Assembly: GCA_019448385.1 (NCBI GenBank)
Contig: JAGTXO010000014.1
Coordinates: 248,001-312,000, forward strand
DNA from: Diacronema lutheri
Taxonomy: Eukaryota; Haptophyta; Pavlovophyceae; Pavlovales; Pavlovaceae
Direction of reading: 5' to 3'
Length of the DNA: 64,000 bases
Shown here: piece after piece, positions 1-64,000 of the stretch
How positions within the stretch are numbered: the stretch's first letter is position 1
Layout of the letters: each line of letters opens with the position of its first letter
Translations under genes and position numbers: made by a program
The notes under the pieces: model-generated
The model's input: only the letters and a program-made list of their open reading frames with translations
The model's database searches: none
Told to the model about the DNA's origin: nothing

Positions 1-1496
1 GCCCCAACGTCCACCGCGCGCAGGCGCTCGAGCGCAGCCTCGCTCGCCTCGTGCACCGCGAAGCAATCGCCCAGTGCGGTCGCGCGCACGGCGAGCGCGC
101 TAGCGGTGCTGTGCGCGAGCGTGCCGAGCAGCACGGCGCGCGGCGGTACGAATGCGTCGTCGCCGTGCTCAGCCAAGTCAAAGGCGCGACCACCGCCAGC
201 CATCGTGTCGTAGCCGTGCTCCTGCAGCCACCGCGCCGACGCGTCTGCGAGCACCGCGCCGCGCGCCTGCGCCGCCGCCTCTCGCGCGTTGGCGTCGAGC
301 GGCAAGCCCGCATCGCGGAGCTCGTTTTCGACAAGCGACTCGAGCACGGGCGGCTCTTGCGCGCCGAGCAGACGGAGCAACGCCACGGAGTAAGCGCGTG
401 CATGGTCGGCGTCACTGAGCGCGATCTTCGCGCGGGAGAGCAGCACGTACGGCCCGTCCTCGCCGCCATTCTTGTCCGGATGCAGCCGGATCGCAGCAAA
501 TCGGAAATGGCGCTCGACCGCAGCCCGCGCGGCCGCGTCGGCGTCGGTCGTGCGGGGGGCCCGCACTGTGCCGAGCGCGGTGCCATCCGCCGAAGCGCCG
601 CTTGCCTCGGCTGGGTCGCCCGCCGCCAACTCGGCCTCGAGCACGTCGGCCTCGTGCGCGGCGAGCGCGCGCATGGCGGCGGCGGGCCTGCCGCGCGTGC
701 CCTGCATCTTACCCACGACGGCGCGCAGCAGCCGGACCGTCGTGGCCAGGGCGTCGCGGGCGAGCGCCACGCGTAGCGACTCACGGAGGGCGTCGAGGGC
801 GGCAGCGGCGCGCTTCGAGTCGGCGGCCAATGGCGCGCCGCTCGGCTCGTCGCGCACCGAGTGCGGCAGGTGCAAGTCCCGGTAGAGCGGCAGCTCGTGC
901 AGCGCCTCGCGCGCCGCAAGCATGGGCTGCGCGAGCGTCGACTCCCACGCGGCGTGGAAGGCGTTGAGCTCGCGCGCTTGCGCCAGGTTGTCGAGCGCTG
1001 GGAGCGCGCCATCGTGCGCGGCGAGGACGTGCATGAAGCGGCACACCTCGCGCAGGTAAAGGGCACGGTGCAGATCGTCCAAGAGCATCGCGAACGAGAG
1101 CAGGCCGCCCGCCTTGCCGCCGGCGTCGGCTGGGCGCGCTGCCAGCGCCGCGTGAAGCTCGTCGCGCACGCTCGCGGCGGCTTTCGCATCGTTGACGTGT
1201 TGCACGCCCGCGGCGGCGCATGCCATCTCGCGCGCCAGCGCGATCACGAGTGGCGCACGCGCGCGGCCCGCGCTGGCCTCGCGCCGACCAGGCGCGCGGC
1301 TGTCAGAGTCACCGAGCACATCGACCACAGCCGGCACGCGCGCGAGGTGCTGCTCCACGTCGGGCGGCGGGTACGGGAAATGAGCACGGTAAAAGAGGCC
1401 ATCCGCCGGGCTATCAAGGCTGTCTTTGAGCGCGATCGCCGCCTGCACATCCGCCTCCTCGCTGTCCAGCGCCTCGGCCGCGTACCGGTTGGCCAT
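1..1496 (-). CDS. Internal J-domain (DnaJ-like) protein, 3' end beyond the window
   Basis: The minus strand is open without a stop from the ATG at 1496 to the left edge, giving at least 498 codons. The start is the first ATG, 57 bases from the divergent methyltransferase start. Around residues 325-385 there is a J-domain-like stretch with the motif RLHPDKNGG. The HPD tripeptide begins at about H339 and is the element that stimulates Hsp70 ATPase in this family. The preceding 320 residues are alpha-helical and Ala/Leu-rich and match nothing I recognise. An internal J domain after a long N-terminal extension is typical of DnaJ class C co-chaperones. The C-terminus is off the window, so the domain order beyond residue 498 is unknown. 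The J-domain call is a motif reading; helix I is poorly conserved by eye. Confidence 0.6.
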   Translation of the reverse strand, partial: MANRYAAEALDSEEADVQAAIALKDSLDSPADGLFYRAHFPYPPPDVEQHLARVPAVVDVLGDSDSRAPGRREASAGRARAPLVIALAREMACAAAGVQHVNDAKAAASVRDELHAALAARPADAGGKAGGLLSFAMLLDDLHRALYLREVCRFMHVLAAHDGALPALDNLAQARELNAFHAAWESTLAQPMLAAREALHELPLYRDLHLPHSVRDEPSGAPLAADSKRAAAALDALRESLRVALARDALATTVRLLRAVVGKMQGTRGRPAAAMRALAAHEADVLEAELAAGDPAEASGASADGTALGTVRAPRTTDADAAARAAVERHFRFAAIRLHPDKNGGEDGPYVLLSRAKIALSDADHARAYSVALLRLLGAQEPPVLESLVENELRDAGLPLDANAREAAAQARGAVLADASARWLQEHGYDTMAGGGRAFDLAEHGDDAFVPPRAVLLGTLAHSTASALAVRATALGDCFAVHEASEAALERLRAVDVG

Positions 1497-1553
1497 CCCG
1501 ACAGACGAGGCGGAAGGGCGCGGGTGCGTTTTAAAATGTTTTTAAAAACAAAA
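1497..1553. promoter_or_regulatory. Short divergent intergenic region with an AT-rich island
   Basis: Only 57 bases separate the J-domain protein start (minus) from the methyltransferase start (plus). In a region of about 70% GC this interval carries an abrupt AT-rich block (ttttaaaatgtttttaaaaa, 1530-1549). It is the only candidate core promoter between the two genes and must serve both. The role is inferred from position and composition. An upstream in-frame ATG at 1536 lies inside the block, so the plus-strand start could be there. Confidence 0.35.
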
Positions 1554-2760
1554 ATGATGGGGAGAGAGGCGCTTGTACTCGAGATTGCCGACCTCCTGGC
1601 CGCGCAGCCGGATGGCGCGCGCGCCGCGCTCTGCGAGGACGCGTTGCACCTTGCTGCGCAGCCGGCCGAAGCGCGCGCGGCGCTATGCGCGGCGCGGCTC
1701 TCGGCGTCCTTTGGGCTGGGCGAGGCGACAATTGAGTCGGTGCTCGCAGAGCTCTCGATGGCCGCCAAGTACGAGCTGACGTTCGGCGAGTACGAGCTGA
1801 CGCATGTGCGCCAGCTGCTCGCGCTTGGCGAGCGCGGTTGCGTCGACCATCTCGCTGAGCTGGGCGTGACGCCCAACGACCGTGACCGGCTCGCCGCGCA
1901 CGTCTTTTGCGCCGACCGCCCCAACGTCACGTGCGGCGGCGCCTTCTCGCCCTCGTGGCTGCGCGTCGCGCGCGGCCTCTACTCGCAACATATGGGGTGC
2001 GAGAACATGGGGCCGCTGCTGTACGCCCTCGCGAAGTTTGCAAAGGCGAGGCGTGCGCTCGAGATCGGCGCGGGCTACACGTCGCTCTGGCTGCTTCAGG
2101 CGCTCGCGGACAATCAAGCGGAGCTGCGGCGGTACGCGAGCCTCGAGCGGCAGAGCGCGTGCTCTGGGCTGCTGGTCGCCGACGTGCTGGAGGCGAGCGC
2201 CGCGCGCGAGAGCGTCCTCCACTGCGTGGACAATTTGGCGCACGCGCAGACGACGGCGCACCGCGTTGCCGACGCCGCGCGCGAGCTCGGCATTGACGCA
2301 CATCTCCGCTTCGTGCAGGCGGATGCGTGGACGCTGGCGGACGAATGGCCTCAGGGGCCGGCCGAGCTCCTCGACTTGCTCTGGTTCGACTTCGGCGCGG
2401 GCGGCCGCCTGCCGCAGCTGCTCGCCGCGTGGTGGCCTCGCCTAGCGCCCGGTGGCCTCTTGATCATTCACTCGACGCTGACCAACGCGCTCACGCGCGC
2501 GTGGCTGGAGACGGTGCGCAGGCCCGAGCCGGGCGCCGAGCCGCTCGGCGAGGTGGCACACCTGAGCCTTCTCGAGCCGCACAAGGTGCGCGCGCGCGCA
2601 CCGCCGCAAGGTCGCGCGCGCGCGCGATCTTGCGCATGGCGCCACGCGGTCGACCGGTGCCGTGCGCCGCCCGCGCGCACAGCGCTACCAAAACTCGTGC
2701 ACCATCCTACAGAAGCGAGGCGACGGGTACGCCGAGCCCATCCACACGCTGTACCCTTGA
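1554..2760 (+). CDS. Class I SAM-dependent methyltransferase
   Basis: Two exons, 1554-2585 and 2683-2760, joined across a 97-base GT-AG intron, give about 369 residues (six more if the ATG at 1536 is used). The glycine-rich SAM-binding motif I is clear (LEIGAGYTSLWLLQAL, about residues 170-185). It is followed by an acidic strand end (WFDFGAGGRLPQLL) and the post-strand PGGLLIIHS of a Rossmann methyltransferase fold. The organisation resembles small-molecule O-methyltransferases of the Methyltransf_24 type, but the substrate cannot be read from sequence. The second exon adds the C-terminal 25 residues and ends at a TGA. The intron is almost pure CG/GC alternation with a good CAG acceptor, which is why unspliced translation looks like poly(Arg-Ala). 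Confidence 0.75.
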
Positions 2761-3159
2761 CGCCATGTCGCGCTTGCCCAAGCGAGAGGCAAGGGCCTGG
2801 ATGGCACCGCTCAACTTCCGTTTCGCTCCATGACTTTCAGACGTTGCTCAGCGACCCTCATGCGGCCGCGTGGTTCGCACGCCCGCCTGGCCCAAGGCGA
2901 GAGCGCGCCGCGCGCTCATGTGGCAGTGGCGCGCAAGATGGCGCGCGCCGCTGAGGCCGCGGAATCCGCCGCGAGCGCGTGCGTCGAGCTGCGAGAGGCA
3001 CATTGCTGGTCACCGGACATCGCAAGGGCCGCTTCGCGCCAAGCCGAGACACTCGCGCCCGCCCTCCCCGCACACCTCGTCCAACCCACGGTCCAGGTGC
3101 GAGCGCACGCACGAGGCGCCGCGCACGCCGACGACGCGCCGGCCGGCGCCGCGCGCTGC
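2761..3159. other. Convergent intergenic region, nothing recognised
   Basis: About 400 bases lie between the stop of the methyltransferase (plus) and the stop of importin-5 (minus). Long open frames cross it on both strands because of GC content, but none shows protein-like composition or a recognisable motif. It must hold both 3' untranslated regions. Confidence 0.5.
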
Positions 3160-4101
3160 TCAGCAGGCCGCGCCGATGGCGGCTTGGAGCGCACGCTGCT
3201 GCGGCGGCGCGAGTGCGCTGGCCAACGCGTGCAGCGCGTCGGCCGGCGCCGCCGCGGCGACGCGGCGCGCGAGCTCAGTGAAGCGCGAGGCGAGCGCGGC
3301 GTCGTCGGCGGCCTCGCTCGAACCGAGCGAGCGCGCGAGCGCGATCAGCATGGACGTTGCGAGTGGCGCGTCGGCAACGATCGCGTCGCGGAGCAGCACC
3401 GCGCCCGCCTCCGACTCGCCGAGCGCGCACAGCTGGCGGAGCGCATGCGCGAGGTCCTCCGTGTCGTGCATGCGGCCGATGGCCGCGAGCACGAGCGGAA
3501 GGACGGTGCTCGCGTCGAAGAAGCGCGCGCGGTGCGCGAGCGCGCGCGCGAGCATGAGCGTCGCGGCGGAGCAGACCGCGGCCGTGCGGAGGGTGAACGC
3601 GTCGGGCGCGCGCAGCCACGCAGCGGCGAGCGTGACGGCGTGCGCCGTCGCCTGCTTGGTGAGCAGCTTGCCCGCGCGCTCGGCAGCGAGGCCCAGGCCG
3701 TGCAGCGCCGCCTGCGCCAGCCGCACGTCCTCGCTTGCAGCGCCCGCGCCCATCGGTGCGAGCACGGCGGCGACATACTTCTGTGCGGGGTGTGTGCCGA
3801 GCGGTGCGGTCGGGGCAGCTGCGGCCGCGCCCACCGGCTGCGGGATTGCGCCGACGTGCGCGGGCGCGCTCACCGTGTGCTCGAGAAGGTCCGACACCGT
3901 CGTGATCGCGACGCCGCGCAGCGCCACATGCGCATCCGTGCCGCCGTCCGCGTGCGCGCGTGTCGTAGCAAGGTTGACGAGGAAGGGGAGGACGAGCGAG
4001 CCTTCGAGGTGCGCGATCGCATCGACGCCGAACCACGCGAGAAGCGCTGCGCACACTTCGCCGATCATCTGCACGTGCTCGACCTCGTCGTCGTCGGCCG
4101 C

Positions 4102-4146
<45 letters not shown>

Positions 4147-7100
4147 CAGCTGCTCCTGCTCTGCAGCAGCCGACGCGCATGCGTGCCGGCGCGCCGGCGC
4201 GCCTGCGTCCTTGCCCTTGGCCGCGGCGCCGGCGGCGAGCAGCTGGAACGCTGGCGCCTTGCGCACGCGCGCCTTGCACGCGTCGCTCACCGCAGCGGTG
4301 AGCTGCACGGCCGGGAACACGAGGCCACAGCCCACGCTCAGCCGCGCTTGCGTGAGCACCTCCTGTGCGATGGCGCGCGCGGCGCGGCGAGCGCGGCGCG
4401 CGAGAGGCGGGCGCGTGGCCGCGTGGCACGGCGCAGCGTCAGCCGGTTGGCAGGTTCGGAGACGCGCAGGGTGCGCGATGGGCGCGCTTGCTCGCCTTGA
4501 TGGCCATCGCAATTGCGACGGCGACGCTGGTCGCCTGCTCGGCACGAAGCGCGCCGACGAGCGTGTGTAGCGACTTGTCGAAGAGCGGCTGCACTTGCGA
4601 CGCCTGCGACGCACCGGCGCGCAGCGCGATGGCGGCGCACTTGCACATCTCAAAGTGCGCGTACGCGGCGTTGCGCCGGATCGACTCCTCGAAGCGGTAC
4701 GTGACAAGGCCACCACCCGGCGCGCAGCCGTGGCAGTCGGCCGCGAGCACCGCCATGGCCGCCGGCACGTGCGCCGCGAAGGCGCCACCGAGGGCCTCTG
4801 CAAGCCGGTGCAGCGATTCGAGCGCGGCTGCCTTGCTTGCGACGTGCTGTCCGTTCACAGACACGCGCAGCCACTTGCCTGGAGTGCGGCGCGCGCGTGG
4901 CCGAGGCGAGACGCGGCGCGCCGTCGACGCGCGCGCGCGCTGGTCAGCGCAGGCTGGTCAGCGCCAGCGCGCCGTGGGCGCGGCGGGCAGCGCAGCGGGC
5001 CCTGCTGGGCGCACGGCGCGCATGCATGGGAGCGGCCAGGCGCGCCGGGCACAAGCGCGCGCAGCGGCGAAAGAGGGCTGCTGCTGCAGCAGCGGCGCAC
5101 CGCTTGGCGACTTGATCACTTGAGTCAGCCAGCCGCAGCCGCCGTCGCCGGTGTCGTCGTCGTCGTCCTCCTCCTCACCGCCACCGTGCTCGAGCGCTTC
5201 CTCGTGCTCAGCGGCCTCGTCGTCGGTGAGCTCGTGCGTGTTCACCTCGATCGCCGTGCTTGCACCCGCGAGCAGCCGCGGCAGCAGCGCCGCAAGCAGC
5301 CGCGGCTCAAAGTCGGCGCCGACCGCGCGCGCGACGTGCGCCCACGCGCCGTGCGTCGCCTTGACCAGCTCCGCGTCGACGCCGTCAGCGCCGGCGGGCA
5401 GCGTGCCGAGCAGCTGCACAAGCGACTCGAGAAGCGCGTAGCCGTCAGTGAGCGCGCAGCTGAGCGACGCGGCGGCGACCGCGCCCGCCGCCTCGATCGC
5501 CTTGGCGCGGGATGGCACGTCGGCCGGCTGCGCGAGCGCGCCGATGCGCGCGACAAGCGCGCGCAGCAGCGCCGGCGCGTGCTGCGCGAAAGCGTCGCCA
5601 AGAGTCGCCTTGGCGAGCGCGCCGATGGCGTCGACGGCGGCGTCTTGCGCGCGCGCCGGCACGCCCGCGTCGAGCAGCCGGCCGAGGCCGTGCAGCAGCT
5701 GCGGCACGGCGGGCGCGAGGAGGGGCGGCGATTCGGCGCCGAGCGCGGCTATGGCCTCGTGCTCCGTGCCACCAAGCGCCTCGCACAGTGCGACGAGCGC
5801 GTCGGCGCCGTGGCGGCAGACGGCGAGCTCGGCGTCGCCAAGCGCCGCGAGCACGCCGCGCACCGCCGCGGGACCGAGCGCGCTCGCGTCCGCGACGAGG
5901 AGCGGGAACGCGTCGCAGAGGTGGGCGAGCGCGTCGGCCGCCGCCCAGCGCACGCGCGCGTGCGCGTGCGCGCCGGCGTGCTCGGCGAGGGCGAAGAGCT
6001 GCGGCGCGTGCGGCCGGAGCTCGTCGACGCAGTTGCCCGCAGCCCAAGCGACGAGCACGACGGCGCCGTGCAGCGCGCCGCCGCCATCGCCGCCCTTGGC
6101 CGAAAGCTGCTCGACGACCTGAAGGAGCGCTGGGCACACCGACTGGCCGCCGAGCGCCGAGCTCAGCCGGTGCGCCGCCTCGCGCGCGACGGCGATCTCG
6201 ACCTCGCCGTCATCGGCCTCGTCATCGCCGCCCGTCGCCGACAGCGCCGCCGCCTCAACCCACGCGGCCTGGTCCGCTGAGTCGAAGCCTCGAGAAATGA
6301 GCTCGCCAAGCACCGGCCATGCAAGCCGCGCCACCTCCGCGCCGCCCACCTCCGCCTTGACCATCGCAGGCGCGGCTTCGCACAAGCTGAGCACGAATTC
6401 GACCGCGAGCGCGCGCGCGCGCGACGGCAACCCACTCCCGACCGCGCTGACCGACAGCATCGCCTGTAGCGCGCGGCTCGCGCGGCGGCGTGAGCGTCTT
6501 CACCGTGCGGCGCTGGCGCACACGTTGTGCTCGCTGCGCACGCGCGTTCGCGCGCGCGCGGAGCGCACCGAGATGAGCGGCGCGGTCTGGCCGCGAAAGT
6601 AGCGCGGCGATGCGCTCGCGATGTTGACCAGCCGCTCCATCGCGTCGAGCGCTGGGCCCTCGTCGCCGCCGCGCTGCACGGCCGCACCGAGCAGCTCTTC
6701 GACCGTCACCATCATCGCGGGCGCGAGAGCGCGCGCGCGCGCGCGGAAGGCGCGGAGCTGCGTGGCGACGGTGGCGTGCGGAACCTCGGCGTCGGTCGAG
6801 GCGACGAGCACCTCCTCGAGCACGCGGATCGCCTCGAGCCGCACGCCGAGCGGCTGTGTGCGCTGCAGCGACGCTTGGACGAGCGCGCCGATGCGCTCTT
6901 GCACGCGCGCGGCGCGCGCGAGCTCGGCGGCAGACGGCTCGTTCTCGTCGGCGGCCGGCACGATGACGGAGGCGGCGACGGCAGTGAGGATGGCGAGGCG
7001 CGTGAGCAGAACCTGCGGCTGCTCCGCGGAGCCATCGTCGCGCAGCAGAAGCCCGTCGATCAGATCAGGCCACGCCTCCGTTGGGAGGAGCTCGCACGCG

Positions 7101-7610
7101 AGTTGGCCGATCGCGTCGCACACCTTGCGCCGGACGGCGGCACTGGGCTCGGCCTCGACCGAGCGCAGGAGCGCAGCTTTGGTGGAGGCGCGGCTCTCCG
7201 AGCCAAGCCGGCCGTATAGCGCCACCACCTGCCGCCGCGCGAGCACGGCGCACGACGTGCGCACCTGCGCGCGGCGCGCAGTCGCGGATCACGTCGGGAG
7301 GATGCGCGGGGTGCCCGTGAGCGGCGAGCGCGCTCGACGGGCTGGCCGAGCGCAGCGCTGCTCCGTTGTCGCAGCGGCGGCCGAGCCCGCGTCGGCGCGC
7401 GCGCGCGCGCGCGCGCACGAGCTCGTCGCTCGACGACAAGAGCAGGCTCATAAGCTGCGTCATCAGGAACTCGGGATGCTCGGTCTTGATCCGGTTGAAG
7501 GCCTGCTCTGCCGCGCGTCGCGTCGCATTGTCGTGGTGCAGCACCGAGCTGATGATCAGCTCGAACTCCGAGTCCATCCCTTTTGGCGCGCTTTTCATCG
7601 ACAACGGCAC
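3160..7610 (-). CDS. IPO5: Importin-5 / karyopherin beta-3 (Kap121-type)
   Basis: Five exons on the minus strand: 7610-7419, 7264-6569, 6463-5101, 4878-4496 and 4362-3160, in phase throughout, about 1278 residues. The protein is a HEAT-repeat nuclear import receptor that carries cargo through the nuclear pore with Ran-GTP. The N-terminal repeats align well by eye with animal IPO5 (RTSCAVLARRQ; then CDAIGQLACELLP.EAWPDL). The acidic insertion in the central helices and the later conserved repeat blocks are also present. It is longer than the usual 1095 residues because of Ala-rich inserts and a run of 14 aspartates coded by a (GTC)n tract at about 4104-4147. Intron 4 (4363-4495) has a GC donor (AAG|GCGAGC) and CAG acceptor. 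Its start lies 62 bases from the 3' end of the giant upstream gene. Confidence 0.88.
4104..4147 (-). repeat. Trinucleotide (GTC)n tract coding poly-aspartate
   Basis: About 14 consecutive GTC triplets on the plus strand read as GAC codons in importin-5 exon 5. The tract sits in an acidic loop between HEAT repeats. Pure codon repetition, with no GAT, points to replication slippage rather than selection on each codon. Confidence 0.85.
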
Positions 7611-7672
7611 CCCGCGGTGGGAGTGGGACTTGAGGCAGACACTGGATGAACATCAATCGGACGCGGGACAGT

Positions 7673-8303
7673 TCAACTTCGGATCAGCCGCAGGCTCTGC
7701 TTCACTGGTGTGCTGACCACAGGGGCGGGCGCCCGCGCCGGCGGGCGCGCAGCCCGAGTCATCTGACGCACGTCTGTGACGGCAGGCGGCGACGGCCAGC
7801 GTTGACTGTGTCGTGACCCCTGCTGCCAGGCGCCGCCACGAAGCGCGTGCGCCGAGCGCGCGACGGAGGGAGAGCGACGCCGGGTATATACGACCCTTAC
7901 GGGGGCGTGCGAAGCCGCAAGCGGCTCGTGCTGAGGCTGAAGATCGCCATGAAGCGTTGTTCTCAGCAGGGTGTGGCAGGCGCGCTTCGTCGCGCCACCG
8001 GCTGCGCCGCCGCGCGGCGCCGCCACGCGCGGCGCCGCGTGCGCGCGCGCGCGCACGGCGGCGGCCGCGTCCTGTGCGCCACTGCGGCTCGCCCGTGCCC
8101 GCTTCGGGCCCGGGGGCGTGGCGCGCGTGCTCGGGCTGGCCGAGCCGCCCCGCCGCAAGGTCGCCGCCGACCGGCGAGGGGCTGCGCCGTTCGCGGCTGC
8201 CGTGCTGACGCGACGCTGGCGCTTCGCCTCCGGGGCCGCGTCGCGTGCGGACGCGAGCGAACCTCGCGCGTTGCCGCCGGTCGTGCCGGTGCCGGCAGCG
8301 GCA

Positions 8304-8336
<33 letters not shown>

Positions 8337-11300
8337 TGTGCGGCAGCGGCTGCGGCACCGTCGGCGGCGCCGGCAGCACCAGCACCGCCGCTGCGGCCGC
8401 GGCCGCGGCCGCGGCCGCGGCCGCCGCTGCGTCCGCCGCCGCGGCCGCCGCCGAGGACGCCGCCGAGGACGCCAACGCCGCTGCCGCTGACGCCGGCGCC
8501 GCCGCCGCCGCCGGCGCCGGCGCCGCCGCCGCGGCTGCCGGCACCGCCGCCGCCGGCGCCGCCGCCGCGGCTGCCGGCACCTCCGCCGCCACCGCCGCCG
8601 CCGGAACCGCCGCCGCCGCCGCCGCCGCCGCCGTTCGCCTCGTCTTCGTCCACCTGCAGCACGCCCTCGTCGTGCTCTCTCTCGCGACCGAGGGCGCGCT
8701 GCCAAAAGGCCTTGACGCGCTTGAAGCGGCCGGGCTCGGACGTGATGCGCTCATGCCTGCCGAGGTGGTCGGCGACCATGTCGAGCACATCGTGGTAGAT
8801 GCAGCGCGCCGCCGTCCAGTCGCGGTGGTAGATGATGCCGCACGCGTCGCACCGCGTTGCCCGCCACGCGCCGCGGCCGCTCGGCGAGCTGCGCGCGTAC
8901 GGGTGCAGCGTGCCTCCGCATCGCTGCAGCGGCGGCGGCTGCCCCGCCGCCTCGTCCGCCGTCGTCGGCGCGCCGTCGTCGGCGGGAGCGCCTGCGCCGG
9001 CGTCGGCGGCCGGCGCCGCGCTCGCAGCGGGCGCGCCCCGCACCTCGCGCAGCTGCGAACAGCACTTGGAGCTGAGCGGCTCGGGCACGAGCGTCGCCGC
9101 GACGCCGCGCCGGCGCAGCGCGCACAGCAGGCCGACGCCGAGCGCCGGCGCCTTGCCGCGCACGCAGCCGCCGCCGCGCGACCGGTGGAGCCAATCGCCG
9201 AAGAGCACGAGCAGCTGGTCTGGCCGCAGCCCCCGGTCGGTCGCGTGCGCGCGCACGATCCGCGCCGCCGCGCGCGCGCACTCGCGCCGGCCCGCGCCGC
9301 CGCGCCGCTTGCGCGCGCGCAGCCGCGCGCGCGCGCCGTACACGGGCAGCGTAGCCCGTCGCACGCGCTCGTGCGCGCGCGCGTAGGCGGCCTGGTCGTT
9401 CGCGCCGAGCGCGGTGCGCCCGCCGTGCGCCGCGCCGAGCTCCGCCTCGAGCGCGGCCGCCGTCGGCGGAGCACGCGGCGCGCGCGGCCGCGCGCCGCCC
9501 GGCCCCGACGGGCCGGCGCGCGCGCCCGGCTCGACGAGCGGCCGTTGCCGCGCGCCTTCGAGCTTGCTGCGCTCGCGCGCGTGCCCCGCGCGCGCGGCGC
9601 GCTCGCGCTGCGTGAGGTGAACCGAGGTGGGCTCGAGCCCGTGGCCGTTCGGCGCGTACGTCACGAAGCCGTCGGAGCCGGGGTCCACCGTGGCCGTCTT
9701 GAGGCCGTGCACCTCGATCGCCTCGGCCAGCTGCTCGGGCGTCGCCTCGTCGAACGTGCCGTTGGGATCGCGCCAATCGTCGAGGAAGGACTTGCTGCCG
9801 CCGGGCGGCGGCGGCTTGAACACCGGCACGACCACCTGCCAGGCGTGGCCGTTGTGGCGCATGTACACCGGCGGCTGCGGTCCGGCGGACGCGGTCGCGG
9901 GTGGGACGGCGGTGCCGACATACGTGGGCCGCTGCTCCGCCGTCACGTCGCTGCCGGGCAGCTGCTCGCCCGTCCACCGCATCGCCCGCTCGTCGAGGCT
10001 GACGAAGTGGCTGAAGATCATGTTCCTGACGCGCGGGTCGCTGGTCGCGTTGTGCGGGTCGCCGTGCGGCACGCCGTCGGCCGTCGACAGCTCGCGCACC
10101 CACTCGCGGACGAAGGCCGTGTCGTCCTCGTCGAGCAGGAGGTACAGGTCCTGCGCGGACAGGTCGACAAAGCGCTGCTGCATGCTCCCGCGCCGGGGGC
10201 AGAGCGCGTACGGCGGCGGCTCGCCGGTGACGTGCGTGTAGAGCATCGCGAGGCGCGCGAGCAGCGACGCGCCCATCGCCGCCTTATCCGGCTGCGCGGC
10301 GCACGCAAGGGAAGGAAGGGGGGGAGGGGGGGAAGGGGGGGGGGGGGGGTGGAGGTCGGGGAGCACGCCATCAGCGCCGTCGAGCGCTCCGCGCGCCGTG
10401 GCCCTGCTGCGCGCGCGCGCGGCACGTCGTCCGCGCGGCGCGCGCCCGTCCATGCCCGGCCGCGGCGCCACGCCGCGGAGCGCGCGCGCGCGGGGCGCGC
10501 CGCGGCACGCGCGCGCGCCGCGCGGACGGCGCGGCCACCGTCGCGCGGCCGGCCCGTGCGTAGCCCCCTCCGTCCCCGCGCGCGCCGCGCGGCGCGCGCG
10601 CGCGCGCGCGCGCGCGCGCGCACCGTCAGGAAGTAGTTGGTCGTGTGCCTGACCTTGGGGTCAGGCGTGCTGTAGTCGCATGGGAGCACGAGCCAGTCGG
10701 CGTGCTGCGCGAGCGCGGGCGGCAGCCGCGGCGCCGCGCCGGCCGTGTCGCCGGACCACAGCAGCTTGAGCAGCGTCGCGACGTCCGCGTCGCGCTGCTC
10801 ATTCGACGTGCGCGCGCCGCGCGGCTTGGCGGCCTCGCCCGCGTCGATCGCCGCGCGCAGCAGCTTGCGCAGCAGCTTGTACGCGACGCGGCGCGGGTGC
10901 ATCTTGTACGCGGTGAAGATCTTCTCCGCCTCGGTGTCGACGCAGCCTTTTAGCGAAGGGTGCGAGCGCGTCGTCGGCGCGTCGCCCTGCGACAGCCGGT
11001 CAATGTGCCGCTGGTTGCGCGCCCGCTGCGCCGCGTTGGCCTCGCCGAGCGGATGGCCGCGCTTCTGGTCGGGCGGCAGCTCGATCTGGCGGATCAGGTT
11101 CTCCACGTCGTCCTCGCCCTTGGGGTAGCCCTTCAGCTCGTCGTCTGGGCGCTGCAGCTCGTCGCCGGGCGAGCACTGCCCGGCGTTCGGCAGCGATGTG
11201 TGCGCGCGGTCGTTGAGCACGTTGTACGTCATGCGCGTGCTGGCGTTCGCCTCGTCCACGACGTGCATCAGCTTGACGCCGTACTTCGCCCGCCCGCGAA

Positions 11301-12475
11301 AGGCGCCGTCGCTGAGCTCCAGGGTCCGGTACTCCGTGTGCCAGCCCTTCGGCTTCTGCAGGCAAGCGATGCGCTCGCCCGTCGCGTCCGGCGGCTCGGC
11401 CGGCGGCTCGGCGCTCGCGCAGCACGCGCAGGCGGACGCGTTGGCCGCGCCGGCCGCCGGCGCGGCCGTCCGCGCGGCGCGGCGCGGCGTCGCGGCCGGC
11501 TCCGCGCACTCGCCGCACGCGAGCACGCCCCCGCCGACCGCGCCGCCCGCGCGCGGCCGCGCCGCCGCCGCGCCGCGCCCGGACGCCGGCGCGGTGCTCA
11601 CCGGCGACTTGAGGAGAGCGGCCTCGCGCTTGGCCTCCGCGCGCAGCCACGCCTCGAGCAGCCAGCCGGCCGCCTGCGCGTCGCGCTCGCGCGGCCACAC
11701 GCGCCCGGCGTTGCCCAGCAGGCCGCCGCGCTCCACGCGCAGCACGCACAGCGCGAGCGCGAGCGCCCACACGCCCGCGCGGCCTGCGGGCGGAACGTAC
11801 GCACGCGAGCGCTCCGACCGGCGCAGCGGCTCGAGCGTCGCGCCAAGGCCGAACACACGCGTGACGAACCCGCCCGCCCAACTTGTCGCCGCCGCGCCCG
11901 CCGCGCCATCGCGCGGCTCGCGCTCGAGCAGGAAGAACCGGCGCCAGCGGCCGCTCGGACCTGCGCCGTGCTCGTCGGCGGCGAGCAGGAGGAGGAGCTG
12001 CGGGTCGGCGCCGTCGCTCGGCGAGTGGACGAGCAGCAGCGCGTCGCAGTCGGTACCGTCGAGACGCTCGCGCAGCCGCTCTTGCGCGGCCTCGTGCCGT
12101 GCGTCGCGCGCGTCGAGCAGCGCGCGCGTCTCGCCCGGGCCGAAGAAGGCGCGGAACCCGCGCGCCGGGTCGCGCACCTGGGCGAGCACGCCGTCAATGG
12201 CGGCGGGCGCCACGACCGCATGCTTGCCGCCTGATGCCTTGAGCTCGTTCAGGCACCGCGCACGAGCCTCCCCCGGCGTCGGCGCCGCCGACGCCGGCGC
12301 GGACGCGACCGGCTGCCGCGTCACCGCCGCGTCGCGCGCTCGCAGCTGCGCGGCCGTCTCGCGCAGGATGAGCGCAAACACCGCCGCGCGGTACTCGGCG
12401 AGCTGCGCCGTCGCGTGCACGTTGAGCGCAAGCACGCTCGCCGCGGCAGCGAGCGCGCTCTGGTCGCCGCCGCCA

Positions 12476-12508
<33 letters not shown>

Positions 12509-15500
12509 ACGTCGGCGGCGGCGTCACGCGCGCCGAGCGCGAGCCAGGACATGACCACGACGCAGGCGGCGCGCGAATCCGCCTTGCGCTCGACGCGCCA
12601 GCGGCCGCCGACCGCGCGCCCGTGCGCCGTCGGCTGCGCCGACCGCGCGGTCGCCGGCGCAGCGCCGTCGACGGGCGGAAGCGCGCGCAGGCGGAGCGCG
12701 CGCGCGAGCCCGCGGACGAGCTGCTCCGCCTGGCGCTCGATCTCCTTGGCGCGCTCGCGCACGGCGATCGGCTTGGCCCCCGTGGCGCGCTCCGGCGCGG
12801 CGGTCGGGTTGTAGTGCTGCACCCAGCCGCCCTCGCCGTCGCGCACGACGACCACGACGGCCGCGCCGACCCGCCGATTGGTGCTGGCGAAGAGCAGCGC
12901 GAGGTGCGTGCACTTGCCGAGGCCGTGCTCGTCCAGCGCGGTCTGCGCGCGATTGGGCTCGCCGCCGCCGTCGGCGACGGCGGCGAGCAGCGCGCGCGCG
13001 ACGGCCGGTCCGGCCGTCCTCCACGGCCGGCCGGCTTTGTCCGCGGCGCGGTTGATCGCGCCGAGCTCGGCCTCGACGACGATCGAAGGCACCTCGGTGT
13101 ACTTGCCCTGGAGCGCGCGCACGTCGTGCGTCGACAGCGGCCGCCCGCCACACGTGTACGTGAGCGGCGGACCGCCGGGTCGCGCCGCCGCGTCGACGCG
13201 CGCGGTGTCGGCCGCGAGCCGCGCGCGCGCCTCGGCATCGCGCTTGCGCTTGCGCGGCAGCGGCGGCAGGTGCGGCGCGACGCGGCGGCCGCGCGACTCG
13301 CCGGCCGGCTCCGCGCTCGGCGCGCCGGGCGCGCCGGCCGCCGCGCCCGCCGCGCGCGCGCTCGCGCCGCCGCCGCGCGCGCGCGCGCCGTCCGGCTCGG
13401 CCGCGTACACGAGCAGCAGCGCGCGGCCCTCGAGCGCGACCCTCGCGGTGCACGCGCGCCTGCTCGCGGCGGCAACGCGCATCCAGTCGCGATCGCCGGG
13501 CGCGAGGGCAGCGCAGGCGACGAGCCGCTCCTTGTCGTCGCACGCGTCGCGCAGCACGACGGCGACCAGCCTGAGCACGGCGGCGGGCTCGGCGTCGGCG
13601 TCGGCCCCGGCGGCGTCCGCGGTCGGCTCGGCCGGCTCGGCGCCACGCGCGACGCGCAGCGCGAGCCGCTCGGGCATCTCGAGCAGCGACTCGGTCGCGT
13701 CCGCGACGTGCACGACGACGAGCCGCGGCGGGTTGCGCACCCCGTGCGCGCCGAGCGCGCGCAACACGGCGGCGCTTGCGCTCGCGCCGCGCGCGTCGGC
13801 GGCGCGCAGCGCGACGAGCGGCCACGCGGCCGACGCGCCGCGCGCCGAGGGCGCGCCCGGCGCCGGCGGCTCGCCGCCGCGCAGCGCGCGCTCGAGCTCG
13901 TCGCTCGCGCCGCACGCACGCAGCACGTCGAGCAGCGCGCGCAGCGCGCCGTCGGCCGACAAGCCGCGCGCCGTGCCCGCCGGCCAGCCCGCCGACTGCT
14001 CGAGCGCGGCGGCGAGCGGCGCGACGCGCGCCGACTCGGGCGCGCTCTCGTCATCGGGCTCGAGCGCGTTGTGCAGGCGCGCGAGCGCGCGCGCGACGGC
14101 CGCGGCGCCACTGTCGGGGGCGCGGCTCGCCGCGCGCACCGCGCGCCGCCAGGCCGGCACGAACATGAGCGCCGACACGAGCGCCGCGAGCGCGCGCGCC
14201 TCGCGCGCGTCGCTCGCGCCGAGGCGCGGCGGCACGCGCGCGGCGCCGCGCGGCGCGGTGCCTCGGAAGCGTGGGCTTAGCGTGTAGGCGAGGTGCTGCG
14301 GCACGCCGCGCGCCTCCGCGAGCGCGCGTCCGTCCTCGACCTCGCGCCACGCCTTCACGATCGCCGGCGTGGCGCGCGCGAGCCAGTCGGGGTCGGCGGG
14401 CAGGTGGATCACGACGAGAATCGGCGCCCAGTCCAGCCGCGGGTTCTTGTGACGGTCGGGCACGACCCACACGAGCAGCACCGTGCCCTCCGCGCCGCAC
14501 GCCGCCTCGTAGATCCTGGGCTGCGAGCGCCAATCGGGCTTGACGCGCAGCGCCCACGCGTGTTCGATGGCAGCGGCGCGGTCGCCATCGATGTGAACCG
14601 TCTTCACCTCGCCGATGACGGACCGGCCGGACCGCCAGCAGAACACCGCGTCCGCCGACCCGCCGGCGATGGCCGCGAGCGGTTCGGGCGCGGCGAGCCG
14701 CGGCAAGCCCTCGAAGACGGCAAAGTCCTCGTGCGCATTGTACACGCCGCCCCAGCCGTTGAGCGCGAGCGCGCGCGCGGCCGCTCGTACCGCGCGCAAC
14801 TGGTTCTCCACGCCCGACGTCATGTGCCATGTCGTCCCCGCGGAGCCGGGCTTGCCCAGCTTGGCCAGCACGACGTTACCGTACCCCGCGCCCTGCGTCG
14901 GGGCGGCGAGGCGGTGCATCTCCGCGCCGGTCATGACCTCCGGGCGCTGCTGCGTGACGATCGTGCCCGTCGCGTGCGCGTCGAGCGTGCCGACCACGGC
15001 GGGCGCGGGCTCGCCGCCCGCGCCGACAGGGCGCGTCCGACAGGGTGCCGACCGACAGGGCGCGTCCGCGTCGCCCTGTCCAATCGCAGTGTAGACGAAG
15101 CGGAGTTCGAGCGGCGCCGAGCCACCGCCGTCCGCCGCCGCCGGCGAGGTTGGCGCCGCGCCCGCCGCCACCGCGCTCGTCGCCGCCGTGCCCGTCACCA
15201 CCACTGCCGCAGCCGCCGCGCCCGCGCGTGGCGCGCACGGCGCCCCCGGTGCCGCGACGGCCGCCGCCGCCGCCACGACGAGCGCGCCCGCCGCCGCGTT
15301 CGCCGCCACGTGCGCCACCGGCGCGCCGAGCGGCGCCGAGCCACCGCCGCCCGCCGCCGCCGGCGGGGTTAGCGCCGCGGCCGGGGACGCGGCGGCGAAG
15401 CGCGCCGCGAGCGGCACGCCCCTCCGCCAGCGACGCGCCGCAACGGCCACGGCCGCGCGCTCGACACCGTCGCGCGCGTCGGGCAGGCCGGCGATGTGCG

Positions 15501-18258
15501 CGTTCGCACTGCGGCACATCTCGTCTGCGCTCGTGCAGCGCGCCCACGCGTCGCCGAGGTCGTGGCACACGACCGCACGCGCGAGCAGCGCGAGCTCGAG
15601 CGCAAGGACGGGCGGCTTCGCGCGCGCGAAGCCGCCGATCGCGACGTGCGTCGGCTCCGTGCTGAGCAGCTCCGCGCTGCGCAGCTCGCCGACGTGCGCG
15701 CGCGCGATGCGCCAGTCGTCGGCGCCGCCGACGCGCGGCGCGACGAGCAGCGGCCTCGCGGGGGCGCCCGCCGCGCGCGGCGGCAGCACGACGAGCAGCG
15801 CCACGACCCGTCCGCCTGTGCCATCGCGCAGCGCGACGACGAGCCTGGGGCGGAGTGACGGCGTCGACCGGCGCGTGCGTTTGCGGACGCCGTCGGCGTC
15901 GGCCGCGCTGCGCGCCTCCGCGAGCACAGCGTCGCCGTCGCGCGCCGCCCACGCGCCGTCGACGTGCGCGCGCGCGAAGAGCGGCGCGAGCTCGGCGGCC
16001 GCGAGCGCGGCGCACGCCGACGGCGCGTCCGCCCCGACGCGCAGCACGTCGAGCGCGTCGCGGAGCGGCGGCGCCGTGTCCGTCGCCCACCGCCACACCT
16101 GCTCGCCGTGCGCGTCGAGCGCGCGCGCGACGGCGCCCAGGCGCGCCTCGTCGGCCGCGCCGACCACTCGGCGCGCCGGCGCGTGCGGCTCGACGCGCTC
16201 GTACAGCGCGACCACGGCGAGCTCGCGCGCCTCGGCCGCCGCGCTGCCAGCGTTGTCTCGCTGCTTGCCGCCGCCGTCGACGCGCCACCAGCCGCCGTCG
16301 GGCGCGGGCGCGAGCACGGCGCACGCGTCGCGCTTGCGGCCGCGGCGCTGGACGAGCACGCTCGCCAGCGCGAACGTCGCGTCGGGGCCGCCGACGGTGC
16401 GGAGCACGAGCGCGCCGCCACCGCCGCCGCCCGGCCCGCCGAGCTCGACCGGCTCCTTGTCGGCCGACGGGCGGTCGATCGCGACCAGCAGCGCACGCGG
16501 CGCGCTCGAGAGCCGCACTCCGCCGAGCAGCTGGGTGACGTCGCGCACGCCCGGCGTGCCGCGCTGCCCCGGCCGCGGCGCGACGCGCAGCATCGTGAAC
16601 GGCGCGTCGGCCGAGCCGTCTTCGCCGGCGCAAACGCCGGAGAAGAGCTGCCAGTCGGGCAGGGCCACGTGCAGCTCGGCGACGAGCCGCTCGGCGACGC
16701 GGCGCGCGTCGCGCAGCTCGTCCGTGCGCCGCCGCGAGCGCTTGGCAGCGCAACGCGGGTCGCGCAGCGCGAGCAGCAGCTGGCGGAGGCGCAGCCGCGC
16801 GCGCACGTCCGACAGCCGCGCGACGCGCGCCAGCAGCGAGCGCAGCACCTCAAAGGGCGCGCGCTTCGCGTCCAGCGCGTCGCCGCGCGCGCCGCCGGAC
16901 GGCGCAAAGGCGAGCGCCAGCTGCTCGCGCACAGTCGCGGCGGCCGCGAGCAGCTCGAGCACCGCCTCGGGGCTGGCCAGCGCGAAGTCCTCTGGGGCTG
17001 CCGACGGCGAGCCTTGGCCGCCGCCGCCGCCGCCGCCGTCGCCTCCGTCGCCGCCGCCGCCGCCGTCGCCGTCGCCGCCGTCGGCGGAGTCGTCGTCGGT
17101 GTCGTGACCCGCATCGTCGTTGGAAAGGTCGTCGTCCCCGTCCTCCGCGTCCTCCCCGTCGTCAGCGGTGGTGGCGTCGCCATCGCCCCCGTCGCCCTCG
17201 CCCACGCCGAGGCTGCTGAATGGTCGGTGCCCCCACGCCGAGGCGGCGCGCCGCTGCGGCGCGCGCGGCGGTGGCGCTCGCGACGGCGGCCTTGGCGCCG
17301 CCGCGCCGCGCGGCCTGGCCGCCGTCGACAGCGCGCGGCCTGCAGCGCCCGTGAGCGCGTCGAGCGCGGCCGTGCGTACGATGCGGTCGGCGGGCGCGCA
17401 CAGCGCCGCCTCGACGGCCTGCAGCAGCCCGTCGGGCGCGGATCCGCCGACACTGGCACCGCACGCCTCGGCGAGCCGCGCGGCCTCGGCGAGCCGCGCG
17501 GCCTCGTCGCGCGACGCGCCGCAGCGCCTGGCGCCGTCGTCGAGCAGAGCGCCGATGGCGGCGCGGAGCGTGCGCTTGCGGGTCTCCTCGTACGCGGCCC
17601 TCTTGAGGTGCTCGAGGCGCGCGTCCAAAGCTTTCTTGATCCTGACCAGGTCAGTTGCGCGGCGGCCCGCCGTCGGCGCTGCGCTCGCCGCGACCTCGGC
17701 CGCGAGTGTTGCCGCGGCGAAGCAACACTCGTTCCCACTCTGCGCGGGCGCCTTCAAGGCCCCGATGGGCGGCGCTGGGATGCCGATGCGCTGGGCGAGC
17801 GTCTTGATGAGCTTGCCGGCCGCCGTGGCGTGCGCCGACTCGCCATTGCCCAAGCTGAGCGAATCGGCGTTCAGGGCGAGCGCGGCGCCGTGCGGCGCGC
17901 CGGGCTGCGCGGGCGGCGCGAGGAGCAGGTACGCCGCCGTGCAGTGCCCGACGCTGCCCGGCGCCTCGAGGAAGAGCGGCAGCACGATCGCGAGCACCCG
18001 CCCATCTGTGTGCGCACTCGCGCGTGCTTGGCCCAGTTTGTGCAGCGCCACGTCGAGCGCATGCTTCGAGCACGCCTTGTACTCCACCTTGACCACGCTC
18101 GGGCCGAGACTCTCGCCATGCAGCAGGGCGAGGACGCACTCGGGTGGGACCACGTGGGGGTGGCGCACATCGTTCGCCACAGTGGTGCTGAGGGCCAGCG
18201 AGAAACTGTCCGAGCTGCCCAGCCCGCCGCGCAAAGCGTCCTTCACGGAGTCCTCCAT
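7673..18258 (-). CDS. Giant fusion protein: Ulp1-like protease, PD-(D/E)XK-like nuclease and TnpB/Fanzor-like RuvC nuclease
   Basis: Exon 1 (18258-10624) and exon 2 (10291-7673) join in phase across a 332-base GT-AG intron, giving about 3417 residues. Domains seen in order are as follows. Residues 90-190 are a Ulp1/C48 peptidase-like module with H105, D132, Q173 and C178 (QSGNECC matching the family Q-x-N-x-D-C-G). Acidic and Ala-rich linkers follow. Residues 1150-1270 are PD-(D/E)XK-like, with D1203, E1217-V-K1219 and a QxxxY helix (Q1246, Y1250). A second, degenerate C48-like module has H1785 and C1899 but lacks the Gln. The C-terminal third has RuvC-I TVDPGSDGFVTYAPNG (D2748), RuvC-II VPEPLSSKCC (E2949), a CxxC zinc ribbon and RuvC-III YHRDWTAARC (D3036). 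This order is typical of TnpB/Fanzor. The tail is Gly/Ala-rich with basic nuclear-localisation-like clusters (EAKRQRR, GPKRARA). The last 300 residues may contain another intron. I know of no named family with this combination; mobile-element origin is inferred. Confidence 0.6.
10292..10623 (-). other. Intron of the giant gene with long CG and poly-G/C tracts
   Basis: The donor is ACG|GTGCGCGC and the acceptor is CGCGCAG|CCGGAT. The interior is (CG)n-rich, with a G-rich stretch at 10321-10349 on the plus strand that reads as a C-rich polypyrimidine tract just upstream of the acceptor. The intron is open in one frame, which would add about 60 low-complexity residues if retained. The join is supported because both flanks are protein-like and in phase. 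Confidence 0.6.
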
Positions 18259-19500
18259 CTGCAGACTGTGGACACGTCAGTGTCCGGATGGCGGCCCGGA
18301 TGATACTTGGGAGAATTTACATGATGCCCTGGAGAATGCCCCGCTCTCCCACATCCCCCGCCAGCGCGCCGAGCCTTCTCGTTTGCCCGCGCCGCCTCTC
18401 TTTGCGCGCCCAAGCGCGGCCTCCGAGCGCGGCCGACGTCCTCCGGGGGCGTGCATCGTGGCTGCTCGGAGGGGCTGCGACGCGGCGAAAGCTCGCTGCG
18501 CGGCCGCAACGTGAGCTCGCGCGCGCGGCCGCGCGCCGGCCTGCGCTGCTCTGCACGGCCGCGCGCCGGCCTGCGCAGCCTCGTCGCGCAACGTGAGCGC
18601 GAGCGCGCGCGCGGTGAGCTCGGCGGATGGGTGCGCGGCGGCGTTGGCGGCGGGTGCGGCGGCAGGCTGGGCGGCGGGTTTGGACGGAGAGCGTCGGGGA
18701 AGAACGGGGCGCATCCTGGTTGGGAGTCGGACGGCGCCCACCACGCGCTGGCGGATCCTGGTTGCCACCCCCCCCCCCCCCCCCCCCCCCGGAGATGAGG
18801 ACCAGGGGCATGGCCGACTCGCTGCGCCGCACAGCGCGCGGCGCGCGGCATGCTGCGCGACCTCAAGCACATCCAGCCGCGCTCCGCCCACGCAACGCGC
18901 GCAATGCCGCGTTGCACTGCGGATGTGCACGTGCGGCTCTCACGCGCACTGTGTTGCACGAACGGCATCACGCCACCCAGCCGCGTCCGGACCACGCGCC
19001 GCGCGCAGGCGACCACACAGGGGCGCGCCGCGCCGCGCGTGCGCGCCCTCGCAACCGTTGCAGCACGCTCTGCCTTGCACTGCGCCGAGCCGCCGCGCGC
19101 TGTGCGCGTGCATGCAGGGCGCACGCGTGCGACGAAGCGCGCGCGCGGCGAGGCGCGCGGGCGGCTCGCTGCGCGGGCGGCAACGCGCCCAGCTGCGCCC
19201 AGGCCAGGCGCGCGCCCGCGAGTGCCACCGGGACGCGCTGCCCCCGCCGGGGTCGCCGCGCGCTCTGTGTGTGCGCTCGCGCGCTGCGAGCGCGGCGGAA
19301 CGTTCGTGCATGGCGCGAAGAGCGCGGCACCCGAAGACGGCTGCACCGAGCCCGCGCCGGGTGGCAGCGAGCGGCGGCACCTCCTCGGCGAGCCCGCCCC
19401 GCGCCTTCCCCTCCACGCGGCGTTTTGAGGCAGACGGACACGCGCCCACACTGCGACTGGGCACCCTGCTCGAGGCAGACACGCACCCAACGCGCGCGCA
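18259..19500. other. Gene-poor low-complexity stretch upstream of the giant gene
   Basis: No open frame here has protein-like composition. It holds short direct repeats around 18520-18600 (GCGCGCGGCCGCGCGCCGGCCTGCG types) and a run of 23 cytosines at 18768-18790. It presumably contains the promoter and 5' leader of the giant gene near 18260-18400, but no core element is recognisable. Confidence 0.4.
18768..18790. repeat. Poly-C homopolymer (23 bases)
   Basis: Uninterrupted cytosines on the plus strand, guanines on the minus strand. It is one of five runs of 22 or more G or C in the window, four of them between 18.7 and 23.6 kb. Such tracts can form quadruplex structures and are prone to length error. 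Confidence 0.9.
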
Positions 19501-20572
19501 CCACGCGCCCGCGTCGGCGGGCCGGTGTGAATGAGCGAGAGCTCGGTGTCGCCAACGGGGGCACGGGCGCGAGTTCGGTCCGCCTCTCGACGGACGCAGG
19601 CGACGCTGCCGGGAACGTCCCCGACGCCTCCACATCCAGGGCTTCGAGGTACAGAGCTGGGCAACAGTGCCGCTCGTCACCGATGAGGCGGCCAAGCTCG
19701 CTATCCTTGCTGCCCTCAGCTCCACCAAACAGCCGGGCGACCCCACGGTTCGTGATCGCCTGGCCGCCAGGTGCGAACCGCGCCCATGCAAGCGCTTCAC
19801 CCGCATTCTCCGCCCCGCTGCGGACGTCCGCCTGCCGGCCGCGAACATGGCCGGTGCGCGCTGCCGCCTGGCCCAACACGAAAACCCGCCCGCCCCCGAG
19901 GCCGCAGGTCCTACCTGCCCAGGCGCAGCCCAACGGCACGCAGACAGCCCGCCTCGGCAACCGACTCGTGCGCGAGCTCTCCGCCCTCCACAAGAGCCTG
20001 CCCCACGCCACCGCCGACGCGGAGCCAGCGCAGCCGACGCCCCTCCGCGACGCTCGCGCCGCAAGGCGCAAGGGCCCCAGCGAGACGGCGTCAACCAAGC
20101 CCGCCGCTGGCACAGCGCCGGCACCCGGAGCCCACCGCAAGCCCCCGCGCACGCCTCGCACCCCCGATCGGCGGACCGATTGCGTTTTGGTGCGCCAGGC
20201 TCAAAGCGCCATCGCAGTGGCGGGCCCGCAGACGCAGACGCTGACATGCCCAACGCTGGGCACTGAGGCCGCAGGCCGGCCCTCCTGGACCTGGCGGGCG
20301 AGCTGCCCGCGCAGCGGCCACGCGAGCCTCGCACTGACCGTGGCGGTCGCTGCCACCGTGATAGCTGCGGGTGCGGCGGCCTTGGCCCCAACCCCATCAT
20401 CCGTCTTCATCCCCGCCCTGCTCGCGCTCGCGGCCTACGTCGGCAATCCCTGCACCGGGATCCGCCCCGCGAAGTCCACACAAGACTTATCCGTGCTGCA
20501 CGCCAGCCGCGCGCGCCGACGCGCGCCGCTCCCACACGCTCACCTCAGTTTCCGCGGGCGGCCCAACGCCCA

Positions 20573-20598
20573 CCCCCCCCCCCCCCCCCCCCCCCCCC
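20573..20598. repeat. Poly-C homopolymer (about 26 bases)
   Basis: A pure C run about 100 bases before the retrotransposon-like fragment at 20678. It is in the same orientation as the run at 18768 and opposite to those at 21160 and 23537. Confidence 0.9.
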
Positions 20599-20677
20599 AC
20601 CCCCAGGCAGGCGGCCATCGAGCCGCATTAGCACACCCGCCCGGGGCCTCCCGCCGCACCCGCAGCGGCTCGGCGCC

Positions 20678-20870
20678 TTGAATCCTCCCGTCCCCCGGGG
20701 TGAGGCCTCCAACCCGGGCCCAGCGCGCTCCGACTGCCTCACGCTCGCCAGCGCCAACCTCGGCGGCATGGTAGGCCCCGAGCGAAAAGCCGCACTTCTC
20801 GCCGTCCTCGTCGGGCGCAAGTACGATGTCCTGCTCCTACTGCCGACGCGGCTCTCGCGCGCGCGGACTA
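20678..20870 (+). mobile_element. Fragment resembling the N-terminus of a non-LTR retrotransposon endonuclease
   Basis: The plus-strand reading contains GEASNPGP, then LTLASANLGGM, a charged turn and VGRKYDVLLLL. This is the usual opening of the apurinic-type (EEP) endonuclease of LINE-like elements: an NPGP motif, an Asn in the first beta strand, then a helix and a 'D-hydrophobic' strand. It breaks off after about 60 residues, before any other catalytic motif, and the Gln-Glu expected after the second strand reads as LP. I take it as a truncated relic. The 1.1 kb before it (19500-20677) has an open plus-strand frame rich in Ala/Pro/Arg that could be degraded ORF1, but I cannot support that. 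Confidence 0.35.
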
Positions 20871-21159
20871 CCGCGCCGGGCAGATCGCCGCAGACGCACG
20901 CGAGTGCACACGTGCGGACAAGGCGCACACGCTCGACGTCCAGTTAGCGCACGTGCACGTGCGCGCCACTGGTCACATTTAAGCGTCCGTGCTCGCCCAC
21001 AGCGTCGCCATCCACAAGATGCGCGCTGGAGCCATCCAAGCAGGGCTCTGCCTGCTCGGCTTCCGCAAGGCAATTTGGGCCGCGGACAGCGGACAGCGGA
21101 CGGCGTGCGCGTGCGAGGTGCGAAAGGAGGAAGAAGGTAGGGAGAGTGGTGTGTGTGTG

Positions 21160-21189
21160 TGGGGGGGGGGGGGGGGGGGGGGGGGGGGG
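21160..21189. repeat. Poly-G homopolymer (about 30 bases) after a GT dinucleotide run
   Basis: A GTGTGTGTGT run passes directly into about 30 guanines on the plus strand. It lies inside the possible 3' part of the ubiquitin-protease gene, where it would read as a proline run, so the real end of that gene may lie before it. Confidence 0.9.
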
Positions 21190-21199
21190 TGCACAGCGG

Positions 21200-22620
21200 C
21201 CGCCGGAGACGAGGACGCACTCACCGCTGTTGGCAATGCGCGCGTCACGGAGACAACTTGGCGGGCCTCGCACGCAGCTGGGCCGATCGCCGCCGTAGAG
21301 ATGTCTGCAGCCGTCTCCGCGATGCCGATCGTCGCATCTGTTGGCACCGCTGCCATCTGCCGCACCCGCGGCCAGGCTGCCGGCAAGGTCGGCGCGTCGG
21401 GCTCCGAGCTCGGCCACGCAGGCGATGCGGCCGACGGCGGTGACGCTGAGCCCAGCGCCGGGTCCAACGGCTCCACGTCGAGCCGGCTGTAAACGAGCAT
21501 GCTCGCACCACTTGCCCACGCCAGCGCGTCGGACTCTGGCACGTTGTAGATCTGCGCGGGCAACGCGCGTGCGTGCGGCAGGCGCGCGCGCGAGCTTTCA
21601 GGCCACGCGCGCGTGCCGCGCGGGAGGACGGGGCGGTTGCGGCTGCGCTCGACCGCCGGTCGCGGCACCGAGCGACCGTGCGCGCCGCCGCACGTTGTAG
21701 TCGTCGCACGGAAGCCAAGCCTCGTTGCGGAGCACGATGGCGACAAGGTGCCCGCTCATCGGCCCCTCGCCCACGTGCACCACGCCGGCGACGAGGAGGT
21801 GGTCGCGCCCGCCGAGTAGCAGCCGCGGCGCGCACACGAGCGCGCGGTTGTTCTTGCACTGCGAGCCATTGCCGCGCGTCGTGCGCGGCACCTCGACAGC
21901 AATGCTGGCTGGCGTGAGCACGCCCGAGTGGCCCGCGTTCGTGTGGCCATCCCGCGGCGGCCCAGCGGCGCCCCCCAGAGCGTGTGCAAGCGCGCGCGCC
22001 GCATCGCCTCCGACGCTGACGAGTACGGCGATGCCCTCGCCGGACTCTGAAGGCACGGCGATCTGCTCGAGCACTGGCCCGACGCGTGTGTCGGCTCCGA
22101 AGGCCGCAGCGAGCCCGGGCACTCGGCCGAGCAGCAACCGGAAGAACTCAGCGGCATCCTGCGGCGTCCTTCGCGCGCCACGGCCCGAGATGACGTCAAT
22201 GACGGACACAAGACACAGCTGTGTCGGCGCCTTGGTGTCCTCGATCAGCGTGCCAAAGTCCCGAAAACGCGCCCTCTCGACGCTGTTGGCACGGCGCGAA
22301 GCGGAGCGAAGCATCGCACGGAGCACGTTCAGGGCGAAGAGCGATTGCATAAGGACGGTCGTGTAGCACGCGTTGCCCTCGTTTTTCGCGCCTGCGCCGC
22401 GCCGCGCAGCGCCGGGTGTGCGGGGTGCGCACGCACGGTTTGCGGCGGGATGGAGGGAGGCTGGCTGGGCGCGCGCCGAGCCCGGCAAGCCGTGCAGGCG
22501 CTCACCACGCGGCACGCCGGGCACTCTCACCGGCCACATCGGGCCGTAAAACGCGTCTTCCACAGGCTGCCGACCGACGACGTAAAACTTGCCCAAGGCG
22601 CTGCGCCGTGCACGCGCCAT
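21200..22620 (-). CDS. Ubiquitin-specific protease-like (peptidase C19) protein
   Basis: Exon 1 (22620-21694) joins exon 2 (from 21551) across a 142-base GT-AG intron. The Cys box reads NEGNACYTTVLMQSL (about residues 80-94), followed by the QDA helix TPQDAAEFFRLLLGRV. The His box is GPMSGHLVAIV, with a closing WLPCDDYN. Exon 2 adds VPESDALAWASGASMLVYSR, the usual last strand of the fold. Catalytic Cys and His are therefore present and in order. This is a small USP without finger cysteines that I can see. The stop is uncertain: the exon 2 frame runs on through a Ser/Pro tail and a poly-proline tract to 20979, so the end given is approximate. It lies between the helicase relic and the giant gene on the same strand, and I infer it belongs to the same element. 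Confidence 0.6.
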
Positions 22621-24159
22621 GCGCGCGCTGTTGCGGGCTGCGCAGCAGGGACGACGGGGGAATAGGCGAGCGAGGGTTGGGCGCAGATCAGCGTGGTGGC
22701 GCGGCAAGACGAGCGCGCGCCGGGCGCCTGGCGCGGAGGCGCCCCGCGCGAGGACGCGAGCCGCTTCTCGCACCGGACGGGCGCCCACGCGCAAGCCGGC
22801 TTTCGAGGGCTGGTGGATGGTGGCAGATGCCGAAACGGACACATGGAATGATGCGTCGGCGGCGCGAGCGCGGGACGATCTTGCCCGGGCTATTGTGCGC
22901 ACGCTGCCAGCGCGCGTATGCGTGCGCATGCAGCGGGCGGCGCGCACGTTGCGCGTGACGGGGCGCCGAGCGGCACACCGGCGGGGACGCGCTCGCCGCT
23001 GCCGTGGCATCGTACGCTGCCTGCGTGCTGGCCCGCACGCACGTTGCCGGCGCGAGGGGACGGCGAGTGCGCCTCGGCCGAACAGGCGCGAACGTTACGC
23101 CCGAGCGCGTGGCCGGGCCCCGCCGACTGCACGCAGCGCCGGCCCAGGCGCGCATCCGCCCGACGCGGATTTGGACGACGCATCGACCGGCACGCCGAGC
23201 GTCTGCGCCCGCCTCGCGGCCGGTCGCGCCGGCCCCTCTTCGGCCCGAGGCCGCACGTCCGCCGCGCGCCGCTTCGGCGCGCGGCGCGGCGCTCCCGGAA
23301 CGCGCATGGCACACGCGCGGTGCGCGGGCACGCCCGCAACGCGCCATTCCAGCGCGAGCAGTTCGGCAAGCTTGCAGCGCGCGAGCAGCCGGGCATGTGC
23401 CTCGGACACACAGTTCGCTGTGTGCGCCGGCCGCGACGACACGGCGTAGCGGCGCGAGGCTGGCCGCCGGGGCCACGGGCGTACTGCCGTGGCGCGACGC
23501 CATGGTATGAGCATTAAATTCATCGGGGGGTGGGGTGGGGGGGGGGGGGGGGGGGGGGCGCGTTGTGCGCACTTGGCGCGCGAGTAGTGCGAGTGGCGGG
23601 CGAGCCTCGTCGCCCACGGAGCCCGCCCCCGGCTCGGCGGCGCGCCGCCTGCTCGCCGGGTCGCGCACCGCCGTCGCCGCCGCTGCGCACTTGCCCAGCT
23701 TGCCGGCAGGCGGCAGGCGGCGGCGACGGCGGCGGCTGCGGCTGCGGCTGCGGCGCGAGCGCGACGCCGGGCGGCGGCAGCGCCGACGGCACGCGCGCAG
23801 CGGCGACCCACGCGGCGGCGGGCAGCGCGCCAGCGTGAGGCCCCTGCGCGCCGGCCGCATTGGCGCCGCCCTGCGCGCCCTAGAAGGGCGCGCAGGTACG
23901 CGGGCCGGTCGCGCGGCGCGCGGTGCTGGCGAGCACCCGACGGCTGCGCGTCGGCGCGAGCGGCGCGGCGGGCGTCGCGCTGGCGGGTGCTGGCCAGCAC
24001 CGCGCGCCGGCGGCGCGCCCGCCGCCAGCGCGCCGCCCGCCACCGGCGCCGCGCGCGCCGTCCGCGCCCGCCGCCACCGCGCGCCGCCGCCGCGCATTCG
24101 CGCGCGGCGGCGACGGCGGCCGCGGCGAGCGCCGCCGCCGCCGCCGCCGCCTCGCCACC
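22621..24159. other. Low-complexity interval between the USP gene and the helicase relic
   Basis: Arg/Ala-rich open frames on both strands and no recognisable domain. It includes a poly-G tract (23537-23558) with a short ATTAAATT patch just before it (23515-23521), and Ala-coding GC triplets (24130-24165) that trail the helicase reading frame. Confidence 0.4.
23537..23558. repeat. Poly-G homopolymer (about 22 bases)
   Basis: A G run preceded by short interrupted G blocks (from 23525). One of the cluster of G/C homopolymers in the accessory region. Confidence 0.9.
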
Positions 24160-26533
24160 GCTGACCGCGCGGAGCACCTCTTTGAAGACGACGCTGCGCG
24201 TCACGAGGTCCGGGCCGAGCGCAAAGCGGACGCGCGACGTGTGCCCGACGCGCGAAGCGGCCACGTAGAGCTGGCCGTGCGTGAAGCACGGCTCGGCGAG
24301 CCACACGCCCGCGCACCCGAGCGCTTGCCCCTGCGCCTCGTTACGCCGGCCGCACCGGGGAAATGGCGGCGCATCCGCACAAGCGCGAACGTGCCGTCGT
24401 CGGGCGAGTGGTGGTCGACACGCGCGATGAGCACGGTGCTGTCGCGCCCGGCGGCCGCGCCGGGGCGTGCGCACTCGAGCAGCCGGCCGCCGGCGCGCAC
24501 GCCGCGCACGATCAGCCGCGTGCCGCTGCACAGCCCCTCGCCGGGCGAGAGGTTGCGCAGCAGCATCACCACCATCCCGGGCTTCAGGTCGAGGACGCGG
24601 TGCGGCATCTGCGCGTGCTCGAGCGAGTCGAGGAATTCGACCGACGCCAGCGCAATCTGCTTGCCCGCCCCGTCGTCGCGCCAGCTCGTCCGCCGACTCG
24701 CACCTCGCCGCCGCGCCCGGGAAGCGGCCGATCACCAGCCAGTTGATCCGCGCCACGTCCGTCTGCTTGGCGCAGAGCACCGCGCGGTCGCACAGCGAGC
24801 CGTCGTCGGTCCAACACGCCGCGCCGTGGACAAAGTCGTCACGAGCTCCGTCGGGTAGGTCGAGCCCACGCGGATGGGGACGCCGCCGACGGCCTCGGGC
24901 AGCTGCACGGGATCGAGCGGGAATGCGCCGGGCATGGCCCCGGCAGCCGGCACCGCCGCGGGAAAGGCGCCGTCGCCGGGGCTGCGCAGCAGCTTCGCCC
25001 ACTCGCCCGCGCCGAGCGCGTCGCCCGTGTCGCGCGCCGCGCTCGAGGCGCGAAAGTTCTCGACCAAGGCGTGCTGCCGATCGTGCTGCCACGGCGCCGA
25101 GTACTTGAGGCAGGAGCGCACGATCTGCGCGCGCGAGCCGCGCCGCACCACCGGCAAGCACTGGCGAAAGTCGCCGGCGAGCAGCAACGTCTCGCCGCCG
25201 AAGCGCTCGTCGACGCCCGTCACGTCGCGCAAACACCGATCAGGTGAGTCGAGGTGGCACCGCGTCTGCATCGGCGCCTCGTCCCACACGACCAGCCGCC
25301 GCGGCGGCCAGGGAGCGCCCGCGCTCGGAGCGCGGCACGCCATTGAACGGCTTGCCCGTCTGAGTCGGCACCGCCGGGCACCTTGAAGGTCGAGTGGAAG
25401 GTGCGGCCGTCGGGCAGCAGCGTGGCGGCGACGCCCGAGGACGCGCCCACGACGACCGCGTGCCCATCCGCGCGCACGGCGGCGATGATGGCGCGCTCGA
25501 CGAACGTCTTGCCCGTGCCACCCGGCGCGTCGCAAAGATGCAGCCGGTCGCCCACGCCGCGCAGCGCCGATTCGACGACCGCGCCGTGGAGCGCGCGCTG
25601 CTGGCCGCCCTCGGCCATCGCTGCGCGCGCCGCCGCCGCGCTCGCAGCCCGCTCGGCGCGATCGTAGCCCTGCGCGCGCGCGAGCTCGCGCCCGCCCGGC
25701 CCGGCCGGCGCGCGCGCCGTGCGCAGACCGGCCACCGCCGCGAGCGCCGCCGCGCGCTCGCGCTCGTCGGGCACGTACAGCCCCGTGGAGTCGAACGTGC
25801 CGGCCCAGGCGGGCACGCCGTACGAAGCGAAGGCGTCCGAGCCGGGCTGCGGCCGCTGCTCGGCGCGCTTCAGGAGCATGACCCCGCACACGTTCCACTT
25901 GGTGCCAAACATCGAGCCCGTGAGCCCCGTGTAGACGCAGTCGAGCTGCGTGGCGATGGCGCAGACGTCCTCGTGCCGGATCTCGTCGACCGGTTCGCGC
26001 CGCGCGTCGACGAGCGGCACGACGCGCTCGGAGCCCGCCCACGTGAACGTGCGCGTCGACATGTTCAGCCGCGTGTGCGCGAGCGTGTCGTCCTCGTACT
26101 TGGGCTTGACGGTGGGCGGGAGCTTGCCGCGCACCTCCTCCTTCGAGAGGCCGCGCGTGTTGAGCAGCTCCTTCTGGCGCGCGTGCGCCGTCTCGACGCG
26201 CTGATCGTCGATGGCGCGCAGGGCGCCAAAGTAGGCGTCCATCTGCGCGAGCGGCGCGCCTTCAATCGGCAGCTCCTTGTCGGGCACGCCGGCCGTGTAC
26301 GCCGCCTTGTCGACGTCCGTCGGCCCGTACATGGTGCCAAAGTTGCCGTCGCCCGTGAGCTCGGGCCAGTCGACGACGCAGGGCGGCGTGACGAAGGCGA
26401 GCGCGCGGCGCGACGGCCCGTAGCTCAGCTTGTCGACCGTGCGCGCCTTCTCGTTCGGCTTGACCGGCCGCGTGCTCACGATCTCGCAGTTGACGAGCGC
26501 CGCGTCGAAGGCGCGCAGGTCGATGGCGGCCAT
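24160..26533 (-). pseudogene. Frameshifted fusion of an ssDNA-binding-like domain and a Pif1-type helicase
   Basis: The ATG at 26533 opens a frame of about 390 codons. The first 250 residues resemble an OB-fold, single-strand-binding-like protein seen in large DNA viruses. The supporting pattern is FVTPPCVVDWPELT, later GLTGSMFGTKWNVCGVML. The frame then runs directly into Pif1 motif I (DAPGGTGKTF). The remaining helicase motifs are all present but in changing frames: VVWDEAPMQ, LLAGDFRQCLP, a C-terminal NLSPGEGLCSGTRLIV and QGQALGCAGVW...FTHGQLYVAASRV. I count about five frame changes (near 25370, 25310, 24840, 24700 and 24360), none explained by a plausible intron. Either the gene is dead or the assembly has base-calling errors in GC-rich DNA. 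Pif1-like helicases of this shape are typical of Helitrons and of large DNA viruses. Confidence 0.65.
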
Positions 26534-26724
26534 GGTCGTTTTGCGCGGGAGATCACGCTGCAGGCGGCTCCACAGTGGGTTCGAGAAAAAAAAAAAGCTG
26601 GGCCAACGGTCAGTCGAGCGCCACAAGCAACCCTCGGGAGCCGGTGGCCCAACCCAACCCAACGATCTTCGTCGCCACCCTTCGCGCGTTTTCCGTTCCC
26701 GCCCAAGCAGACAAGGAGACCACA

Positions 26725-27009
26725 ATGTCGGTGCTGCTCGGCGCGATGATGGGCCTCAGCGGCTCGGTGGCGATCGTGCTCTACGTGCGCGCGCGACGTC
26801 GCGAGGTGCAGCACGGGCGCGTGGCGACGCCGCGCATCATCCAGCGCCAGCTCGAGCTGCAGCTGCCGTGGGGCCGGCCGGACGAGGCATCCGTCGCCTC
26901 GCGTGCCGAAACGCCAAGCGTCGAGGCCGCGTCGCGCTCGGTGCGCGACGCGGCGCCCGAGCCGGACCCGGACGAGGGCTACGTGCGCGTGGCGAGCGCG
27001 GCGTTCTGA
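26725..27009 (+). CDS. Small single-pass membrane protein, unknown function
   Basis: An ATG at 26725 gives 94 residues ending in TGA. Residues 2-22 form a hydrophobic helix (LLGAMMGLSGSVAIVLYV) followed immediately by a basic stop-transfer cluster (RARRREVQHGR). The rest is a soluble, acidic, Ser/Ala/Glu-rich tail ending ...DEGYVRVASAAF. Composition is protein-like, unlike the shadow frames around it. The start context CACAATG is preceded by an AT-richer leader. It lies 190 bases from the divergent helicase relic. I do not recognise a family. Confidence 0.5.
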   Translation: MSVLLGAMMGLSGSVAIVLYVRARRREVQHGRVATPRIIQRQLELQLPWGRPDEASVASRAETPSVEAASRSVRDAAPEPDPDEGYVRVASAAF

Positions 27010-27090
27010 GGCGCGCACGACGTCGCCCAGCCAGAGCAGCCCGGGGCGGGGCGAGTCCGGCTGCGCGGAGGTCCGGCTCGAGCGGGCGGG

Positions 27091-28090
27091 CGCCATGCTC
27101 TGAGGCGCCGCCGCTTTTCAAAAGGGTGTAGGGTGTAGGGTGTAGGATGCAAAACAAGCCCTCCCCACATTTGGGCCCGACGTCATTCCTTCTTCGAAGC
27201 CGTGACGTTACTCACAGACGAGTACTTTTACTTAGTGTAGGATGTATCTATTCTCTAGGTATTTGCATAGTGTAGGGTGTAGGATAAGTACGGTTATGAA
27301 AGTCCCATAGGGGGAGAAGGAATGACGCTGTGACGAAAGAAGGAATGACGTCGGGCCCAAATGTGGGGAGGGCTTGTTTTGCATCCTACACCCTACACCC
27401 TACACCCTTTTAGAAAGCGGCGGCGCCTCGGAGCATGGCGGCTCAGAGCATGGCGGCTCGACAGCATGGCGCCTCGACAGCATGGCGTCGTCCAGCGTCA
27501 CGCCGCGTCGTGGTCCTGCCGCTCCTCCGTGGCGCACGGATGGCGCTCCTCCGTGACGCAGCCGAACGACGTCGCGGCGTCACGGCCCGGGCGCAGTCGC
27601 CATCCTGGACGCCACGCTGGACGACGCCATGCTGTCGAGGCGCCATGCTGTCGAGCCGCCATGCTCCGAGGCGCCGCCGCTTTCTAAAAGGGTGTAGGGT
27701 GTAGGGTGTAGGATGCAAAACAAGCCCTCCCCACATTTGGGCCCGACGTCATTCCTTCTTTCGTCACAGCGTCATTCCTTCCCCCCCCATGGGACTTTCA
27801 TAACCGTATTTATCCTACACCCTACACTATGCAAATACCTAGAGAATAGATACTAACGACGCTTACAGGCCGCACGGGGCCGAGGCTGGACAAACGGAGC
27901 GAGCGAAAGGGCGCACGCAACATCAGGCCGAAATCAGGGCGTCGACCCTGTGCACGCCGGCAGCGAGAATAGATACATCCTACACTAAGTAAAAGTACTC
28001 GTATGTGAGTAACGTCACGGCTTCGAAGAAGGAATGACGTCGGGCCCAAATGTAGGGAGGGCTTGTTTTGCATCCTACACCCTACACCCT
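27091..28090. repeat. Nested palindrome built from GTGTAGG-repeat inverted units
   Basis: The left unit (about 27103-27428) and right unit (about 27664-28090) are reverse complements of each other about a centre near 27550. Each is itself an imperfect palindrome. The shared ends read CGCCGCTTTT(C)AAAAGGGTGTAGG and run through the block GGGCCCGACGTCATTCCTTC. The central 27421-27685 segment is a third inverted repeat (GGAGCATGGCGGCTC and GACAGCATGGCG, mirrored). The right unit is longer because of an inserted 111-base segment. No coding potential. This looks like a duplicated foldback/MITE-type element, with the 3' terminus continuing at 29506 after the hAT insertion. Confidence 0.8.
27854..27964. 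mobile_element. 111-base insertion with 12-base target duplication
   Basis: The sequence gagaatagatac occurs at 27842-27853 and again at 27965-27976. The mirror copy of this unit (near 27250) has the site once and nothing between. The insert starts TAACGACGCTTACAGG and is GC-rich with no obvious terminal inverted repeat. It is therefore a clean insertion event that post-dates the palindrome. The element type is unknown: a target duplication of this length suggests target-primed or Mutator-like integration, but neither is shown. Confidence 0.75.
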
Positions 28091-29497
28091 CAGTGTTCGG
28101 CGTTTGGCGCCGCAGGCGAAGAAAATTTTTGGCCCAACTGTTTGGAATGACGACCGTTTGACCAAACAGTTGGCCAAACAGTTTGGTCAGCATGCCACCC
28201 AAACAAACAGTTTGACAAACAGTTTGGCCAGTTGGCCAAAGTGTTGGCCCAACAGTGCACGTGCCCGGACTGTGCCGGACCTTGTCCGGAAACGCTGCCG
28301 CACTAGTCAAAAGTCACTCTAAGTCAATATCAGTCAGTCACCCTCACTGTGTCCTCACACTCAGAGTCGTCACTAGCGGCCGCTGGCTCGCTGACATTGA
28401 ATCTCTGCCCTGAGAGGTCGGGGTGCGCTCCGCGCATGTGCTCCATGAAGCCAAAGTTGATGCGCAGGAGGCAGAGCATCTCGAGCTCCTCCTCGCCAAG
28501 GGGGAGTTGCCGGATGACAAGGAGGGTGTCGCCAAGGAGCTGCTGCTCGGCTTTGGAGAGCGTCATCATCCCGTCGAGGAACGTCTGCTTGGCCTTGCCC
28601 GCCGCCGCCGTTGCCGTCGCAGCTTGGCCGGCCACCAATGCCATCGACGCGACGCGCGACGAGCGCGCGACCGCGGAGCGATACAACGATTGCTCGGCCA
28701 CAGTCGAGGCGGGGTGCTTCGCCTCCATGTGCCTGACCGCCGGCGTCGTGACCAACGCGCCGTCAGTCCCGGACGTCCTTGTTCTTGACACCGCGGTTCA
28801 TCTGGATGGCGTGGTTGCAGCGCCGGCCCGCGTCCAAGGCAAAGCAGCAGACGTGCGCCGGCATGTACGCGGAGTCCAAAAACTTCCCCATGCCATTTGC
28901 CATTGCGTGGAGGCGGGCGACGCCCTCGGCTATGAGCGGCCGAAAGATTTGCCACACGCTCGACAACGATCCTCGCTTACCCGTGACGACGGGGGGCGCC
29001 GTCGTACAGCAGGCTGGGAACGGAGCATGCCGGTCCGCGGCGGTCACAGCAGCCAAGCCAAGAGCTAGCATCGACGTCGGCGTCGTAGTCGCCAGGCTCA
29101 GCGTCGACGTCGCCATAGATGTCGGTCTCGGCGGCGCCCCCGCCGGCGAACCATGTCGACGGCATCATGCATTTCCGACTAGTCTTCCCCAGCTCTGTGC
29201 CCCCCGGACTCTCCCCGGGGGCTGCAGTCCGGTTGTTTGCCAAACAGTTGGGCCAACCGAGGCTCAACCAAACAGTTTGGCAAACTGTTTGGCGGGAGGG
29301 TCTGTCGAGCTCCGTCAAACAAACGTTTGGCAAACGGGCTGTTTGGCAAACGCGTTTGCCAAACTGTTTGGTGTTTGGCCAACACTTAGCCAAACGCCGA
29401 ACACTGAAACAAACGTTTGGCAAACGGGCTGTTTGGCAAACGCGTTTGCCAAACTGTTTGGTGTTTGGCCAACACTTAAGCCAAACGCCGAACACTG
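28091..29497. mobile_element. hAT-like DNA transposon, non-autonomous or decayed
   Basis: The left end cagtgttcggcgtttggc (28091-28108) is the exact inverse of the right end at 29480-29497. The element is flanked by the 8-base direct repeat tacaccct (28083-28090 and 29498-29505). CAGTG-type termini with an 8-base duplication are diagnostic of the hAT superfamily. Subterminal regions are packed with tttggcaaac/gtttgccaaa motifs, likely transposase-binding sites. The last about 92 bases of the right end are tandemly duplicated (a first copy ends at 29406), so two potential right termini exist. The interior encodes a BED zinc-finger relic on the minus strand, but no DDE catalytic or dimerisation domain is visible. 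Confidence 0.8.
28330..29116 (-). pseudogene. BED zinc-finger protein relic of the hAT-like element
   Basis: Two overlapping minus-strand frames, 29116-28763 and 28791-28330. The first contains SSVWQIFRPL, then HVCCFALDAGRRCNHAI, giving the aromatic start and the two cysteines of a BED finger. The second carries TTPAVRHMEAKHP, the closing H...H of the same finger. A one-base frame change near 28770-28790 splits them. After the finger come about 120 residues ending in an acidic tail, with no transposase core. BED fingers are the DNA-binding domains of hAT transposases. It could be a decayed transposase or an exon of a spliced short protein. Confidence 0.55.
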
Positions 29498-29652
29498 TAC
29501 ACCCTACACCCTTTTGAAAAGCGGCGCCGAAGGTGGGAGGAAGCCACCCGTATGCGCGCGTTTAACGTGCGCGGACGGCCGTTGGCTTCGCGCCCTTTCG
29601 CCCACGGTTTGCGCGCCAACGGACCAGTCCTCCGCAGGCGCCGCGCATCGTC

Positions 29653-29856
29653 TCAGAGGCGGTCGGTGTGGTACGCCGCGCGCATCGTCAGCGCCGCGGC
29701 GTCGAGCTCGGCGGGCGAGGGCGCGTACGTGACGCCGCTCAGCACCTCGTCCGCGCCCGCCCTCGTCGCGCTCGCCGCCTCCGCAGTGCGCGCAGGCGGC
29801 TTCGTGACGGCACGCGAGGCCACGCCGCGCGCTGCAGGTGCCTTCGCGCGCTGCAT
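29653..29856 (-). CDS. Small hypothetical protein
   Basis: A 67-codon frame from the ATG at 29856 to a stop at 29653. Its composition looks protein-like (VTYAPSPAELDAAALTMRAAY near the C-terminus) against a background of Arg-rich shadow frames. It is divergent from the frame starting at 29943. No family recognised, and it may be the last exon of something larger. Confidence 0.3.
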   Translation of the reverse strand: MQRAKAPAARGVASRAVTKPPARTAEAASATRAGADEVLSGVTYAPSPAELDAAALTMRAAYHTDRL

Positions 29857-29942
29857 CGTCTGTCTGCCGGTCCGACGCGCTCTGCTCTGAACGAACGGAC
29901 GGCTCGCCCGACGAGATCTCGTCGCGTGCTCGCTCGCACAAC

Positions 29943-30775
29943 ATGCACCCCCAGAACGTCTCCGAGCTGCTGCCCGACGAGATCTTCGGCGACGACCTGC
30001 TCGTCGCCCGGCACTACCGCGTGCGCATCCTTCAGCGCGTCGCCCGCCGCCGCGATGCGGCCGAGGCCAACTTTTGGCTCGACGGCGGGCCCGCCGACTC
30101 GGTCGTCGGCGCGTGCATGTGCGGCCGAATCTACGCGCTCAAGTGCATGGGCCGGCTCGTCCGCGGCGCCCGGATCCTCGCGCTGCTGCGCACAAACGTC
30201 GCGCTCGCCACGTGCCGCGCGCACCTCATGGGCCACATGCTCCAGCGCGTCGTCGGCGACAGCGGCGTCGCGCGGCTGCTGCAGCTGGTTGCAGCTCGTT
30301 CGCGAGGATCACGACACGCTCAACGCCGAGCACCAGGCCTTGGAAGCACAGCATGACACCGGCCAAATCATGCGACGGCATGTGCGCGCGCGCCGACGCG
30401 CTCTCCAAGGACCTCGCACGGGCGCACGAGCACGCTCACAAGCTCGATGGCTATCTGGTGTAATGCAGCGAGCGCCTCTGTGGGAGTGGCTCTTTCAACG
30501 GAGCGCTCAAGAGCCTGATCACGCGGTGCAGCATGAGATCTGCTGGCTCCACGCCGAGATGTCGTCGCTCGTTGCGAGTTCGCCCGAGGTGTACGCGAAC
30601 GACAGCGAGGCCACCGACTTCAAGGACCACGGCGTGTGCGTCGAGTTCGATGTCTTCAACCGCGACGGGGTCGAGGGCGCGCCCGTGCCCGCGACCGCGC
30701 CCACGAAGGCAGAGCCGGGCATCGAGTCCGAGTGCATCGCGCCCGCACAGGCAGAGCCGGGCAGCGAGTCCGAAG

Positions 30776-30808
<33 letters not shown>

Positions 30809-31100
30809 GGCAGAGCCGCGCACCGAGCCCAAGTGAGCCAACGTGCCGCCGAACTCGCCCAAGCTCTCGTCGGTCGACAGTCAGGCCACCGAGTACAAGA
30901 CCTCCTACGCGAACTCACGTGCTCGCCACCTGCAACGCCTCGAGTTCACGCACGCGTTCGAGTCTGTGCAAGCCGAGGTCGCTTAGTCAAAGCGCGCCAA
31001 GGTTCCGGCCACCGGCGCATCGAGGCGCTGGCTGCGCAACACGGCCGTGCGCAACACCCGCAGCTCGGCCAACGGCAAGTAGCGCGCCGGCGCAGCGCAC
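29943..31100 (+). pseudogene. Frameshifted hypothetical gene with coiled-coil-like segment
   Basis: The ATG at 29943 opens a protein-like frame (residues include LPDEIFGDDLLVARHYRV and RIYALKCMGRLVRGARIL) that ends abnormally near 30290. There the sequence gcagctggtt/gcagctcgtt looks like a 10-base tandem duplication. Removing it restores a helical, coiled-coil-like continuation (REDHDTLNAEHQALEAQHD). A second frame change near 30370 leads to ADALSKDLARAHEHAHKLDG. A third segment from 30463 (MQRAPLWEWLFQRS...) runs into an Arg-Pro repeat. A protein-like stretch in yet another frame (TEYKTSYANSRARHLQRLEF, near 30900) follows. I read it as one decayed gene. Function unknown. Confidence 0.35.
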
Positions 31101-31116
31101 GGTATGCCGCGGCTAG

Positions 31117-31545
31117 CTCAGTCGCGAAGAGTGTCCGACTGGCCGCGCCCTCCACGGGGTGCACGCGCACTCGGCGCGGTCCGGTCAGTCAGAGGGCCTC
31201 AGCTTGCGCGATGCCAGTTGCGATCCCCCCCGGAATTCGCCATTCTATTCGACTGGGCGTCAATCACCCAAGCCCTTCCGGTCGCCCGCATTCCAAGGTC
31301 GGACCCTCCGTCGGCCCGGCTCGGGCCCTCCGTCCGCCGCGCCCGCTCGACCCCGAATTCTACTCAAAATCGGCCGCTCAGGAGGGGGGTCTCGGTCCTA
31401 GGCTCGTCCTAAGCCTCGCCCCGACCCCTCGAGCGCTCATTGGCTGGCTTTCAACCCTTGATTGTACGACCCGGGTCGTACTCTCAGCCTTACACTGGCC
31501 GGACCAGCCCGGACCGCGCCCTGTATAGGCCGCGGGAGCGCGTGC
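31117..31545. other. Intergenic, nothing recognised
   Basis: Lower GC than its surroundings, with ordinary mixed sequence. No open frame with protein character, no terminal repeats. It must contain the 3' untranslated region of the following minus-strand gene. Confidence 0.4.
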
Positions 31546-32493
31546 TCACCAGACGAACTCCCTCTTGAGCGCCACGCTGCTCGCGCCAAGCGCGCCGTTC
31601 GTCGGCACCGTCGCCTTCGCCGTCCACAGGCCATTGCCGCCGTGCACCGCTTCGCGCACCTCGACGCTCGCCAGGTTGAGGGCGGGCATCACGTCCGCTT
31701 TCCAGCCGACGTGCCCGCTCTGCGAGATGCCGCTCGCCTCGAGCTTGGCGACGCTCGGCTTGAGGTCCGACGCGCGGCACGCCACGATCGGAGTCAGCTT
31801 CAGCCTCGGGTGCACGCTCAGCTCAGCCTTGCCGATCAGCGACATTTCGGGCGCCATGCGCACTCCGGCCGTGAGGCCGCACGGCTTGCCGAGGACGAGG
31901 AGCTGGGTTGAGGCCTCGAGGAGGCTGAGAGGCGATGCGTCGCGCGAGTTCTTCTCCATCGAAAGCAAGTAACCCTTCGCCTTGAGCGCCGCCTTGACGT
32001 CGAAGGCGTTGCCCGGCTGCCGAAGGGACGCCTCAGCGCTCAGCACCACGTCCTCGCTCGGCCGGACGGCCGCCGACGCGGTCAAGTCAATCTTGTCGCG
32101 CGCGTCGCGGTCAAAGCACGGCGTGTACTTGAGCTTGAGCGCGCTCACCTTGTCAGCGCCCATGCTGAAGCTACGCTGCAGCTCGAGCGTCGCGTCGTTC
32201 ACCGGGTTGCTCACCGACGTCTGGTCGCGCAGCTGCAGCGACACCTTGCCCTTGAGCGGACCAAGGCTGCGGGGCGGGGATGGACGGCGCGCGCGCGGCC
32301 CGTACGCACGACATGAGCTCGGCCGCTCAGACAAGCGCCGCCCCGCGGCCGCGAGCGAGCGCGCGCACCCGGCAGCGCATGCGAAGAGGACGCCGAGCAT
32401 GATTGCACGTTCAAGAAGAGCTGGACGGATGGTCCGCGCACAAGTGAAAGCCACTGAAAGGATGGCCCCCAGACTGTCAATGATGGTACACAT
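31546..32493 (-). CDS. Hypothetical protein, beta-strand-rich, possible organellar beta-barrel
   Basis: Exon 1 (32493 or 32400 to 32369) joins exon 2 (32266-31546) across a 102-base GT-AG intron, giving 281 residues, or 250 if the second ATG is used. Exon 2 is a succession of amphipathic strands separated by short polar turns (LKGKVSLQLRDQTS; DKIDLTASAAVRP; GKAELSVHPRLKLTP). It ends in an aromatic beta-signal-like SSVALKREFVW. Length and pattern fit a mitochondrial or plastid outer-membrane barrel of the porin size class, but I see no VDAC signature. The call rests on pattern only. It follows SNAPC3 on the same strand 86 bases downstream. Confidence 0.4.
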   Translation of the reverse strand: MCTIIDSLGAILSVAFTCARTIRPALLERAIMLGVLFACAAGCARSLAAAGRRLSERPSSCRAYGPRARRPSPPRSLGPLKGKVSLQLRDQTSVSNPVNDATLELQRSFSMGADKVSALKLKYTPCFDRDARDKIDLTASAAVRPSEDVVLSAEASLRQPGNAFDVKAALKAKGYLLSMEKNSRDASPLSLLEASTQLLVLGKPCGLTAGVRMAPEMSLIGKAELSVHPRLKLTPIVACRASDLKPSVAKLEASGISQSGHVGWKADVMPALNLASVEVREAVHGGNGLWTAKATVPTNGALGASSVALKREFVW

Positions 32494-32579
32494 TTTGGCA
32501 GCCCCGCACGCCGCGGTACGCATGCCGGACCGGTCAACCAGCCGCGCGGCACCAACAGGCCGCGCCCGCCGCCCGGCTG

Positions 32580-33887
32580 TCAGAGCGCGAGCGCCTCGTC
32601 GTCGTCGACGTCGAGCTCGCCGTCGCCCGGCTCGAGCTCGCGCGTCGGGAGCTGCAGTTCGTAGCTGCGGAAGTCGTCGTGCAGCAGCTGGCCGTCGGGG
32701 CCGTAATGCAGCGCGTGATAGCACGCCTCGCACAAATGCGATGGGTTGTCCACGCTGAGCCGCGCGAGGTAGCTTGCGCTCCCAACCGTCAGGTGACGCG
32801 CGGCATGCTGCTTGCACACAAAACATTGCTCGAGCTTCGGCGGCACCTCGTACACGAGCATCGGGTACGCGCCGCGCAGCCGCTCGTCCTCCTCCGTCGC
32901 CGCCCACACGTCCGTGAAGACGACCACGTGCTCGCACTCACCGACGTGCACGAAGAGGTACTGCTCGCCCAAGCGCACGCGTAGTTCGCTGATGCGTGTC
33001 GTGCGCATTGGGCGCGCGGGCTCGTCGACGCGCGCGACGGCGCCGAGCGGGTCGACGGCGCGCATCCACGCGCGCAGCGGCTCGGCAAGCTCGACGCCAT
33101 CGTGCGCGTCCGAGAAGAAGCGACCGCCGATGAGGAAGGCGCTCGCACGGCTTGGCAGCGCCGCCGCCTCCAGATCGCGTTGCGCGGCGACTTGCTCGGC
33201 GATGCGCTCGACGTCGCAGCGCAGGCGGTCGCGCAGCTCGCCGAGCGTGTGCGAGCCCGCCACGATCAGCTCCTGCTGCAGGTGCCCGCGGCGCGCGTGG
33301 AAGAAGGCGACGCGCAGCAGCACCTCGCCGTCAGGGAGCATGTCCGGCGCGTTCGCCGGCGCGCCCGCGCCGTCGGCGGCGGCGGTGGCGGCGAGCGCGC
33401 GCTTGCGCGAGAGCGCGGCGGCTCGCGTATCACTCTCGCGCCCGCGCGTCGTGCGCTTCTGCTCCGCGCGTCGCCGCAGCGCGCGCTGCACGCTCTCGAG
33501 CGGCGACGCGTCGAGCGGCAGCCCGTGGTTGAGCGGCAGGTCGTACCGCGCGGTGTCGGCGAGCGCGACGCCGGTGGAGCAGAGTGCGGACGGGACGGGC
33601 ACGTCGGATGCGCGCATGTCCTCGCGCGAGCTGACGACCACCGCCACCTCCTCGCGTACCCGCCGGAGCAGCAGCTCCTGAGGCGCCTCGACCTCGAGCC
33701 CGTCGAGCGACACGTCCGTAGCGCGCGCGCGCTGCGAGGCGTACCACGCGCCCAGCTCGGGCTCTGCGGCAAGCACGGCATCGAGCCGAGCCGACGCCGC
33801 CCAGCGCGCGAACTCGCCCACGTCCAGCGGCGCCGACACCACGTACCGCTGGTCGACACTCGATAACGTAGGGAACGCTTGCGGCAT
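32580..33887 (-). CDS. SNAPC3: snRNA-activating protein complex subunit 3 (SNAPC3/SNAP50)
   Basis: A single exon of 435 residues. The C-terminal half carries the family zinc-finger domain. The beta-strand sequence SHTLGELRDRL is followed by FLIGGRFFSDAHDG and RISELRVRLGEQYLFVHVG. Next comes the signature GECEHVVVF, then paired CxxC motifs (CFVCKQHAARHLTVG and CEACYHALHYGPDG). SNAPC3 binds the proximal sequence element of snRNA promoters as part of SNAPc, serving both RNA polymerase II and III. The N-terminus is divergent, as usual. It is head-to-head with the DnaJ gene, 101 bases apart. The absence of introns contrasts with its neighbours. Confidence 0.85.
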   Translation of the reverse strand: MPQAFPTLSSVDQRYVVSAPLDVGEFARWAASARLDAVLAAEPELGAWYASQRARATDVSLDGLEVEAPQELLLRRVREEVAVVVSSREDMRASDVPVPSALCSTGVALADTARYDLPLNHGLPLDASPLESVQRALRRRAEQKRTTRGRESDTRAAALSRKRALAATAAADGAGAPANAPDMLPDGEVLLRVAFFHARRGHLQQELIVAGSHTLGELRDRLRCDVERIAEQVAAQRDLEAAALPSRASAFLIGGRFFSDAHDGVELAEPLRAWMRAVDPLGAVARVDEPARPMRTTRISELRVRLGEQYLFVHVGECEHVVVFTDVWAATEEDERLRGAYPMLVYEVPPKLEQCFVCKQHAARHLTVGSASYLARLSVDNPSHLCEACYHALHYGPDGQLLHDDFRSYELQLPTRELEPGDGELDVDDDEALAL

Positions 33888-33988
33888 CCGGGCTCCATCG
33901 ACGGGCTGAGCGGGAAGCTGCTCGGTGCGTTGGTCCCCGACGCCGTCCCCACGGACGCGGTGCCGCGTCTGCGCAGCGCGGCAAGGCG

Positions 33989-34889
33989 ATGGCGGACCAC
34001 TTCCGCGCGCTCGGCCTCGAGCGCACGGCGTCCGAGCAAGAGATCAAGGCCAAGTACCGCCTGCTCGCCAAGCGGCACCACCCCGACCTCAACCCGGGCT
34101 GCAAAGTGCGCGCGCAGCCGCGCGCGCGCGAGGGCGACGCGAGAGCGCGCGCCCACGCGCGCTGCCCGGGGCCTGTGCGTCGCGCGGCGCCGCGCGCAGA
34201 AAGCCGAGGAGACGTTCAAAAGCCTCTCGGCCGCGTACAACTCGGCCGTCGGCGAGGCCAAGGCGCGCGCCATCCGCGCGGCCTCACCCCTCGGCGGACG
34301 CAGCCGCGCACGCGCCGATGGGCCAATGCCCACGGCGAAAAGGTGGGTTGGCGCGCGCGGCAGCGCTCACGAACCAGCTCGCCGGCGCCGGCCGCGCCCT
34401 GGCCCCACCCTCCGCGCGGCGCACGACGCCGCACGCACGCCGCGTACCGCGCACGCCGGATGCGCACAGCGCGCGCGCGCGCGCGCCTGCGCCGACCGAT
34501 GTGCGGCGCGGCCACGCGTGCGCGCGCGCGGCAGGCGGTACGGCGAGGCCGCAGCCGGCGAGGGCCGCTCGTCGTCGCACTACGACAAGCACGAATGGAA
34601 TCGCGCGCACTACGCGTCCGAGGATTTTTACGACCACGCTGGCAGCCGGCGGTGGAACGTCAACGGTGCGAACGAGGAGGAGCTGCTCCGTCAGTGGCAG
34701 CGGCGCGCGCAGCGGCAGCACGCGGAGGCGCAGGAGGCGTACCGCACCGCGTCCTCGCGCGCGCGCTGGCGCGCGCCGCCGCACCGGCCGCTCGTGCGCA
34801 AGCCGCCCGCGCTGCTGCTCGTCGCGGCTCAGCTGAGCGCGACCGCGGGCATCTGGGCGTGGGTTGCGTCGACCTGGCATTGGACCTGA
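33989..34889 (+). CDS. Small DnaJ-domain protein with C-terminal membrane segment
   Basis: Exons 33989-34105, 34200-34342 and 34535-34889 give 204 residues. The J domain is at the extreme N-terminus (MADHFRALGLERTASEQEI, then RHHPDLNPG with an intact HPD) and is split by intron 1 right after the HPD loop. Helix IV resumes with KAEETFKSLSAAYN. The middle is basic and Gln/Arg-rich (LLRQWQRRAQRQ). Residues about 180-202 form a hydrophobic segment (ALLLVAAQLSATAGIWAWVA), suggesting a tail-anchored or single-pass membrane co-chaperone with the J domain in the cytosol. Both introns are GT-AG and CG-rich. It could act at the ER or a mitochondrial membrane; the sequence does not say which. Confidence 0.75.
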
Positions 34890-34913
34890 GCGCGCGCAGC
34901 GCGGCGTTCACTA

Positions 34914-35185
34914 CAGGTAATCGCGGGCATTAAGAAAGCAGGGATTTGGGGTTGGGCCTCAGTTTCTTCGCTGTTTCACAAGCCTTCTCAGTGGGCAGCC
35001 ACAGTTTCTTGTGTGCAATTTCTAAAGGATGGTGAGGGGACAGCAAGGATAACGTCAGAGTAGCGGCCCCGGCCTTCGCCAAGCCCCTGCGCGCCACCCT
35101 GGCAGCCTCAGTTTCTTCGACCGATCGCCAAAAATTCGGCCCCAGTTTCTTAATGGTACGGTTTCTTAATGCCCGCGATTACCTG
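34914..35185. mobile_element. 272-base MITE with perfect 24-base terminal inverted repeats
   Basis: The left end caggtaatcgcgggcattaa... (34914-34937) is exactly inverted at 35162-35185. TA dinucleotides flank both sides (34912-34913, 35186-35187). The interior has several CAGTTTCTT repeats and no coding frame. Size, perfect termini and TA duplication fit a Tc1/mariner-type (or related TA-targeting) MITE. It lies 24 bases after the DnaJ stop codon and just before the EF-hand gene, so it probably contributes to a UTR or promoter. Confidence 0.85.
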
Positions 35186-35301
35186 TATGAATACGTTCGT
35201 CGCACGCGCAGAGTGCGAGTTGCCAGTTTTTCTTGGACCCGTTGGTCAAAGTAACTGACGTGAAATCGCACGATGGCGTGAGAAGGCGGTTAGGAGAGTC
35301 G

Positions 35302-35938
35302 ATGGACACGTTGGACGCGGCGCGCGTGCTGCCTAAGATGACGCTCGAGCGGCTGCAGGCCCTCTTCGATCGGCTGAGCGATCAGAAGGGCCGGCTCGAC
35401 GCGAGGGGCCTCAAGGCCGTGCTGGACATGGTCGGCGTGAACTTCACGGATTCGGACGTGGCGGACCTCGTCATCGAGATGGACCCGCGCAACAAATCCC
35501 TCGACTTCACAGACTTTGTGTCGGTAATCATGCGCCCCCTCGACGACGACGTGCTCGATGACTTGAGGGACGTTTTTGACGTGCTCGATCGAAATAAGCG
35601 TGGCTTCGTCGACGCGGAGGACTTGCGCGCGGCGATGGAGTCGATAATCAACACGCCGGTATCGCTGCTTACGGTGCGCGCGAGCGCGCGCCGCGTACGC
35701 GTCAAATCGACCGCCACGTTCCCGGCGCCCTTGACGCGCGGCGGGCCGCACGGCACGTCCGCGCGCATCCATTCCCACCGCGCGTGGTGCGCGGCGACCG
35801 TGCACGGCACGTGCTCGCTCACTGCGCGTGCAGGCCAAAGAGATGCTTGCCGAGTTTTGCGACGCGGGCGAAGAGGGGGGAAGCCGCGAGACAAAGCTGC
35901 AGCTCGACGAGTTCATGCGCGTCATGGTCTCCAAGTGA
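35302..35938 (+). CDS. EF-hand protein (centrin/calmodulin-like)
   Basis: Exons 35302-35673 and 35834-35938 give 158 residues. EF-hand-like helices are seen at LERLQALFDRLSDQKGRLDA, at DFTDFVSVIMRP, and at DVFDVLDRNKRGFVDAEDL. The third loop (DRNKRGFVDAED) keeps most calcium ligands except a Glu at position 12. The first loop is degenerate. The last exon supplies helix LQLDEFMRVMVSK. Length and four-hand layout fit a centrin or calmodulin relative, but loops are too divergent to say which, and calcium binding may be weak. The upstream frame extends to 35233 without an ATG, so the ATG at 35302 is taken as the start. The 160-base intron is GT-AG. Confidence 0.65.
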
Positions 35939-36037
35939 CGGGCCCGCTCGTGGGTCGCATGGAGTGCGCTGAGCGGCAGTGAGCGCACCTTGAGTCCCTC
36001 ATGAAGTCCCTGTCCCCGCCGTCAAGGGACTCGGTCG

Positions 36038-37033
36038 ATGGCCGTCTCTAGAAAAGCAAGCGCGCAGCTTGGGCGCTGCGGCGCGCCGGCGCGCGGCGCG
36101 GCGCGCCGGCGGACGGGGGGGCGGGTGACGTACCGGCGAACGAGCCACATCCGCCTGGTGCACGCGCTGCGCGCCGCTGCGCGCGCGCCGGCGGCAGCCG
36201 CTGCTGCGGCCACTTTGCTGTGCGCGCTGCATCTTCGCGGCGCGAGCGGCGCTGCGTCGCCCGGCGCGGCGAACACGGTCGAGTCGAGCGAGCCGGGCGC
36301 TTCGTGGGATGGGCCGTGCACCATCTCGCGCGACCCGACCGAGCGCTCGTGGGAGCGACCGTTCATCGTGCGCGCGGGCGCGTCTGACGACTTCCGCGCG
36401 CGCACGGACGTCGCGGCGCTGCGCGAGGCGCACGGCGCGGCCGTGGTGACGCTGTCGAGCGCGAACACGTTCTCGTATGGTCGCCGGCGCGCGACGCTCG
36501 CCGAGTACCTCGATTCGCTCGCCGACCCGGGCCTGGCCGCTGCCTGGGCGCTCGCAGACGGCACCGCCGAGCGGGGCGCCGCGGACGCGCTCTTCTACTG
36601 GTTTGGTGAGCACGACGTCGCGTGGGCGGCGTTGCTCGAGCGGTACGACACTGCGCCGCTCCTCGCGGCGCTTCCGCCCCCCGGTGCGCGCGGAGAGCAC
36701 GGCGTGCGCGAGCCGATCCTCTCGTTTGGCGCGGGCGCGCATTTGTCGGGTGTGCCCTTCCACCAGCACGGGCCGGGCTTTTCGGAGACGCTGCACGGCG
36801 CCAAGCGCTGGCTCTTCTTTGACGGCGCGCCGCCGCGCTGGATGCCCAACGCGACAGCCGCGCACTGGCTTGCGCACGTGCTGCCGACGCTAGCGCCGCG
36901 CGAGCGCGCGCGCATGCTCGAGTGCACGGTGCGGCCAGGCGAGGCGGTGTTCTTCCCGGACGGTTGGATGCACGCGACTGTCAACGTGCCCGGCGAGGCG
37001 CGCGCCGCTGTCTTCGTGAGCACCTTCCTCTGA
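36038..37033 (+). CDS. JMJD8: JmjC-domain protein, JMJD8-like
   Basis: A single exon of 331 residues. After a basic N-terminus comes a hydrophobic segment (about residues 50-70, [18 protein letters not shown]) acting as a signal anchor, then the JmjC/cupin core. Conserved with animal JMJD8 are the strand GVPFHQHGPGFSE, GAKRWLFF, the stretch ECTVRPGEAVFFPDGW followed by MHAT, and the closing VFVSTFL. JMJD8 is an ER-lumenal JmjC protein. The expected metal-binding HxD/E is HxH (FHQHG) here, as in animal JMJD8, so activity should not be assumed. The topology fits a type II protein with the JmjC domain in the lumen. Confidence 0.8.
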   Translation: MAVSRKASAQLGRCGAPARGAARRRTGGRVTYRRTSHIRLVHALRAAARAPAAAAAAATLLCALHLRGASGAASPGAANTVESSEPGASWDGPCTISRDPTERSWERPFIVRAGASDDFRARTDVAALREAHGAAVVTLSSANTFSYGRRRATLAEYLDSLADPGLAAAWALADGTAERGAADALFYWFGEHDVAWAALLERYDTAPLLAALPPPGARGEHGVREPILSFGAGAHLSGVPFHQHGPGFSETLHGAKRWLFFDGAPPRWMPNATAAHWLAHVLPTLAPRERARMLECTVRPGEAVFFPDGWMHATVNVPGEARAAVFVSTFL

Positions 37034-37255
37034 GCCGCCCGCGCGGCCGCGCCCACTGTGCTCACAGGGCGGCTCAGAGCTTTCAGCTTTCAGTTGAGCA
37101 CACTGGGCGTAGCGTTCAGTTGAGAAGTTGCCGTCGGTCTGTCACCCGGTCTCTCTCAAACCAAGGCCGCGCTCGAATTTTGGGCAGGGGCGGCCGCGCT
37201 CCGCATTGCCTCTCGGCCGACAGGGCTTTGGCTCGCGCTCGGGTGCGCCGGTGCG
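37034..37255. other. Intergenic between JMJD8-like and exchanger genes
   Basis: A short direct repeat (cagctttcagttgag and gttcagttgaga, 37080-37125) and otherwise nothing. It should contain the promoter of the exchanger. An additional 5' exon of the exchanger cannot be excluded. Confidence 0.3.
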
Positions 37256-39581
37256 ATGGGCCTGCCGCCGTCGACGATCTGCCATGCGGGCTCCGACGGC
37301 GGCTTCTTCCTGCCGCTCTTTAGCAATGAGGTCGAGGAGACGTGGCCTCGTTGGCTGCGCGCGCTGCTGTATCTGCTTGGGTTGCTCTACGCGTTCATCG
37401 GCGTTGGCGAGCTGAGCGACGTGTTCATGGAGTCGATCGAGACAATCACGAGCCAGGAGCGCGAGCGCACGATCAAGGACGAGCGTGGTAACACCGTTAC
37501 CATCCGCGAGAAGGTGTGGAACGGGACAGTCGCGTCGCTCACGCTGATGGCGCTCGGCTCGTCCGCGCCGGAGATCCTGCTAAACGTGGTCGAGGTGGTT
37601 GGCAACGGCTTCTTTGCGGGCGACCTGGGGCCGAGCACGATTGTCGGCTCCGCCGCCTTCAACTTCCTCATCATCATCGCCGTCTGCATTATTGCCATCC
37701 CCGACGGCGAGTCGCGTCGGATCCGATCGCTCTCAACATTCATCGTGACGACCGTCTTCTCCCTCTTCGCCTACTCGTGCGGCGCGCGCGCGCGCGCGCC
37801 CGCGCGCGCCGCACTGGCGCCGCCCGGTCACCGCTATGCGCGCCTCACACCCTGTCCGTGGCCCACCCGCCTCTGCCGCTGCCAGCTGGATGTACATCGT
37901 CATCTCGGTGTGGACCCCCGACGTCATCACAATCTCAGAGGCTGCCATCACTGCGCTCTGCCTGCCGCTCCTCGTGCACTTCGCCTACCAGGCGGACATT
38001 GGCGCGTATGGCGGGAATGACGTTGCAGCGGCCGAGCCGGCCGCGCGCGACGACGGCGTGCCGCCGCTCGCCGGTTTCGTTGCCGAGTCGGCGCAGCAGA
38101 CCTCAGGCCGGCGGCCCAAGCGCGAATCGCTGCGCAACACGTTCAACGCGAGCACGTTCGACGAGGCTGTGGAGAAGGACCGGCTGCGCGCGCAGATGCG
38201 CGTCGTGCGCGCGACGCACGACCCGCGCGGCGCGCTCACAACGCAGCAGATCGCCGACATTGCCGCGGTCGACCTCGGCCTCGTCGAACCGCGGTCGATT
38301 GCCTTTTACCGAGGCATGTCGGGCAAGGGCACCCGGCGCAAGTTTGCACAGCGCCGGACGGTGAAGAAGCTGGCCAAGGCGCTGCACAAGGGCGCCAAGA
38401 TCGCGCACAAGGGCGTGCGCTTCATCTTCCCCGCCGTCGGCTACGACGACATGATCCTTGAGGGACAGCGCGAGCAGCAGCGCGCGGCCCAGGCCAAGGC
38501 CGACGCCAAGGCCAAGGCCAAAGCGGCCAAGGCAGGGCAGTCCAAGGCGCTGCACGCGCTCAAGATGCCCACGCAGCGCTGGGCGCGCAAAAAGTACTAT
38601 GGCGAGCCGCGCGCCGAAGTGCACGCGCCGCCGGTGCCGGCCGCGCCGCCGGCCGGCAGCGCGCGCGACGCCGAGGGCGCGCTGATCTCGCTCGGCGCGA
38701 CGCGCTCGGACGAGGCGGACGACGACCTGGCGATGATCGCCGTGCAGATGTCCGGCGAGGACGGCGACTCGGACAGCGACGGCGCACCCAAGAGCTGCGG
38801 CAGCATGTATGTCGAGCGCGTGCGCGCCGCGCTGCAGCTCTGGCCCGAGCCGGATGAGGATGAAGATGAGGGCGAAGAAGGCGAGGGCGAGGTGGCGGAC
38901 GGCGGCGAGGCCGCCAAGCCCGGCGTGCTCGAGATCGTGCTGCACATCGCGGCGATCCCATGGAAGCTGCTCAGCGCGCTGCTCGCACCGCCCCCGGAGT
39001 GGATGTCCGGTGTGCCCACCTTCTTCGCGTCGCTCGCACTCATCGGCGCCGTCACCGCTGTCATCTCCGATCTGGCCGGCATCCTGGGCTGCGTGGTCGG
39101 GATCGCCGACCCCGTGACCGCCGTGACGCTCGTCGCGCTCGGCACGTCGCTGCCTGACACGTTCGCGTCCAAGATCGCCGCCGAGAACGAGCCGACCGCA
39201 GACTCGTCAATCACAAACGTAACGGGCTCCAACTCGGTCAACGTCTTCATCGGCCTGGGCCTGCCGTGGCTGCTCGCATCGTCGTACTGGGCGCTGCACG
39301 GGCCGAGCGACGCGTGGGCGGCGCGCTACCCCGACATCGCCGCGCGGATGGCGCCGGGCACGGCGCAGTATGTCGTGATCGGCGGCGACCTCGGCTTCTC
39401 CGTCTCGGTCTTCTTCGTCGCGTGCCTCGTCGGCGTCGCGATCATCTTCTATCGACGGATTGCGCTCGGTGCCGAGCTGGGCGGGACGCGCCGGGCCAAG
39501 TGGGCGTCGGCCGGCGCGCTCGTCACGCTGTGGGTCATGTTCATCGTGACCGTCTGCCTCAAGTTCTCGGGGGTCTTTTGA
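37256..39581 (+). CDS. Na+/Ca2+ exchanger family protein (NCX/SLC8-like)
   Basis: Exons 37256-37776 and 37886-39581 join in phase (109-base intron), giving 738 residues. The alpha-1 repeat (ALGSSAPEILLNV, then GPSTIVGSAAFNFL) and alpha-2 repeat (ALGTSLPDTFASK, then SNSVNVFIGLGLPWLL) are intact. They contain the ion-coordinating residues and place the protein firmly in the calcium/cation antiporter superfamily, NCX branch. About ten hydrophobic segments flank a cytosolic loop of about 350 residues. The loop is rich in basic and then acidic stretches (KAKADAKAKAK; EPDEDEDEGEEGEGE) and has no Calx-beta motifs that I can see. The first ATG precedes a Cys-containing extracellular start, ICHAGSDGGF. 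The protein would export Ca2+ from the cell or an organelle in exchange for Na+. Confidence 0.85.
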
Positions 39582-39595
39582 TCCGGGGGGGGGAA

Positions 39596-39625
<30 letters not shown>
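39596..39625. repeat. Poly-G homopolymer (30 bases) at the end of the exchanger gene
   Basis: It begins 15 bases after the TGA stop and is preceded by a shorter G block (39585-39593). It would be transcribed in the 3' untranslated region as a G run, a strong quadruplex candidate. Confidence 0.9.
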
Positions 39626-39626
<1 letters not shown>

Positions 39627-39862
39627 CGTTTCAACGCTGCGCGGAGTCTGGAGGGACCGGGGGAAGGGGCCTCGGGCATGCGGTCAGACATCGACGACCG
39701 GAGCTGGTCGCGGCCTTGATGCCTTTGCTCGGTCCGCTGCGCGGCAGTCAGGCAGCCCCGTGTTTGCGTGTATATTCCGTGGCGAGAGCGACCGCGCACG
39801 GGGCCGAGGCTGAAGACAACGGCCGCCGACGAAAAGCGAGACAGCTGCTTGTTCTTCGGAAA

Positions 39863-41878
39863 ATGTCGCTGGGTTTGAAGACAAGGATCAAAGACCAAAG
39901 ACAGTGCGAGATGGTGATGATGAGGGCGGGCACTTGCGTTGAGCATGTTCTCTCGCAGCCCGCCGAGGACGACGGCGCGTTCGTCGTGCGCATCGACGAG
40001 CCGCCGGCCAAGCCGGCGCCGGTGCACATCGAGCCGGCGCAGCGACCGCCGCTGCTCCGCCTCCGCCACGCGCTCCGCATCGCGGTTGGCAAGCGCCTGC
40101 AGTTTGCACCTGAGTTTGGCCCGCGCGGCGTGCTGGGCGCGGCGTCGGTGCGCGTCGTGCGGTGCGGCGCGCCGCCGCTGCGCGGCGAGTGGTGGGCGAC
40201 AGACCAGTTCCAGGTGGTGGCCGAGGCGTACCGGCACAATTTTGGTCACGGCCGCATACGCGACGGCCGCTCGCAGCTGTGCATGTACCGCCGCGGCAAG
40301 AAAGTCGTTGACGCGTGGGGCGACTCGCTCGGCGCGGACGAGAGCTACTCGGGCGATTCGCTGCAGGCGGTCTTCTCGTGCTCCAAGGTCATGTGCGCGA
40401 TCGTCTTCGGTTGGCTGCGCGACCGTGGCCACATCGACTATGACGCCAAGGTGTGCACCTACTGGCGCGAGTTTGCGGCGGGCGGCAAGGAGGACATCAC
40501 GGTGCAGGACCTACTCAAGCACGATGGGGGCATCCCATGGCTCGACGACAAGGTACCGAGCGAGCTGACCGTCGGCACTGAGCGGCTCGACGAGCTTGCC
40601 GCGCTGCTCGCCGCACAGACGCGCATATTCCCGCCCGGCAAGCGTGTGTACCACGCGGTGATTCAGGGGCCGCTGCTCAACGAGCTCTGCAGGCGTGCCG
40701 ACCCGCGCCGGCGGACGATCGCGCAGGTGCTCAGCGATGAGATCGCGCAGCCGCTCGGCATCGACGTGTACCTTAGCCTGCGCGACGACCAAGACGGGCG
40801 ACTCGCCACGTCGTACACGCCGTCCGACCTGTGGGCAAAATACAACCTGCTGGCTCCATATGCTGCGACCAAGTGCTTCCTGGGCACAGACCAGGCGGGC
40901 GCCGGGCTAAGCGAGATGATCGCGAACCAGTCGGACCTCGACTCGCTGTACAACAAGGCGAGCCGGCCCGTTGCTCGTGACGAGGACGCGTCGAGCGACG
41001 AGCAGCGCCGCAGATTCATCAACACGCCCGCCCTCTGCGCATCGAACGGCATGGCCAACGCTCGCGGGCTCGCAAAGCTCGGCGCTATGATCGTCAACGG
41101 CGGCGAAGTCGACGGCGTGCGCATTCTGAGGCGCTCGACGGTGCGCGAGATGTGCTCCACTCTCGACGTGCGCCCCGACGCATTCTTCGGCAATGCCGAC
41201 ATGGGCTGGACGCGCGGCGGCTTTTGTGCGCGCGGCGCGCGAGCGGCGTGCGGCGCGTGGCGCGGAGACCCAGCGGCGTGCGGCGCGTGGCGCGGAGACC
41301 CAGCGGCGTGCGGCGCGTGGCGCGGAGACCCAGCGGCGTGCGGCGCGTGGCGCGGAGACCCAGCGGCGTGCGGCGCGTGGCGCGGAGACCCAGCGGCGTG
41401 CGGCGCGTGGCGCGGAGACCCAGCGGCGTGCGGCGCGTGGCGCGGAGACCCAGCGGCGTGCGGCGCGTGGCGTGGAGACCCCTCTTGCGCTGCGACAGCT
41501 CACCGCGTGGCGCCGCGGCCCCCTTGCCCCCGTCCGCGCCTCGCGCGCGCACCGTGTCGCGCGGCAGACCGGTGGGACCACACAGCAAAAGTGTACGCCA
41601 TCCGTGAGGGCGCGATCGGCTGGGCGGGGCTGGGCGGCTCGTGCCTCATCCTGGACATGGAGAAGGGTCTCGCGACTGCCTTCTGCACCACGTCCATGCG
41701 GCATGCCGCGACGACCGAGCTGCGCTGGGCACCCTTCTTCCGCGCCGCGTACGAGGCGATCGCCACTGCCGAGCAGCCGTCGCACTGGAGGGCGCTCGCG
41801 ATCGCCGCGCGCGTCTTCGTGCGGCACGGGCCGCAGTACGACAAGCGCCTGCAGGCGCTGCCCGTGCATATCGAGTGA
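39863..41878 (+). CDS. Beta-lactamase-fold serine hydrolase (LACTB/class C-related)
   Basis: Exons 39863-41225 and 41568-41878 give about 557 residues. The catalytic SxxK is seen in FSCSKVMCAIVFGWL (about residue 171), 30 residues after a Trp-rich lid. Typical following features are DYDAKVCTYWREFAAGGKEDI, LLKHDGGIPWLDD, the Tyr motif region KRVYHAVIQGPLLNEL and the C-terminal FYRWDHTAKVYAIREGAIGWAG. It belongs to the beta-lactamase-related hydrolases (esterase/peptidase), not to an antibiotic-resistance enzyme in this context. The 342-base intron contains eight 30-base minisatellite copies and stays open in frame, so automatic translation would insert a false ACGAWRGDPA repeat. The start at 39863 is preferred; 39911 is an alternative. 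Confidence 0.8.
   Translation: MSLGLKTRIKDQRQCEMVMMRAGTCVEHVLSQPAEDDGAFVVRIDEPPAKPAPVHIEPAQRPPLLRLRHALRIAVGKRLQFAPEFGPRGVLGAASVRVVRCGAPPLRGEWWATDQFQVVAEAYRHNFGHGRIRDGRSQLCMYRRGKKVVDAWGDSLGADESYSGDSLQAVFSCSKVMCAIVFGWLRDRGHIDYDAKVCTYWREFAAGGKEDITVQDLLKHDGGIPWLDDKVPSELTVGTERLDELAALLAAQTRIFPPGKRVYHAVIQGPLLNELCRRADPRRRTIAQVLSDEIAQPLGIDVYLSLRDDQDGRLATSYTPSDLWAKYNLLAPYAATKCFLGTDQAGAGLSEMIANQSDLDSLYNKASRPVARDEDASSDEQRRRFINTPALCASNGMANARGLAKLGAMIVNGGEVDGVRILRRSTVREMCSTLDVRPDAFFGNADMGWTRGGFCARGARAACGAWRGDPAACGAWRGDPAACGAWRGDPAACGAWRGDPAACGAWRGDPAACGAWRGDPAACGAWRGDPAACGAWRGDPSCAATAHRVAPRPPCPRPRLARAPCRAADRWDHTAKVYAIREGAIGWAGLGGSCLILDMEKGLATAFCTTSMRHAATTELRWAPFFRAAYEAIATAEQPSHWRALAIAARVFVRHGPQYDKRLQALPVHIE
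41244..41480. repeat. 30-base intronic minisatellite, eight copies
   Basis: The unit contains GGCGCGTGGCGCGGAGACCC and repeats with almost no divergence until the eighth copy. It lies wholly within the intron of the hydrolase gene. The unit length is divisible by three and stop-free in at least three frames. Confidence 0.92.
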
Positions 41879-42136
41879 CCAGTCGTTGTCGCAAGTTGTT
41901 CTTGTCAAGCAGAGTCACTGCACTGCACATTTGACTCAAACGCAAGCACCGCCTAGCATCCCCCTCCCCCCCCCCTCTCCCCCTCCTCGCCGCCTCTCGC
42001 CGGAGCCAAAACTGCGGCGCAAGGCGCGCGCGTGTGTCCGGAGCGAAAGCGCGCGTGTGTGTGCGCGTGTGCATGTGCGTGGAGTGGGGCGCCCGCCGCG
42101 CGTATGAACGTCTCGTAAGGAGGCGACCCTCGCTGT

Positions 42137-45100
42137 CTACAGGATGAAGCCGGCGCTCTCGAGCTCCTCGTCCGTGAAGATCTCCTCGCCGTCCTTGCGC
42201 CGCTCGGCGATCTTCTTCTTGAACTTCTTGAGGTCTGCCTTGGAGATCTTCTTCTTCTGCGTGACAGCCGTCTTGTTGCCGAAGGCATCGACCATCTCCG
42301 TGATCTGCTCCTGCGCGCCCTTCTCCTGCACCTGCTTGAGCGCCTGTTGCATCCAGTCCGCGTCGCCCTGCAAGTTGAGGTGGGCGATGTTGGTCGCCTC
42401 GTCCTTCTCCATCAGCCACGTCTCCTTGCACAGCTTCTTGGTGAACTCCTCGTTGTGCGAGATGATGACGACGCCGCCCTCGTACTGCTCGATCGCGCCC
42501 GCGAGCGCGCCGAGCGACTCGCGGTCGAGGTAGTTGGTCGGCTCGTCGAGGAGGACGAGATGCGGCTGGTTCCACAGCGCCGCCGCGAACACGACCTTCA
42601 CCTGCACGGCCGCGGGCGACGAGGCGGCGCGGGCGATGGCGGTGCGCGTCAGCGCGCGCCCGCCGCGCGCCGCCAGCGCGTGCACGCGCGCGCGCGCGCG
42701 CGCGCACACACCTTCTGCCCGCCGGAGAGCGCGCCCATGCGCGTGTGCGTGCCGTACTCGGGCTCGAGGCCAACATCCTCGAGTTGCTTCTCGACCATCT
42801 CGCGCGTGAGCGGCCGGACGTACATGCCCTGCATGGCGGCGATCTTCTCGTCGACGACCTTGACGAGCTTGAGGAAGAGCTTGCCCAGCTTCTCGAGCTT
42901 GTTGAGCGGCACGAAGACGTTTGCGTCGTCCGACTTGCCCACCCACTTGAGCTGGTACTCATACTCCTTCTGCTTGTTTTGCCTGCGCAGGCCGGTGAGC
43001 TTGTCGACGACGCCCTTCACCTTGTACACCTTGAGCTCCTCGTCCTTGAGCTCGAGCGTGATCTCCTTCTTCAGGATCTCCTCCTCCTCCTCGGTCAGCG
43101 ACATGGTCGCCTTCTTGATCGCCTCCTTGTCCTGCGCGGCGCGGCGCGGCGCGGCGCGGCGCGGCGCGGCGTTGAGCGCGCGGCAAGGAGTGGCGAGCGC
43201 GCGGCAAGGAGTGGCGAGCGCGGGGCAAGGAGTGGCGAGCGCGCGGCAAGGAGTGGCGAGCGCGCGGCAAGGAGTGGCGAGCGCGCGGCAAGGAGTGGCG
43301 AGCGCGCGGCAAGGAGTGGCGAGCGCGCGCGCCTATCGCGCCGCGCCGTGCCGCGCCGTGCCGCGCACCTCGCCGGGGATCTCGTAGCGCCATCGGATGT
43401 ACTCGTTGGGCGACTTGGTCAAGTGGTTCTCGATCAAGTGGAAGGCGTGCTGCGCGACGTACGCGACGCGCACGGCCGGGTGCTTCCACACGTTGCCTCC
43501 CTGCGGGATGTTCTCGCCGATGAGCAGCTTGATCATCGTCGACTTGCCCGCGCCGTTGGGGCCGAGGATCGCGACGCGCGAGGAGAGCGAGACCTGCACG
43601 GTGATGCCCTCGACGGTCGGGATCGTGTTCTTCGGGTAAGTCCACGAGCAGTTCTCCATCTTCATGAGCGCCTTGCCCTTGGACTTGACGCCCTCGATGT
43701 ACCCGGGCTGCGGGAAGTTCATCGTGAACTTGGTCGCCTTGAGCTCAAAGTAGGACTTGGCGGGCGGGTACTCCTTGACAAAGTCGGTCAGGTTGCCCTT
43801 GTGCACCGACAGCTTGAGGTCCTGCACGTGCAGAATGTGCGTCGCGACGCGCTCGAGCGTCTTCGAGTCGTGCGACGTGAAGATGGACGTCACGTTCTTC
43901 AGGCCCATCAGGTAGTCCTGCACCCACTTGACGTTCATCACGTCCAAGTGGTTGGTCGGCTCGTCGAGGAGGAGGATGTCCGCCTTCTGCAGCATCGCGC
44001 GCGCGAGCGCGAGCTTCATGCGCCAGCCGCCGGAGAGGGTCGACACGGCGTCGCGCGGCTTGGCGGCGCCCTTGTCGTGGAAGCCGACGGCGTTGAGCTG
44101 CGCCTCGACCTGCTCGGCGGAGATGCCGTACTTCTTGATGTTGTCGTCGTCGAGCACGTACTCGATGCACGTCAGGTGCGACTTCTCGCCCATGATGTCC
44201 GCCTCGACGAAGACGGTGCGCACGAGCGCCGGGTCGGGGAAGCCCTCGACCTTGCCCTCGGCGATCGAGCGCATCAGCGTCGTCTTGCCGCAGTCGTTCT
44301 TGCCGAGCAGGCCGTAACGGTAGCCACGCTTGAGCCGCATCTCCGTGTTGAAGAGAAGGATTTTAGTGCCGTACGCGAGCGTGAACTTGCAGTTGCACAG
44401 CTCCTCCGCGTCGTCCTCCTCCTCCTTGGGCGCGTCGTTGATGCCCGAGTCCGCCTTGCACTTGTCGCGGATCGACGCGGCCGCCACCTTTGCCGCTGCG
44501 CGGTCCATCGAGCCGGACGCGGCGAGGTAGCTCACGATGGCGTACTCCCAGTCGTCCTCGTCGTAGCAGCGCGAGTCGGCGAGCGCGCAGCACATCGTCG
44601 ACATGTAGTTGACGAGCAGCTCGTCGTCGAGCGAAGGCGCCGCCGCCTTAATGTAGCCGACGACGACATCGTGGTCCGCCTTGCGCAGCGGGCGCTCCTC
44701 GCCCTTCTTCTTAATGCGCTGCATCTGCTCGAGCGCGTCGTTGCACACCGCGCGCGCCTCCGGGTCCGACACGTTCTGCGACGCCGACTCGAGGAGCGGC
44801 ATGATCTGCGGCATGAAGACAAGCGCCTGCGCGGACGAGTGATGCGGTCCGATGCGGCGCGCGTAAGCGCGCGCGCCCGGCGCGGCGCGGCCCGGCGCGG
44901 CGCGGCCCGGCGCGGCGCGGCGCGGCGCCGCGGCGGCGGCGCGGCGGCGCGGCGCGGCGCGCGCGGCGCACCTCCGCCGGCTCCTCGACGAGCTTGGACA
45001 TGTTCGCCACAATCTTCGCGCACATGCGCGAGAGCGCGTCCCTGCGCTCCTGGAAGCCACGCTTAAGCAGCGGGGTCACGGCGGCGAGCGCGGCGGCGGT

Positions 45101-45790
45101 GACGACCTGCACGAAGACGATGCCGGCGTACTTGTGGACGGTCTCCTCGGTCTTGCTCGGGTCCATCATGTTGACCACGAGGTCGTCGAGCACCTTCTCG
45201 ATATCCTTGTTCTGCACGGTGTCGAGGAGCTTGCGCATCGTCTCCTTGGCCTGGTCGCGCACCTGCGCCTTGAGGTCGGTCAGGCACGAGGTCATCAGCT
45301 CCTGCAGGTCGGTGAGCATCGGCGCCATCTGCGACGGCGCCTTCTCCGCCAGCTCGCCGAGCAGCATGAGCGCGCCCACGACCGTCTGCCACTTCTTCGA
45401 GACGTCCATGTTCTCCATGCAGACCGGCACGAGCACCTTCACAGCCGCGCCGTTCGCCATCACCGCAAAGGCCTTCACGGCCTCCTCCGCGGCGGTCTGC
45501 ACGCTCTTCACCTTGTCGGAGAGCCCGTTGAGCACCTCGCCGAGCAGTGGCACGAGGTGCGCCTCCGTCACCGCCGTGCTCTCCTTGCACAGCGCCGCGC
45601 ACGCGAGGAACGCGCCCTCGCGCAGGCCGCCGTCCTTCTTGCCCGACGCCTGCATCGCGGTCTTGATCTCGGTGATCAGCGACATTGACGGCTTACCCGA
45701 GCCCTTCACCAGGGCTGCCAGCTCGGCGCACAGCTTGGTGCGCTCCTCGCCCTCGGCGGCGCAGATCTTTGTGAAGAGCTCCGACGCCAT
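42137..45790 (-). CDS. eEF3: Translation elongation factor 3 (eEF3, ABCF-type ATPase)
   Basis: Exons 45790-44972, 44826-43369, 43131-42712 and 42601-42137 total 1053 residues, the normal eEF3 length. Order: N-terminal HEAT repeats (residues 1-310), four-helix bundle, ABC1 (GLLGKNDCGKTTL; STLSGGWRMKLAL; ILLLDEPTNHLD), and ABC2 (AILGPNGAGKSTM; ALSGGQKVKVV; LVLLDEPTNYLD). The chromodomain-like insert in ABC2 (EYEYQLKWVGK) is diagnostic for eEF3. The C-terminus is Lys-rich (KKKISKADLKKFKKKI), as expected for ribosome binding. eEF3 ejects deacylated tRNA from the E site. It was first described in fungi and is known from some algae and other protists. Intron 1 is made of CGGCGCGGCG repeats, intron 2 holds a 21-base minisatellite and intron 3 is (CG)n. 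All are GT-AG. Confidence 0.95.
43176..43325. repeat. 21-base intronic minisatellite, about seven copies
   Basis: The unit gcgcggcaaggagtggcgag(c) repeats within eEF3 intron 2, with one G-for-C variant copy. The unit length is divisible by three, so the intron remains open in frame on both strands. Confidence 0.9.
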
Positions 45791-45897
45791 GATCCTCGCC
45801 GGGGTCGGTCGAGTCCACGCGCCCAACCCGAGATGCGTTTTACAAGCTTCCCCGCGGCCACTCCTTTTCAAATCAAGCGGCCTTCCCACGTCGCTAG

Positions 45898-46722
45898 TCA
45901 CGTGCCCGGTGGCCGCCGCGCAGTGCGACGCGGCCTCGGCGCGGTCACAGGGGCAGCCGGCGTCGGCCGCCGCGCGGCCCTCACGGCGAATGGGTGCACC
46001 GCACGCGCGTAGAAGAAGAGCAGAAGCGCGTACCGCGTGCCCTCCGCCACGTCGCTCACCGCGTGGCACACGGTGTTGTCGTGCAGCGTCGCGTCGCCGG
46101 CGGCGCGGCGCACGTCGAGCACGCGGCCGGCGTGCAGCGCGAGCAGCCGGCCGCCGCGCACGTCGTCATCGGCGGTGAGCGCGACGTTGAGCGTGTACGC
46201 GTTCGTGTCGAGGTGGAACGGGAGACGCGACCGTTTCGACGCAGGCGCGTACTTGCGCACAAACGCGGAGAAGGCGCGCGGCGCGCGCGGGCGCGGCGCG
46301 CGCGGCGGGCCGCCTCCGTCGCCGCCGCCGCCGCCGCCGTTACCGCCACCGCGCCGCCCGTGCGCGTCGGGCCAGCCGCGCATCACGGCGTACGTGTCCG
46401 CACCGACGAGGCGCGCGAGCGTCTCGGCGGGCACGGTCACCTGTTGCTCGGGCACGCCATCAACACTGTCGAGCGTGCGCGTGTCAATCCGCGGCGCCGC
46501 CCACTTGCGCACCGCCACGCACTGTGCTGCACTCAGCAACGGTGCGGTGACGAGCGGCGCGCGCGCGTCGAGCGCGACGAGCGCCCGGCGCTTCGCGTCG
46601 GCATCTAGCGGGAGGGTGGACAGGAGCAGCCGCGCGTCGACGGCCGACGCGGGCAGCTGGTTGAGCAGCAGCTTGCGCGCGAGCCCGCTCCCGAGCGCGC
46701 AGAGCAGCAGGCTCCCCAGCAT
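45898..46722 (-). CDS. 2-oxoglutarate/Fe(II) dioxygenase, prolyl 4-hydroxylase-like
   Basis: A single exon of 274 residues. A hydrophobic N-terminus (MLGSLLLCALGSGLA) suggests a signal peptide or anchor. The double-stranded beta-helix core shows FHLDTNAYTLNVAL with the metal-binding H-x-D, and DNTVCHAVSDV with the distal His. GTRYALLLFF follows, whose Arg would bind the 2-oxoglutarate carboxylate. This triad and spacing fit the P4H/2OG-FeII_Oxy_3 group. A Gly/Pro/Arg-rich low-complexity insert (about residues 123-150) precedes the core. The Arg/Pro-rich tail probably lies outside the fold. Substrate unknown. Its ATG is only 16 bases from the divergent CFAP58 start. Confidence 0.75.
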   Translation of the reverse strand: MLGSLLLCALGSGLARKLLLNQLPASAVDARLLLSTLPLDADAKRRALVALDARAPLVTAPLLSAAQCVAVRKWAAPRIDTRTLDSVDGVPEQQVTVPAETLARLVGADTYAVMRGWPDAHGRRGGGNGGGGGGDGGGPPRAPRPRAPRAFSAFVRKYAPASKRSRLPFHLDTNAYTLNVALTADDDVRGGRLLALHAGRVLDVRRAAGDATLHDNTVCHAVSDVAEGTRYALLLFFYARAVHPFAVRAARRPTPAAPVTAPRPRRTARRPPGT

Positions 46723-46738
46723 TCAGCCTCTGGCCTCC

Positions 46739-49700
46739 ATGCTGGCGGTTACACGGCGGGCCGGCACGATGGTGGTGAGGCGCTGCGCGCGTCGTGACGC
46801 TGACGCTTCTCGAACGCCGCGCGCGCCCCGCGCTGACGCGTCTCGTCCGCCGCGCCCCGTGTGTGTCGGCGCGTGTCGTGATGGCGCGCACCTCGCGCCC
46901 AGGAGGAGGCCGGCGCCAAGCCGGCGGAGGACGTCGGCTTCGAGTCGAATGCGTTCGAAACGCTCGAGCGTGACTTCCAGGAGGCGCGCGCGCGCGCGCG
47001 CGCAGCGGCTGGCAGAGGCGTGCGCCGCCGCCGCGCGTCCCGCCGAGATCAGCGGTCACCTACGCGCCGGCCCGCCCGCTTGCCCGCCCGCCCGCCCGCC
47101 CGCCCGCCCGCCCGCCCGCCCGTTCGCCCGCTCGCCCGTTCGCGCAGGTGCTCACGGAGCTCGTTGGCGACAAGTCGCTCGAGCGGTTCCGCCTCGAGTA
47201 CGAGAAGCTGCACCGAGCGCTCAAGAAGTCGCACGAGTCGGAGAAGCGGCTGATCAAAAAGTGCCGCGAGCTCAACACGGAGATCGTCTCGAACGCCGCC
47301 AAGGTGCAGACCGCGCTCAAGCTCTCGCAGGAGGACCAGAACACGATCGCGTCGCTCAAGCGCGAGATCGAAAAGGCGTGGAAGATGGTCGACGCGAGCC
47401 ACGAGAAGGAGGCGCGCGCGAAAGAGACGATCCAGCAGCTCAAGACAGAGATCCAGAACCTGTCGCGGCTCGTCGAGCAGGGCGCTGGCCTCTCGATGGG
47501 CCAGGAGACAGCCGTCAATGAGCTCCTCCACGCCAAGGAGGAGCTGACCGCCGAGCGCGACGCGCAGATGGGCAAGATCGTCGATATGCGCGCCGAGATT
47601 GGCTCGCTGCTCGAGCGCATGCAGCGGATGGACCAGGACAAGCTGGCGGCCGAGCGCGAGCTGGCGACGCTGCGCGAGCTGATCACCACCAAGAAGGCGG
47701 AGGCCGAGCGCGAGGCGCGCCGCCGCGAGCGCCTCGATAAGGAGGTGCGCGACATCAAACACTTGATGGAGTCTCGCGCGCAGGAGGCGCACGCAAAGGA
47801 CGACACGCTCGGCAAGCTCGCCGATAAGCTGAGCCTGGCCGAGGCGCAGCTTCTCCTGCAGAAGGGGATGACGGAGCACGCGCTCAAGGCCGTCGAGGCC
47901 TCGCGCGTCCGCCAAGCCAAGGTCGGCCAGAGCATCGAGGAGAAGCTCGTGCACATCGCCGCTCTGCGCTCGGAGAATGCGCGCCAGCAGGATGAGCTGC
48001 GCCGGCGCGAACTTGAGGCGGACCAGTGCCGACAGGAGATCCAACGACGTGCAAAGGACCGCGACACTGCGCTCAAGCGCAACAAGGAGCTCGAGGACTC
48101 GCGCATCGACCTGCAGCGCCAGCGCGATGCGCTGCGCGGCGCGATCGCCGCCGCCGAGCGTGACATCGCGGCCGAGTCCGCCGAGCACGAGGCCGACAAG
48201 AGGGCGATCGCAGACCTCGAGCGCGAGCGCAACGCGATCCACGCGGCGCTCAAGCGTGCGGACGGTGCGACGGGCAAGCAGACAGACCTCGTCAAGCTCA
48301 ACGAGCACATGGTCGCCGAGCTCGAGGCGGAGATTGGCGCGTTCCACGCGGACGGCCTCCGGCAGAAGAAGGTGATCCACTCGCTCGAGCAGACACGCGA
48401 GCGGCAGGCGGAGGAGGCGAGCGAGCTAGGCGCGCGCTTCAACCGCGTCGTCGAGGACGTCAAGCTGCACGAGATGACGCTCATCGACCTGCACAAGAAG
48501 ATCGCCGAGTCGGAGGGCAAGCTCAAGGCGCAGCAGAAGCTCTACGAGGCCGTCCGCTCCGACCGCAACCTCTACTCGAAGAACCTGATCGAGGCACAGG
48601 ACGAGATCGCCGAGATGAAGCGCAAGTTCAAGATCATGAACCACCAGATCGAGCAGCTCAAGGAGGAGATCCAGGGCAAGGAGGCGGCGTACGTCAAGGA
48701 GCACTTTGAGCATGCCAAGGTCGAGAAGGAGCGCGAGGCCTTCAAGGGCGACCTCGACCGGATCAAGCGCTCCATCGCGGCGTCGGAGGAGGCTCTCATG
48801 GGGCACCGCAAGGAGGTGATCAAGCTCAACTCCATCATCAACGAGGCCGACGCGAGCCGCCTCAAGCAGAAGAAGGAGTATGACACGATCATCACCGAGC
48901 GCGACATCCTCGGCACCCAGCTCATCCGGCGCAACGACGAGCTTGCGCTCCTCTACGAGAAGCTGCGGATGCAGCAGGCGACGCTCTCGCGCGCCGAGAC
49001 GCTCTTCGCGCAGCGCATCGACGACGCGCACCTCCTCAAGCTCGCGATCAACAACTTGACGCGCGAGGTGCACATGCAACCCCCGAAGCTCCCCCCCCCC
49101 ATCCCCCCATTCGCCCCTCGCGCGCGCGCATGCTCCGACGCGCGCGCGCGCACGCGCGCCACCAACCCGGTTCCCCCGCCCCCCATCCTTCCCGGGCCGG
49201 CAGCTGCACATCGCAAAGCGGCAGGATTCAAATCTTGGGGCGATGCGCGAGGAGGTGTACGACCTGCAGCGCGAGCTGCTGCTGGAGCGGACCAAGGTGC
49301 GCGCACTCTCCGAAGAGCTCGAGAACCCGGCGAACCCGCACCGCTGGCGCAAGCTCGAGGGCGCAGACCCGTCCGCCTACGAGATGGTGCATAAGATCCA
49401 GTCGCTCCAAAGGCGGCTCATCACGAAGACCGAGGAGGTGCGCGCGCGCGCCCCCCCCCCCCCCCCCCCCCACCCCCGCGCGCGCGCCCTCGCGCACGCC
49501 GAGCGTGCGAGAGCGCGCGCGCGGCCCGGCGTGGGCGCGCGCCGACCGCACGTCGGCGTGCGCCCGCACGCGCGCGCATGCAGGTCGTCGAGAAAGACAT
49601 GCTTGCGCAGGAGAAGGACAAGCTATACGCCGAGCTCAAGGCGATCCTCTCGCGCCAGCCGGGCCCAGAGGTGGCCGAGCAGCTGTCGATCCACCAGCAG

Positions 49701-49913
49701 TCGCTCCGCGAGAAGACAAAGTCGATGATGGCGATGGCGTCTGAGCTCAACATGTATCAGGCGCAAGTGAACGACGCTCGGTACGAGATGGAGCGCAGCA
49801 CGCGCGAGCTGCAGGACGTGAAGCGGCAGTATTACGAGCAGAAGCGGCGCGAGACGCTTACAAAGGAGCGCGAACGGCAAGCCGCTGGCGACCAGCTCAC
49901 CCTCAAAATGTGA
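46739..49913 (+). CDS. CFAP58: Cilia- and flagella-associated protein 58
   Basis: Five exons: 46739-46774, 46903-46983, 47148-49067, 49204-49437 and 49584-49913, totalling 866 residues, close to animal CFAP58 (about 870). Nearly the whole protein is coiled coil. Blocks strongly conserved in CFAP58 are present in order: NAFETLERDFQEVLTELVGD, FRLEYEKLHRALKKSHES, SQEDQNTIASLKREIEKAWK, ALSEELENPANPHRWRKLEG, and RQPGPEVAEQLS with ASELNMYQAQVN. CFAP58 is an axonemal/central-apparatus-linked protein needed for motile flagella, so the organism is or was flagellated. Intron 2 (46984-47147) has a GC donor (CAGGAG|GCGCGC) and contains a (CCCG)n run. The other introns are GT-AG. Exon 1 (12 codons) is the least certain part. 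Confidence 0.92.
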
Positions 49914-49964
49914 GGGAGTCAAAGCGTCGCCTTCAGCCCAGTGTCAGTCAAAACTCTGTAGACT

Positions 49965-52900
49965 TCATGAGCGTGTCGGACTCCGCCTCTCGGCTCGTGT
50001 GGGCACTGCGCCGTTCGGCAGTGCGAGCGTACTACCAGCCACTGGGCACCACTCATGCACCTGCCGTCGCCATTCCGCCTTGACATCCTCGAGGTCGGAC
50101 GCGAGCGCGTCCAGCTCCTCCTGCTGCTCGCCGATCAGCTCAAGCGCAGCAGCGTGCCGCGCGCTGAGCGCAGCCGCATCCACCGCCTGCGCCTCCGCAC
50201 GTCGCAGCTGGCCGCTCAGCTCATCGACGCGCGCAGCGAGCGTGGACACGTCGTCGAGGAGCGCCGCGCGGCTCACCTCCAGCTCGCGCAGCTGCGCGTG
50301 CAGCGCGCTCACCTCGCCCGCGCGCTGGCGAAGCTCTGCACTCGCCCATTCCGCCTCCGCCGCGGACCTGTGCAGCGGGGAAAAAACAATGATGGCGGGC
50401 GCGGCGCCATTGCGCGGCAAATCAGTGTGCGGGCGTAGCCCGAGTGTCTGACGGGCGCGAGACGTCAGACACTCAGGCGTAGCCCGAGTGTCCGACGGGC
50501 GCGACGCGCATCGCACGCGCGCACGTGGGCTGCATGCCAACCGCCGCCACGTTGCACAGCGCATCCAAAAGGACCGGCTCGGACGTGCGCGCGGCGGCCG
50601 CGTCGGACGGCCGGCGGCGCGGCGACTCGCGCGCGCCAGCCGTCGCGCCGCTGTGCCAGCCGCCAACCTCCGCCGCGCCCATGCCCATCGCGCCGCGCGC
50701 GGCCAGGCGCCGCTCGGCCGCGCCCGGCGCGTCGCGCACGCGCGCGAGCTGCGCGCGTGCGTCGCGCAGTGCGTCGCCTGCATCAGCGGCGGCGAGGCGC
50801 GAGGCCGTGCGCTCGTCCTCGAGCAGCAGGCGAGCGCGCGCCTCCGCGCCACGCGCCTCGTCCGCCACCGCCGCTGAGCGCTCGGCCGCCGCGCGCGCCG
50901 CCGCCGCCTGCTCGCGTGCGTGCCTTACGACATCCGCCGCGGCCGAGCGCTCCAAGGCGGCGGCCTCGTCGGCGGCGCGGCGCGCGGCGCGTTCAGCGTC
51001 GAGCGCGCGCTCGGCGGCGGCGCAGCGCTCGCGCGCCTCCTCCGCCGCCGCCTCCGCCGCGCGTCGCGCCTCTGCCGCCTCTGCCGCCGCGCCCTCTGCG
51101 CGCGTAACGCGCTGCGCGAGCAGGCGCTCATCGGCCGCCCACGCCTCCGCGCGCGACGCGTTTGCCGCGTGCGCGGCCTCGAGCTGCGCGAGCAATGGGC
51201 GCGTCGCGTCAGGCACGGCGGTGACGAGCGCGTCGGCTCGCCGCTCCGCCGCGTCGCATCGCGCGTGCGCGTCCCGCAGCTGCTGCGCGAGCAGGTCCTC
51301 GCGCCAGCCGGCGGCGTCTGAGTACGCGGCCGCCTCGCGCCGGCTGTCGGCGAGCGCGCGCAGCAACTCCGCCTCGCGCGAGGCGCACGCCGCCGCGGCG
51401 CGCTCGAGCTCGCGCAGGGCCGCGCACAGCGTCGCGCGTGCCACCGCCTCGTTCGTCGCCTGCATGCCCAGCTGCACGCGCGCGTCCTGCGCGCGTGCAC
51501 GGGGTGAGCGGAGGAGCGCGGCGACGTTTTGGCGGGAAAAGGGCGACGTTTTGGCGGATAAGGGGCGACGTGGAGGGGTGCGCCGCGCGTTGCGCGTTCA
51601 GCGCCGCGCGCGCACGTGCGCCGCGCGTGCTGCAGTGAGCACGGCCGCGCGGAGGGCGCAGGGCAGCGCCACGGCACGCACAGGCGCGCCCTCGCGTGCC
51701 GGGCGCGACATGCCGCAGCAGTCGCAGCAGGGGAGGCTCGGGCGCGCCACGCGCGCGCCGCACCCGCGTCTCGCCGAGCTGACGACGAAGGGCGACCACC
51801 TCGGCACGCGCGCGCTCCGCGTCGGCGAGCGCGTCGGCGATCGCCCGGTCCTTGTCGAGCAGCGACCTGCCGAGCGCCTCGTTGTGCGCGTGCATCTCAC
51901 TCGCGCCACGCCTCGCCGCCGCCTCCGCCGCGCCCAGCTCGCGCAGCTGAGCTTTGCCCTCGTCGAGCGCTGCGGCGCGCGCTGCGGCCGTCGCCGCGTT
52001 CGCTTCAGCCGCCGCCTCGGCCTCGCGCAGGCGCGCGCGCACGCCCTTAAGCGCGCGTTCGAGCTCTGCCTGCTTGCGCGAGAGGCCTTCGCCCTCGGCG
52101 AGGACGAGCGCAATCTGCGCGTCCTTCTCGACGAGCAGCTCGTGCGCGCCCGCAGAGCCGTCGGCGGTGCGACGCAGCGCGGCGTTCTCCGCCTCGAGCG
52201 ACGCGACGCGCGCGGCGAGAGTCGCGCGGTCGTCCGCGCCGCGCTCGGCGTCGGCCTTGTCCCGCTTGAGCCGCCGGACCTGCCGCTCGAGCTCTGCCTG
52301 CTTGCGCGAGAGCCCTTCGCCCTCGGCGAGAACGAGCGCAATCTGCGCGTCCTTCTGCGCGGCGCTCAGCTCAAGCGCCTCGCGCGCGTCGGCAGCGCGC
52401 GCGAGCTTCGCGCGCAGCTCGTCGGCCGTCGCGCCGAGCGCGCGTACCTGCCCTTCGAGCAGGCGCCGCTGAGACGCCGAGTCAGCGCTCGCGTCCGAGC
52501 CGGCCACGTCCCCGCCGTCGGCCGTCGACTCCACGCCCCCGCCGCCGCCGCCGCGCTGCGACGCGCCGAGCGCAAGCCGCGCGCTCGCCGCGTCGCGCGC
52601 CGCGCCCGCCTCGCGCACGCCCGCGCGCAGCCACGCGATTGGCGCCTGCGCGCCGCGCGCGAGCTGCGCGCGCATCGCCGCGGCGGGTTCGTCCGCCTCC
52701 GCGCCCTGCGCCATGGCCGCGGCTAGCTCGGGTCTCGCGCAGCACACGGACGGCGGGCTCGACGCGCGCGCCACGATCTGCTCGGCGGGCGTGCCCGGCC
52801 TGTGCTCACGCGCCGGCTGCTGCGGCTGCTGCGCCGCGCCGTCCTCCGCGCGGGTCCGCGCCTCAGCCGCGGCCGGCGCACGCGCGGCGCGCGCAGGCTC

Positions 52901-55894
52901 GGCGGGCAGGTGCGCGTCTGTTTCACCCGTTGGCTTTGCCCCGGCTCGAGACGCAGGTCGTGCCTCTGGCGCGTGCGCCGTCGCCGCCGCCGCCGGCAGG
53001 TCGGCCGTCGATTCGGCGTGTGCATCGGCGCGCGCGCAAGTGCCTGGCACATGCAGGCGCGGCTCCGCCATGGGCATGTCTGCCGTGGGCGGGCTCGCCG
53101 CCTCGCTCCCGTCCGCTGGCCTCCGCCCACCCTCCTCCGCCTCCTCCGCGCCGCCATCCTGTTTGGCTGGCCCGCTCTCGCCCGCATCCGCCTCCGCCTC
53201 CGCCTCCGCCTCCGCCTCCGCCTCGCCGTCGTCGTCAGGCTCCCAGCCCGCGCCCCAGCCGTCCGCATCCGCCGCGCCTGCCAAAGCACCAAGCTGTCGT
53301 AACGGCTCAGCAGTTGCTCTCCTCACAAGGACCGCCTCGTGCTCTTGCCCACTGTCGTCGCGCGAGGTGCCTGTGACAGAGTGCAGCTCACCGGCGCTCT
53401 TCGGCTCCACGCACGCGCGCGCGGAGCCGCTGCTTTCGTTACGCGCAGCTTCGCGCACCTCAAGCGCGTCGGCGTCTGCGTGCGATGCAACGAGGGCGAC
53501 CGGCTCCGCTCCGAGCGCACCTCCGTGCACGCCCCCGCTCTTAGCAGCCAAAGTGGCGGCATCAGTCGCGTGCGCAGCGCTCCTCTCGCGTGCGGCAATG
53601 TCGGCGTCAGACGCGCAAGCGCCGTTGGTTGCGGCCGTGGCGCCAGTGGCGACGGCGGCCATGACAACAGCGTCCACTTCTGCACCTGCGGCCCCAACGG
53701 CCGCTTGGGCCTCCGCTGCAGCCTGCGCCGTAGCGGTAGCGACAGCCTGGGCAACAGTTGCCGCTTCGGCGGAAGCAGCGGCGTTGGTAGCAGCAGCTAC
53801 ATCGGCACAAGCTGCGATTTCTGCGGCAGCCTCGGCCTCAGCGGCAGCTGTGGCGTTCGCCGCAGCCTCGGCCTCGGCGGCAGCCGTGGCGTTCGCGGCA
53901 GCCTCGGCCTCAGCGGCAGCCGTGGCGTTCGCCGTAGCCTCGGCCTCAGCGGCAGCCGTGGCGTTCGCCGCAGCCTCGGCCTCAGCGGCAGCCGTGGCGT
54001 TCGCCGCAGCCTCGGCCTCAGCGGCAGCCGTGGCGTTCGCCGCAGCCTCGGCCTCAGCGGCAGCCGTGGCGTTCGCCGCAGCCTCGGCCTCAGCGGCAGC
54101 CGTGGCGTTCGCCGCAGCCTCGGCCTCAGCGGCAGCCGTGGCGTTCGCCGCAGCCTCGGCCTCAGCGGCAGCCGTGGCGTTCGCCGCAGCCTCGGCCTCA
54201 GCGGCAGCCGTGGCGTTCGCCGCAGCCTCGGCCTCAGCGGCAGCCGTGGCGTTCGCGGCAGCCTCGGCCTCAGCGGCAGCCGTGGCGTTCGCCGCAGCCT
54301 CGGCCTCAGCGGCAGCCGTGGCGTTCGCCGCAGCCTCGGCCTCAGCGGCAGCCGTGGCGTTCGCCGCAGCCTCGGCCTCAGCGGCAGCCGTGGCGTTCGC
54401 GGCAGCCTCGGCCTCAGCGGCAGCCTCGGCCTCAGCGGCAGCCGTGGCGTTCGCCGCAGCCTCGGCCTCAGCGGCAGCCGTGGCGTTCGCCGCAGCCTCG
54501 GCCTCAGCGGCAGCCGTGGCGTTCGCGGCAGCCTCGGCCTCAGCGGCAGCCGTGGCGTTCGCCGCAGCCTCGGCCTCAGCGGCAGCCTCGGCCTCAGCGG
54601 CAGCCGTGGCGTTCGCCGCAGCCTCGGCCTCAGCGGCAGCCGTGGCGTTCGCCGTAGCCTCGGCCTCAGCGGCAGCCGTGGCGTTCGCCGCAGCCTCGGC
54701 CTCAGCGGCAGCCTCGGCCTCAGCGGCAGCCGTGGCGTTCGCCGCAGCCTCGGCCTCAGCGGCAGCCGTGGCGTTCGCCGCAGCCTCGGCCTCGGCGGCA
54801 GCCGTGGCGTTCGCCGCAGCCTCGGCCTCAGCGGCAGCCGTGGCGTTCGTCGCAGCCTCGGCCTCGGCGGCAGCCGTGGCGTTCGTCGCAGCCTCGGCCT
54901 CAGCGGCAGCCGTGGCGTTCGCCGCAGCCTCGGCCTCAGCGGCAGCCTCGGCCTCGGCGGCAGCCGTGGCGTTCGCGGCAGCCTCGGCCTCAGCGGCAGC
55001 CGTGGCGTTCGCCGCAGCCTCGGCCTCGGCGGCAGCCGTGGCATTAGCCGCAGCCTCGGCCTCGGCGGCAGCCGTGGCGTTCGCCGCAGCCTCGGCCTCG
55101 GCGGCAGCCGTGGCATTAGCCGCAGCCTCGGCCTCGGCGGCAGCCAAGTCCGCTGCCGCCTCCACGTAGCCGTGTGACGCTGCAGGCTCGAGGCGAGCGG
55201 GCGCGCCGGCACGGCCGGTTGGAGCAAGCGGATCGATGGGTTGGCGCTGCGCCAGGCGCACGGTGCTTTGCGCCGATCGCGTGGGCGGCAGGCTCGCCAC
55301 ATCGCCCCAGCCGCCATCGCCGCCGTCTTCGGCCCCGTCGGCTCCCCATTCGCCAGCCGCGGACGCGCCCCACCCGTCGTCTGCGCCTCCACCGCCGGCT
55401 GGAGACAAGGGCGGGGCCTCGGCGCTGCTCATGGCGAAACCTAAGACCACCGATCGGTCGCGCTCGGGCACGCTGCGCGCCGGCGCGAGTGCCGTCTGCT
55501 TTGGCGCGGCGCGCTTTGGCGAGGGCGAGGCGTCGTCCCAGTCGGCGCTCGCGGACCAGTCGTCGAGCTGTGGCGCGGCTGGGTGGCCCAGGCCCGCGTG
55601 CGCAGCAACTGGCGTCAAGGCGTCATTCTCGACGGCCACGCTGATCCTGCTCTCGAGCAAGCTCACCTGCGCGGCGGCGGCGCGCGGTGCGACGCGACGG
55701 CGCCAAACCGCGCGGCGCGAGGGTCGGAGCGCGTGCACCCGCTCATCCATGCGACGGGCGGGCGTGCGCGCGCAGGCAGCGGGCAGAGGCGCAGCGGAAG
55801 CGTCGCGGCGCGCCTGCTCCTGCGCGTTCTTGACAAGCGCCGTCGCCGTCTCCTTGAGTTGCGACAGCCTGCCCAACCCGAGGCCGCCCAACAT
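49965..55894 (-). CDS. TMF1-like golgin / long coiled-coil protein
   Basis: Exons 55894-55814, 55666-51764, 51486-50525 and 50367-49965 give about 1782 residues. The short N-terminal exon (LGRLSQLKETATALVKNAQE) is amphipathic, as in golgins. It is followed by an acidic Trp-containing region (DDGWGASAAGEWGAD) and then about 440 residues of 12-residue AEAEAAANATAA repeats. A coiled coil fills most of the C-terminal 700 residues. The last 90 residues (ALELIGEQQEELDALASDL, then EDVKAEWRRQV) resemble the C-terminal TMF/Rab6-binding domain of TMF1, which acts at the Golgi. Intron 1 would use a GC donor (GAGCAG|GCGCGC). It is 147 bases, open and in frame, so retention is possible. The golgin assignment rests on the C-terminus. 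Confidence 0.6.
50368..50524 (-). other. Last TMF-like intron with duplicated inverted motif
   Basis: A 157-base GT-AG intron (donor CCCAC|GTGCGC, acceptor TGCACAG). It contains two direct copies of gcgtagcccgagtgtc (50436 and 50477 areas) separated by a segment in which gtctgacgggcgc...gcgagacgtcagac forms a short palindrome. This is unusual for the otherwise (CG)n-type introns here. Confidence 0.5.
53815..55150 (-). repeat. 36-base coding minisatellite (AEAEAAANATAA), about 35 copies
   Basis: A 36-base unit, plus some 18-base partial units, repeats across 1.3 kb of the TMF-like gene. Third positions vary slightly (GCC/GCG/GTC, Ala or Thr variants), which shows some ageing. The array is stop-free in several frames on both strands. 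In the coding frame it predicts a long Ala-rich, probably helical, acidic rod. Confidence 0.92.
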
Positions 55895-56014
55895 GGCGGC
55901 CGGAAGGGTACTTTTAGTCTGACTCGCGCCCAAGGGTGTCGTTCTGCCCAAAAGCGAGCGCGCCGCCTTCTTGGGCAACTCCCTCGTGGCCGATGCCGCG
56001 AGAATAAGCGGCCC
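55895..56014. promoter_or_regulatory. Divergent intergenic region between TMF-like and paralogue A
   Basis: 120 bases separate the two start codons. It contains acttttagtctgact (55911-55925), an AT-richer island comparable to the one at 1530, and no other recognisable element. It should drive both genes. Confidence 0.3.
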
Positions 56015-56575
56015 ATGTCGAAGTCGACCACGGTGGTCTTGGTCGAAAGCGTATGCGCGCGCGAGGTCGCCGCCGGAGCGGCCGCCGTCGTCGCAATCTG
56101 CGGACTCGAGGCGTTGAACTTGGAGGCGGGCACGGCATCTATGGTCACGGTATGCGCTCGCGGTGCGAATGCATCTGGCGTGCACGCTCACGCCCGGTCC
56201 CCTTGACGCGTCATCGCTGTTTCACTCTGCACATCCGCCCATGCGCCGCACGTTGCTCTCCGGCAGATTATCGGCATGCACACGCTCAACCTGACCGTGG
56301 GTAACGCCAACGTGATCGACATCGAGGGCGTGGACGTCGTCAACGTTGACGCGGGCGTCTTGCCGTTCGGCGACGCGCTGGGAGTGGATGCATTCAACCT
56401 GTACGTAGCAAATCCCTCCCTCGCGTCAATCACCGCGATCGCCGACTTCAACGCGTACATCGCGTCGCCGGCCGCCGCTTCGATCAACGGGCAGGCCGGG
56501 TGGAATTATTCGATGGCGAGCCCCGTGTTCGTCTTCGTGGAAAGCAGAGATTCTGAGGGCCCCGTCGTTCCGTGA
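56015..56575 (+). CDS. Tandem paralogue A, 147-residue protein of unknown family
   Basis: Exons 56015-56149 and 56267-56575 (GT-AG intron, phase 0 after codon 45) give 147 residues. The N-terminal exon has a hydrophobic helix-like stretch (VAAGAAAVVAICGLEALNLEA). The second exon is built from short Asn/Asp-bearing strands (IDIEGVDVVNVDAGVLPFGD, then DAFNLYVANPSLASITAIAD) in which an xNVxx pattern recurs about every 10-12 residues. This is reminiscent of small beta-solenoid repeats. No catalytic motif, no cysteine pattern and no signal peptide that I trust. The following gene is a clear duplicate. I do not recognise the family. Confidence 0.65.
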
Positions 56576-56940
56576 GGATCCGCGCCCGCGAGCAGAATGC
56601 GCGGCCACGTGGCTCCCTCCTGCATTCCTGCCCTCGCCCACAGCCTTTGTCTTCATCAGCAGCCCCTCATCAGTCCGGTTGTCCGTGCACGCACGCATCG
56701 CGTATAGTTTTACCCCGAGTGGCATGTGCTCAGGCGCGCGCGCTCCATCGCGCGGCGCCGCCATCCGGTCTGGTGCGGTGGCGCCGCTTACCTTCGAGTT
56801 TCAAAATCCGGTCGTTGCTTGGTTCATGAGTGCAGCGTCACTCTCTCAGTCGACGCGCAACCGGAGGTGGCTCCCCGGCTCATCCCGTCCGCGTCCGCCC
56901 GAGAGGGGCGGATGAATCGGCGGCCACCAGCCCCAGGTGC
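56576..56940. other. Spacer between the tandem paralogues
   Basis: 365 bases without a gene. It contains the 3' end of paralogue A and the promoter region of paralogue B. Apart from the AT-rich cgtatagttttac (56700 area) I see nothing definable. Confidence 0.4.
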
Positions 56941-57497
56941 ATGTCGGGCGAGACTGCAAGGATCTACATTGATGGCGTTTGCGTCCGCGAGGCGGTGGCC
57001 GGCGCGGCAACCGCTCTCGCGATCTGCGGCGTAGAGGCGTTGAACGCGCAGGCAGGCGTGGGGTCCGTCTTCACTGTGCGCGCGCCCTCCGCCGGACGCA
57101 CGGATTGCTATCGCTGATTTGCTCACCGGTTGGCCGCGCCCAACTCGCCACTCGCGAGCGCTGCCCGCGCACCGCGGTCCTCCGTCAGATCGTCGGCCTC
57201 CATGCGCTCAATCTGTCCGTGGGCGAGTTCAACGCGATCGACATCGAGGGCGCCGCCGCGTTCAACATGGACGTCGGCGTTGTTCCGCTCGGCGACGTGC
57301 TCGGCATCGATGTATTCAATGTCTACGTTGCCGAGCTAGCCCTTGCGTCGATTACGGCCATCGCCGATTTCAACGCCTACTTCGCCTCGCCTTCCGTCGC
57401 TGCGATCAACGGGCAGGCGGACTGGAACTCTGCAGTGGCAAGCCCCGTCCATGCCGCTCTTGAGAGCAGAGATGTTGCCGGGCCAACCGTGCCCTAG
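56941..57497 (+). CDS. Tandem paralogue B, 147-residue protein of unknown family
   Basis: Exons 56941-57075 and 57189-57497 match paralogue A exactly in exon lengths (135 and 309 bases), intron phase and total length. About 60% of residues look identical by eye (for example AICGVEALNAQAGVGS; SITAIADFNAYFASP; AINGQADWNSAVASPV). Conservation is strongest in the second exon. The preserved frame and length in both copies argue for function rather than a decaying duplicate. Its stop is 35 bases from the stop of the convergent Aquarius gene. Function unknown. Confidence 0.65.
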
Positions 57498-57532
57498 GCG
57501 TACGCGCACAGTCTTGGCACCCTCGACTGACT

Positions 57533-58201
57533 TCAGTCTGTGTAGTCCAGGTCGCGCTCGGGCGCGGCGCCGTCGTCGCCCAAGAGCTCGCCATCGACCG
57601 CGGGCGCGGCCGCCTCAGCGTCAGCAGCTGGCGCCGCGTCGGCCTGTGCACGGTGCTCGACACGCGCGCGCTTTGCGCTGCTCGCGCGCGCTTCGTACCC
57701 GTCCACCGTGTCGTCCGCCGCCGTGTCGGGCGCCGTCGAGTACGCGAGCTCGGCAGCGCGGCGCGCGTCAAACGCCATCTCGGCGACGAGCGCCATCATG
57801 TGCTCCACGTCGACCACCTCGAGCGGTGCGGGGGCTGTCTCGCTCGCCTGCGCGAGCGACGCGAGCGCGCATGCACGCGTGAGCACCTCGCGCACGCGCG
57901 CGCGCCGAGACATGGCGCGGGCGGCGGTCCGCGGGCGGCGGGAAGGCGGACGCGACATGGCGCGCAGCGCCGCAGCGCGCCGCACGAGACGTGTCGTCGG
58001 GTGGCGCTCGTGCAGGAGCAGCTGCAGCTTGTCGGGCAGCGCGCAGAGCTGCGAGAGCGCGGGCTTCAGCTCGGCGCACGGCTCGTAGAGCGAGCGGTCC
58101 GCAAAGACGACCAGGCCGAGTCGCGCGCGCGAGAGGGAGACGACGAGCCGACGCACGTCGCGGATGTGCCCGACGTGCCGCGTCCTACGCGTCGGCGGCG
58201 G

Positions 58202-58280
<79 letters not shown>

Positions 58281-61200
58281 CGAGGGTGAGCCGATGCGGT
58301 AGGAGTCGACGCGGGCGCGGGTGGGCCGGCGCGGTGGCGGGCGCGCGCGCATGAGCTGGCGCGAGAGCCACGTGCCCAGCGCCTTCTCTCGCGCGCTCGC
58401 TCCCGCCGCGTTCCCGGCCGTCTGCAGGTAGCCGCGAGAAGGGCGCGTCCAAAGGCTGCGAGCGCGCGCACGCCAGCGCACGCACCGGACAAGCGAGAGG
58501 AGGATGAAGTCGTTCTGCTGCCCCTGGAACTTGTCGGTGGTCGCGATCTTCGCGGGCGCGCCGAATTCGGCGTACGGCGTGCACCGGCGCGCGACGACGT
58601 CGGCGATGAGCGCGCGCTGTCCGTTATACGGCGTGATGATAGAGATGGACGACGGCGGGTATCCGAGGAGGCGCATGAGCATGTACGTGGCGACGACGTA
58701 CTCGGCCTCGCCGAGGTTCTGGATGAAGTGCGGCACGGGCGCCGACTCGCCCTGCCCGCGATACGGGCCCACGTGCACGAGCTGGCGCACGTGCGCAAAG
58801 CCGGCGTTTGCGCGCAGGAAACGCGGGTCGGTGCGCACGGCGGGCAGGTCGCCGAGCGACGTGTATCGCCAGCGGTACAGGTCGGCGAGCTGCGCGCGCG
58901 CGCGGCCCTGCAGGTCGAGCGTCGTCGTGGGCACGCCGAGCCGGACGAGGCGCGAGAAGAGCGACTGGTCGAGGCGCGAGTACTTTTGAAAAGCGGCGTT
59001 CTTGACGACGGGCGGGAGCTGATGATGGTCGCCGATGAGCACGACACGCTGCAGCCGCGAGCGGCCGGTTGCCGGGTCGGGCCGCTGCAGCACGAGCGGC
59101 ACGAAGGTCTCGACCTCGAGCACCTGCGCCGCCTCCTCCATCAGCAGGTTGTCGTACTGGAAGTCGAGCGACAGGAGCTCGGCGCGCTTGAGCGACGCGT
59201 GCGTGCATGTCATCGCGATCACGCGCGCGTGCTTCGTGAGGAGGTAGTTGCCGCGGTCGTGCGAGTTGCGCAGCAGCTCGAAGGCGCGGCACTCGTCGAG
59301 CTCGGCGAACAGCCGGCGCAGGTGCTCGTAGCACACGCGCGCCGCGGCGAGGTCCGTATCCGCGTCCTGCCGTCCGAAGAGCGGTTCCGACAGGTCCGGA
59401 AAGAGCGCGGAGAACGGGAAAAGGTCGGCGACGCGCGACGGCGGCGCGTCCGGCCCGGCGCGGCCGAGCGCGTCGATGAACGCCTCCCACTTGGCGAGGA
59501 TGTGCTCGTGGAAGAAGAAGCGTGCCCCTTCGCACGTGTACCCGGCGCCGTCGGCGCCAACGATGCCGAGACTCGCGGCCATGTCCTCGACCTGCACGAG
59601 CAGCTGCAACCGGCGACCGAGCATGTAGTTGACGCGCCCGGCCTTCGAGAAGTCCTTGTCGGACGCGAGGTCGCCCTCGCCGTGCCCCAGTCGCAGCAGG
59701 TAACGCTCGTCGAGCTCGCGCCCGGCCACCTTGTCGAAAATGTCGTTGAGCGCCTGGTTGGAGTGCGCAACGACGAGCGTCCGCTCCCGCGGGCGCGCGT
59801 GGCACAGGTTGGCGATCATCTGGACGGCGGTGTCCGTCTTGCCCGTGCCGGGCGGGCCGACGACCACCGCGAGCCCGCGGTGCGCGCTCGCGACGATCGC
59901 GTCCACCTGTGTCGGCGTGAAGCGCACGGCGTTCATGCGCGGCGCGTCCTGCGGGTACGGCGAGATGACCCGAAGCGAGTAGGGCCGGAGCACGGCGACG
60001 CGCGGCTCGGCGGGCGGCGGCGCGTCGGGCGGCTCGGGCGGCGGCATCAGCAGCTTGAACGGTGGGCGCGCGAGCTCGTCCGCGCCGCCGTCCGCGCCGC
60101 CGTCCGCGCCGCCGTCCGCGCCGCCGTTCGAGCCCACCGCCGGCCGGAGTGAGCCGCCTGCCGTTTCAACGAGGACGCGCAGCCGCGGGAACGAAGCGAC
60201 GGCATGCGCTTCGTCAAGGAGCGTGTCGAAGAGGTCGAGCTCGCACGCGCCCGGCCCGACGGCCGCCTCCGCCTCGCCGCCGCGCGCGGGACGCGGCGCG
60301 GCGCGCGCGCCCGCCGCGTCCGATGCGTCCGCGCCGTGCGCGTGCAGCGCCCAATAGCACGCCGCGGCCGGGTCGCCGTAGCCGAGGAGCACGTCGTGCA
60401 GCCATGGCGGCACGGCGACGGGCGAGGCGACGAGGTCGCGGATCGACGCGAGGACGGCCTTGAAGTTGTTCTCCTGCGGCTTGCGCCTCACGAGCAGCTC
60501 AAAGCTGCTGTACGCGCGGGCCGTGCCGCCAGCGGCGAGCGAATCGATGTGCCACTGCGCGCAGTCGAGAAGCACCTCGAGCTTCCGGACGCTCCCGCGC
60601 AGCTCCTTGTCCGTCTCCGACTCGCCCGTCCGCCAGTTGCCCTGCTCGTCTGAGACCTGCACCACTTCGCACCCGCGCACAACCCTTAGGCCATGCGTCT
60701 CGCGGAACGTTGCGCCCGGCACGGCCGGCGGCGGCGCGCCGCCGTACGCGCCGCCGTCAGGCGGGTCGAGCGCGACGAGGAAGAGCACGTCGTGCCGGCG
60801 CAGTTGCTCCCACTCGGCAGCGACGTCGGGCTTGCATGCGCGCAGGTTGACGCTCACCTCCGCGCGCACCTCAGACGGCTGGCTCTCGCCGAGGAGCGCG
60901 CGGCCGACGCGCAGCACGCGGAAGCTGCCCACGGGCAGCGCCATGCGCGCCCATCCGCGGAAGCCGACCTCGTGACCGCCTCCACCCTCGCGCTCGGGCT
61001 CGCGATAGGCTCGCATACGCGCTATGGCGTCCTGCACGTCCTCGCGCACCTCGTGCGCCGCCTCGAGGCGGAAGAGGGTGAAATTGCGCAGCAAGTAATC
61101 GTGCAGCGAGAGGAACTGCAAGTTGAGCTTCGGCAGCGCGAGCACGCCGTCGCCGTGCGCGTCCGCGCGCGGCACCTGGTGGTAATCCCACAGCACTCGC

Positions 61201-62816
61201 TCGTCCGGGTAGAGCGGCATCCGCGAGATGGCCTCGTACCGGTTCGGCCGGCGCGCGTACCGGTCGACGAGCGTATCGACGAGCAGACCCTTGCCCACGC
61301 GCTCGCCGTGCGCCTCGTCCGCGACGAGGTCGAGCCCCGTACAGACGGCGGAGAGCTGCGCGTCGCTCAGGCGCGAAAAGTGCGTGCGCAGCGCGGCGGG
61401 CTGGTCGATGGCAGAGAGGTTCAGCAGCGCAAAGTCGGCGAGCTCGGGCAGTGTGAACGCGACGCGCTGCAGTCGCGCTAACTCGGCGCACCGGCGCGCG
61501 GAGATCTCCTCTTCGCTCAGCTCGACACCGCGCTCCTCGTCGAGGGGCATCCGCGCGTACGTGCCGCACAAGTCGACGAGCTGGCGGAAGAGGGCGGCGG
61601 CGGCAGCGGCGGCGGCGGGCTCGGTCGGCGCGCCGCTCGCGACCTCCTCCATCGCCGCCGCCTCGCCACCCGCCTCGTACAGCCGCGTCCGCCGGCAGCG
61701 GACGAGCACGCGCGCGTCGTCGACGACGGCCTTTAGAAAGCGGCGCGTTGGCAACTGCGCGAGCAAATCAATGAGCAGCTCGAGGGCGCGGTGGACGAAG
61801 TCGACGGCGCCGGGCAACGGCGCGGGCGCCGCCGCGCCGTCGTCGCCCTCGTCGAACGCCGCGTCGAGCGCCTCTGCCTGCTCGGCGAGGCGGCGGAAGA
61901 GGCGGGGTAAAAAGGTGCGCTCGTGCTCCGCGTCCGCTGGCAGCGCGCCGCCTGACGCGGCGCGCAGCTTGGCCTCCTTCTTGCACAGGTGCTTCCAGTG
62001 CTTGGCGAGCTGCGGCGCGCTGCGCAGCTGCGCGCCGCGCGCGCGCTCGTTGAGCTGCGTCCAGAGCGGCAGCGAGACGAGTCGTAACGCCGGCCCTCGA
62101 ACGCTCTCCACCTCAAGCGAAGCGTAGCAGTGCGTGAGGAAGCGGCAGACGCGCGCGAGCTCGGGCAGCGGCAGCGGCGGCGAGGCGTCGGGCGTGCTCG
62201 CGTCGAGCACGCACCGCAGCAGCGCGCCAAACTCGCCAGTGCGCTGCGTGAACGCCGCCCAGCTGTCGACGCCCTCGCGCGCCTTCTCCAGGACTATCGC
62301 CACGATGGAGAGGGCGTGCGGCACCGTCGCGCGCGCGCCGTCAAAGTGCGGCCAGAGGTACCTGCGCGGCGCACACGCGGCGGGCGGCGGCGGCGGCGCG
62401 CGCCGTTGGCCGCCGTGGTCGCCACGCGCGCGCGCCGGAGGGCCGCAGCCGCACCGCTCGAGATAGCCGCTCTGCTCGAGGGCGGCGAGCCGGCCAGTGG
62501 ACGCGTCTCCGCAGATGTGTTCCGTGTAGATCTGCTCGACCAGCTGCGGCTTGAATGCCGCCTTCTTCTCGCCCGACCAATTTGCAGCCGCGAGCTGCGC
62601 ACGCGCGCGCGCGCGAGAGAGAGAGAGGGTGCGAGCTCGTCCGTCGGGCGCACCGCCGGCTGCGAGCGGACGCAGCGGGGTGCATGGCGGAGCGCGCGCG
62701 TGCACGCACGCCGCGTGCGCCGCGCGCACCTGCCGGAGTTGCGCCCGTGCCCCGTCCTTGCCCTCCTCCCCCTCCGCCGCCCGCCTCCTCTGCGGTGGCG
62801 CTGGCTTGGGCGGCAT
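57533..62816 (-). CDS. AQR: Aquarius, intron-binding spliceosomal helicase (IBP160)
   Basis: Exons 62816-62730, 62594-62455, 62361-58486 and 58184-57533 give about 1584 residues. The N-terminal ARM-like domain aligns with AQR ([17 protein letters not shown]). Highly conserved central blocks follow: [65 protein letters not shown] and [11 protein letters not shown]. The SF1 helicase core has [16 protein letters not shown] (about residue 913), [62 protein letters not shown] and [16 protein letters not shown] binds introns upstream of the branch point in the activated spliceosome. The last intron (58185-58485) contains a hexamer array. All introns are GT-AG. The C-terminal tail is acidic and divergent. 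Confidence 0.95.
58199..58290. repeat. Hexanucleotide (GGTGAG)n array in an Aquarius intron
   Basis: About 15 copies of ggtgag on the plus strand (ctcacc on the coding strand), with isolated GAAG/CGAG variants. It lies immediately next to the 3' splice site of the last intron, where the C/T-rich strand can serve as a polypyrimidine tract. Confidence 0.9.
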
Positions 62817-62915
62817 GAACGCCGCCGCGCGAGGCTGCGCGTGGAAGCAGGATGGCGGCGTAGAAGTCCTCGCAGCGGGTGGAAGAAGTCCTGCTGGGGG
62901 AGCGGGGCCGGCGGG
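62817..62915. promoter_or_regulatory. Divergent intergenic region between Aquarius and the WBP2-like gene
   Basis: Only 99 bases separate the two ATGs. No AT-rich island is present here, unlike the regions at 1497 and 55895. The shared-promoter role is inferred from spacing only. Confidence 0.3.
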
Positions 62916-63521
62916 ATGTCGATCAACCCGGCGCTCGACGAGCACACGGACGACCCCGTGTGCATGGAGAATGAGCGGCTCGTCCTCCGCCGCGAGGGCG
63001 TCGAGCTCGAGGCGACCATCGACGGCGCGCAGCACCGTCTGCGGGGCTTCGCGGTGCTGAGCAACCTGCGGATCGTCTTCGTCGCGACGGACCCGTCGGC
63101 GATCTCGGCAGTCGACCTGCCGCTTGCGCACCTGCGCGACGAGAGCTTCAATCAGCCCATCTTTGGGTGCAACAACCTCACGGGCGTCACCGCGCCGATC
63201 CGCGGCGGCAGCGTGCGAGCGGACATTGCGTGGAAGCTCTCCTTCCGCGAGGGCGGCGTCGGGACGTGGCTGCCATGGTTCTTCACGGTGCTGAAGGTGA
63301 TGCGCACGCACATGGAGGCAGTTGCGGTCGGCCAGGCCTCGGATCTGCCCGTGCCGTCGGCGCGCGCGATGCGCCAGGCGTACGTTGACCCCGCAGACCC
63401 GACGAGGCTCTTCCTGCCCGACGAGCCTGACATGGATCGAAGCGAGCCGCACGGTCACGACGCAGAGCACCGTCGGCCGCTCCCGCCGCCCGCGCACCGC
63501 GCGCACGAGCACAGCGACTGA
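62916..63521 (+). CDS. GRAM-domain protein, WBP2-like
   Basis: A single exon of 201 residues. Residues 15-125 follow the GRAM/PH-like core of WW-domain-binding protein 2: ERLVLRREGVELEA, GFAVLSNLRIVFVATD, LPLAHLRDESFNQPIFGCNN and ADIAWKLSFREGGVGTW. The family motif 'QPxFGxN' is intact. The C-terminal tail is Pro/His/Arg-rich but lacks the PPxY motifs through which animal WBP2 binds WW domains, so that partner role cannot be assumed. It probably binds lipids or proteins through the GRAM fold. Confidence 0.75.
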   Translation: MSINPALDEHTDDPVCMENERLVLRREGVELEATIDGAQHRLRGFAVLSNLRIVFVATDPSAISAVDLPLAHLRDESFNQPIFGCNNLTGVTAPIRGGSVRADIAWKLSFREGGVGTWLPWFFTVLKVMRTHMEAVAVGQASDLPVPSARAMRQAYVDPADPTRLFLPDEPDMDRSEPHGHDAEHRRPLPPPAHRAHEHSD

Positions 63522-63602
63522 CGGGGTAGCGACTGCCGGCTCCCGCGGTCCGCCATTAGTAGTACTTCGCAACGCCTACTTGCGGGTGTAGTGGGTCGCG
63601 CG

Positions 63603-64000
63603 ATGCGGCAGGCCTTCACGCCGGCCAAGAACAGGTTCGGCGCGCACGAAGGCAGCCTGTACTTGCTCGCCACCGAGCTCACGCATCCATCGGAGGCCGC
63701 CTACCACGCTCCCAGCGATCGCGGGCCGACGCTGCGCTACTGCCCAAAGCCGGCGCACGTCGCCGCGAGCGAGAAGAACGGCGACGCATCGGGCTCGGCA
63801 ACGTCTTCGGCGTTCCGTGATGTGACCGTCGAGGCCGGGTACGTGGTCTACAACGTGGGCGATTCCGTCTTCTTCAACGACATCCGCAACCTCGACCAGG
63901 CGCGCGCGCGTGGCGCGCTGGCTACGGCGCTCTGCGCGTGCTCGTCCCCGCGAGCCGAGCGCCGCCTGACCATGCGGCCCCCGCGCGGTGCGCGGCGCGC
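63603..64000 (+). CDS. 5' end of a possible WDR20/DMWD-type WD-repeat gene
   Basis: The ATG at 63603 begins a protein-like frame of 99 codons ending ...VVYNVGDSVFFNDIRNLDQ at about 63899. It then dissolves into (CG)n, which I read as an intron with a GC donor (GACCAG|GCGCGC). The opening FGAHEGSLYLLATELTHP and the later VVYNVGDSVFFND resemble the N-terminal region of WDR20/DMWD/CreC proteins, regulators of USP12/USP46 deubiquitinases. The WD repeats themselves would lie beyond the window. The assignment is tentative. Confidence 0.35.
   Translation, partial: MRQAFTPAKNRFGAHEGSLYLLATELTHPSEAAYHAPSDRGPTLRYCPKPAHVAASEKNGDASGSATSSAFRDVTVEAGYVVYNVGDSVFFNDIRNLDQARARGALATALCACSSPRAERRLTMRPPRGARR

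Follow-up and report, generated by a model that had tools for sequence, protein, structure and literature searches.

A multicopy mobile element of the haptophyte Diacronema lutheri encodes a predicted giant protein that probably ends in a Fanzor-type nuclease

Fanzors are compact stand-alone nucleases, and their role in their transposons is unsettled. In a 64,000-nt stretch of the genome of the haptophyte Diacronema lutheri (the window), a sequence-only reading had described one giant gene joining a Ulp1-like protease, a PD-(D/E)XK nuclease and a Fanzor-like nuclease. Does this locus encode a single protein, is its C-terminal part a Fanzor, and what might such a protein do for the DNA that carries it? 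The evidence points to an unusually huge protein that probably ends in a Fanzor-type nuclease, a predicted RNA-guided DNA cutter; fused to it are apparent protein-cutting and second DNA-cutting modules.

The minus-strand frame starts at ATG 18258, and a GT..AG pair at 10623/10292 links it in phase 0 to a second frame, giving 3417 codons, as that reading had proposed. Exon 1 (10624..18258, minus strand; residues 1-2545) is an open frame holding the Ulp1-like, PD-(D/E)XK-like and degenerate modules and the N-terminal part of the Fanzor. The predicted intron (10292..10623, minus strand; GTGCGC...CGCAG) is marked by its splice dinucleotides and a break in exon homology, and exon 2 inside the element (7884..10291, minus strand) carries the Fanzor RuvC-I/II/III motifs, the zinc ribbon and a basic Gly-rich tail. 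Long frames do occur on both strands of this GC-rich DNA, and when this stretch was simulated 200 times with a first-order model, the longest frame averaged 697 codons and never exceeded 1469; no simulation reached the observed longest frame, 2752 codons, and diverged copies avoid stops and conserve amino acids. We regard a frame open by chance as extremely improbable.

Donor and acceptor dinucleotides are kept in all ten close copies, and protein homology with the diverged copy C5 breaks exactly at residue 2545/2546. Intron identity is 0.62, against 0.56-0.58 in three shuffles and 0.76-0.79 in the flanking exons. These data suggest that the intron is spliced out in vivo. Splice site, frame and fusion are seen again in two diverged copies, whose Fanzor exons are 63% and 49% identical, which supports the earlier proposal of a fusion into one protein; in copy C42, a homologous single frame of 2369 aa matches exon 1. 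Against it, C42 has an in-frame TAG directly before its splice. The alternative is a pair of adjacent genes, one for a large N-terminal protein and one for an independent Fanzor of about 800-1000 residues beginning at an internal Met near 2290-2330, with the missing stop being an effect of extreme GC content. Stops are indeed rare at such composition, and a shortened C5 element retains the Fanzor but little of the giant part. However, residues 2300-2545, which form the N-terminal portion of the Fanzor (10624..11361, minus strand; 57% identical in C5 and 26% in C42), lie within the giant exon 1, ahead of the splice, and in the window as well as in C5 and C42 they are in frame with the modules upstream; the linkers vary in length, yet no stop falls between. 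We consider two genes unlikely and retain the single fusion.

The 3′ boundary at 7673 given in the sequence-only reading has to be moved. The exon 2 frame of the window copy continues to that position through host DNA, since in all ten fetched copies the repeat stops at 7884, give or take a few bases matched by chance; about 70 codons (7673-7883) are therefore host flank read in frame. A stop codon lies 16 nt inside the element edge in eight of the ten close copies, whereas the window frame enters the host flank, so the full length of 3417 residues is specific to the window copy. From the stop positions, we infer that the eight edge-stopping copies encode a protein of about 3,330-3,355 residues. 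In C5 the stop falls 79 nt inside the edge, and in C42 it lies beyond the edge.

The whole mobile element spans 7884..31528 (23.6 kb, no strand assigned), with a sharp left edge and a right edge common to dozens of copies; its positions 27854-29491 are absent from the copies set against the window for shared extent. Both ends occur together at six places including the window copy, 21.3-25.0 kb apart, and in aligned blocks the ten copies fetched share 95-99% identity with the window. A search for further genome copies, suggested in the sequence-only reading, returned 39 matches to the RuvC-I segment including the window copy, 26 of them at 91% identity or more. Among 40 scored right-end copies, again including the window, 28 have a Fanzor at the far end in matching orientation and three have one on the mirrored side; 12 have no listed Fanzor, and two Fanzors are on the wrong strand. 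Fanzor-bearing relatives of the element are abundant in the D. lutheri genome, among them 30-kb ones such as that at C29:177478-208000 of the assembly. The multicopy mobile-element setting of the gene had been missed in the first reading. When the two flanks of copy C78 were joined and searched for, C78 itself was the single match, and no empty site was obtained in this way.

The catalytic residues that had been named for the C-terminal module are present as described. The RuvC core (8819..9685, minus strand) contains D2748 (9683-9685) in a DPG context, E2949 (9080-9082) in PEPLSSKCC and D3036 (8819-8821) in HRDWTAAR, together with C2956, C3003, C3026 and C3029, and the C3026-x-x-C3029 pair sits between RuvC II and III. 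In an alignment of the window, C5, C42 and a relative, L064 (37% identity), the three acids and four cysteines are invariant in all four sequences. Fanzor hallmarks given in PMC10711439 are DPG at RuvC-I and an alternative RuvC-II Glu six residues ahead of the first zinc-finger Cys. DPG is found in the window, C5 and C42, with DPN in L064, and the E2949-x6-C2956 spacing is found in all four. The Fanzor/TnpB motif of Bao and Jurka, D-X(125,275)-[TS][TS]-X-X-[C4 zinc finger]-X(5,50)-RD, given in PMC3627910, is matched in part in the window: the gap of 203 residues, SS and RD fit, but the first two Cys are 47 apart and not as CxxC. The TnpB zinc-ribbon family PF07282 (Pfam TNB) leaves a trace below its curated cut-off in three of three members (E 0.00078 in the window), and the relative L064 passes it, with 28.3 bits against a cut-off of 26.3. 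The carrier of the module is also a eukaryotic mobile element other than IS607, multicopy and with defined edges. Signature residues, TNB trace and genomic setting together support the assignment as Fanzor-like. It shares with Fanzor1 the DPG at RuvC-I, the displaced RuvC-II glutamate just ahead of the zinc ribbon, the four Cys and RD, the eukaryotic mobile-element carriage and a coding end at a hairpin-bearing element end. It differs in that its first zinc knuckle is split, with widely spaced Cys, and in that it extends a frame of more than 2,300 residues with other modules; some Fanzor1s reach up to about 800 residues, according to PMC10711439.

Comparisons with the diverged copies show constraint at the amino-acid level. 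Similarity of the window to C5 or C42 exceeds that of column shuffles for the Fanzor (z 6.5 and 10.1) and the PD module (z 6.5), and these comparisons contain no stops, against 5.5-10.5 in shuffles. Against the relative L041, constraint is weak or absent (PD z 2.1, Ulp1-like z 0.3). Other observations run the opposite way: among nine recent copies and the window, segment substitution ratios scatter about neutral (0.38-2.16), and in three of seven comparisons fewer changes fall at third than at second codon positions. Copy L011, in which exon 1 is rearranged, was excluded from the substitution counts for that reason.

The Fanzor is read in the direction of the element edge, where a terminal two-hairpin region (7884..7954, minus strand), identified by covariation and folds, may form the 3′ end of an omega-RNA scaffold. 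Its outer hairpin, 7890-7908, ends 6 nt short of host DNA, and in eight of the ten close copies the Fanzor stop codon lies inside the loop of this covarying terminal hairpin. Covariation was counted over 10 left ends, with identical ends and L061 and L062 (edge unclear or degenerate) excluded. Compensatory change occurs in four of the seven hairpin pairs; 0 of 500 shuffles reached the covariation score and the count of cells with double changes, and 48 of 500 reached the count of doubly changed pairs. Fold energy is unremarkable, with 28 of 200 shuffles as good in the window and 102 of 200 in C5. The stop-in-hairpin layout is plausibly that expected of an omega-RNA using the host flank as guide, and a candidate guide would lie past the edge, from 7883 down; a guide RNA near the 3′ end, as suggested in the sequence-only reading, is plausible. 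As in TnpB/omega-RNA of IS200/IS605, the nuclease coding end overlaps a terminal hairpin and points to a possible guide flank; the D. lutheri system differs in being eukaryotic, spliced and a giant fusion, with a putative RNA. Scans of the window with Rfam at gathering thresholds and for tRNAs returned nothing.

At the N-terminus, the H-D-Q-C set noted earlier is present as H105, D132, Q173 and C178 (17542..18258, minus strand), and this is the catalytic order of peptidase C48 (Ulp1). H105, Q173 and C178 are invariant in the three sequences compared, and D132 is found in two of the three as aligned. The second module (14272..15003, minus strand) has D1203, E1217-x-K1219 and Q1246-x3-Y1250, resembling the RecB/lambda-exonuclease type, whose RecB-like motif is GxxD...ExK...QxxxY; the full motif is present in the window and in C42, which is 41% identical and keeps every motif residue. 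Both labels come from motifs, and the profile searches gave neither label a match: the Ulp1-like module has no C48 match in Pfam and none in the PDB, and the PD module has no nuclease family in Pfam and no nuclease structure in the PDB profile search, its matches there being unrelated proteins, with phosphate-binding proteins on top at E 0.0014. The catalytic Lys is Thr in L041. These points favour the view that the modules are mislabelled, being neither protease nor PD-(D/E)XK nuclease. Set against it, GxxD...ExK...QxxxY persists at 41% identity and H, Q and C are invariant across three sequences; we judge mislabelling unlikely. The modules may have protease and second-nuclease activity.

Relatives elsewhere were sought through shared exact words or short patterns. 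Three protein relatives emerged among 7996 and 8000 scored candidates, all of them D. lutheri gene models, and a further search gave 0 of 8000 scored; likewise, no relative was confirmed among the viral contigs or prokaryote genomes searched. Because these searches reach only such relatives, they do not establish an absence of outside ones. In the PDB sequence search, the Fanzor region alone found none and its alignment gave two chance-level matches; NCBIfam returned nothing.

A PIF1-like helicase lies further along the element (24507..26755, minus strand; PF05970, 3.1e-16; PF21530, 1.4e-15), with an N-terminal region without a named family; in the window copy, the frame changes near 25364-25403, and the second frame matches at 1.4e-23. 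According to PMC3627910, the Helitron2 elements CRe-1,2,3 of Chlamydomonas carry Fanzor1 and, like the present element, have an algal host, a hairpin or palindrome close to each end, one over-represented end and a PIF1-type helicase. Here, the left end has the covarying hairpin, and a palindrome, GTACGACCCGGGTCGTAC (31464..31481, no strand assigned), lies some 47 nt short of the right end; its TACGACCC is also present at the left end. Compared with CRe-1,2,3, the D. lutheri element lacks a detected Rep (HUH) and a visible TTTT target, measures 20-25 kb, ends in TATATA and has a helicase not recognisable as RepHel. A six-frame Pfam scan of 18.3-31.5 kb gave PIF1 (with AAA_30) and UCH only, with no HUH Rep domain or RepHel; Pfam scans of the same interval gave no serine recombinase or other transposase. 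Helitron membership was set aside because the Rep domain was not found. The resemblance of the ends to those of Helitron2, as given in PMC3627910, and the near-neutral change among recent copies would also suit a real Fanzor module that is not an RNA-guided nuclease, being decayed or serving as a replication factor or DNA-binding platform, with the hairpin only a transposase or replication signal. Invariance of the three catalytic acids and four Cys over deep divergence argues against this reading, which we find unlikely, and we take the Fanzor module to be probably RNA-guided.

Based on these data, we propose a plausible mechanism. A multicopy 20-25 kb element would encode a spliced fusion of roughly 3,350 residues, whose C-terminal ~800 residues form a Fanzor1-type nuclease. 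The transcript 3′ end, overlapping the last codons, would fold as two hairpins at the edge and be processed into an omega-RNA, with the adjoining host sequence as guide. The nuclease could then cut an unoccupied copy of the host site, and repair would copy the element back in, so that it is kept or spread; retention of this sort by cutting and copying back has been proposed for TnpB. The Ulp1-like module might cut the nuclease loose from the rest of the giant protein or remove SUMO-like modifiers, DNA ends might be trimmed by the PD-(D/E)XK module, and the PIF1 helicase might serve element replication or repair. Taken jointly, the element with its spliced Fanzor fusion, the edge omega-RNA, homing and the protease, nuclease and helicase roles form a reading that we favour with moderate confidence. 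A bolder version is possible though doubtful: a clan of 20-31 kb elements with a notable share of the genome would encode single giant polyproteins; the cysteine protease in each would release the RNA-guided Fanzor and the RecB-like nuclease (or deSUMOylate targets for them), with the guide taken from the occupied site and the stop in the scaffold loop, each copy thereby making its own homing nuclease.

Recent, near-identical copies of a giant multi-domain Fanzor, whose coding end lies over a covarying hairpin at the host boundary, offer a system for testing directly what RNA-guided cutting does for a eukaryotic element. The fusion suggests that such nucleases can partner proteases and other nucleases within one chain, and it could show how large mobile elements incorporate Fanzor-type nucleases and put them to use. 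Between the giant gene and the helicase, the element also carries an ORF with a ubiquitin carboxyl-terminal hydrolase (UCH) match (21601..23010, minus strand; PF00443, E 5e-10, over the cut-off).

The giant gene, on the minus strand of the window, has 2545 codons in exon 1 (18258-10624) and a second exon that begins at 10291; a predicted GT..AG splice joins the two into a 3417-codon frame, just as the sequence-only reading had described; the RuvC acids D2748, E2949 and D3036 likewise lie where that reading had placed them. Long frames are cheap in such DNA; the longest open frame, 2752 codons, is still far above the maximum of 1469 reached in 200 first-order simulations. The 3' limit proposed for the gene, 7673, had to be corrected: all ten fetched copies lose their match to the window at ~7883/7884, and window 7673-7883 is therefore host DNA.

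This point is the left edge of a multicopy mobile element in which the giant gene sits. A search of the D. lutheri assembly (43,492,796 bases, 103 contigs; 43.503 Mb, 103 contigs and 73.25% GC in the accessible text of PMC8379373) with the RuvC-I segment gave 39 matches including the window, 26 at 91% or above and 13 at 46-69%. Comparison of copies placed the right edge at window 31528. Both edges are present together at six places, window included, with a spacing of 21.3-25.0 kb; the diverged copies on contigs C5 and C42 are shorter than the window element, at ~6.8 kb and ~11.7 kb, respectively.

Judged by sequence comparison of these copies, the giant gene is one conserved unit. The C5 copy (57% similarity to the window protein) encodes residues 2300-2545 and residues 2546-3094 in different frames, and the frame switch coincides exactly with the proposed splice site. 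Intron identity is 0.62 (0.56-0.58 in three shuffles), versus 0.76-0.79 for the adjoining exons. In C42, one 2369-residue frame holds both the PD-like module (36%) and the N-terminal part of the Fanzor (26%), the Fanzor core is encoded in the next frame, and an in-frame TAG lies immediately upstream of the splice. Codon-aware shuffles, scored as z for amino-acid similarity between copy pairs, gave 6.5 (window vs C5) and 10.1 (window vs C42) for the Fanzor, 6.5 (window vs C42) and 2.1 (window vs L041, a related element locus on contig C29) for the PD module, and 0.3 (window vs L041) for the Ulp1-like module. Because third codon positions were less divergent than second in three of seven comparisons and the substitution pattern of recent copies was near neutral, the selection that these data support is long-term, not recent. 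Four of ten close copies (L015, L017, L019 and L021) are free of stops and net frame changes across exon 1 and as far as 8900 in exon 2; the remaining six carry frame changes or rearrangement in the same region, with stops also in L027 and L011. We conclude that the giant Fanzor fusion of this multicopy element is real and conserved, with putative protease, second-nuclease and RNA-guidance roles. Protein searches recovered three proteins, all D. lutheri gene models, and no description of a giant Fanzor fusion was found in the Fanzor literature searched, which included the accessible portions of PMC3627910, PMC10711439, PMC10432273 and PMC11423790 and had preprint servers and most subscription journals outside its scope.

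A Fanzor-like nuclease had been proposed for the C-terminal part. Set against the Fanzor criteria in the available parts of PMC10711439 and PMC3627910, the giant protein has the DPG, the displaced glutamate and the RD; its four zinc-ribbon cysteines are invariant, with the first two far apart, unlike the CxxC of those criteria. The TnpB zinc-ribbon profile TNB detected three of three family members, all below its cut-off. L064, a relative on C5, matched TNB above the cut-off and the giant protein with a BLAST E of 2e-43.

For the other two modules, a PD-(D/E)XK nuclease and an Ulp1-like protease had been proposed. Both the window and C42 have every residue of the pattern GxxD...ExK...QxxxY, which we take to be the PD-(D/E)XK motif. 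In L041 (C29:188491-198490), the element opens with a 1345-aa frame related to the giant N-terminus and PD module, in which the PD Lys has been lost by replacement; a second, different frame of 1856 aa follows and contains a further H...D...Q...C module of Ulp1-like type. In the Ulp1-like module, H, Q and C, presumably the catalytic set, are invariant among three sequences. Pfam and PDB searches returned no profile or solved structure backing either label, and the top PDB matches of the PD alignment were phosphate-binding proteins (E 0.0014). By eye, two further stretches (residues 1700-1910 and 2040-2200) appear related to the first module, in degenerate form; a Pfam search with 1700-1910 gave no match.

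On the gene strand, the element terminates in two hairpins followed by UAUAC. The outer hairpin shows compensatory changes in four of seven pairs (10 sequences, representing about three lineages); its covariation score was reached in 0 of 500 shuffles and its number of compensated pairs in 48 of 500. The terminal fold is strong in L015 (0/200 shuffles as good) and C42 (1/200), and ordinary in the window copy (28/200) and C5 (102/200). In eight of the ten close copies the Fanzor stop is a TAA in the outer hairpin loop, 16 nt from host DNA; the exceptions are L027, which stops earlier, and L023, which has no motif match. The stop falls 79 nt inside the element edge in C5 and 72 nt outside it in C42, while the window copy has a one-base length difference at the hairpin and its frame continues past the edge. 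By analogy with omega-RNAs that extend over the stop codon of a Fanzor and over the right end of a transposon, as mentioned in PMC10432273, an omega-RNA scaffold would end at the element terminus and take its guide from the host flank.

The D. lutheri genome appears to be loaded with Fanzor elements. A genome search with the TNB family scored the best 150 of 306 candidates, 148 of them over the cut-off; the window's own copy is absent among the matches listed. The commonest open frame in these best 150 of 306, counted by hand, was 1015 residues (61/150). Many of the TNB matches listed, of which L064 (C5:258500-260300) is an example, form one family; its elements have the same right end as the window element and the 1015-aa frame at the opposite end. 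Among the best 40 of 280 candidate right-end copies, window included, a Fanzor lay on the expected side and strand, 5-31 kb from the right end, in 28 (20 from the TNB list and 8 from the giant-gene family list), at a spacing of 29.9-30.6 kb in 9 of the 28; the L041 element on C29 is one such element. The other 12 of these 40 had no such Fanzor among the matches listed, two further Fanzors were on the opposite strand, and the mirrored side, any strand, held a Fanzor in 3 of the 40. In the published gene model P0001 (KFE25_000685), a piece of a Fanzor is fused to a WD-repeat/Utp12 protein; a nearby element has probably misled the annotation.

Besides the giant gene, the element encodes a PIF1-like helicase and has a gene for a UCH protease; no transposase or Rep domain was found when its remaining sequence was scanned against Pfam in six frames. 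The helicase of the window copy changes frame at 25364-25403, where there are overlapping profile matches and not an intron. Window 27854-29491, missing at that point in the copies compared, contains CCAAACAGTTTGG-type and CCCTACACCCTACACC-type repeats and is probably a nested insertion. Among 13 distinct right ends read by eye (L029-L051), 10 have a G directly after the terminal TATATA, and the left edges examined begin GTATA, the exception being the degenerate L062; the end-adjacent bases may hide a target preference or a short duplication. Adjoining the left edge is a host gene (window 6163-7652, minus strand), whose product we take to resemble an importin-beta family protein.
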